Source: an uncultured Oscillospiraceae bacterium (lineage in GTDB: Bacteria > Bacillota > Clostridia > Oscillospirales > Oscillospiraceae). From it: a DNA stretch of 34,915 nt. This document shows, one piece after another, positions 1-34,915 of this stretch. The position numbers and the translations under genes are program-made. The first letter of the stretch is position 1. Each line of letters starts with the position of its first letter. A model generated the notes under the pieces. That model was not told where the DNA came from. It searched no databases and worked only from the letters and a program-made list of their open reading frames with translations. Location of the stretch: contig CALWYO010000069.1 in assembly GCA_944385785.1 (NCBI GenBank), positions 1 to 34,915 of the forward strand. The letters run 5' to 3'.

Positions 1-61
1 CTCATGTTTCCTATCCATATTTTTTACTCTAATTTGCAGACACAAGATCTAAGCTGCACCG

Positions 62-75
62 CTATATTAATATAG
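62..75. repeat. 14-bp AT-rich perfect palindrome
   Basis: CTATATTAATATAG is a perfect palindrome just downstream of the GGGtGRT gene. It has no GC-rich stem or T-run, so it is not a convincing terminator. It may be an operator for a gene starting at the left edge: an ATG on the minus strand at bases 5-3 is preceded by a weak AGGA. Bases 1-100 otherwise show no gene. Confidence 0.25.
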
Positions 76-100
76 GTCAGATTCCCGTGCGTAAGCCATT

Positions 101-1102
101 TTATATGTTGAGTGCTTCATTAACAGCGACTGCAACAGCAACTGTGGCACCGACCATGGGGTTGTTGCCCATTCCCAGGAAGCCCATCATCTCAACATGA
201 GCGGGAACAGAAGAAGAACCGGCGAACTGTGCATCAGAGTGCATACGACCCATTGTGTCAGTCATACCGTAGCTGGCAGGTCCAGCAGCCATGTTATCCG
301 GATGGAGGGTACGACCTGTGCCGCCGCCGGAAGCCACTGAGAAGTATTTTTTGCCCTGCTCGACGCACTCTTTCTTATATGTACCTGCAACAGGGTGCTG
401 GAAGCGTGTCGGGTTAGTGGAGTTGCCGGTGATTGAGACATCGACGCCTTCTTTGTGCATGATAGCAACGCCTTCACGTACATCGTCAGCGCCATAGCAG
501 CGGACAGCGGCACGCTCACCATCAGAATAAGCTATCTCGCGGACAATCTTCAGCTCGCCAGTGTAGTAGTCAAACTGGGTCTGAACATATGTGAATCCGT
601 TGATTCGGGAGATTATCTGAGCGGCGTCTTTTCCAAGACCGTTGAGTATAACACGCAGAGGTGTTTTACGGGCTTTATTTGCGTTCTTGGCGATACCGAT
701 TGCGCCCTCGGCAGCGGCGAAAGACTCGTGGCCTGCAAGGAATGCAAAGCATTTAGTATCGTCTCTCAAAAGCATGGCGCCAAGATTTCCGTGGCCAATA
801 CCGACTTTTCTATCATCTGCAACTGAGCCTTTAATGCAAAAAGCCTGAAGACCTATGCCTATTGCTTCAGCAGCGTCGGCAGCAGTCTTAACACCCTTTT
901 TAATGGCGATAGCAGCGCCCATGGTGTAAGCCCAGCATGCGTTCTCAAAAGCGATGGGCTGAATTCCCTTGACAATTGTGTATGGATCAAAACCCAGGTC
1001 ATTGCAGATTTTTTTGCATTCTTCAAGGTCAGCAATACCGTACTCAGCGAGGACGGAATTAATATTGTCAATCCTTCTTTCGTAACTCTCAAAAAGTGCC
1101 AT
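101..1102 (-). CDS. GGGtGRT family protein
   Basis: 333 residues. The family-defining GGGTGRT string is present within SVASGGGTGRTLHPDNM near residue 260, in a glycine-rich C-terminal half that also contains MGFLGMGNNPMVGA. No signal peptide or membrane segment is visible, so it is probably cytosolic. The family is conserved in anaerobic Firmicutes, and as far as I know its biochemical role is not established. The start is supported by AAGGAGG seven to eight bases before the ATG. It lies 15 bp downstream of a NifU-like Fe-S scaffold gene on the same strand, so the two are almost certainly co-transcribed. The pairing suggests a role linked to an Fe-S or metal cofactor, but this is inference. 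No clear intrinsic terminator follows the stop. Confidence 0.9.
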   Translation of the reverse strand: MALFESYERRIDNINSVLAEYGIADLEECKKICNDLGFDPYTIVKGIQPIAFENACWAYTMGAAIAIKKGVKTAADAAEAIGIGLQAFCIKGSVADDRKVGIGHGNLGAMLLRDDTKCFAFLAGHESFAAAEGAIGIAKNANKARKTPLRVILNGLGKDAAQIISRINGFTYVQTQFDYYTGELKIVREIAYSDGERAAVRCYGADDVREGVAIMHKEGVDVSITGNSTNPTRFQHPVAGTYKKECVEQGKKYFSVASGGGTGRTLHPDNMAAGPASYGMTDTMGRMHSDAQFAGSSSVPAHVEMMGFLGMGNNPMVGATVAVAVAVNEALNI

Positions 1103-1117
1103 TATTCTGTCCTCCTT

Positions 1118-1810
1118 TTATTCTTCACGCGGGTCGATGTAGCGGACAGCGTCAGCAAAACGGCCGTAAGTGCCGGAGGCAGCTTTCATAGCCTCGTTGG
1201 CGTCGGTACCCTTCTTGATCGCCTCCATCATCTTTCCGATATGTACGAACTCATAGCCAATAATCTGATCATCGGCGTCCAGAGCAAGACGTGTAATATA
1301 ACCTTCGGTGAGTTCCAGATAGCGTGGACCTTTTGCCTTAGTTGCGAAAATAGTTCCAACCTGGCCGCGAAGACCCTTACCCAGATCCTCAAGTGATGAA
1401 CCTATGGCAAGTCCATCCTCAGAGAAAGCGGACTGGCTGCGTCCGTATACGATCTGTAGGAACAGCTCACGCATAGCAGTGTTGATTGCATCACACACAA
1501 GGTCGGTATTCAGAGCTTCAAGGATGGTTTTACCAATGAGGATTTCGCCAGCCATGGCAGCGGAATGGGTCATGCCAGTGCATCCCAATGTCTCAACAAG
1601 AGCTTCCTCAATGATACCATTTTTTATTTTGAGGCTCGGCTTGCAAGCGCCCTGCTGAGGAGCGCACCAGCCGACACCGTGGGTAAATCCACTGATATCG
1701 CTGATCTCCTTGGCCTGTACCCATTTGCCCTCTTCAGGGATAGGGGCAGGGCCGTGATATGCGCCTTTTGCGACGCACGTCATCTTCTCCACTTCTGCAG
1801 TATAAGTCAT
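1118..1810 (-). CDS. NifU-like iron-sulfur cluster assembly scaffold protein
   Basis: 230 residues, resembling the NifU N-terminal/IscU-like scaffold fold but longer than classical IscU (about 130 residues). Cysteines occur in GVGWCAPQQGACKPSLKI and in ETLGCTGMTHSAA; the latter matches the family pattern of a cysteine in a GC-x-x-x-x-S/A segment followed by a GK-T-EA helix (IGKTILEAL). The C-terminal about 100 residues (from GLRGQVGTIFATKAKGPRY on) are not part of standard IscU. It is the first gene of a two-gene operon with the GGGtGRT protein, with AAGGGAG six bases before the ATG and a sigma-A promoter at 1886-1914. Fe-S scaffold function is inferred from the family; a dedicated partner role for the downstream protein is plausible. 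Confidence 0.8.
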   Translation of the reverse strand: MTYTAEVEKMTCVAKGAYHGPAPIPEEGKWVQAKEISDISGFTHGVGWCAPQQGACKPSLKIKNGIIEEALVETLGCTGMTHSAAMAGEILIGKTILEALNTDLVCDAINTAMRELFLQIVYGRSQSAFSEDGLAIGSSLEDLGKGLRGQVGTIFATKAKGPRYLELTEGYITRLALDADDQIIGYEFVHIGKMMEAIKKGTDANEAMKAASGTYGRFADAVRYIDPREE

Positions 1811-1885
1811 GTTGTGCTCCCTTCTTCTTGGTGTTGTTCAATGTACAGGCTGGTAAGTCCGTACGCCTTTAATTTACCGACAAAA

Positions 1886-1914
1886 ATTATACCAGTCCTG
1901 AGAAGGGAAGTCAA
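1886..1914 (-). promoter_or_regulatory. Sigma-A promoter of the NifU-like/GGGtGRT operon
   Basis: On the minus strand TTGACT (1909-1914) and a perfect TATAAT (1886-1891) are separated by 17 bp. Transcription would begin near 1879, giving a leader of about 70 nt before the ATG at 1810. Confidence 0.75.
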
Positions 1915-1956
1915 TAATTCTCGCCGCCATGGCAAGGGAATGTTGTCGAAAAAATA

Positions 1957-1980
1957 TCACCGGAGCGTAAGCTCCGGTGA
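1957..1980 (-). terminator. Intrinsic terminator of the padR-DUF1700-DUF4097 operon
   Basis: A 10-bp stem TCACCGGAGC (1957-1966) pairs with 1971-1980 around a four-base loop. On the minus strand it is followed by TATTTTTTC. It lies 15 bp past the DUF4097 stop codon. Confidence 0.85.
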
Positions 1981-1994
1981 AAATATGGTATTTG

Positions 1995-2954
1995 TTATTT
2001 GGCCTGTACGTCAATATTGCCGCTTGTCGTATTTACAAATATATTGATATTGCCGCCGTAGTGTATAGCAGGCAAGTCTATATCTCCGGAATTTGAGGTA
2101 GCATTTATAAAATAACTTTCAGGAGCGCCTTCCAGCGTGAACTCAACATCGCCGGATACGGCCGACAGCTGAGCGCTGCTGCTGACAGAAAATTGACCTA
2201 TTTCTATATCCCCGCTTGTGCTTCTCGCTGTAAATTCATTGCTATTGGCTCTCTCCATGTGTATGTCTCCCGAGGTGGAACGGACATACATGGATTTGGA
2301 ATATACAGCTCCGGTATCAAGGCTGCCGCTTATTGTCTCCAGAGCACAGCTGTTGTCAACAGTTAGATCTTCCAGCTCTATATCTCCGGAAGAAGATGAA
2401 GCGCGGAGTTCCTGGCAGTTAAGATCATCTATTGATATATTCCCGCTTTTAACATCGACTGACAGGGAGGAAGAAGAACCTATCTTGACTTCCACATCTC
2501 CTGAAGTGGATTCTATATTGATTTCAGGTTCAAATCCTTCAGGCAGCAGCACTTGCAGATCTGTGTTGTGACTACGGCCAAAGTTTATTGATACAAGTTT
2601 AAAATCCCAGTCGAGATGGGAATCATAGTTGACCGATAAGACATCCCCGTCGAGATTTACACTGTAACTGTCGGCAATATCCTGAGAGTAGGTTACATGT
2701 ACCATATTGTCTGAGGATAGCCCCAGTTCAATATTGTGCCATGTATCAGATATATCAATTGACTCCACGTCAGAGGGCGAGAAAATTTCAGTGACAGTTT
2801 CAGCGTCACTTCTTGAACCGTCCAGATCGATGAGGAAGTACTTAGTCTCTATGTCCAGGGCGTATATGTCTGAGCCGGAGGCAAAGAAACCTATGGCAAA
2901 TATTACTATGCCAAATGTGATTAGGGCACACCCGATATATAAGAGCTTTTTCAT
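1995..2954 (-). CDS. DUF4097 beta-strand repeat membrane protein
   Basis: 319 residues. An N-terminal hydrophobic segment (about residues 4-26) is likely an uncleaved anchor or signal, followed by an extracellular domain built of short beta repeats. The repeat motif S-x-SGDI/V-x-[IVL] recurs roughly every 18-22 residues (ESTSGDVEVK, RSTSGDIHME, RSTSGDIEIG, AVSGDVEF, NSGDIDL, TTSGNIDV), the hallmark of DUF4097, which forms a right-handed beta-helix-like stack. The start ATG overlaps the stop of the upstream DUF1700 gene by ATGA, showing translational coupling. PadR-DUF1700-DUF4097 is a common Firmicutes cassette; the proteins are thought to be envelope-associated and envelope-stress related, but no enzymatic function is known. 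Confidence 0.9.
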   Translation of the reverse strand: MKKLLYIGCALITFGIVIFAIGFFASGSDIYALDIETKYFLIDLDGSRSDAETVTEIFSPSDVESIDISDTWHNIELGLSSDNMVHVTYSQDIADSYSVNLDGDVLSVNYDSHLDWDFKLVSINFGRSHNTDLQVLLPEGFEPEINIESTSGDVEVKIGSSSSLSVDVKSGNISIDDLNCQELRASSSSGDIELEDLTVDNSCALETISGSLDTGAVYSKSMYVRSTSGDIHMERANSNEFTARSTSGDIEIGQFSVSSSAQLSAVSGDVEFTLEGAPESYFINATSNSGDIDLPAIHYGGNINIFVNTTSGNIDVQAK

Positions 2955-3562
2955 TGCACAGTCTCCTTCCTGCCGATTATCTTGCGCTTAATCCATCTGA
3001 AAAACGGCGCTATAAGCCCTGCCAACTTAACAGAGAGATATTTAGCTGCCGGTACGAGAAGCAATCCGATGCCGATGCACACAGCGCCGGCGCCCAGCAG
3101 CATAAGCCTGGGAGATATCGCCTGATACGGGAGGATGAAGCCGCCGATAATCACTGCGATGCCGCCCACAACCACAGATATCACCACTGCAAAGAGTGAG
3201 ATAATAAGAGACCAGATGACTACATATACCGAGACTATTACCGCAAACAGCGAGATAAGCAGCGCCAACCAAATCGGAGAGCCGCATATTGCCAGAACTA
3301 TCCACAAGGTTTTGCTGGATGACCGCTCCTTGGTGACCTTTACTTTTTGACGCATTATAGTAGTCAGCGGCAGTGACTCTTCTATCTCACGTACAATTGT
3401 GTCAAGATCGCCCATCGCAGCTACGGCTTCTTCTTCAGTGGCGCCGTCTTCCATCCTGTCGTCTATGGCCTCACTGTAGAAGTCTACCGATTTTTTGACC
3501 TCCTCATAGGGGAGGTAACCCAGCCGATGGGAGAGCTGGGACAAGAACTCACTCTTTGACAT
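2951..3562 (-). CDS. DUF1700 (HAAS domain) membrane protein
   Basis: 203 residues from the internal ATG at 3562 (MSKSEFLSQL). A longer open frame exists upstream, but it would run through the padR coding region; MSKSEFL matches the family N-terminus. Residues 1-65 are the HAAS signalling domain (helical, with LGYLPYEEVKKSVDFYSEAI and GATEEEAVAAMGD). Several hydrophobic helices follow from about residue 85 to 180 and a basic C-terminus ends the protein. In related cassettes HAAS-domain proteins are partners of PadR-type regulators. It overlaps padR by 14 nt and the DUF4097 gene by 4 nt. Confidence 0.88.
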   Translation of the reverse strand: MSKSEFLSQLSHRLGYLPYEEVKKSVDFYSEAIDDRMEDGATEEEAVAAMGDLDTIVREIEESLPLTTIMRQKVKVTKERSSSKTLWIVLAICGSPIWLALLISLFAVIVSVYVVIWSLIISLFAVVISVVVGGIAVIIGGFILPYQAISPRLMLLGAGAVCIGIGLLLVPAAKYLSVKLAGLIAPFFRWIKRKIIGRKETVQ

Positions 3563-3875
3563 CGTTGTCCTCCTTAATGAACTGATATGCCCGCATAACA
3601 TCTTCCCATTCTCCCAGAAATTCCTGAATGCGGGAAAGTCCGTTATCTGTGATGCTGTAGTATTTGCGTAGCCGCCCGTTGTGCTCAACAGAATAGACCG
3701 TAAGACACTGGGCTGCCTCAAGGCGTTTAAGTATAGGGTATAATGTGGATTCTGATATTGTGACGTATCCGCTTAGATCCTTAACTATCTGATATCCGTA
3801 GGAGTCGCCTTTGGAGAGAGCCTTGAGAACACACACGTCTAATAGACCTCGCTTTAATTGTGCATCCAATTTCAT
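3549..3875 (-). CDS. PadR family transcriptional regulator
   Basis: 108 residues, the size of the small (PadR-s1) subfamily: a winged helix-turn-helix (LLDVCVLKALSKGDSYGYQI, then SESTLYPILKRLEAAQCL) and a short C-terminal dimerization helix. The SYGYQI and STLYPILKRLE signatures are typical. It is first in a three-gene operon with membrane proteins and is expected to repress its own operon; a near-perfect palindrome sits between the promoter elements upstream. The ligand is unknown. Confidence 0.92.
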   Translation of the reverse strand: MKLDAQLKRGLLDVCVLKALSKGDSYGYQIVKDLSGYVTISESTLYPILKRLEAAQCLTVYSVEHNGRLRKYYSITDNGLSRIQEFLGEWEDVMRAYQFIKEDNDVKE

Positions 3876-3889
3876 ACCCCCTGTCGGAC

Positions 3890-3921
3890 TATATTATGTA
3901 ACGCATAGTATAATTTGTCAA
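3890..3921 (-). promoter_or_regulatory. padR promoter with embedded palindromic operator
   Basis: On the minus strand TTGACA lies at 3916-3921, with an AT-rich -10 (ATAATA, 3892-3897, spacer 18, or TAATAT, 3891-3896, spacer 19). Between them 3890-3912 form an imperfect inverted repeat, TATATTATG-taacg-CATAGTATA, nine-base arms with one mismatch. The position between -35 and -10 is ideal for autorepression by PadR. Binding is inference. Confidence 0.6.
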
Positions 3922-3947
3922 GAGGTATTTTGATTATTTATAAAAAA

Positions 3948-3972
3948 GATAGGGCCGTTCTCAGGCCCTATC
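3948..3972 (-). terminator. Intrinsic terminator after the M19 dipeptidase
   Basis: GATAGGGCC (3948-3956) pairs with GGCCCTATC (3964-3972) around a 7-nt loop. On the minus strand it is followed by TTTTTTATAAA. It lies 15 bp past the dipeptidase stop. Confidence 0.88.
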
Positions 3973-3986
3973 CATGGAAATCGTAT

Positions 3987-4964
3987 TTAACTGATGGCGT
4001 CTTTCATGACCCTGAGGACATTATACCTGGCAATTTTGTCAATATCATCGGAACTGAATCCCTGATTTTTAAGTTCAGAGAACAGAAGTTCCATTTTTGT
4101 GCAGTCGTCAACGTCCAATTCCCCGCTAAAACCATCAAAGTCGGTGCCTATGGCCACGCATTCGATGCCGCCTACGTCTGCCATGTGCCTGGCATGGAGA
4201 GCAATACTCTGAGCGGATGTTTTCCTGGAACTTGTATCTGATTCTATAAAGCCGGGAAGGAAGTTGAGACCGGCGACGCCGCCTTTATCCGCCAGGGAGC
4301 GTATCATCTCGTCGGTGAGATTCCTTGGGCTTGGGGACAGGGCGCGACAGTTAGAATGGGAGGCGATAAAAGGCTTCTGACATATTTGCGATACGTCCCA
4401 GAAACCGCCGTCGGACAAATGGGATACGTCCACAAGTATGCCGATGTCCTGCATATATCGCACGGCGTCTTTGCCAAAAGGCTTGAGTCCAAGCGACATC
4501 TCCTCAGGATTTTTGGAGTTGGGATAGCCAAAGCAGTTCTCCATATTCCAGGTTAAAGCAATTGCCCGAAAACCCTGGTCATGAAATTTCCGCAGCATGT
4601 CTAAGTCGCCGTTAACAGCCCTTCCGTCCTCCATTGTAAGTACAGCTGAAGATATTCCGCGAGACATGTTTGCAGATATCTCATTACTGCTCCTTGCAAA
4701 TTCAACGCCAGAATACTTTTCGATTGACGATATAAATATGTCTCTCATGCGCTCTATAAATTCAAGATCGCTTATGTCCTCGCTTATCCCTTCTCTGGCA
4801 AAAGAACTTCTGGGAGGAAGAAACACAGCAAAAAATTGTGCAGCCACGTGGTTATCCATCCTCCTAAGATCAAGAGCCGCCTCCGGCAGGGATAATATAC
4901 CGTCAGGAGCGTTTGTAGAAAAAGCCGTCAATAATGTATCACAGTGCATATCTATGTAAGTCAT
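3987..4964 (-). CDS. Membrane dipeptidase-like metallopeptidase (family M19)
   Basis: 325 residues, close to the usual bacterial M19 length. The metal site is visible: HCD at residues 7-9 (MTYIDMHCDT), a glutamate in VLTMEDGRAV, histidines in VDVSHLSDGGFWDV and IASHSNCRAL, and an aspartate in AIGTDFDGF. Members hydrolyse dipeptides, including ones with D-residues, using a binuclear zinc centre. No signal peptide is seen, so it is probably cytosolic despite the family name. GGAGG precedes the ATG, a promoter lies at 4997-5024 and a terminator follows: a monocistronic unit. The substrate is not predictable. Confidence 0.93.
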   Translation of the reverse strand: MTYIDMHCDTLLTAFSTNAPDGILSLPEAALDLRRMDNHVAAQFFAVFLPPRSSFAREGISEDISDLEFIERMRDIFISSIEKYSGVEFARSSNEISANMSRGISSAVLTMEDGRAVNGDLDMLRKFHDQGFRAIALTWNMENCFGYPNSKNPEEMSLGLKPFGKDAVRYMQDIGILVDVSHLSDGGFWDVSQICQKPFIASHSNCRALSPSPRNLTDEMIRSLADKGGVAGLNFLPGFIESDTSSRKTSAQSIALHARHMADVGGIECVAIGTDFDGFSGELDVDDCTKMELLFSELKNQGFSSDDIDKIARYNVLRVMKDAIS

Positions 4965-4996
4965 ATTTCCTCCAGATAAAAAGAGAGTTTTATATG

Positions 4997-5024
4997 ATTA
5001 TACCACAAAGACCTGACTTGCCAA
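4997..5024 (-). promoter_or_regulatory. Promoter of the M19 dipeptidase gene
   Basis: Minus strand TTGGCA (5019-5024), 16-bp spacer, perfect TATAAT (4997-5002). The leader is short, about 25 nt. Confidence 0.65.
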
Positions 5025-5054
5025 GAGGTGAGAAAAAATGTCGGTGCAAATTCA

Positions 5055-5114
5055 GATAACTTTGTTATCCAGCCTGCATGAAATCCGTCCGGATTTATCT
5101 CCAGACGGATTTCA
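5055..5114. repeat. Two hairpins downstream of the PRK06851-type gene
   Basis: GATAAC-ttt-GTTATC (5055-5069) is followed by an 11-bp perfect stem, TGAAATCCGTC (5079-5089) with GACGGATTTCA (5104-5114). No T-run follows either stem on the minus strand, so an ordinary intrinsic terminator is not obvious. They may instead be 3'-end processing or stabilising structures for the gene ending at 5130. Confidence 0.45.
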
Positions 5115-5129
5115 CTGTGTTACGGTAAT

Positions 5130-6200
5130 TTAGGGCAAAAGTGCGGACAGATGCTCCCGTGCGAGAGAGACGACACCGTCGAAATTTACATAGGGGTTAT
5201 AAGTTTCTTCAAGCCGATCGTGATAGAATTTTGCCTCCTTGAGAGCAAGTATCGCCTCGTCCTGCAATGCCTGAGCCAGACGTGATTTCCTTCGGATTTC
5301 TCCTTTGAGTGAGGCGACTTTGTCTCGATCAGGTATTGCGTCCAGTCGTATATGGCGAAACGGTTTTGACGGATATGGGGATTTTGAAGTTTGACTCACA
5401 AATGCCAGTTTTAACTCAGGAAGTATCAGATGCTCAGTTACATCAGGAAAGATCGGAGACTGACAGCATATTATATCCCATCCTCTTTCGACTGCTGCGG
5501 CTGCAACAGCTTCTATTACGTAATGGGATAGACCAAGGCTGTTATCTAAGAGGTATATACGTTGGGCCAGTGATTCGACAGTGTCGAAGAAATAAACGGG
5601 GCCTTTACAAGTGATGGCGCTTATGAAACGTCTTGTTACTTTACCGGAGCTTTTGCCGGAATTTTTAATTTCTTTACTTATTATTCCTCTGATACGCCTC
5701 TCAGCAATTTTTACAGTATCAGCAGATGCGGTATCAGGTAATGTCTCCATAACTGAAGACATCGCTGAGATTAATTTAAAGGCTTTAGCATAGCACCCTT
5801 TGTATGCTTTTGTGTATTCGGACACTTTTTCCCGTTCCTGCTGGAGTGAAGACAAATTGTAAAAAGTGTTGAGGCTCACGTAATTACCGGCTGTGCCTGC
5901 GTATACAGGCTCCATTACGTGGGGCGATGTTCCATCCACATATCCTGTTTTGAGGGTAGGGAAGTAGACCCCATCAAGCGACTCTGGATCGCCGGAACAG
6001 TAGATGTATTCCACAGGCAGTCCCGCCTCGTGGATACCCGAGGCAATTATACGCATAAAAGTTGATTTTCCGCTCCCCGGTCCGCTTTTAATAATAAATA
6101 GCGAGTCGGAGTTTGGATCAACAAAATCTTCGTATAGAGAATAAAAACCGGAGGGAGAGTTGGAACCCAGAAAAAAACGGGCTTCAAGATTCGATTCCAT
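5130..6200 (-). CDS. PRK06851-type ATP-binding protein with a degenerate second domain
   Basis: 356 residues. A clear Walker A, IIKSGPGSGKSTFM, lies at about residues 36-49, followed by VEYIYCSGDPESLDGVYFP and VDGTSPHV. As I remember the family, members are tandem duplications with two P-loops. Here the second copy is recognisable by order and spacing (RIYLLDNSLGLSHYVIEA, then WDIICCQSP, LILPELKLAFVSQT), but the P-loop position reads DNSLGLSHY with no GK(S/T), so only domain one should bind nucleotide. No membrane segment is present. Function is unknown; the family occurs mainly in Clostridia. AAAGGG lies about ten bases before the ATG. It is flanked by the M19 gene and a 467-bp non-coding stretch. 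Confidence 0.75.
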   Translation of the reverse strand: MESNLEARFFLGSNSPSGFYSLYEDFVDPNSDSLFIIKSGPGSGKSTFMRIIASGIHEAGLPVEYIYCSGDPESLDGVYFPTLKTGYVDGTSPHVMEPVYAGTAGNYVSLNTFYNLSSLQQEREKVSEYTKAYKGCYAKAFKLISAMSSVMETLPDTASADTVKIAERRIRGIISKEIKNSGKSSGKVTRRFISAITCKGPVYFFDTVESLAQRIYLLDNSLGLSHYVIEAVAAAAVERGWDIICCQSPIFPDVTEHLILPELKLAFVSQTSKSPYPSKPFRHIRLDAIPDRDKVASLKGEIRRKSRLAQALQDEAILALKEAKFYHDRLEETYNPYVNFDGVVSLAREHLSALLP

Positions 6201-6293
6201 ATATGTAAGACCCTTTCATATTTGTTATAAGCGAAAAATAGCTTCAATCATAAATATGTTCGGGACATGTAGAACGCTCCGGAAAGTGCAAAT

Positions 6294-6354
6294 TAATAAT
6301 ATTTATAAATAGGGTGAAAGTTTCAAACTTTCACCCTATTTATAAATATTATTA
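6294..6354. repeat. 61-bp perfect inverted repeat
   Basis: Thirty-base arms (6294-6323 and 6325-6354) are exact reverse complements around the single central base C6324. The core AGGGTGAAAG/CTTTCACCCT is flanked by AT-rich arms, so either strand could form a strong hairpin bounded by A/T tracts. It may be a bidirectional terminator between the candidate RNA region and the gene ending the other way, but the lack of a loop and the arm length are unusual for one. No transposase or target duplication is visible. Confidence 0.9.
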
Positions 6355-6384
6355 TCTAATTGTGACTTGGCGGTATACAACTTC

Positions 6385-6393
6385 TGATATAAT
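6385..6393 (+). promoter_or_regulatory. Candidate extended -10 promoter for the structured RNA region
   Basis: TGATATAAT matches the extended -10 form TGnTATAAT on the plus strand; the -35 region (CTTGGC-like, 6366-6371) is weak. No plus-strand ORF follows, but a densely structured region begins about 100 nt downstream. Low certainty. Confidence 0.3.
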
Positions 6394-6490
6394 TAAAATT
6401 TGATACAAGCAGAAAAGCAGAATTCCTTTATGGAACATAACGGAACGCAACTGTATACATATTGGAACACGCTGCTATATCCACAAGTTT

Positions 6491-6668
6491 TTCTATGGTT
6501 TTCTATGGTATTTTTTATATGCGAAAGCATAGAAAAAATACCATTGCCGCTTTTGGCGGCACGGCCATAGAATCAAAGCGCGTGGGCTGAGACGGCCCAC
6601 ATGCGCGAAACTTCATGCGCCCCGTTCTTTTGCCTTTTTCATGGCGCGCCCCATGACGCATGAAGTTT
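6491..6668 (+). ncRNA. Candidate structured non-coding RNA
   Basis: No protein gene lies in 6201-6667. Bases 6491-6668 can fold into five helices: P1 6491-6498/6565-6572 closes a three-way junction with P2 (11 bp, 6506-6516/6533-6543, then 5 bp capped by a GAAA tetraloop at 6523-6526) and P3 (6545-6550/6556-6561). P4 is 6578-6587/6595-6606 with a two-base bulge, and P5 is 12 bp, 6608-6619/6657-6668, containing a 5-bp inner stem. The GNRA loop favours the plus strand as the RNA strand. The P1 5' arm is duplicated in tandem (TTCTATGGTT, TTCTATGGTA, 6491-6510), offering an alternative partner for CCATAGAA. P5 overlaps the spoIIID stop codon and is followed by TTTATATA on the plus strand. I do not recognise a known family. 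Alternatively it is an unusually long 3' UTR of spoIIID on the minus strand. Confidence 0.5.
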
Positions 6669-6916
6669 TATATACCTTTATATTTTCTCCTTGTTGCCAG
6701 ACCGCCTCTTATGTGCCTTTCGGCCTTATTGTACTCCAAGACTTCCTTGACCTGATCATAGAGTGCTTTGTCAATTGTCTCAAGACGCTCGCTCAGATCC
6801 TTGTGGACGGTGCTCTTTGATACGCCAAACTGTCTTGCCGCGGCACGGACTGTCGCGCGGTTTTCTATAATGTATTCCGCGAGCTCCAAAGCGCGCTCTT
6901 CGATGTTGGTCCTCAA
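6668..6916 (-). CDS. spoIIID: Sporulation transcriptional regulator SpoIIID
   Basis: 82 residues from a TTG start. The helix-turn-helix segment TVRAAARQFGVSKSTVHKDL is nearly identical to Bacillus SpoIIID, and the basic tail RHIRGGLATRRKYKG matches the second DNA-binding element. The annotated-style GTG codons at 6925 and 6922 overlap or crowd the AGGAG (6929-6925). TTG at 6916 lies 8 nt after it and gives MRTNIEERALELAEYI, which aligns end to end with the known N-terminus (M-HDY-IKER). SpoIIID acts in the mother cell under sigma E, repressing and activating many mother-cell genes. It follows the aromatic operon by 72 bp but has its own sigma-E-like promoter. Confidence 0.95.
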   Translation of the reverse strand: MRTNIEERALELAEYIIENRATVRAAARQFGVSKSTVHKDLSERLETIDKALYDQVKEVLEYNKAERHIRGGLATRRKYKGI

Positions 6917-6947
6917 TATCACCACTCCTGGAAAATCACTGTAGTCA

Positions 6948-6976
6948 ATGATATGCTCAGAAAGCGGAGATTATGA
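6948..6976 (-). promoter_or_regulatory. Candidate sigma-E promoter of spoIIID
   Basis: On the minus strand TCATAAT (6970-6976) matches six of seven positions of the sigma-E -35 (KMATATT). After a 14-bp spacer comes CATATCAT (6948-6955), matching CATACAnT at five of seven defined positions. spoIIID of Bacillus is sigma-E dependent, so the site is expected; assignment is from consensus alone. Confidence 0.5.
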
Positions 6977-6988
6977 AAGGGAAAATTG

Positions 6989-7420
6989 CTACTGGTTGTT
7001 GCCGGACAGATACTCTAATGCCATAAGATATCCATCAAAGCCCAATCCTTTTATGGTTTTGACACATGCCTGACGTATATAGGATATTTTTCTGAAATTA
7101 TCGCGTGTGTCGGGATCGGAAATGTGGACTTCCACTGTGGGAATGCCTACAGCCTTTACTGCGTCTAAAAGAGCGACACTGGTGTGGGTGTAGGCAGCTG
7201 GATTTATAACTATGCCGTCAAATTTACCGTAGGCTTCCTGTATTGCGTCGACAATGGCACCTTCGTGGTTTGATTGAAAAAATTCCACATCGATATTTAG
7301 CTGAATGGCTTTTGACTTTATAAGGTCAATAAGCTGACTGTATGTTTGACTCCCGTAAATTTCAGGCTCACGTATGCCCAACATATTTATGTTAGGACCG
7401 TTAATTACTAATATTCTCAT
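6989..7420 (-). CDS. aroQ: Type II 3-dehydroquinate dehydratase
   Basis: 143 residues, the normal type II length. The start is the ATG at 7420 giving MRILVINGPNINMLGIREP; the longer open frame upstream lies inside the aroE-aroK gene. Family signatures are GPNxNxLG, the catalytic Tyr in EIYGSQTY, FFQSNHEG, NPAAYTHTSVAL and VEVHISDP. It dehydrates 3-dehydroquinate to 3-dehydroshikimate in the cytosol. It overlaps the preceding gene by 20 nt and is the last gene of the aromatic operon. Confidence 0.97.
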   Translation of the reverse strand: MRILVINGPNINMLGIREPEIYGSQTYSQLIDLIKSKAIQLNIDVEFFQSNHEGAIVDAIQEAYGKFDGIVINPAAYTHTSVALLDAVKAVGIPTVEVHISDPDTRDNFRKISYIRQACVKTIKGLGFDGYLMALEYLSGNNQ

Positions 7421-8648
7421 TAAACTCCCTCCATATGGCCAGCGCAGTTTCATGTACAGGCGTACGGTTATCAACGAGTACGTCCATAAATTTTTCATAC
7501 ATTGGTTTGCGGATACTATACATAGACAAAAGCCCGCCTGGTCCTGTGGACAGCGGCCTGCCTTCCGTAGCCAGGAGCTCAAGGGGACGGGACAGACAGT
7601 ATACACGTCCGTTTTGATGGAGAAGACTGTAGTTTTCGGGGACCGTCACGACACCTCCGCCGGTGGCAATGATTTTACCGCCATGACCGCAGATCTCGGT
7701 GAGAGCCCTGGTCTCAATTTTGCGGAATTCTTTTTCGCCATGTGAGAGGATAAACTGCTCTGGGGATGTGCCGAATTCGTCTTCAATATAGCGATCCATA
7801 TCCACAAGCTCCCTGCCGGTAAGTTTGGAGAGAGCCTGCCCCACGGAGCTTTTGCCGCTGCCAGGCATACCGATTATAACTATATTTGTGTTGTCCATAA
7901 ACAGTTTAGAAGCTATTGAGTCTATAACAGAGTCATCTATTTTACGCCCTGTAAAGAGTTCCTCAGCGGCTTTTGCCTGCGCTACCAACATAAATAGACC
8001 GCCTGAACAGGGAATAGAGCGGCTGGCGGCGTCCATAAGCAGGCCGGTGCGGAGAGGATTATATACTACATCCATAACGCCTGTGCAGTTGGGAAAGAGG
8101 TCAAGAGAAACTGGAGAGGCAGGACAGTTGGGATACATGCCTACAGGAGTTGTATTGACGATTATTTCTGCGTCAGAGTGACGGTCAAGATTTCCGTAGT
8201 TATTTTCACCTGAACGCGAGATAATCACAACTTCACTGGCGCCAAGACTCTTGGCGGCGGCAGTTGCAGTGCGGGATGTGCCTCCGGAACCAAGAATAAG
8301 GACTTTTTTCCCGTTAAAATCTATTCCTGCGCGCTTTACCGCGTATTCAAACCCATATTTGTCGGTGTTGTAGGCGTGAAGTCCATCGCCCCTGGGAACT
8401 ATGGTATTTACGGCGCCTATCTCATCGGCCTCGCTGTCGACATATGTACAGCTGGGGATTACATCACGCTTATATGGGATTGTGATATTAAGACCGCCAA
8501 TATCCTGCCGGATTAGGAATGATTTCAACTCTTCAGGTTCTAATTCTATAAGTTTGTACTCAGGGCAGCCCAGAGCTCTATGAATTTGAACTGAAAAACT
8601 GTGACCGAGCTTTCGACCCAACAGGCCATATATTTTACTATTGCTCAT
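7401..8648 (-). CDS. aroE-aroK: Shikimate dehydrogenase-shikimate kinase fusion
   Basis: 415 residues carrying two consecutive pathway enzymes. Residues 1-250 are AroE: shikimate-binding GHSFS (15-19), catalytic Lys60 in NITIPYK, AVNT (79-82), NTDKYGF with catalytic Asp96, and the NADP-binding GSGGTSRTA (120-128). Residues 252-415 are AroK: P-loop GMPGSGKS (260-267), DMD (283-285), FRKIE with Arg309, GGG (330-332) and lid Arg364 in EGRPL. The junction MDNTNIVIIG is short. AroE makes shikimate from dehydroshikimate with NADPH and AroK phosphorylates it, so the fusion could couple the steps. The start overlaps the pheA stop by ATGA and the SD is weak, so translation is probably coupled. Confidence 0.96.
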   Translation of the reverse strand: MSNSKIYGLLGRKLGHSFSVQIHRALGCPEYKLIELEPEELKSFLIRQDIGGLNITIPYKRDVIPSCTYVDSEADEIGAVNTIVPRGDGLHAYNTDKYGFEYAVKRAGIDFNGKKVLILGSGGTSRTATAAAKSLGASEVVIISRSGENNYGNLDRHSDAEIIVNTTPVGMYPNCPASPVSLDLFPNCTGVMDVVYNPLRTGLLMDAASRSIPCSGGLFMLVAQAKAAEELFTGRKIDDSVIDSIASKLFMDNTNIVIIGMPGSGKSSVGQALSKLTGRELVDMDRYIEDEFGTSPEQFILSHGEKEFRKIETRALTEICGHGGKIIATGGGVVTVPENYSLLHQNGRVYCLSRPLELLATEGRPLSTGPGGLLSMYSIRKPMYEKFMDVLVDNRTPVHETALAIWREFNENISN

Positions 8649-9787
8649 ATTTCAATATAATTACCTAAATATTTAAAACTGCTGCAACCCTGTTCAAGAC
8701 TCTCCAACATATCGACTACCCTCGGGTCATGGATGCTGGCTTCGATTTCAAAAAAGAACAGAAATTCAAAGTCGTGTCCTATAAGAGGACAGCTCTCAAG
8801 TTTTATGAGATTTATTTCAAGCGCCGCAATCTGTGCAAGAATATCGTATAAAGCGCCGGGCTTATGCTCACAGGTGAGTACAAGCGTTATCCTGTTGGCT
8901 CCAGGATAAACAACAGGGTCTTTTGCTATACATATAAAACGAGTGTAATTATTATCGCTGTTTTGAATATTGATTCCACGTATGGGTTCGAGGCCATAGA
9001 GAGCGGCGCAATTATCCGAGGATATGGCTGCTATGCCGCGTTTGGGCGACTGGGCAACCAACTTTGCGGCCATAGCGGTGTTGGCGCAGGGAATAGACTG
9101 TACTCTGTCGCCAAGAGACTTAAGGAAATTGCTGCATTGTCCCAGGGCCTGCTCATGGGAGTGTATTTCTGTAATTTCATCCAGAGTAACACCCGGCTTC
9201 GTCAGAAGCTCATGACGGATACAGAGCCTTTCACCGCGGACTATTGACACATTGTGCTTGTCCAGCAAATCGTAAACAGCTCTAACAGAACCGTTGGAGC
9301 TATTTTCAATTGGAAGAACTCCGAACTGGCACATGCCCTTTTCAACGGCGTCAAAAACGCCATCGAAGGATTTAAAAAAAACTATATCCCCCCGTGGGAA
9401 CATTTTATCTGCCGCCATTTGTGAATATGCTCCCTCTACGCCTTGGCAAGCGATCAGACCGTCAGATGGAAATAATTTCGGAGTGGATTTCAGAGACTGA
9501 TCAATAATGCTTCGCACTTTGGAGCCCTGGGAATAGAGACTGCGCTGATAAGTGCGGCCCAATTCAAAGAGAACATTAAACAACCGGTGAGTATACATGG
9601 ACATATTTCCGCTTTTGCCGGTCATATCCCGCAAAATTTCGCGTTCGCGCCCCTTGTTGAGAATTGGCATAGAATGCAGTGACTTATACTCCGCAACCTC
9701 CTTTGACAGCTCCATACGCTTTAAAAATAGCTCTAAAAGTTCATTGTCCAAGTCATCTATCTTATTGCGAATATCTGACAACTCCAT
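8645..9787 (-). CDS. pheA: Bifunctional chorismate mutase/prephenate dehydratase
   Basis: 380 residues. Residues 1-90 are an AroQ-type chorismate mutase helix bundle (IRNKIDDLDNELLELFLKRM). About 108-285 are prephenate dehydratase (ACQGVEGAYSQMAA, PIENSSNGSV and the catalytic NNYTRF). About 295-375 are an ACT domain with GALYDIL. The Phe-binding ESRP motif reads ESCP here (residues 331-334), so the usual arginine is a cysteine, which may alter feedback inhibition. It converts chorismate to phenylpyruvate. GGAGG precedes the ATG, which directly abuts the aroC stop codon. Confidence 0.96.
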   Translation of the reverse strand: MELSDIRNKIDDLDNELLELFLKRMELSKEVAEYKSLHSMPILNKGREREILRDMTGKSGNMSMYTHRLFNVLFELGRTYQRSLYSQGSKVRSIIDQSLKSTPKLFPSDGLIACQGVEGAYSQMAADKMFPRGDIVFFKSFDGVFDAVEKGMCQFGVLPIENSSNGSVRAVYDLLDKHNVSIVRGERLCIRHELLTKPGVTLDEITEIHSHEQALGQCSNFLKSLGDRVQSIPCANTAMAAKLVAQSPKRGIAAISSDNCAALYGLEPIRGINIQNSDNNYTRFICIAKDPVVYPGANRITLVLTCEHKPGALYDILAQIAALEINLIKLESCPLIGHDFEFLFFFEIEASIHDPRVVDMLESLEQGCSSFKYLGNYIEI

Positions 9788-10867
9788 CTATTTTTCCTCC
9801 AAAATAAAATCTAAGATAACTGATGCTGTAACAGCCTCTATAACTGGTACGGCTCTTAAAGCGATACACGGGTCATGCCTGCCGTGCACTGTGAGCTCTG
9901 CGGGTTCCATTCTTGAAAGGCTTACAGTCTGCTGGGTGCGGCTGATAGATGCGGTCGGTTTGACTGCTGCTCTGAGCACAATTGGCATACCCGTGGTTAT
10001 TCCGCCAAGTATGCCTCCGCTGTCGTTTTTTGAGGCAGATACATTTCCGCATTCAATGATAAATGGGTCGTTGTTCTCAGAACCGCGCTTTTGAGAGCCG
10101 GCAAAACCTGAACCAAATTCCAGGCCCTTAATTGCGGGTATTCCAAAAATTGCTGACGCAAGACGGTTCTCAATACCGTCAAACATCGGGTTGCCCAGCC
10201 CTGGGGGAAGGCCTATGGCGGCGCATTCGATTACACCGCCCACTGAATCCAGATCTTTGGAGGCCTGGGATATCAATTGCGACATCTGTATTCCCGCCGC
10301 ATCGCTGATTACAGGGATTGACTTACCTGCGATCTGCCTGAAGAGCTCGTTTGATGGATGCAGAGGAAATGAAAAATCGCATATGCTGCCGACAGAATAG
10401 AGGTGAGCCCCGACGTATATACCCTTTGTAGATAGAAATTGCTTTGCAATCCCGCCGGCTATACATAACGGCGCTGTAAGACGGCCGGAAAAGTGACCGC
10501 TTCCGCGCATATCTACACTGTCTCCAAAACGTGCTCTGGCTGTAAAATCAGCGTGGGATGGGCGCGGCTTATCCCACAGCTCTGAGTAATCTTTAGAGCG
10601 TGTATCAGTATTTTCTATTATAGCGCAAATAGGAAAACCATTAGTCGTTGTGCCGTTGATACCTGCGAGAAAGACAGGCGTATCAGCCTCTTTGCGCCGG
10701 GTGGTTAAGTCGCTGCTCCCAGGACGGCGTCTATCCATAAACTGCTGCAATTCATCCATATCCAGCTCTATACCGGCTGGAAGTCCGCTGATAACAACGC
10801 CAATGGCTTTGCCGTGGGATTCGCCAAAAACAGATACTTTAAAATTTTTCCCAAATTCAGATGACAT
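9788..10867 (-). CDS. aroC: Chorismate synthase
   Basis: 359 residues, full length. Signatures seen: FGESHGKAIGVVISGLPAG near residue 14, DRRRPG, HADFTARARFG, RGSGHFSGRLTA and GRHDPCIALRAVPVIEA near the C-terminus. It needs reduced FMN and eliminates phosphate from EPSP to give chorismate, the branch point for the Phe and Tyr enzymes encoded in this operon. TAGGAGG lies upstream of the ATG, which overlaps the aroA 3' end by 11 nt. Confidence 0.97.
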   Translation of the reverse strand: MSSEFGKNFKVSVFGESHGKAIGVVISGLPAGIELDMDELQQFMDRRRPGSSDLTTRRKEADTPVFLAGINGTTTNGFPICAIIENTDTRSKDYSELWDKPRPSHADFTARARFGDSVDMRGSGHFSGRLTAPLCIAGGIAKQFLSTKGIYVGAHLYSVGSICDFSFPLHPSNELFRQIAGKSIPVISDAAGIQMSQLISQASKDLDSVGGVIECAAIGLPPGLGNPMFDGIENRLASAIFGIPAIKGLEFGSGFAGSQKRGSENNDPFIIECGNVSASKNDSGGILGGITTGMPIVLRAAVKPTASISRTQQTVSLSRMEPAELTVHGRHDPCIALRAVPVIEAVTASVILDFILEEK

Positions 10868-12110
10868 TGGCGATACCTCCTAATGCTCTGAAATCTCTGA
10901 AGAATTCAGGATAAGATTTTTCTACGGCCTGAGCTCCAACAATAGTTACAGGACTCTGGCAAAAGGCGCCGGCAATTGCTGCAGCCATGACGATCCGGTG
11001 ATCGTTGCAACCGTTGACTATTCCGCCGGAAAGTCCTCCGCCAGAGACTATAAGTCCGTCCGGCAGCTCAAGGCAATGCCCACCCAGGGAGGATAGCATG
11101 GACGATGTTGCGGCGAGACGATCGCTCTCTTTTAGCCGGAGTCTGGCGCCGCCGTAAAAGCGAGTCTCGCCGCGGGCAAAGGCGGCGGTAACGGCTAATA
11201 TAGGCAAAAGGTCCGGTATATTTGATATATCTATTTCCAGGGAACTGAGGTCACCGCATTTTACAGTGACAAAATTCTCATCAGATACGACGTGGGCTCC
11301 AAAACTGTGAAGGATTGACGTAATTTTTTTATCTCCTTGAAGTGAAGTGCTGGAGAGGCCAGACATTTGAATGTCGCCACCGAGGGCTCCGGCGGCCAGG
11401 AAAAAGGCGCCATTGGACCAGTCGCCTTCGGCTGATATGCAGAGTGGGGACTTATACTGTGAATCTGCCGGTACAAGCCATCCATTTGCGGTGCCAGCGA
11501 CTTTTACGCCGAAGCTGTTCATTGTAGAGACAGTCATATCCACATAGGACGAGGACTCAAGGACTGTCGTCAACTGGATACCGCCACCACCTGAGAGCGG
11601 AAGAGACAGGAGTATTCCGGATATATACTGGGAACTTATATTTCCAGGTATTAAAAACTCTCCGCCTGACATACGGCCGCTGATAGAAAAGGGGAGTTTA
11701 TCCGAGGAAAAGTTTACTCCATGACTGCCCATGGCGCTCATAAGTTCACTGATGGGTCTATCAGGGAGTTTGCCAGAGCCTGAAAAGTATCCACTGCCGC
11801 AGGCGGCAGCAACTACAGGCAGGAGAAATCGGAGAGTAGATCCGCTCTCACAACAATCGCACACAGGAGAGAGTGTGAAATTTTCAGGCGAAGCAACGAG
11901 AAAGTATTCACTCTCACGTGTAATATTCGCACCCATGGAACGGAGAACTCCTGCGGTGGCATCGATGTCCTTTGACGTATCGGTAATATGTATTTTGGTG
12001 GTTTCCCCAGCGCATAATCCGGCGCATATCAGAAGCCTGTGTGCATCGGACTTTGATGAGATTGCAGAGATTTTTCCGGAAAGGGGCGACGGAGTTATGG
12101 TTATATCCAT
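10857..12110 (-). CDS. aroA: 3-phosphoshikimate 1-carboxyvinyltransferase (EPSP synthase)
   Basis: 417 residues, typical length. Key motifs: SKSDAHRLLICAGL near the start, ESGSTLRFLLPV (phosphate and PEP-binding loop), SQYISGILLSLPL, RLKESDRLAATS and NDHRIVMAAAIAG. It transfers enolpyruvyl from PEP to shikimate 3-phosphate. AGAGG precedes the ATG. The gene follows aroB by 26 bp. Confidence 0.97.
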   Translation of the reverse strand: MDITITPSPLSGKISAISSKSDAHRLLICAGLCAGETTKIHITDTSKDIDATAGVLRSMGANITRESEYFLVASPENFTLSPVCDCCESGSTLRFLLPVVAAACGSGYFSGSGKLPDRPISELMSAMGSHGVNFSSDKLPFSISGRMSGGEFLIPGNISSQYISGILLSLPLSGGGGIQLTTVLESSSYVDMTVSTMNSFGVKVAGTANGWLVPADSQYKSPLCISAEGDWSNGAFFLAAGALGGDIQMSGLSSTSLQGDKKITSILHSFGAHVVSDENFVTVKCGDLSSLEIDISNIPDLLPILAVTAAFARGETRFYGGARLRLKESDRLAATSSMLSSLGGHCLELPDGLIVSGGGLSGGIVNGCNDHRIVMAAAIAGAFCQSPVTIVGAQAVEKSYPEFFRDFRALGGIANVI

Positions 12111-12136
12111 AGTTACCTCTTATCTATATAGTAATT

Positions 12137-13201
12137 TTACCGCTGAGCGCCCAAACTGATGATGTCGAAAAGCTCAGGGACTTTTATTGTCATCAGTTCA
12201 CACTGTCCAATACGCTTTGGGACAACAATTGTTATATTGTCGCCGCTGCGCTTTTTATCAGATAGCGCCGCATTATACAGATCTTCTGGATCGTAGTCTG
12301 TATAGGTTGGCAGCCCGTTGCGTATAAGGCATTTTTCAATTCTATCGGTTGTGCCGTTCTCTGTAAATCCCATTCTTTCACCAGCCTGAGACATCATTAC
12401 CATACCTACGGCGACGGCGTGGCCATGGGGGAAAGTGTATCCGCTGAGATTTTCTATAGCGTGGCCGATAGTGTGTCCCAGGTTTAAAAGCCTCCTGACA
12501 GAGTTATCGTGTTCGTCCTCTTCTACAAGTCGGCCCTTGATAGCAACGCACTCTGACACCAGTTGGGCAATAGATTCTCTAACTTCCCCGCGCTCAAAAA
12601 CATCAAATATACGTTCGCTGGTGAGCACTCCATATTTTATTGCTTCGGCTGCTCCATCGGCGAAAATATCTGGCGCCAACGTACTGAAAGTATTTATATC
12701 GCATATTACCGAGGAAGGCTGAAGAAAAACGCCAGCCAGATTTTTGCCTGACGACAGGTCTACGGCTGTTTTTCCGCCTACTGAAGAATCTACGGCGGCT
12801 AAAAGAGTAGTGGGAATTTGGACGTATTTTATTCCGCGCATATAGACGCCAGCTGCAAAACCAGTTATGTCTCCAGTTACGCCTCCGCCCAGAGCGATTG
12901 CTATATCGGACCTGGTGAGACCGTTATCGGCAAAGGATTCCAATATCTCTGAGAGCACATGAAGATTTTTGGAGCTTTCACCTGCGGGAAAAACAAAACT
13001 TATGGGATCAAAACCTGCATCCTCCAGACTTTTCATTACAGGTTGCAGATACAGCTTCTCGACATTTGAGTCGGTGACGACAGCTGCACGGCATTTTCCG
13101 ACTACCTGAGATATAATTTTGCCGCATTCTGCGGTTAAATTTGAGCCGATATGGACGGCATAACCGTTGCCGGCATTTATGTTGACCGAGAATTCATCCA
13201 T
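12137..13201 (-). CDS. aroB: 3-dehydroquinate synthase
   Basis: 354 residues from the ATG at 13201 (MDEFSVNINAG). This start has GGAGG six to seven bases upstream and sits one base after the tyrA stop; the 13 extra codons of the longer frame overlap tyrA and lack an SD. NAD-binding and active-site motifs: PAGESSKN, ALGGGVTGDITGFAAG, QIPTTLLAAVDSSVGGKTAV, DGAAEAIKYG, LNLGHTIGHAIE and HGHAVAVGM. It is a metal- and NAD-dependent enzyme that closes DAHP to 3-dehydroquinate, the second pathway step. Confidence 0.97.
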   Translation of the reverse strand: MDEFSVNINAGNGYAVHIGSNLTAECGKIISQVVGKCRAAVVTDSNVEKLYLQPVMKSLEDAGFDPISFVFPAGESSKNLHVLSEILESFADNGLTRSDIAIALGGGVTGDITGFAAGVYMRGIKYVQIPTTLLAAVDSSVGGKTAVDLSSGKNLAGVFLQPSSVICDINTFSTLAPDIFADGAAEAIKYGVLTSERIFDVFERGEVRESIAQLVSECVAIKGRLVEEDEHDNSVRRLLNLGHTIGHAIENLSGYTFPHGHAVAVGMVMMSQAGERMGFTENGTTDRIEKCLIRNGLPTYTDYDPEDLYNAALSDKKRSGDNITIVVPKRIGQCELMTIKVPELFDIISLGAQR

Positions 13202-13202
13202 A

Positions 13203-14039
13203 TTATTTGCCTCCGGCTGTAGCTTTAAGTTGACGCCCATTCTTTAAAAGTTCACGGAGACTATCGGTGTCGTTTGCTTTAAGAGCGTTCATATATTCGT
13301 TTAAGTGGCTGATAAAAGTATCAAGCTCAGATATGAGATTGTCTCTGTTGGCGGAGAACAGCTCAGTCCACATGTTTTCATCAAGCCTTGCCACACGGGT
13401 CATGTCATTGAAACTGCCGGCAGAAAATCCCATATGAGTTTGAGCAGTTGGGGATTTAACATAGGCGCTGGAGGAGATATGCGCCAGCTGCGATGTATAT
13501 GCAATGATCCTGTCATGCTCTTCGGGTGTTGAGAAAGTAATTACGCCAAAACCTATGGACAGGAAGAACGATTTTAACTTGTCAAGGACGATTATATTTG
13601 AATTTTCATCCGGCGTTAGTATCATAGATGCGCCTACAAAAAGTTCGGTGTCCGCATTGGCAAATCCGCTTAATTCTTTGCCGGCCATTGGGTGACCGCC
13701 GATATATGAGAAACCATATTTCTGTGCAAGAGGAGCTATTGCAGAGCAGATAACACGCTTAACGCCGCACAGATCGCAGAGTATTGTATTACTTGATATT
13801 TTCGGGGCAGTTTCTTCAGCCCATTTGAGCAGAGCCGATGGGGGCAGTGCGGCTAACAACAGATCGCAGTCTTTAAGATTGTCCTCAGTAAGCGGTGCGT
13901 CAATTGAACCTGACATTGTAGCCATGGTCATTGTCTCGTTATCTTTGTCTATTCCGTAAACTGTATGTTCTGTACGGACTTTGATGCTTTTAGCCATGGA
14001 ACCGCCTATCAGCCCAAGGCCGACTATACCTACAGTCAT
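13203..14039 (-). CDS. tyrA: Prephenate dehydrogenase
   Basis: 278 residues from the ATG at 14039 (MTVGIVGLGLIGGS), which has AGGAGG upstream and overlaps aroF by ATGA. The N-terminal Rossmann domain carries GLGLIGGS; the C-terminal helical domain carries GGHPMAGKE and TSQLAHI, with the catalytic-type histidine. It oxidatively decarboxylates prephenate to 4-hydroxyphenylpyruvate for tyrosine. No C-terminal ACT domain is present, unlike Bacillus TyrA, so control may rest more on the leader attenuator (inference). Confidence 0.95.
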   Translation of the reverse strand: MTVGIVGLGLIGGSMAKSIKVRTEHTVYGIDKDNETMTMATMSGSIDAPLTEDNLKDCDLLLAALPPSALLKWAEETAPKISSNTILCDLCGVKRVICSAIAPLAQKYGFSYIGGHPMAGKELSGFANADTELFVGASMILTPDENSNIIVLDKLKSFFLSIGFGVITFSTPEEHDRIIAYTSQLAHISSSAYVKSPTAQTHMGFSAGSFNDMTRVARLDENMWTELFSANRDNLISELDTFISHLNEYMNALKANDTDSLRELLKNGRQLKATAGGK

Positions 14040-15058
14040 CCCACTTCCTCCTCGTTTATCCAACACGTCTCATGTATTATCTGAAGTTTTTTTGCCAGTG
14101 ACTCAAATGCCTCAGGCTTTAGAGATTGAGGACCGTCGCACAGCGCATGTTCCGGATCGTTGTGAACCTCGATAATCAGGCCGTCGGCTCCAGCGGCAAC
14201 CGCAGCGCAGGAAAGGGGCGCTACAAGTGTGCTTCTTCCGGCAGAATGACTAGGATCTACTATGATTGGAAGGTGTGAGAGCTTTTTTAAAACAGGGACA
14301 GCAGACACGTCCATGGTATTTCTCGTGTATGTCTCAAATGTTCTGATTCCTCTCTCACAGAGGACGACGTTCATATTGCCGCCAGCCATTATATACTCTG
14401 CGCTCATCAACAGCTCTTCATAGGTAGCTGAAAGACCGCGTTTTAAAAGTATTGGCTTGTCTACGGTACCCAGCAGCTTTAATAATTCAAAATTTTGCAT
14501 ATTCCTGGCGCCAACCTGTATCATATCCACATCGTCGAAAAGCTCCAACTGAGAGGCATCCATTATTTCTGTGACTATAGGCAGCCCTGTCTCCTCTTTT
14601 GCCAGCTTCAAAAGCCGTATGCCTTCACCGCGAAGACCCTGGAATGAGTATGGCGAAGTTCGCGGCTTAAAAGCGCCTCCTCTTAAAATAGTGGCTCCGC
14701 TGGCCTTTACGCTTTTAGCTACGGATATTATCTGCTCTTCGGATTCAACAGAACAGGGGCCGGCTATAAGTGTGAGATTGCCACCTCCAATAGTGATGTT
14801 GCCAACTTTAATTACAGAATCCTGTGGATGGAATTTTCTGTTGGCATTTTTGTATGGCTCCTGTATCCTCTTGACATCCTCAACTATATCCAGGGCATTC
14901 AGCAGATCGATATCTATTGATGAGGTGTCACCCACAAGACCTAAAATTGTCTGGTGTACGCCTACGGTAGGGTGAATCTCAATCCCTTTGGCCTGAAGCC
15001 AGGAGACAAGACTGTCAAGTTGTGTTTTATTTGGATTTTCTTTTAAAATTACTACCAT
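14036..15058 (-). CDS. aroF: 3-deoxy-7-phosphoheptulonate (DAHP) synthase
   Basis: 340 residues, type I-beta. An N-terminal ferredoxin-like regulatory domain (about 1-70, MVVILKENPNKTQLDSLVSW) precedes the KDPG-type barrel, which has IAGPCSVESEEQI, FKPRTSPYSFQGL, QVGARNMQNFELL, KRGLSATYEELL, CERGIRTFE and IIVDPSHSAG. The N-terminal domain in related enzymes (for example Thermotoga) mediates Tyr/Phe feedback. It condenses PEP with erythrose 4-phosphate, the committed step. GGAGGG precedes the ATG. It is the first structural gene, 29 bp after the attenuator stem. Confidence 0.97.
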   Translation of the reverse strand: MVVILKENPNKTQLDSLVSWLQAKGIEIHPTVGVHQTILGLVGDTSSIDIDLLNALDIVEDVKRIQEPYKNANRKFHPQDSVIKVGNITIGGGNLTLIAGPCSVESEEQIISVAKSVKASGATILRGGAFKPRTSPYSFQGLRGEGIRLLKLAKEETGLPIVTEIMDASQLELFDDVDMIQVGARNMQNFELLKLLGTVDKPILLKRGLSATYEELLMSAEYIMAGGNMNVVLCERGIRTFETYTRNTMDVSAVPVLKKLSHLPIIVDPSHSAGRSTLVAPLSCAAVAAGADGLIIEVHNDPEHALCDGPQSLKPEAFESLAKKLQIIHETCWINEEEVG

Positions 15059-15087
15059 GTTTTTCCCTCCCGAAATATCGCCAAAAA

Positions 15088-15117
15088 AAGCCTCGCAGCG
15101 GTTTAGCTGCGAGGCTT
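15088..15117 (-). terminator. Attenuator terminator of the aromatic operon
   Basis: A perfect 12-bp stem (15106-15117 with 15088-15099 in transcript order) around a six-base loop, followed on the minus strand by TTTTTTTGG. It lies between the leader peptide stop (15148) and the aroF start (15058), so readthrough is needed for any aro expression. Confidence 0.9.
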
Positions 15118-15147
15118 ACAAGCGTTATATTATCCTATCTTGCACCT

Positions 15148-15249
15148 TTATTCAGCCAAACCAGAAAAAGCCTTACCTCCAAAAAAGTAGGTAAAGCTAA
15201 AGCTGAAGCCAAAATAAAGATTTTCAATTTTTCGGGACATGTTGTTCAT
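15148..15249 (-). CDS. Phe/Tyr-rich leader peptide of the aromatic operon
   Basis: 33 codons: start ATG at 15249 preceded by GAGGGG five bases upstream, stop TAA at 15148. Residues 11-23 read LYFGFSFSFTYFF and the whole peptide holds seven Phe and two Tyr, seven of the nine within twelve consecutive codons (12-23). It is followed by the terminator at 15088-15117 and lies in the transcript from the promoter at 15289-15317. This is the layout of a ribosome-mediated attenuator such as pheL. The peptide itself is presumably degraded; its translation senses charged tRNA-Phe and perhaps tRNA-Tyr. It is too short for usual gene callers. Aromatic amino acid operons of Firmicutes more commonly use T-boxes or TRAP; no T-box sequence was seen here. 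Confidence 0.85.
   Translation of the reverse strand: MNNMSRKIENLYFGFSFSFTYFFGGKAFSGLAE
15168..15196 (-). promoter_or_regulatory. Competing (1:2) hairpin of the attenuator
   Basis: In transcript order, segment 1 CUUUACCU (15196-15189), inside the Phe/Tyr codons, pairs with AGGUAAGG (15178-15171) with one G-U pair. Segment 2 continues as AGGTAAGGCTT (15178-15168), whose AGGCTT is the same as the 3' arm end of the terminator and can therefore pair with AAGCCT at its 5' arm (15117-15112). A ribosome stalled on the Phe codons would cover segment 1 and free segment 2. The pairing is visible; the regulation is inferred. Confidence 0.65.
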
Positions 15250-15288
15250 GGCTACCCCTCAAAATCACTGTAGGATATCTTGTAAAAA

Positions 15289-15317
15289 ATAATATCACGC
15301 CTGACTTTTTCTGTAAA
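15289..15317 (-). promoter_or_regulatory. Promoter of the aromatic amino acid operon
   Basis: Minus strand TTTACA (15312-15317), 17-bp spacer and TATTAT (15289-15294), with a TG one base before the -10 (extended -10). The predicted start near 15282 gives a leader of about 220 nt containing the leader peptide and terminator. Confidence 0.7.
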
Positions 15318-15392
15318 GGGGCAGTGTTGCCTAAAAGAATATGGCGTAATTCGCTGTAGTTTCGGCGTTATATACAAAACTATAAATAGTTA

Positions 15393-15421
15393 TTGACAAA
15401 CAGAGCTATATAAGTTATCTT
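15393..15421 (+). promoter_or_regulatory. Promoter of the gntR-ABC operon
   Basis: A perfect TTGACA (15393-15398), 17-bp spacer, TATCTT (15416-15421). It drives the plus-strand operon and is divergent from the aromatic operon promoter about 100 bp away. Confidence 0.8.
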
Positions 15422-15439
15422 TCTATTGTAAGATAGTTA

Positions 15440-15453
15440 GTTAGTTAACTAAC
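15440..15453. promoter_or_regulatory. Candidate GntR/YtrA operator
   Basis: GTTAGTTAACTAAC is a perfect 14-bp palindrome about 12 bp past the expected transcription start and 24 bp before the gntR start codon. YtrA-type regulators usually bind a palindrome in their own promoter region, so autorepression is likely. An extra GTTA repeat precedes it (15436-15439). Confidence 0.6.
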
Positions 15454-15476
15454 AAACTGGCGGAGGTGTAGAGCGG

Positions 15477-15854
15477 TTGAATATTGACACAAATGGAGAG
15501 ATACCGATCTTTATCCAGATAGCTGAACAACTGGAGGATTCCATATTTACAGGCGTGTTTCAGGAAGAAGAAAAAATACCATCTACCAATGAGATATCCG
15601 CACTTTTTAATATCAATCCGCACACAGTGCTAAAGGGTATGAACATGTTGGTGGACCAGGGAATTATTTATAAAAAAAGGGGACTTGGTATGTACGTAAA
15701 GGAGGGGGCAGTTCAAAAAATACGGACAAAGAGACAGGGAGAATTTCTGACTAAATATATTGAACCTCTTGTAAAAGAGGCGAATAAACTCAGTATATCA
15801 AAGAAAAATCTTCTGGAGTTGATTGAGAGAGGTTATGACAATGGCGGGAATTGA
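15477..15854 (+). CDS. GntR family regulator, YtrA subfamily
   Basis: 125 residues from a TTG start nine bases after GGAGGT. The winged helix is typical (IPIFIQIAEQLEDSIFTGVF, IPSTNEISALFNINPHTVLKGMNML, GIIYKKRGLGMYV). The C-terminal part is only about 50 residues, too short for a FadR or HutC ligand domain, which is the YtrA pattern. YtrA regulators control adjacent ABC exporters, often induced by cell-wall antibiotics; here the next gene is an ABC ATPase overlapping by 14 nt. The inducer cannot be read from the sequence. Confidence 0.92.
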   Translation: MNIDTNGEIPIFIQIAEQLEDSIFTGVFQEEEKIPSTNEISALFNINPHTVLKGMNMLVDQGIIYKKRGLGMYVKEGAVQKIRTKRQGEFLTKYIEPLVKEANKLSISKKNLLELIERGYDNGGN

Positions 15855-16707
15855 AATAAATGGTGTTACAAAAAGTTTTGAAGATATTAAAGCTCTGGAT
15901 AATGTGACAGTGACATTTGAGCCGGAAAAAATATACGGTTTTTTAGGTAGAAATGGCGCAGGAAAATCAACACTGATAAACATAATTGCAAACAGGCTCT
16001 TTGCAGACAGCGGAAGCATAATGATTGACGGAAGGCCATCAGCTGAGAATATGAGTATACATGATAAAATTTTCTGCATGAGCGAAGCCGATCTTTATGA
16101 TGATTCCATGAGGATAAGGGATATTTTTAAGTGGACAGGTAGATTCTACGATAATTTTGATATAGATAAGGCTTTAGAAATATCGAAAAAATTTGAACTG
16201 GATACGGGAAAACGATTCAAAACCTTATCTAAAGGATATCAGTCTATTTTTAAATTGACTGTGGCACTGTCCCTTAATGTGCCTTACTTAATCTTTGACG
16301 AACCAGTGTTGGGTTTAGACGCAAATCACAGGGAGATGTTCTACGATATAATGCTGCGAGAGTACGCACAATCGCCTCGGACGATAATTATCGCGACCCA
16401 TCTTATTGAAGAGGTCTCTGGGATGATTGAGGATGTGGTGCTTATAGACTCAGGAAAAATACTTCTCTGCGAAGAAGTGGAGAAGTTAATGGAGAAGAGC
16501 TATTGTGTTGCTGGACTTGCGTCGCAAGTTGACGATTATTGCAGAGGGAAGGAAGTCATCGGCACAGACGCATTAGGCGCTTTAAAGCAGGCATATATAC
16601 TTGGCGAAAGAGAGAAAATAGTCGGAAGCGAAAGTTTACAGTTTTCTCAGGTTAATTTGCAGAAACTGTTCATAAAACTTACTGAAAAAGGAGGAGAGTC
16701 CATATGA
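15841..16707 (+). CDS. ABC transporter ATP-binding protein
   Basis: 288 residues from the ATG at 15841 (MAGIEINGVTKSF), eight bases after GAGG; an in-frame ATG at 15835 is too close to that SD. Walker A is GRNGAGKST. The signature loop LSKGYQSIFKL is a diverged LSGGQ with the usual spacing. Walker B is YLIFDEPVLGLD and the H-loop is IIATHLIEE. The Q-loop is near FCMSEADLYDD. It is most like the YtrB/CcmA-type exporters that partner with a single permease. It couples ATP hydrolysis to export through the next gene's product, whose start it overlaps by ATGA. Confidence 0.93.
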   Translation: MAGIEINGVTKSFEDIKALDNVTVTFEPEKIYGFLGRNGAGKSTLINIIANRLFADSGSIMIDGRPSAENMSIHDKIFCMSEADLYDDSMRIRDIFKWTGRFYDNFDIDKALEISKKFELDTGKRFKTLSKGYQSIFKLTVALSLNVPYLIFDEPVLGLDANHREMFYDIMLREYAQSPRTIIIATHLIEEVSGMIEDVVLIDSGKILLCEEVEKLMEKSYCVAGLASQVDDYCRGKEVIGTDALGALKQAYILGEREKIVGSESLQFSQVNLQKLFIKLTEKGGESI

Positions 16708-17432
16708 GAAAGCTAAAAGCTGCTATTGCGTATGAGTGCCTCACTTCATTTAAGCATATATGGATATTTTATGGGATAACTTTTTCCATTGTCGGGATAA
16801 TTTTAATTATTATTGGCATAAGTACTGGCGATAGCGAGGTAAGGGGAACGATCTCGCTGGAAGTAAACTCCATGGTATACGTGGGAATATTGGGAGTTCT
16901 GGGATTTAAGGAAGACTTTAAGATGCTTATGCAAAATGGGTTTACAAGAAAATATATTTTTATAGCAACACTTTCACTTTTTGCCTTTATATCGTCTATA
17001 CTGTCTTTGATAGATACAATTGTCAGCAGGGTCCTCCATGAAGCCATGCTGTATGACTCGGTATTTGGCGGTTTATATGGATTCGACCAGCCATTTATTA
17101 TGAACTGGCTTATACTTTTCCTTTTCTATTTGTCTGTGTGCTGCATTATGTATTTGGGGGTGCTGACGGTAAACAGATTGGGAAAACGAAAGAGCCTCGT
17201 TATCGGGTTGGGACTTTTGCTGATATTGGCGTTGCTGCTTCCGGCGATTTTCAGATATGTATTGGATAACAGTGCAAGGGATACGACAGTGGAACTGCTG
17301 CTGAAAAGTTTAGGTATTCTGCCCGGTGGCCGAGTAGCTCTGGTGAATCCATGTATTCTTTTTATCGCGCTGATAGGCGTATTTGGGCTTGCGTCGTATC
17401 TGGTGATACGGAGAACAGAACTCAAGATTTGA
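16704..17432 (+). CDS. ABC transporter permease
   Basis: 242 residues with about six hydrophobic segments (roughly 19-39, 52-66, 85-110, 135-155, 168-190 and 215-235), the ABC-2 export permease pattern. GGAGGAG precedes the ATG. It pairs with the upstream ATPase; the substrate is unknown. The YtrA-type regulator suggests a role in antibiotic or envelope stress, which is inference. A bidirectional terminator begins 2 bp after the stop. Confidence 0.88.
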   Translation: MRKLKAAIAYECLTSFKHIWIFYGITFSIVGIILIIIGISTGDSEVRGTISLEVNSMVYVGILGVLGFKEDFKMLMQNGFTRKYIFIATLSLFAFISSILSLIDTIVSRVLHEAMLYDSVFGGLYGFDQPFIMNWLILFLFYLSVCCIMYLGVLTVNRLGKRKSLVIGLGLLLILALLLPAIFRYVLDNSARDTTVELLLKSLGILPGGRVALVNPCILFIALIGVFGLASYLVIRRTELKI

Positions 17433-17433
17433 C

Positions 17434-17479
17434 TTAAAAAGTAAAAGGGGCTCTTAAAAGAGCCCCTTTTACTTTTTAA
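17434..17479. terminator. Bidirectional intrinsic terminator
   Basis: Twenty-two-base perfect arms (17434-17455 and 17458-17479) around a two-base centre. The core AGGGGCTCTT is flanked by A-rich and T-rich tracts on both strands. It separates the convergent ABC permease and carB-dapF genes. Confidence 0.92.
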
Positions 17480-17500
17480 AGCAATTTGTACATATTGGAA

Positions 17501-20500
17501 TTAATACTCATAAATGCCCTCGTAGACAAGGACTGCATCGCCGGTAAGGATAATGCGCTCATCGGTGTAGTTCACAGTTAAATCTCCGCCTTCCAACTTG
17601 ACTGTGATATCCTTGCCTTTCGCAAGATAGCCATTTTCAGTTGCTGCTACAACGGCGGCGCAGGCGCCGGTTCCACTGGCCTTTGTCTCACCATTGCTGC
17701 GCTCATAGACGCGCACGCGTATTGTTTCGTCGTTAACTACGCGAATAAACTCACAGTTTGTACGATCGGGGAATATATCCGCCTGTTCTATCTGGGGACC
17801 AATTTCCTGAAGATTCAGTGAGTCGATATCATCAAAGAACATGGAGCAATGGGGATTGCCTAAAGAGGAACAGGTTATTTTATAATTCCTACCGGCAATA
17901 GTCACGGGGTAGTCGATTACTACAGGCATATCGATTGTGGTTGGGATGGTCCTGGAGGCCAAACTCACCTTGCCCATGTGTGCGCTGACAGTGCTTACTC
18001 TGCCGTTACGTATATATAATTGCAGGGACTTAACACCGTCATCCGTCTGGATAGTCATGTATTCATGGCGTACAATGTTTTTATCATAGAGATATTTGGC
18101 TACACAGCGTATGGAATTGCCGGCCATCTTGCTCTCGCTGCCGTCCTGATTGAAAATACGCATTTTCGCGTCAGCGCCTGCGGAATTTTCAATGAGCACG
18201 ATACCGCAGCCGCCTATACCGTAGTTTCTATCGCATACAGTTACGCACAATGACTCTGGACTTGTGATCCTCCCATCTCGGTTATCGAAAAAGATGTAGT
18301 CATTGCCGCAGCTGTGCATTTTTGCGAAGTGTACTAATTCCCTGCGGCGGCGCATATTGTTCAGGTTTACAAGCTCAGTGTTCTCATCGTTGAATCTGCT
18401 GGCGAGAGTATCCGCTATAGCTCCGGCGGTATCTAAAGAGGTGATGCACGGTATACGAAGGCGGACGGCTCTGGCGTGAAGCTCAATATAGTCTCCCATG
18501 GTATCGTCGTAAAGAGCGCCCGTATAGACAATGAAACTTATACGCCCGCTATCCATAAGTGAATAGGTGTCGGCGTCGCGCCCGACGTGGCCCACATCAA
18601 TTGCCTCGATTCCAAGAGACCGGACTGCCTGGGCGGTATCAGGGGTGGCGTAAATGATCATATGAAGATCGCTGAGCTTTTTGGCCAGCTTTACAACTTC
18701 GCCAAGCTCGTGGTTTTCTACGCTCAAAAGAACGCCGTTCTTGCTGGAATTCAGAGCGCCTGTAAGATCGTAACCTGCTGCACGGAGCCCTTTGAAGAGT
18801 GCCTCATTTAATGTGCGCCCAATTCCCAGCACTTCGCCGGTGGACTTCATTTCAGGACCTAACATTGAGTTTGCATCGGTTATCTTTTCAAAAGAGAATA
18901 CAGGTACTTTTATCGCATAATAGGGGGGCGTATCGCAAAGGACCTGATTATATCCTAAACTCTTAAGCGTAGCGCCCATCATTACGCGAGAAGCCACATC
19001 GACCATTGGTATACCGGTAACTTTAGAAAGATACGGCACGGTCCTGGAAGCTCTGGGATTAACCTCAATAACATAGAGCTCATTTTTGTAAATAAGATAC
19101 TGGATGTTTACAAGGCCCCTTGTGCCCAGCTCAAGGGCGAGACGTTTGGAACATTCTACAACCACATTCATCATTTTATCAGTGAGATTGTATGGCGGAT
19201 AGACAGCGATGGAGTCGCCGGAGTGGACACCGGCTCTCTCGATGTGTTCCATTATGCCGGGCATCAATACATCGGTGCCGTCGGATATAACGTCTACCTC
19301 CAGCTCTGTGCCGGGCATGTACTTGTCTACAAGTACAGAATTGTCCGCCTGATCGCTGCCGGAAAGAATAATACCCATATACCGGCGCACATCAGATTCG
19401 TCATGGGCAATGACCATATTTTGTCCGCCAATGACGTAAGAAGGCCGCAAGAGAACAGGATATCCAAGACTTTCTGCGGCTGAAAGAGCCTCTTCAAGGC
19501 TGTGAGTTCCCATGCCGCGCGGACGTTTTATACCCAGTTTTCCCAAAAGCGCATCAAAACGCTCTCTATCTTCAGCAAGATCGATACCTTCGGCTGAGGT
19601 GCCCAGTATTTTGATACCCTGCTTATCCAGGAAATTGGTGAGTTTTATGGCAGTCTGGCCGCCAAAAGCAACGACCACGCCGATAGGTTTTTCCACTGCT
19701 ATGACGCCCATTACGTCCTCTGGACAGAGAGGTTCAAAATAGAGCCTGTCTGCGGTATCATAATCTGTAGACACAGTTTCAGGGTTATTATTTATGATAA
19801 CAACGTCATAACCCAACTTTTTAAGCGTGACGGCGCAGTGAACTGAGCTGTAGTCAAATTCGATACCCTGACCGATCCTAATGGGACCTGAACCAATAAC
19901 AATTACGGAATCCTTATTGCGTACGGCAGGCCTGGAATCGCATTTATCGTCGTATGAGGCATAGTAGTATGGGGTCTCCGCTTCGAATTCGGCGGCGCAT
20001 GTATCCACCATCTTATAAACAGGGTCGACATGTGGAATATTGGACTGCCCGGAGATTGCCTTAAGGGCAGAGTCCGGATATCCGAACTTTTTCCCCTGGA
20101 TATAGCTTTTTTCATCAATGCCTTCCTGGGATATGTGCTGCTCATACTGAGCGAGGTTTTGCAGTTTCCAGATAAACCATTTGTCGATAGTGGTAATCTC
20201 ATGGATTCTGTCGACGGTGTATCCGGACTTCAGAGCCTCAAAAACTGTAAAAATCCTAAGGTCATCCATTGCGGCAAGACGGTCGTCAAGAGAATCCGGA
20301 GTTTCAGGAGCGCGATTAAGAGTCTCCTGTCCGATTTCGGCGCCGCGGATTGCCTTCATAAGGGCAGCTTCAAAAGTATGCCCTATGGCCATTACTTCAC
20401 CGGTGGCCTTCATCTGAGTACCTAAACGCCTCTGGGCTCCGTGGAACTTATCAAATGGCCACTTTGGAAATTTGACTACTACATAGTCAAGAGTCGGCTC

Positions 20501-21538
20501 AAAACAGGCAAAAGTTTTACCGGTGATATCATTTTTTATCTCATCTAAAGTGTAACCGAGTGCTATCTTTACCGCTACCTTGGCTATTGGGTAACCGGTT
20601 GCCTTAGAAGCCAGAGCAGACGAACGTGACACACGGGGATTGACCTCAATGACAGAATATTCAAAGCTGTCAGGATTTAGAGCAAACTGGCAGTTGCAGC
20701 CGCCTTCAATTCCCATTTCGGTAATTATATCAAGGGCTGCCGTCCTAAGCATCTGGTACTCTTTGTCCGCCAGGGTTAACGCTGGCGCAACTACGATGGA
20801 GTCCCCCGTGTGTATACCGACTGGGTCAAAATTCTCCATTGAGCAGACGGTAATTACGTTGCCTGCGTGATCACGCATGACTTCAAATTCAATCTCTTTC
20901 CAACCGGCGATATACCGCTCAACAAGCACCTGAGTGATTGGAGAGGCCTCAAGGCCATTAAAAGCAACTTCACGCAGTTCCTCTGGCGAGTAAGCAACAC
21001 CGCCGCCACCGCCTCCCAGAGTAAAGGCAGGGCGGATTATGACAGGATAGCCGATATTATCGGCTATTTCCAAAGCGCCGTCTACAGTATTGGTAGTTTC
21101 AGATGGCACAGTGGGCTGCCCAATGCGTGCCATGGCCTCTTTGAAAAGTTCGCGGTCTTCAGCTTTGTCAATGGCGTCGGCGTTTGTACCGATAAGCCGT
21201 ACGCCGTGGCGCTCCAGGAAACCCTCATGGGCCAATTGCATTGCAATTGTAAGACCGGTCTGGCCGCCCAGGCCTGCCAAAAGACAGTCCGGTCGCTCTT
21301 TTAAGATTATCCTTTTTACAGTTTCCGTATTTAAAGGCTCCAGATATACGGCGTCAGCCATGTCACCGTCAGTCATGACAGTGGCGGGATTGGAGTTTAC
21401 GAGTACCGATTTAACACCTTCGCTTTTCAATATACGGCAGGCTTGCGTACCAGCGTAGTCAAACTCGGCGGCCTGGCCGATGACGATGGGGCCTGAACCG
21501 ATAACAAGTACCTTTTTTATAGTTCTATCTAAAGGCAT
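17501..21538 (-). CDS. carB: Carbamoyl-phosphate synthase large subunit fused to a DapF-like domain
   Basis: 1345 residues in one open frame. Residues 1 to about 1061 are complete CarB: the two ATP-grasp synthetase halves (GSGPIVIGQAAEFDYAGTQ near 13 and GSGPIRIGQGIEFDYSSVH near 558) and the MGS-like allosteric domain. From about 1066 to 1345 a full diaminopimelate epimerase-like domain follows without a stop: MHSCGNDYIFFD at 1074, FNQDGSESKMAGNSIRC, SLGNPHCSMF and YERSNGETKASGTGACAA. In DapF the catalytic cysteines are in MCGNG/A and ACGTGA; here they are Ala1139 and Ser1288, and GIGGDG reads GIGGCG (Cys1111). Epimerase activity is therefore doubtful. The operon partner dapL makes LL-DAP, DapF's substrate. 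An internal ATG at residue 1062 could in principle start a separate protein. It begins 1 bp after carA. Confidence 0.93.
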   Translation of the reverse strand: MPLDRTIKKVLVIGSGPIVIGQAAEFDYAGTQACRILKSEGVKSVLVNSNPATVMTDGDMADAVYLEPLNTETVKRIILKERPDCLLAGLGGQTGLTIAMQLAHEGFLERHGVRLIGTNADAIDKAEDRELFKEAMARIGQPTVPSETTNTVDGALEIADNIGYPVIIRPAFTLGGGGGGVAYSPEELREVAFNGLEASPITQVLVERYIAGWKEIEFEVMRDHAGNVITVCSMENFDPVGIHTGDSIVVAPALTLADKEYQMLRTAALDIITEMGIEGGCNCQFALNPDSFEYSVIEVNPRVSRSSALASKATGYPIAKVAVKIALGYTLDEIKNDITGKTFACFEPTLDYVVVKFPKWPFDKFHGAQRRLGTQMKATGEVMAIGHTFEAALMKAIRGAEIGQETLNRAPETPDSLDDRLAAMDDLRIFTVFEALKSGYTVDRIHEITTIDKWFIWKLQNLAQYEQHISQEGIDEKSYIQGKKFGYPDSALKAISGQSNIPHVDPVYKMVDTCAAEFEAETPYYYASYDDKCDSRPAVRNKDSVIVIGSGPIRIGQGIEFDYSSVHCAVTLKKLGYDVVIINNNPETVSTDYDTADRLYFEPLCPEDVMGVIAVEKPIGVVVAFGGQTAIKLTNFLDKQGIKILGTSAEGIDLAEDRERFDALLGKLGIKRPRGMGTHSLEEALSAAESLGYPVLLRPSYVIGGQNMVIAHDESDVRRYMGIILSGSDQADNSVLVDKYMPGTELEVDVISDGTDVLMPGIMEHIERAGVHSGDSIAVYPPYNLTDKMMNVVVECSKRLALELGTRGLVNIQYLIYKNELYVIEVNPRASRTVPYLSKVTGIPMVDVASRVMMGATLKSLGYNQVLCDTPPYYAIKVPVFSFEKITDANSMLGPEMKSTGEVLGIGRTLNEALFKGLRAAGYDLTGALNSSKNGVLLSVENHELGEVVKLAKKLSDLHMIIYATPDTAQAVRSLGIEAIDVGHVGRDADTYSLMDSGRISFIVYTGALYDDTMGDYIELHARAVRLRIPCITSLDTAGAIADTLASRFNDENTELVNLNNMRRRRELVHFAKMHSCGNDYIFFDNRDGRITSPESLCVTVCDRNYGIGGCGIVLIENSAGADAKMRIFNQDGSESKMAGNSIRCVAKYLYDKNIVRHEYMTIQTDDGVKSLQLYIRNGRVSTVSAHMGKVSLASRTIPTTIDMPVVIDYPVTIAGRNYKITCSSLGNPHCSMFFDDIDSLNLQEIGPQIEQADIFPDRTNCEFIRVVNDETIRVRVYERSNGETKASGTGACAAVVAATENGYLAKGKDITVKLEGGDLTVNYTDERIILTGDAVLVYEGIYEY

Positions 21539-21539
21539 A

Positions 21540-22610
21540 TCATTTAACCTCCATCATCTCTATGAATCTATCAAAGGCGCCTTCACAATCCCTGGGGCCT
21601 CCGTGGGCCTCCGGATGGAACTGCATGGAAAAGGCGCGGATTTCCGGATAGTCAACGCCCTCGCATGTGCCGTCGTTGACGTTCACATATCTGAGCTTGG
21701 CGCCGATGGGCTTTAAGCTCTCGGCGTCTACAGCGTATCCGTGGTTTTGACACGTGATATATACGCGCCCCGTCTCCAGATCTTTTACAGGTTGATTGGC
21801 GCCGCGGTGGCCGAACTTCATTTTAGATGTGGTTGCGCCGGCGGCAATAGCCATCATCTGGTGACCAAGGCATATACCAAATATGGGGGCTTTGCCAAAC
21901 AGCTTTTTTATTTCTTCAATGCAGCCCTGATTATCAGCTGGATCGCCAGCTCCGTTTGACAGCATTATTCCATCGGGGCAAGTGTCCAGGATCTCCTGAG
22001 CGGTAGCGTTGTATGGGAACACCTCAACGCGGCATCCACGGCGGGTGAGATTGCTTATCATGCTTCGCTTGGCGCCATAGTCGATAAAGGCCACACGAAA
22101 CCGTTCGCTACCGTCTGCCTCTACAATAAAGCGGTCTTTTGTGCTGGTGTTTTTCACAGCGTCGGTTATTTTAAATTTCTGAAGTTTCTCGATGGGATAT
22201 TCCTGCCCCTCGGTGGTAATCACGGCATTCATTACACCGCCGTCTCTGATCATCTGTGTCAGTTCCCTGGTGTCTATGCCGGAGATGCCTACTATCCCAT
22301 GTCGCTTTAAAAAAGCGTCTACGCTCTCATCGCAGCGGAAATTGGAGGGTTTATCACAATATTCCCTTACTATAGCTCCGCGGACATGGATTCCAGAGCT
22401 CTCCATGTCCGCGTCGGCGATGCCATAATTTCCGAATTGAGGAAACGTAAATATGACCAGCTGACCGTAGTAGCTGGGATCTGTGAGGCTCTCTGCACAG
22501 CCGGTCATGCCGGTTGTAAAGACCAGTTCACCGACACTTGTGCCGGATGCGCCAAAAGAGATACCCTCATACGTCTTTCCATTTTCCAATATAAGATAAG
22601 CGTTCTGCAT
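21540..22610 (-). CDS. carA: Carbamoyl-phosphate synthase small (glutaminase) subunit
   Basis: 356 residues, full length. The N-terminal CarA domain opens with ILENGKTYEGISFG. The class I glutamine amidotransferase domain has the nucleophile in FGICLGHQMMA and the partner His/Glu in MQFHPEAHGG. It supplies ammonia from glutamine to CarB for carbamoyl phosphate used in pyrimidine and arginine synthesis. GGAGGAG precedes the ATG; it lies 43 bp after dapL and 1 bp before carB. Confidence 0.97.
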   Translation of the reverse strand: MQNAYLILENGKTYEGISFGASGTSVGELVFTTGMTGCAESLTDPSYYGQLVIFTFPQFGNYGIADADMESSGIHVRGAIVREYCDKPSNFRCDESVDAFLKRHGIVGISGIDTRELTQMIRDGGVMNAVITTEGQEYPIEKLQKFKITDAVKNTSTKDRFIVEADGSERFRVAFIDYGAKRSMISNLTRRGCRVEVFPYNATAQEILDTCPDGIMLSNGAGDPADNQGCIEEIKKLFGKAPIFGICLGHQMMAIAAGATTSKMKFGHRGANQPVKDLETGRVYITCQNHGYAVDAESLKPIGAKLRYVNVNDGTCEGVDYPEIRAFSMQFHPEAHGGPRDCEGAFDRFIEMMEVK

Positions 22611-22653
22611 TTATTCTCCTCCGAAACTTATGGTTTATCCGCAAAAATGTATC

Positions 22654-23874
22654 TCAATGGAGAATAGTAGTTATCCTCTCCACGGCTTCCTTTGTGGCAT
22701 CAGCATCGCCAAAAGCGGTAAGGCGGATATAACCTTCACCGGAGGGACCGAAGCCGGCGCCAGGTGTTGTAACAACACAGGCCTTATGCAGCAGCAGATC
22801 AAAGAAGTCCCATGAGGGCATATCGTCAGGAGTGCGGCACCATATATATGGGGCGTTGATTCCTCCGTAGACGGTGAGTCCTGCTGCCTGAAGTCCTTCA
22901 CGTATAACTTTTGCATTATTAAGGTAATATGCTATTGATTCTTTTATTTGAGCCTGACCCTCAGGGGAGAAGGTGGCCTCTGCTGCGCGCTGAATTACAT
23001 ACGGTACACCGTTAAACTTTGTGCCCTGACGTCTGTTCCAAAGGGCGTTGAGAGATGCGCCGCCGCGCTCCAATGCCTTTGGTATGACTGTATAGGCGCA
23101 TCGATTACCGGTAAATCCGGCGGTCTTTGAGAATGAACGGAACTCAATAGCGCAAGTTTTAGCTCCGGGAACTTCATATATGCTGTGGGGAATACCTGGC
23201 TCAGAGATAAATGCCTCATAGGCGCTATCGTAGAGTATGATACTGCCATGTTCATTTGCATAATCCACCCAGACCTTAAGCTGCTCTACAGTTGCGGCAG
23301 TTCCAGTGGGATTATTAGGCGAACAGATATATATAAGGTCGGGAATACGTTTTTCCGGAAGCGAAGGAAAGAAACCGTTCTCTGCCGTACAGGGCAGATA
23401 CACAAGATTTGTCCACTTCTCACCGTCATAGTCCCCAGCACGCCCAGCCATAGCATTGGTATCAACATAAACAGGGTAGACAGGGTCGCAGACAGCAACT
23501 ACATTATCAACTGAAAATATATCGCCTATATTTCCGCAGTCAGATTTTGCCCCGTCAGACACAAAAATCTCATCGTCAGCTATATCAACGCCGTTTGCTT
23601 TATAATTATCCCTGATAGCAAAACGTATAAAATCATATGCACCGCAGGTCTCTTCACAGTAACCTCGGAAAGTCTCCTTGTGTCCCATCTCCTCGGTTGC
23701 CTTGTGCATCGCTTCTACCACAACAGGAGCAAGCGGCAGTGTGACATCTCCAATACCCATACGTATAAGAGGCATAGGAGGATTTTGAGCTGCGAAAGCT
23801 TTTGTGCGTCGCCCAATCTCCGGAAAGAGGTAACCGCCTGGAAGTTTGAGGAAATTTTCGTTTACTTTAACCAT
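22654..23874 (-). CDS. dapL: LL-diaminopimelate aminotransferase
   Basis: 406 residues, typical length. Class I/II aminotransferase with family features: [19 protein letters not shown] at the N-terminus, [45 protein letters not shown] and the PLP lysine in [16 protein letters not shown]. It converts tetrahydrodipicolinate directly to LL-diaminopimelate using glutamate, bypassing the acylated DAP routes. AAGGAGAG precedes the ATG. It is first in the dapL-carA-carB operon, whose last gene ends in a DapF-like domain, which would be the next step in lysine and peptidoglycan precursor synthesis if active. Confidence 0.97.
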
Positions 23875-23987
23875 ATATTTCTCTCCTTATCCTGATCCCA
23901 AAAAGCAAAACGCCATTTGTTTACGTAAAAAAAAACAAAAGTATCACCACAATGGAACTGGACACCTTTGCCGTCTCAATCATAGAA

Positions 23988-24016
23988 ATTATATATTTTG
24001 CGGTATCAAATGTCAA
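23988..24016 (-). promoter_or_regulatory. Promoter of the dapL-carA-carB operon
   Basis: Perfect TTGACA (24011-24016), 17-bp spacer and perfect TATAAT (23988-23993) on the minus strand. The leader of about 105 nt contains a run of nine T (RNA U) at 23927-23935 after a weak potential hairpin; it is too short for a lysine riboswitch. Confidence 0.85.
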
Positions 24017-24050
24017 CAAAAGAGAGATTAAACTAAGAGGAATATTCTTC

Positions 24051-24074
24051 ATTTGTTTGAAATGACGAACAAAT
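24051..24074. repeat. Inverted repeat upstream of the dapL promoter
   Basis: ATTTGTT (24051-24057) and AACAAAT (24068-24074) form 7-bp arms separated by 10 bp, about 35 bp upstream of the -35. The spacing suits a dimeric regulator bound on one DNA face. AT-rich context makes chance occurrence possible. Confidence 0.3.
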
Positions 24075-24119
24075 TATTTATAAAAATCACAAATTGTACA
24101 GAAGGACATAGAAATATAA

Positions 24120-24153
24120 CTCAGTGGCCTGGACAATCATCCAGGCCACTGAG
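24120..24153 (-). terminator. Terminator after the MATE gene
   Basis: A perfect 14-bp stem, CTCAGTGGCCTGGA (24120-24133) with 24140-24153, loop of six. On the minus strand it is followed by TTATATTTC. It lies 17 bp past the MATE stop. The T-tract is imperfect, but stem strength and position are convincing. Confidence 0.8.
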
Positions 24154-24170
24154 AAAACGTATGTAATTAA

Positions 24171-25736
24171 TTACAGTTCGGCATCAATTTCGTCATCTAC
24201 TTCATCTTCAGCCTCTGCTTTGGCAATATCAGCCTCGACATTTGCATTGTTTCCAACCTCTATAGCGAGAGCTCGTGCTTTCCATTTGCCAGAGGTGTAG
24301 CGAAGGCTCATGAGCAGGGACCTGATAAGCTGATCTAATGCAAGTGCTATCCATGCGCCCCAGAGTCCAAGATCCAGGACGTTAACCAGAAGAAGAGCAA
24401 GTCCGCTTCTGACGCCGATAACGGTTATAAACATGACTATAGCGGTGTAACGTGTATCGCCGGCGCCGCGAAGTCCGCCTGATACAATAAACTGATCTGC
24501 CTGGAAAGGCTGAGTTGCAGCTATTAACATCAGTATTTGGCCGCCCATTATAATAACATCTTCGGTGTTGTTGTAAAGGCCAACTATCTGTCTGCCAAAC
24601 AGGACAAAGATAAGAGCCACGACCATGGATATTGCGATACCAAGCCTTCGGGCGACACTTACGTATATTATGGCCATATCCTCTCTGCGCTTGCCAAGAC
24701 TCTGACCCATAAGAGTTGTAGCAGCGTTTGCAGTGGCCTGACCAATCATAAAGCTCAACGCCTGGATGTTTATACACACATGGTGAGTTGCATACATTGT
24801 GTCTCCAAGGCTGGCAACTGTCCTGTTGTATATGATAATACCGGCGCGCATAAAGAGCTGTTCAATCATGGAAGGCATGCCAATGCTAATAACATTGCTC
24901 ATTATCTTCCTATCAAATTTGAATTTTGTCTTAAGGTCAAGGTAGACATAATGCCTTTTTCCAAGGGCAACACCCACTGCAATGAAGAAAGCGACGGTCT
25001 GGCCAATAATAGTGGCCCAGGAAGCGCCGGCAACACCCATGCGCGGGAAACCGCCATGGCCATAAATCATGAGGTAGTTAAAAATAAAGTTTACTACATT
25101 GGCTACCGTGTTGTAAACCATTGGAGTTTTTGTATCGCCAATACCTCTGAGGGCTGCTGTAACTGTAAAGCCCATACACAATGGTATGAAACCGTACATT
25201 TGAATTCTCAGGTACTCAGTACCATATGCCAACGTCTGGGCGCTGATGGCCTCGGAACTCATGAATCTGATGAGCCATTCCCCTGAAAAAAGGCCGATCA
25301 CCATGAAGAGCGTTGACATTATGAAATTGAGTATCAGAGCATGCTTAAAAACAAGATTTGCACGTTCTCTGTTGTTTTGTCCGCGGCATCTGGCAATTAC
25401 GGCTGTGGCGCCTACGTTCATTGCCTGAATCATAGTCATAAGCAAGAACTTCGGCTGCATTGCAATACCGACAGCGGCTAAGGCCATAACGCCTTCTTCT
25501 CCGGGCAGACGTCCCACCATTATCTGATCCGCCATACTGGTGAGCTGAGTGAGTATCAGCTCGACAAGGCTTGGCGCAGCTATAACGGCGACATCCCGGA
25601 TTAACCTTTTGTTTGTGACTCCTTCTGGTAACGGAGGACGCTTTATCCGCCCAGAACTTCCACTTCCGATCTCTCCGTAGGGCAAACCGTCCAGAGCTGT
25701 TTGGACAGTACGCCCTTCTGCGTGTGATTTTGCCAT
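24171..25736 (-). CDS. MATE family efflux transporter
   Basis: 521 residues, longer than the usual 440-460. A hydrophilic N-terminal extension of about 45 residues precedes the first helix (VAVIAAPSLVELILTQL), and about twelve hydrophobic helices follow in two homologous halves (ALRGIGDTKTPMVYNTVANVVNFIFNY and GGLRGAGDTRYTAIVMFITVIGV occupy matching positions). The C-terminus is an acidic tail from about residue 495 (ADIAKAEAEDEVDDEIDAEL). MATE proteins export cationic drugs or metabolites in exchange for Na+ or H+; the substrate is not predictable. It is monocistronic and divergent from the SLH-GH18 gene. Confidence 0.93.
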   Translation of the reverse strand: MAKSHAEGRTVQTALDGLPYGEIGSGSSGRIKRPPLPEGVTNKRLIRDVAVIAAPSLVELILTQLTSMADQIMVGRLPGEEGVMALAAVGIAMQPKFLLMTMIQAMNVGATAVIARCRGQNNRERANLVFKHALILNFIMSTLFMVIGLFSGEWLIRFMSSEAISAQTLAYGTEYLRIQMYGFIPLCMGFTVTAALRGIGDTKTPMVYNTVANVVNFIFNYLMIYGHGGFPRMGVAGASWATIIGQTVAFFIAVGVALGKRHYVYLDLKTKFKFDRKIMSNVISIGMPSMIEQLFMRAGIIIYNRTVASLGDTMYATHHVCINIQALSFMIGQATANAATTLMGQSLGKRREDMAIIYVSVARRLGIAISMVVALIFVLFGRQIVGLYNNTEDVIIMGGQILMLIAATQPFQADQFIVSGGLRGAGDTRYTAIVMFITVIGVRSGLALLLVNVLDLGLWGAWIALALDQLIRSLLMSLRYTSGKWKARALAIEVGNNANVEADIAKAEAEDEVDDEIDAEL

Positions 25737-25858
25737 GTGATCCCTACCTTCTAAAGTTAAAGTTAATGAGCAATAAATACTCTATCACTTTCTGCCAAAA
25801 ATGCAACATGTAAATTATGATTTTTTGTACTATTTTTTATAATTATGTGGTTCGACAA

Positions 25859-25887
25859 TGGACTGATTAAAATTTGTGTGCTATAAT
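25859..25887 (+). promoter_or_regulatory. Promoter of the SLH-GH18 gene
   Basis: TGGACT (25859-25864, four of six matches to TTGACA), 17-bp spacer, perfect TATAAT (25882-25887). The leader is about 65 nt. Confidence 0.6.
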
Positions 25888-25958
25888 AAAGATAAAATGT
25901 AAGAAAATGAATTAATTCTTTTTTCTAAATATGAGAAAATATGGAAGAAGTGCATGTG

Positions 25959-27611
25959 ATGAAAAAATTTACAGGCATATTGATGTGCATCATTCTGCTG
26001 GGAACTATTGGAATCGGAACTGCTTTTGCGGCAGAGCCTGGTTACAGTGTTCTTCCTGAATCTGGGTGGGCCAGAGATGCTATCGTGTCAGCATATGAGT
26101 ACGGTCTTATGGATGGAATGGACGGAAATGTCTTTGGCTGCGGCAGAGAGATGAGCCGCGCTGAATTTGTAACTGTATTGGTTAGAATGTTCGATTGGGA
26201 CATTGATGATGGTCAGGATGAATTTGAAGATATCGCCGGCCATTGGGCGAGAGGATACATAAATGCTGCTGCAGAACACGGCGCAGTAACTTCTGGTGGA
26301 AACTTCCGTCCAAATGATCCGATAACAAGACGCGAGATGGCGGTAATGCTTGTAGATGCGCTGGGGTTTGGCCAGATAGCGCAGGCTGCTGAAGACTGGA
26401 ATATGCCCTTTAATGATGTGGACCAGGATAAAGGATACATTGCTGTTGCCTATGACATCGGGATGACCAATGGAATGACCGATACCACTTTTGAACCTGA
26501 ACGCACAGCAATACGTGAACAGGCTGCGGCAATGTTGGTGCGAGTGTATGAAAGGTACATATCTACAACTCAGTGGAGCCATGCGTTTTACGCTATCTCC
26601 TCTTATGATCAACTGGAACTTGCAAAAGAGTTTGATGCAGTTACCCTTGGCTGGAGCCGTATGGTATATGACGGTGAAACAGCCCCATATCTCAATACAA
26701 CGACTTCAGGGGGCAATGAGTACTATATCCCATCAGGGTATTCGTCTGTTATTACCGAACTTGAAAACGCAGGTGTAGAGCTGAAACTTGGAGTCTTTAT
26801 GACCACATCGGGAAATTTGTCGCCGATGCTGTCAAATACCCAGGCCAGGTCCCAGGCGGTTGATGCGATAATTGCAGAGGCTACCAGAGTATATCCAGAG
26901 CTGGGATATTCTCCATATTCTGGTGTGACCATAGACTTCGAGGGATTACGCAATGCACAGAAGGATGATTTTACAGCGTTTATTGAGGAGCTTTCCGCAG
27001 AGCTCAAGGCGCTGGATATGACGCTTTATGTAATGGTAATGCCGGCTACACAAGATGGCATTTACTATGACGGCTACGATTACAGGAGCCTGGGAGAGTC
27101 TGCTGATAAGATTATACTTATGGCGCATGATTATGCGGCCACGGACCTTACAGGTTTTTTAAACTCCAGTTACTATAGAAACACCGCGCTGACGCCTATT
27201 GAATCAGTGTATTATTCGCTGAGAGCGGCCTGTGATGAAAATACGGGTGTTGCCGACAGGTCTAAACTGGCCCTTGCGGTAAGTATGTCAAGCCTTGCTT
27301 GGGAGACCGATGCCCAAGGACTTCTGACTAATGCCACGCCAATGAGGCCTACTATGTCTACCATATATTCACGCCTTACTTCGACCGCTCAGATGGGATG
27401 GTCTGACGTATACTGGAATCCGTATGCAACGTATACCACAGAGAGCGGACAGCACATTTTCCTCTGGTATGAGGATCAGAGAAGCATCGAGGCAAAGGTT
27501 GATCTGGCGCGCATGTTTGGAATCACCAGCGTCTCCGTCTGGAGGCTCGGGCTTATTCCCGACTATGACGATCAGGGCATTTATTATAATGTTATGGATG
27601 CGATTATGTAA
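25959..27611 (+). CDS. S-layer homology protein with GH18-like glycosidase domain
   Basis: 550 residues from the ATG at 25959 (MKKFTGILMCIILLG). The in-frame ATG at 25941 has no SD, while GGAAGAAG lies about 9 bases before 25959. A signal peptide ends near AFAAEP (about residue 25). Three SLH repeats follow (about 33-76, 81-130 and 141-190; for example WARDAIVSAYEYGLMDG, FEDIAGHWARGYINAAAEHG, FNDVDQDKGYIAVAYDIGM), which bind pyruvylated secondary wall polymer. Residues 200-550 are a GH18 barrel of the YdhD/YaaH type, with VTIDFEGL placing the catalytic Glu at 328 and Asp326 before it. Predicted to be anchored on the cell surface and to cut peptidoglycan or a related GlcNAc polymer. A terminator shared with the convergent gene lies downstream. 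Confidence 0.88.
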   Translation: MKKFTGILMCIILLGTIGIGTAFAAEPGYSVLPESGWARDAIVSAYEYGLMDGMDGNVFGCGREMSRAEFVTVLVRMFDWDIDDGQDEFEDIAGHWARGYINAAAEHGAVTSGGNFRPNDPITRREMAVMLVDALGFGQIAQAAEDWNMPFNDVDQDKGYIAVAYDIGMTNGMTDTTFEPERTAIREQAAAMLVRVYERYISTTQWSHAFYAISSYDQLELAKEFDAVTLGWSRMVYDGETAPYLNTTTSGGNEYYIPSGYSSVITELENAGVELKLGVFMTTSGNLSPMLSNTQARSQAVDAIIAEATRVYPELGYSPYSGVTIDFEGLRNAQKDDFTAFIEELSAELKALDMTLYVMVMPATQDGIYYDGYDYRSLGESADKIILMAHDYAATDLTGFLNSSYYRNTALTPIESVYYSLRAACDENTGVADRSKLALAVSMSSLAWETDAQGLLTNATPMRPTMSTIYSRLTSTAQMGWSDVYWNPYATYTTESGQHIFLWYEDQRSIEAKVDLARMFGITSVSVWRLGLIPDYDDQGIYYNVMDAIM

Positions 27612-27713
27612 GGAGCCATATTATAAAGATATTTATTTTGGGTTGGTAAATGAATCACAGTGTTTTCGATCTGCCAATAGATAATCTGTAAATTTTAATT
27701 ACTAAAATATCTG

Positions 27714-27756
27714 ATAAGAAAATGGCCGCCGATTGCTTCGGCGGCCATTTTCTTAT
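27714..27756. terminator. Bidirectional terminator between convergent GH18 genes
   Basis: Nineteen-base perfect arms (27714-27732 and 27738-27756) around a five-base loop. The GGCCGCCGA core is flanked by A-rich and T-rich arms on both strands. It serves the SLH-GH18 gene (plus) and the LysM-GH18 gene (minus). Confidence 0.92.
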
Positions 27757-27772
27757 GACAGAAGATCAACGA

Positions 27773-29053
27773 TTATACTATTTTGCGTATGTTGTATTTC
27801 GCAGCTAAATATGCCCAATTTTGATTAAAAGGACGCATTATATTCCAGTAGCCTATGCCAAGCAACGAATACTCATCGGTGAGAGCCAGCTTCGATGCGA
27901 TACTGCGGACATCTTCAAACCAGACTATATGACGTTGTCCGCTCCTGTAATATTCAAAGTATGGTGACTGCGCGGCCTCATCAAACATAATCTGCGCGCC
28001 GTATCTTGCCGCACGTAGTACAGCGGTTTGATTGCCCAGATTTTCAGTCCTGGAAACACCTTGCTCATAAGGTAAAGTCCAGTCATAACCGTAGTTGGGT
28101 ATGCCCATGAGAATCTTATTTGCAGGTATCTCCGAGACTGCATATTCAACTACCTGACGTACTTGATTTAGAGGTGCGACGGCCATTGGCGGGCCATAGG
28201 TATATCCCCATTCATATGTCATAAGCAGGACTGTATCTGCGATTGCACCGATTGCCGGATAGTCATGGGCTTCATATAAAATACCGGGTTGGGCGGCGTA
28301 TGTTTTTGGAGCCAGATCTACATTCATAGTTAGACCGATTGGCGCAAGCCTCGCTGAGACCAGTTCTAAAAAAGAGAGATATGCCTGAGCATCTTGGCTG
28401 CTTATGTATTCAAAATCAATATCTATTCCTAAATATCCCTTTTCCTGCATTATGGAAATCAGATTATCAAGAACAGTATTTTGCAGATCAGTATCGTTCA
28501 GAAAATTCGATATATGCTCTGTAGAGAATGTACCGGTGTCGTCTATACCAGTTAACACAAGTATGGGGGCTACGTTGTAGCTATAGGCTGCTGTAATAAG
28601 GGCGGCATCATCGGGAATTATTAGCTGTCCGCTTTCCTTGAAGCCATAGGAAAAAATAGCAAGGTAAGTTAGATAAGGCAGAGAGCGGAGAAGCGTCTGC
28701 CTTTGTATATGTGGATAAGCATATCCCTTTACGGCTATTTCTCTTATTTTTCCTCCGCGAAAAGCTATGGTGAGCTGCTGCCCTGGGTATATTGTGTTGT
28801 TGAAAATAAGCTCAGGGTTGTTTTGTATAAGCTCGATGAGCGTTATGCCATGGGCGGCGGCTATGGAGGAGAGCGTATCACCACGGCGTACTGTATGAGT
28901 GATTGAAGGGAGCGTTATTATAAGTGCCTGGCCTATCACCAGAATTTGCCCCGAGGTCAGGCCGTTATCTGATTGTATGCGGCTGACGGATACACCGTAT
29001 CGTCTGGCTATTGACCAGAGAGTATCTCCGCTTTTGACAATATGTATAAGCAT
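27773..29053 (-). CDS. LysM-LysM-GH18 spore-type glycosidase (SleL/YaaH family)
   Basis: 426 residues. Two N-terminal LysM domains (about 3-47, IVKSGDTLWSIARRYGVS; and 52-96, THTVRRGDTLSSIAAAHGIT) bind peptidoglycan. The GH18 barrel (about 105-426) has the active motif LGIDIDFEYI with catalytic Glu215. No signal peptide is present, as in Bacillus YaaH/SleL, which is made in the mother cell and assembled on the spore, where it hydrolyses cortical peptidoglycan fragments during germination. GGAGG precedes the ATG. Spore location is inferred from the family; the window also carries spoIIID. Confidence 0.88.
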   Translation of the reverse strand: MLIHIVKSGDTLWSIARRYGVSVSRIQSDNGLTSGQILVIGQALIITLPSITHTVRRGDTLSSIAAAHGITLIELIQNNPELIFNNTIYPGQQLTIAFRGGKIREIAVKGYAYPHIQRQTLLRSLPYLTYLAIFSYGFKESGQLIIPDDAALITAAYSYNVAPILVLTGIDDTGTFSTEHISNFLNDTDLQNTVLDNLISIMQEKGYLGIDIDFEYISSQDAQAYLSFLELVSARLAPIGLTMNVDLAPKTYAAQPGILYEAHDYPAIGAIADTVLLMTYEWGYTYGPPMAVAPLNQVRQVVEYAVSEIPANKILMGIPNYGYDWTLPYEQGVSRTENLGNQTAVLRAARYGAQIMFDEAAQSPYFEYYRSGQRHIVWFEDVRSIASKLALTDEYSLLGIGYWNIMRPFNQNWAYLAAKYNIRKIV

Positions 29054-29155
29054 ATATTTACCTCCATATTGGTCTCTACTGACATATTATATTTTACTTT
29101 TTAGATTTTGGTGAAGATGTTAAGCTGCTGATCATAACATATATGGGGTGAATTT

Positions 29156-29644
29156 ATGCTTGAAAAAATAAGCTACGACAGAGATGCCGCCGTGCAATAC
29201 GCCCGCTTATGGGCATACTCAAGAAATCCCAGATTTTATGATTTTAATGATTTGGGAGGTGATTGTACAAATTTTGCATCCCAATGTATTTTAGCAGGCG
29301 CTGGAGTTATGAATTATTCTCCTATAGAGGGGTGGTACTATATTACAGCAAATGACCGCTCGGCCTCCTGGACGGGAGTTGAATTTCTCTATAATTTTCT
29401 TGTAAACAACAATGGCACAGGTCCGAGAGCTATTGAAATGGAACTGGCTATGGCAGAGCCTGGTGACATAATACAACTGGCGGACAGCAGTGAGGACTAT
29501 TACCATACGCTTGTAGTTTTAACCCGCTGGCCGGAGATATCCGTAGCGGCACATACGCAGGATGCATTATATAGGCCGCTGGATACTTACTCGTTTTCCC
29601 GTGCCCGACTGATGCACATAAAAAATGTAGGTGTGGAAGTGTAA
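29156..29644 (+). CDS. Amidase_6-type domain protein
   Basis: 162 residues, almost entirely one papain-like domain: YDRDAAVQYARLWAYSRNP, then GGDCTNFASQ with the nucleophile Cys37, WTGVEFLYNFLV, and PGDIIQL followed by YYHTLVV with His117. The family is found in Firmicutes spore and wall proteins, and amidase activity on peptidoglycan or peptides is predicted only from the fold. No signal peptide is seen. GGGGTG lies about 6 bases before the ATG. It is divergent from the LysM-GH18 gene with a 102-bp gap, suggesting joint regulation. Confidence 0.85.
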   Translation: MLEKISYDRDAAVQYARLWAYSRNPRFYDFNDLGGDCTNFASQCILAGAGVMNYSPIEGWYYITANDRSASWTGVEFLYNFLVNNNGTGPRAIEMELAMAEPGDIIQLADSSEDYYHTLVVLTRWPEISVAAHTQDALYRPLDTYSFSRARLMHIKNVGVEV

Positions 29645-29648
29645 GAAA

Positions 29649-29700
29649 AACGCGCCGCAAACTGAGATCGACAATTAGCTTACTCAATTTGCAGCGCGTT
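29649..29700 (-). terminator. Terminator of gdhA
   Basis: Arms of 18 bases, 29649-29666 and 29683-29700. The two non-Watson-Crick positions are G-U in the minus-strand RNA but C-A mismatches on the plus strand. The minus strand also has TTTTTC after the stem. Both signs say it works for gdhA, not for the amidase gene ending at 29644. Confidence 0.88.
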
Positions 29701-29739
29701 AAAACTACCTGACTATTCTAATAACTTAATGCATCGATA

Positions 29740-31080
<1,341 letters not shown>

Positions 31081-31128
31081 TTATGCAGCCTCCAAACAAA
31101 AAATTTATTACATGTTAAATAATGGAAA

Positions 31129-31170
31129 ACGGCAAAAACGGCGCAGACGAATCTGCGACGCCTTTGCCGT
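31129..31170 (-). promoter_or_regulatory. Leader hairpin of gdhA
   Basis: In the gdhA 5' UTR, ACGGCAAA (31163-31170) pairs with TTTGCCGT (31129-31136), enclosing GGCG pairs and a CGCAGA-UUCG-UCUGCG stem capped by UUCG. It begins about 8 nt after the predicted transcription start and ends 49 nt before the ATG. It is followed by UUUCC, a weak U-tract, so it may be an attenuator or a 5' stabilising structure. Confidence 0.55.
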
Positions 31171-31184
31171 AAATCTTTTGATAT

Positions 31185-31212
31185 TTTATAACAGCAATCA
31201 TGTATTTGTCAA
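31185..31212 (-). promoter_or_regulatory. Promoter of gdhA
   Basis: Perfect TTGACA (31207-31212), 16-bp spacer and TATAAA (31185-31190) on the minus strand; transcription start near 31178. Confidence 0.75.
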
Positions 31213-31385
31213 GCACAGGTGTAAAGTTTTTGAATAATAATTGAATATCTAATTGCAAATGCAACAACAGAGCAGCGAGATAAAGAGAGAGAAGTGAAAA
31301 TATATGTTTTTAAGCGATTTTTGGGAGGAGATTACATACCCGCGGGGCAGATGGCAACAGGTTTGATACGGCACTGCCCTTAATA
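31213..31385. other. Intergenic stretch without a recognised element
   Basis: Between the gdhA and glnA promoters. No ORF with an SD, tRNA or clear hairpin was seen. The segment may hold activator or repressor sites for the divergent pair, but no palindrome stood out. Confidence 0.4.
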
Positions 31386-31415
31386 TTGACAAGGACGTTG
31401 AGCATAAATTATAAT
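31386..31415 (+). promoter_or_regulatory. Promoter of the glnA operon
   Basis: Perfect TTGACA (31386-31391), 18-bp spacer and perfect TATAAT (31410-31415). The start near 31422 gives a structured leader of about 100 nt. The spacer contains GACGTTGAGC, nearly repeated as GACGTTGGGC at 31426-31435. Confidence 0.75.
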
Positions 31416-31422
31416 TATAGAT

Positions 31423-31501
31423 AAAGACGTTGGGCGAAGGCGCCTTTCGATGGAGCGCACGGCGGGAAAATGCCGTATGCTTTCAGGGGAGCCTTCTTTT
31501 T
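31423..31501 (+). terminator. glnA leader attenuator, candidate ANTAR target
   Basis: GAAGGCGCCTTT (31436-31447) pairs with AGGGGAGCCTTC (31485-31496) except for one G-A mismatch (two G-U pairs). It encloses a second helix, 31453-31463 with 31472-31482, and is followed by TTTTT (31497-31501): a long intrinsic terminator 20 nt before the glnA start. Its 5' arm overlaps an alternative hairpin, 31423-31429 with 31441-31447. Its 3' arm CCTTC (31492-31496) can also pair with GAAGG of the glnA SD (31508-31512). Mutually exclusive folds of this type are how ANTAR proteins control antitermination; an ANTAR gene follows glnA. The canonical hexaloops with A1 and G4 were not found, so the link is inference. 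Confidence 0.6.
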
Positions 31502-31521
31502 ACTTTGGAAGGGGCTTCTTT

Positions 31522-32724
31522 ATGTATTCGTACGAAGATATTATGTCATATATCCAAGAAGAAAATGTTAAATTTGTAAGGCTGGCATTTTGCGATATTT
31601 TTGGACAGCAGAAGAATATCGCCATTATGCCGGATGAGTTGGAGCGCGCTTTTAAGTACGGAATATCTTTTGATGCATCGGCGATACGTGGGTTCGGTAG
31701 TGAAGTCCGGTCGGACATGTTCCTGCATCCAGACCCGTCCACACTGATGGCTCTGCCCTGGAGATCCATAAACGGCAGTGTTGTGCGTATGTTTTGTGAT
31801 ATATGCCATCCGGACGGCAAACCGCTGGAGACAGATAGCCGATATATCCTTAAAAGAGCTGTAGAATATGCAAAAGACAGAGGGCTGAAATGTTACTTTG
31901 GCTCAAAATTTGAATTTTACTTATTTGAGACAGATGAACGCGGTGAACCTACGGATATGCCCTTTGACAAGGCGGGGTATTTGGACATTGCTCCGGGAGA
32001 TAGAGGAGAAAACGTACGACGTGAGATATGCATAACGCTTTCTGAAATGGGAATACAGCCTGAGAGCTCACATCATGAAGAGGGACCAGGGCAGAATGAG
32101 ATTGACTTCAGATATAGCGATGCAATTTCCGCTGCGGACAACGCAGTGACTTTTAAGGCTGTTGTCAGAACGATTGCAAAGGCAAACGGACTGTATGCAA
32201 ATTTTGACCCGAAGCCAATAAAGGGCAAGAGCGGGAATGCGATGCATATAAATATATCTATTGATGGGCAGGATAGCGAGAAAAAAATATATAGTTTTAT
32301 GGCTGGTGTTATGGAGCACATAAATGAGATCACAGCTTTCCTCAATCCTACGGAGACTTCGTATCAGAGGTTTGGGGAAATGCGTGCACCAAAATATATT
32401 ACCTGGTCTCCGGAGAATAGATCTCAGCTTATACGTATTCCCGCTGCACAGGGAGAGCATACGAGAATAGAACTGCGGTCTCCGGATCCGGGGGCAAATC
32501 CATATTTGGCGTATGCGCTGCTGATTTATGCTGGAATTGACGGAATAGAGCGCGGACTGGATCCGGACAAACCGGTAAATATGAACTTATATAATGCTCC
32601 CAGCGAAGTGACCGGAAATCTGAAAACGCTTCCACTTTCATTTATGGAGGCGTCGGAGATGATGAAGAGGAGCGAGTGGGTGAAAAGCTTGCTGCCTGAG
32701 GCATATATCAGGATGTATGGATGA
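31522..32724 (+). CDS. glnA: Glutamine synthetase, type I, short C-terminus
   Basis: 400 residues from the ATG at 31522 (MYSYEDIMSY), which has GGAAGGGG seven bases upstream; an in-frame ATG at 31450 would translate the terminator stem. Catalytic motifs: FGSKFEFYLF, SSHHEEGPGQNEIDFRY, GKSGNAMHINISI, WSPENRSQLIRIP and RIELRSPDPGANPYLA. Typical GSI is about 440 residues; this one ends soon after LPLSFMEASEMMKRSEWV and lacks most of the C-terminal helical extension. The usual RLVPGYEAP loop reads RFGEMRAP. It makes glutamine from glutamate, ammonium and ATP. It heads an operon with the ANTAR regulator and guaA. Confidence 0.93.
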   Translation: MYSYEDIMSYIQEENVKFVRLAFCDIFGQQKNIAIMPDELERAFKYGISFDASAIRGFGSEVRSDMFLHPDPSTLMALPWRSINGSVVRMFCDICHPDGKPLETDSRYILKRAVEYAKDRGLKCYFGSKFEFYLFETDERGEPTDMPFDKAGYLDIAPGDRGENVRREICITLSEMGIQPESSHHEEGPGQNEIDFRYSDAISAADNAVTFKAVVRTIAKANGLYANFDPKPIKGKSGNAMHINISIDGQDSEKKIYSFMAGVMEHINEITAFLNPTETSYQRFGEMRAPKYITWSPENRSQLIRIPAAQGEHTRIELRSPDPGANPYLAYALLIYAGIDGIERGLDPDKPVNMNLYNAPSEVTGNLKTLPLSFMEASEMMKRSEWVKSLLPEAYIRMYG

Positions 32725-32772
32725 AGCTGTTTGACTGTATGTGCTTTTGTAGTAAGAAAGGGGGAGAAATAA

Positions 32773-33378
32773 GTGCCGCCTAAGATTGACAGATCCAGCG
32801 TTATACTGGTAACGTGTTCACAAAAGACGTCACAGAGTTTTACAGCTTTTTTGCCTGTAGAGCGTTTTTCTCCTGTTAAAGTGGCGACAAGTGCCGGCGA
32901 GGCGAAGCGGACCATGCTGGATGCGCCGTCAGATATTGTTATTATTGACACACCGCTTAAAGATGATTTTGGAATCCAATTGGCTCTGGATCTGTCACAA
33001 AATGAGATGACTGGCATTGTCCTGCTTGTGAAGGCTGAACAATACGAACATGTATATTATAAGACTGTCGAGCGTGGAGTGCTTACAATCTCAAAACCCA
33101 TGGATAAGAGTTATATGCTCCAGTGCCTGGGATTTCTGGAGGCTACAAAATATAAATTAGCTTTGATGAAAAGAAAGAGCGAAACGCTGGAGAAGAGAAT
33201 GGAGGATATAAGCCTGGTTAACAGAGCAAAGCTGCTGCTCATCGAGAAGTATAAAATGAGTGAAGCCGACGCCCACAGGTATATTGAGAAGAGCGCCATG
33301 GACCACTGCGTCAAACGCTCAAAAATTGCCATGGATATAATCGAGAATATCCGTGATATACAAAAGGTTAAGGGATAG
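32773..33378 (+). CDS. ANTAR-domain response regulator (RNA-binding antiterminator type)
   Basis: 201 residues from a GTG with AGGGGGAG about 7 bases upstream. Residues 8-120 are a receiver-like domain with the phospho-acceptor-position Asp59 (IVIIDTPL) and Lys108 (ISKPMD). The acidic pair normally after the first beta strand is missing (ILVTCSQ), so phosphorylation may be absent or weak. Residues about 133-160 are a coiled helix, and about 140-192 the ANTAR three-helix bundle, with NRAKLLLIEKYKMSEADAHRYI and AMDHCVKRSKIAMDII. ANTAR proteins bind tandem leader hairpins and prevent termination. It lies 48 bp after glnA, whose leader holds a terminator, so glnA is the obvious target. It resembles NasT-type regulators of nitrogen genes. 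Confidence 0.9.
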   Translation: MPPKIDRSSVILVTCSQKTSQSFTAFLPVERFSPVKVATSAGEAKRTMLDAPSDIVIIDTPLKDDFGIQLALDLSQNEMTGIVLLVKAEQYEHVYYKTVERGVLTISKPMDKSYMLQCLGFLEATKYKLALMKRKSETLEKRMEDISLVNRAKLLLIEKYKMSEADAHRYIEKSAMDHCVKRSKIAMDIIENIRDIQKVKG

Positions 33379-33381
33379 AGT

Positions 33382-34915
33382 ATGAAAAGAGAAAATATTG
33401 TTGTCCTTGACTTCGGGGGACAGTACAATCAGCTTATCGCCAGAAGAGTCAGGGAATGCCACGTGTACTGTGAAGTAGTGCCGTATACTACTCCGCTGAG
33501 AGATATAAGGGCTATGGAGCCTTCGGGTATTATATTTACCGGAGGACCTTCAAGCGTATATGAGAGTGGGTCTCCAAAAGTGGACTCCGAAATATTCCGC
33601 CTGGGTGTGCCGATTTTGGGAATCTGCTATGGCTGTCAACTTATGGCCCAGGAGTTAGGCGGAAGCGTGGTACCTGCCGTCAGCGATACTGCCCGCGAAT
33701 ATGGAAAGACTGAGACGATTGTGGACATTGGCTGTACACTCTTTTCAGGGATCCCAGAGGAGAGCATAACATGGATGAGCCATGGGGATTATATGGAGAG
33801 AATACCCGATGGGTTTAAAGTCGTGGCCAGATCCAAAGCCTGTCCGAATGCCGCTATTGCTGATGAGCGTCGGAATTTTTACGGAGTGCAGTTTCACCCT
33901 GAGGTGAACCACACGCAGTACGGGAAAAATATTTTGAGGAATTTTCTCTATAACGCATGTAAGGTGAGCGGCGACTGGACTATGGGCAACTATAAGGAGA
34001 CTGCCATAGAAGATATACGTCGGAAAGTGGGCAACGGCAGAGTGCTTCTGGCCCTGTCTGGCGGTGTGGACTCTTCTGTTGCGGCAGCTTTAATGGCAGA
34101 AGCAGTTGGAAGACAACTTACATGCGTCTTTGTAGATCACGGCCTTATGCGAAAAGATGAGGGCGACGAAGTGGAGAGCGCCTTTAAAAAGTGGGATATA
34201 AACTTTGTCAGAGTCAATGCCGAGACAAGGTTCCTTTTGAAACTTGCCGGTGTAACTGAGCCTGAGAGAAAACGAAAGATTATCGGAGAAGAGTTTATCA
34301 GGGTATTTGAAGAGGAGTCAAAGAAGATAGGCGCCGTAGACTATCTGGCTCAGGGGACTATTTACCCCGACGTTATTGAGTCAGGCGCAGGCAATGCGGC
34401 GGTTATCAAGAGCCACCACAATGTGGGCGGTTTGCCAGATTACGTTGACTTTAAGGAGATAATCGAGCCGCTTCGACTGCTTTTTAAGGATGAAGTGAGA
34501 GAGCTTGGACGCCAGTTGGGATTGCCAGAATACCTTGTGAGCCGTCAGCCGTTCCCAGGCCCGGGACTGGCGATAAGGATACTTGGTGATATCACAAAGG
34601 AGAAAGCTGATACTCTCAGGGAAGCTGATGCCATATTCCGCCAGGAGATAGCAGAAGCAGGAGAAGACACAAATCTCAGCCAATATTTTGCTGTCCTTAC
34701 AAATATGCGTTCGGTGGGAGTCATGGGCGACGGGAGAACATATGACTATGCCCTTGCGCTCAGAGCAGTTGTCACAGACGACTTTATGACGGCCGATTGG
34801 GCCCGTATTCCATATGACGTATTGGACAGAGTTTCCACCAGGATAGTCAACGAAGTGCCTGGAATTAACCGCGTCGTGTATGACATAACATCAAAGCCCC
34901 CTGCCACTGTGGAGT
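33382..34915 (+). CDS. guaA: GMP synthase (glutamine-hydrolysing), 3' end cut by the window
   Basis: 511 codons are present and the frame is open at the right edge; the end reads SKPPATVE, so only about two residues and the stop are missing. The N-terminal amidotransferase has GICYGCQ with nucleophile Cys82 and [11 protein letters not shown]; the ATP-pyrophosphatase domain has [11 protein letters not shown]; the C-terminal dimerization domain has [15 protein letters not shown]. It aminates XMP to GMP using glutamine. AGGG lies seven bases before the ATG, 3 bp after the ANTAR gene, so it is co-transcribed with glnA, linking glutamine supply to a glutamine-consuming enzyme. Confidence 0.97.

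Follow-up and report, generated by a model that had tools for sequence, protein, structure and literature searches.

A diaminopimelate epimerase domain without its catalytic cysteines fused to carbamoyl-phosphate synthase in an uncultured Oscillospiraceae bacterium

The carB::dapF gene and its operon

The window analysed here, a stretch of 34,915 nucleotides from an uncultured Oscillospiraceae bacterium, contains on its minus strand an operon in which dapL comes first, followed by carA and then by a carB::dapF fusion gene. The dapL gene (22654..23874) encodes an LL-diaminopimelate aminotransferase of 406 aa (TIGR03542, 571.6 bits versus a cut-off of 364.7), and LL-DAP is both the product of DapL and the substrate of DapF. 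The carA gene (21540..22610) encodes the small subunit of carbamoyl-phosphate synthase, of 356 aa (TIGR01368, 450.6 bits versus a cut-off of 307.35). The fusion gene (17501..21538) is a single open frame of 1345 aa, uninterrupted over its 1345 codons. The initial annotation had claimed that the carB frame continues into a full-length DapF domain, and both family profiles from NCBIfam bear this out with scores above cut-off: TIGR01369 (CarB) matches residues 4-1043 at 1373 bits, and TIGR00652 (DapF) matches residues 1070-1343 at 246.7 bits (cut-off 114.65).

The CarB part (18356..21538, minus strand, residues 1-1061) has the attributes of a carbamoyl-phosphate synthase large subunit, namely a profile match from end to end, both synthetase halves and an adjoining carA partner, and it includes a weakly scoring MGS allosteric domain. 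It is followed by a DapF-like C-terminal domain (17504..18355, minus strand, residues 1062-1345), supported by profile, AlphaFold2 and Foldseek; its bounds take in a conserved linker Met, compared with 17501-18340 in the initial annotation. Three substitutions were read at the positions originally reported, all on the minus strand. Ala1139 (codon GCC, 18122..18124) replaces the first catalytic cysteine, Cys73 of E. coli and H. influenzae DapF; Ser1288 (codon AGT, 17675..17677) replaces the second, Cys217; and Cys1111 (codon TGC, 18206..18208) gives GIGGCG where DapF has GIGGDG. Thus the whole DapF fold (TIGR00652 / PF01678) is present with a score well above cut-off, but the domain differs from DapF in that it has neither catalytic cysteine (MCGN..., ACGTG) and is fused to CarB, with an intact DapF encoded elsewhere in the genome.

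A sigma-70-type match, TTGACA-17-TATAAT (23988..24016, minus strand), which agrees with the consensus at 12/12 positions, lies upstream of dapL and, to judge from its sequence, is likely the promoter of the operon. An inverted repeat followed by TTTT can be read directly past the stop codon of the fusion, though the scan that gave the promoter match did not call it. No Rfam family reaches its gathering score in the window, and a riboswitch or RNA leader linking the operon to lysine thus has no support from Rfam. The linker ATG is conserved in 104 of 135 fused genes (near-copies counted) and absent from the remainder, and a simple pattern found no Shine-Dalgarno-like match upstream of it in the fused genes. 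Separate translation of the DapF domain from this ATG is no general feature, and it may hold for the window.

Elsewhere in the window, an aromatic amino-acid cluster (6989-15058, minus strand) includes dehydroquinase II, a fused shikimate dehydrogenase-shikimate kinase and a chorismate mutase-prephenate dehydratase, along with aroC, aroA, aroB, tyrA and a DAHP synthase gene assigned by resemblance of sequence only. An NADP-glutamate dehydrogenase gene and a glutamine synthetase-like gene scoring under the GlnA cut-off are found at 29740-33378, adjoined by a gene for an ANTAR-domain protein.

Predicted structure of the fusion protein

Residues 548-1345 were modelled with AlphaFold2 from an alignment of 42 sequences (mean pLDDT 85.5, pTM 0.85). 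The DapF domain is well formed in the model, with means of 86-97 over 10-residue blocks. Foldseek matches the model to carbamoyl-phosphate synthase (1bxr_A) and to DapF; the best DapF fit is 9mro_A, from an inhibitor-bound set (TMt 0.92, rmsd 1.6, 282 columns), and the matches also include 2q9h and 2q9j, the structures of the C73S and C217S mutants.

The MGS domain of the CarB part (18440-18700, CarB residues 947-1033) scores 24.4 against a Pfam cut-off of 24.1. Compared with E. coli CarB (1bxr), the window protein carries an extra C-terminal domain of 284 residues, and it has Leu and His at the positions aligned with K954 and K993, which we take to be MGS allosteric-site positions. Lys occupies these two positions in 36/38 and 38/38 of the fusions with both cysteines and in a minority of the Ala/Cys fusions (the L198u row, in a wrong reading frame, was left out of this comparison). 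The idea that the DapF domain has replaced MGS allostery is unsupported by independent pairs, and the difference is largely one clade-wide shift. One unfused CarB (G054) shows the MGS pattern of the Ala/Cys clade and nests within that clade.

Distribution and origin of the fusion

CarB proteins longer than 1300 residues are widespread in related Clostridia, where the initial annotation had proposed looking for them. Judged on the length and identity of the frame, 39 of 60 relatives have the fused gene; in five of them the frame is short and apparently truncated by the end of a contig. The window's genus contributes 33 genomes to the 60 and 25 to the 39. PF02787 gives one CarB in 32 of the 39 fused relatives, two in four and none in three cut cases, so in most of them no CarB besides the fusion was found. 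The survey of the order took in 158 genomes and gave a fused frame in at least 53, each of which was read; completeness in this survey is at least 95%, except for the window's own genome (73%). At the level of the class, judged by frame length alone, 29 of 243 genomes have a matching frame of more than 1300 aa at E <= 1e-78, and 26 of these 29 are in other orders. Wherever fused loci were read, CarB lies on the same frame except in L007 and L096, whose frames without CarB were counted as cut fusions. Fused frames are mostly 1340-1375 aa in length, and no internal stop was found in the fused matches of the 60 relatives and the 158-genome survey.

Among the best 80 matches, the named carriers include Ruminococcus sp. 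FC2018, Neglectibacter sp. X58 and Candidatus Alloscillospira gallinarum, the last being the nearest named one (65% over the domain). Two records titled Treponema and Spirochaetaceae (L117, L142) also contain carB::dapF, through either horizontal transfer or mis-binned contigs. Four genomes of the window's genus (G025, G026, G028 and G029) have no CarB match and one DapF match each.

Two short-search trees bear on the origin of the fusion. The fused domains require two changes in a 177-row DapF tree, and the fused versus unfused state requires three changes in a 94-row CarB tree, in which a node of support 100 unites all 77 fused rows with two unfused ones. This topology fits a single old fusion followed by two losses of the domain. 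The domain is apparently dispensable, since two unfused CarBs nest within the fused clade.

Gene order points to how the fusion may have arisen. An unfused relative (G058) has contiguous dapF-dapL-carA-carB, and in the Ruminococcus-type genomes the order is carA-carB::dapF-dapL and neither cysteine has been lost; the partners were therefore probably operon neighbours before they were fused. The Ruminococcus-type gene (L097, L100, L101, L109, L123 and L146) shares the fusion, the junction and the tree origin of the window gene, but differs from it in keeping both cysteines and in having dapL directly downstream, and its product would presumably be bifunctional in the full sense. It is very probable that the fusion began in a catalytically active form. 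Two other arrangements were seen: L121 has carA, then a stand-alone dapF with both cysteines and dapL further on, with no CarB match in the DNA read, and L110, L180 and L195 each have a carB::dapF with both cysteines and a second stand-alone Cys/Cys dapF within the same short locus.

Recurrent loss of the catalytic cysteines

Beyond what the initial annotation noticed, the fusion is old and the loss of the first cysteine has recurred many times. Among 134 distinct fused domains, 38 have both cysteines, 71 have lost the first only, one has lost the second only and 24 have lost both. At least one cysteine is thus missing in 96 of the 134, compared with none of 79 distinct DapFs unfused to CarB, three of which belong to DapF-Mur ligase fusions. 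Six further unfused DapFs were read, of which five keep both cysteines and one lacks the second, so that almost all cases of cysteine loss are in fused copies. On a 108-row CarB tree, the state of the first cysteine changes nine times and that of the second three times.

Another route to meso-DAP exists in most genomes whose fused domain is defective. In the survey there are 37 such genomes, of which 29 have a second DapF, seven have meso-DAP dehydrogenase (Ddh) only and one has neither; every second DapF in the 29 was read and has both cysteines, and single-copy genomes were rechecked with PF01678. The Ddh match in one genome (G171) is weaker and in two pieces. A second DapF or Ddh is therefore present in 36/37 genomes with a defective domain versus 11/16 with an intact one (P = 0.007, Fisher's exact test, ignoring kinship); a comparison controlled for kinship had only two usable independent pairs and therefore no power. 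A defective fused domain with no backup found occurs in G062 (97% complete, in the survey) and in G020 (86%) and G041 (90%), both from outside the survey. The second DapF with both cysteines that the initial annotation had suggested seeking is present in the window's genome, on contig C46; no Ddh was found in that genome, which is 73% complete.

Purifying selection on the fused domain

Selection was estimated pairwise by the Nei-Gojobori method, leaving out pairs with saturated dS. Between the window and G023, whose frame is 325 aa so that the comparison covers the DapF domain and not the CarB part, dN is 0.012 and dS 0.866 (omega 0.014). The stand-alone Cys/Cys DapFs of the same two genomes give an omega of 0.116, a contrast drawn from one genome pair. 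In the sister clade of the window, ten pairs give omega values of 0.020-0.177 for the domain and 0.028-0.127 for the CarB part. In fusions other than those of the sister clade, omega is often higher for the domain than for the CarB part, by up to about threefold (0.273 versus 0.096 and 0.158 versus 0.061 in other fused pairs), and the same is seen in intact fusions (0.061 versus 0.019). Omega is well below 1 in all usable pairs. The dead domain is under purifying selection, as the initial annotation had proposed in favouring selection over decay. An enzyme homologue without its catalytic residues that is under purifying selection, here by pairwise estimate only, corresponds to a pseudoenzyme.

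Conservation of the DAP pocket

The window domain retains N11 and E208, which we take to be DAP-holding positions, together with N64, N75, N157, N190, R209, G218 and T219, so that it lacks only the cysteines from the complete set (window pattern N N A G N N N E R S G T). The roles given to the DAP-holding residues follow in part the excerpts of PMC8225329. Most of these residues are also kept in the 71 domains that lack only the first cysteine: N190, E208 and G218 in all 71, N64, N157 and R209 in 70 each, T219 in 69 and N75 in 68, with N11 in just 53. N157 is found in 63 of the 79 DapFs unfused to CarB; its variability even there is partly due to an alignment insertion at that site.

Among 75 tree rows without C73, the pocket columns other than N11 and the Cys217 column change in 0-4 steps, compared with a median column of 14.5; N11 takes 11 steps, and position 73, which drifts among A, G, S and F, takes 12. 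About one-fifth of all domain columns match Cys217 in conservation in these rows, and pocket conservation is not extreme. The pattern of kept residues suggests that ligand binding may have outlived catalysis.

The initial annotation had stated that the rest of the fold is intact. This holds for the clade of the window and fails for the sister clade of the same genus (Ala/Asn, 19 distinct sequences), in which most DAP-recognition residues are gone (N11, N157, N190, E208 and R209) and the domain is retained. With those residues mostly lost and omega at 0.020-0.177, DAP binding is not needed for retention of the domain in the sister clade.

Proposed function of the C-terminal domain

We propose that the C-terminal domain is probably a pseudoenzyme that has been retained as a non-catalytic module of a carbamoyl-phosphate synthase to which it was fused once while catalytically complete. 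A non-catalytic role as helper or sensor is probable because the catalytic residues have been lost yet the domain is strongly preserved. A catalytically complete DapF would have been fused once to the end of CarB in an operon of the dapL-carA-carB type, and catalysis would have been lost later in many lineages able to make meso-DAP otherwise; the domain would have been kept because it was already a working part of carbamoyl-phosphate synthase. Its most likely mode of action is non-catalytic, that of an accessory or allosteric unit beside the MGS domain of CarB. In the window lineage and most others, the domain would probably still bind DAP or a similar amino dicarboxylate and relay its occupancy to CarB, and the outcome would be a coupling of nucleotide and arginine precursor supply to cell-wall and lysine precursor supply. 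What we infer here is that the domain is inactive as an epimerase, binds a ligand and acts on CarB.

The initial annotation had offered three functions, namely a new isomerase, a DAP or lysine sensor and a structural appendage, and these can now be ranked, the isomerase coming last for the window protein, which has neither acid/base residue. DAP sensing, taken as a step by itself, is a distinct possibility that we hold tentatively: it agrees with the window and with most lineages but not with the pocket-less sister clade. A bolder version, in which the repeatedly stripped DapF serves as a DAP-sensing allosteric subunit of carbamoyl-phosphate synthase and one genus has traded the pocket for a new ligand or interface, seems rather unlikely to us; if true, pyrimidine and arginine precursor synthesis would be set by the cell-wall and lysine precursor pool.

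The main rival, in view of the pocket loss in the sister clade, is a purely structural or protein-interaction appendage that lends CarB stability or helps to assemble an oligomer or a complex (DapL and CarA being possible partners) and has no ligand role. A structural or interaction role fits every clade, including the pocket-less one under purifying selection. E. coli DapF offers a likeness (6d13, 6vck): according to the excerpts of PMC4227774, it is a dimer, and DapF(C73&217A) is inactive yet binds and activates RppH, so that a DapF fold minus both cysteines can still act on another enzyme. The E. coli case differs in that a separate, active enzyme moonlights, whereas the window copy is naturally cysteine-less and covalently joined to an unrelated CarB. 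A structural role alone, however, leaves the kept pocket unexplained: Cys217 remains in 71 of the 95 distinct domains without C73, and the pocket columns are slow, though their residues may serve folding. We regard this explanation as a real possibility, though not the probable one.

An enzyme with altered chemistry, such as a one-base epimerase, a beta-eliminase or another isomerase, is improbable. The same 71 domains keep nearly all pocket residues besides Cys217, single-cysteine DapF mutants can reportedly eliminate HX from halo-DAP, and Ser1288 is conceivable as a weak base. However, the window protein has neither base, the drift at position 73 is unlike that of a re-purposed catalytic residue, and all but one of the 37 survey genomes concerned encode a Cys/Cys DapF or Ddh at another locus. 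The C73&217A form of E. coli DapF was also described as inactive in the excerpts of PMC4227774.

That the domain is a functionless leftover, costly to remove, is highly improbable: catalysis was lost repeatedly where it was seemingly dispensable, and the whole domain was probably lost twice, but the low omega values of the window pair and of the ten sister-clade pairs, and the lack of internal stops among fused matches, speak against it. An assembly or annotation artefact, that is, an overlooked stop or a frameshift separating carB from dapF, which the initial annotation had raised, has a practically negligible chance even though many relatives are metagenome-assembled genomes, being contradicted by stop-free matches and by the identical junction found in 53 or more of the 158 genomes of the order and in records without a MAG title, e.g., Ruminococcus sp. 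FC2018 and Neglectibacter sp. X58.

Under the reading we prefer, that of a pseudoenzyme kept as a non-catalytic module, the parts are known and their combination, with a clear evolutionary series, is apparently unreported in the open-access literature. We found no published report of a CarB-DapF fusion or a DapF pseudoenzyme among the open-access matches listed, a set outside which subscription papers and preprints fall. The series is a natural one, with one partner and in one gut-bacterial group, from a presumed two-headed enzyme to forms minus the first cysteine, minus both and minus the pocket, and it opens the transition from an enzyme to a pseudoenzyme regulator to direct testing. It may also expose a control point between nucleotide and arginine supply and peptidoglycan supply. 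For annotation, a DapF domain match in such genomes does not equal an epimerase gene.

Other unusual DapF homologs

Two further kinds of DapF homolog were encountered. The unfused copy without the second cysteine (L243:277-1182, genome G109) is a stand-alone DapF-like protein with FSDGTA in place of ACGTG and CQHD in place of GND, and represents a second kind of degenerate DapF. In three loci (L057:3857-6238 of G004, L058:2618-4951 of G027 and L060:2266-4608 of G031), a Cys/Cys DapF lies ahead of a Mur ligase in one frame of about 780 aa, with Pfam confirmation for L060 alone. A plausible reading of this fusion is an epimerase joined to a DAP-adding (MurE-like) enzyme.
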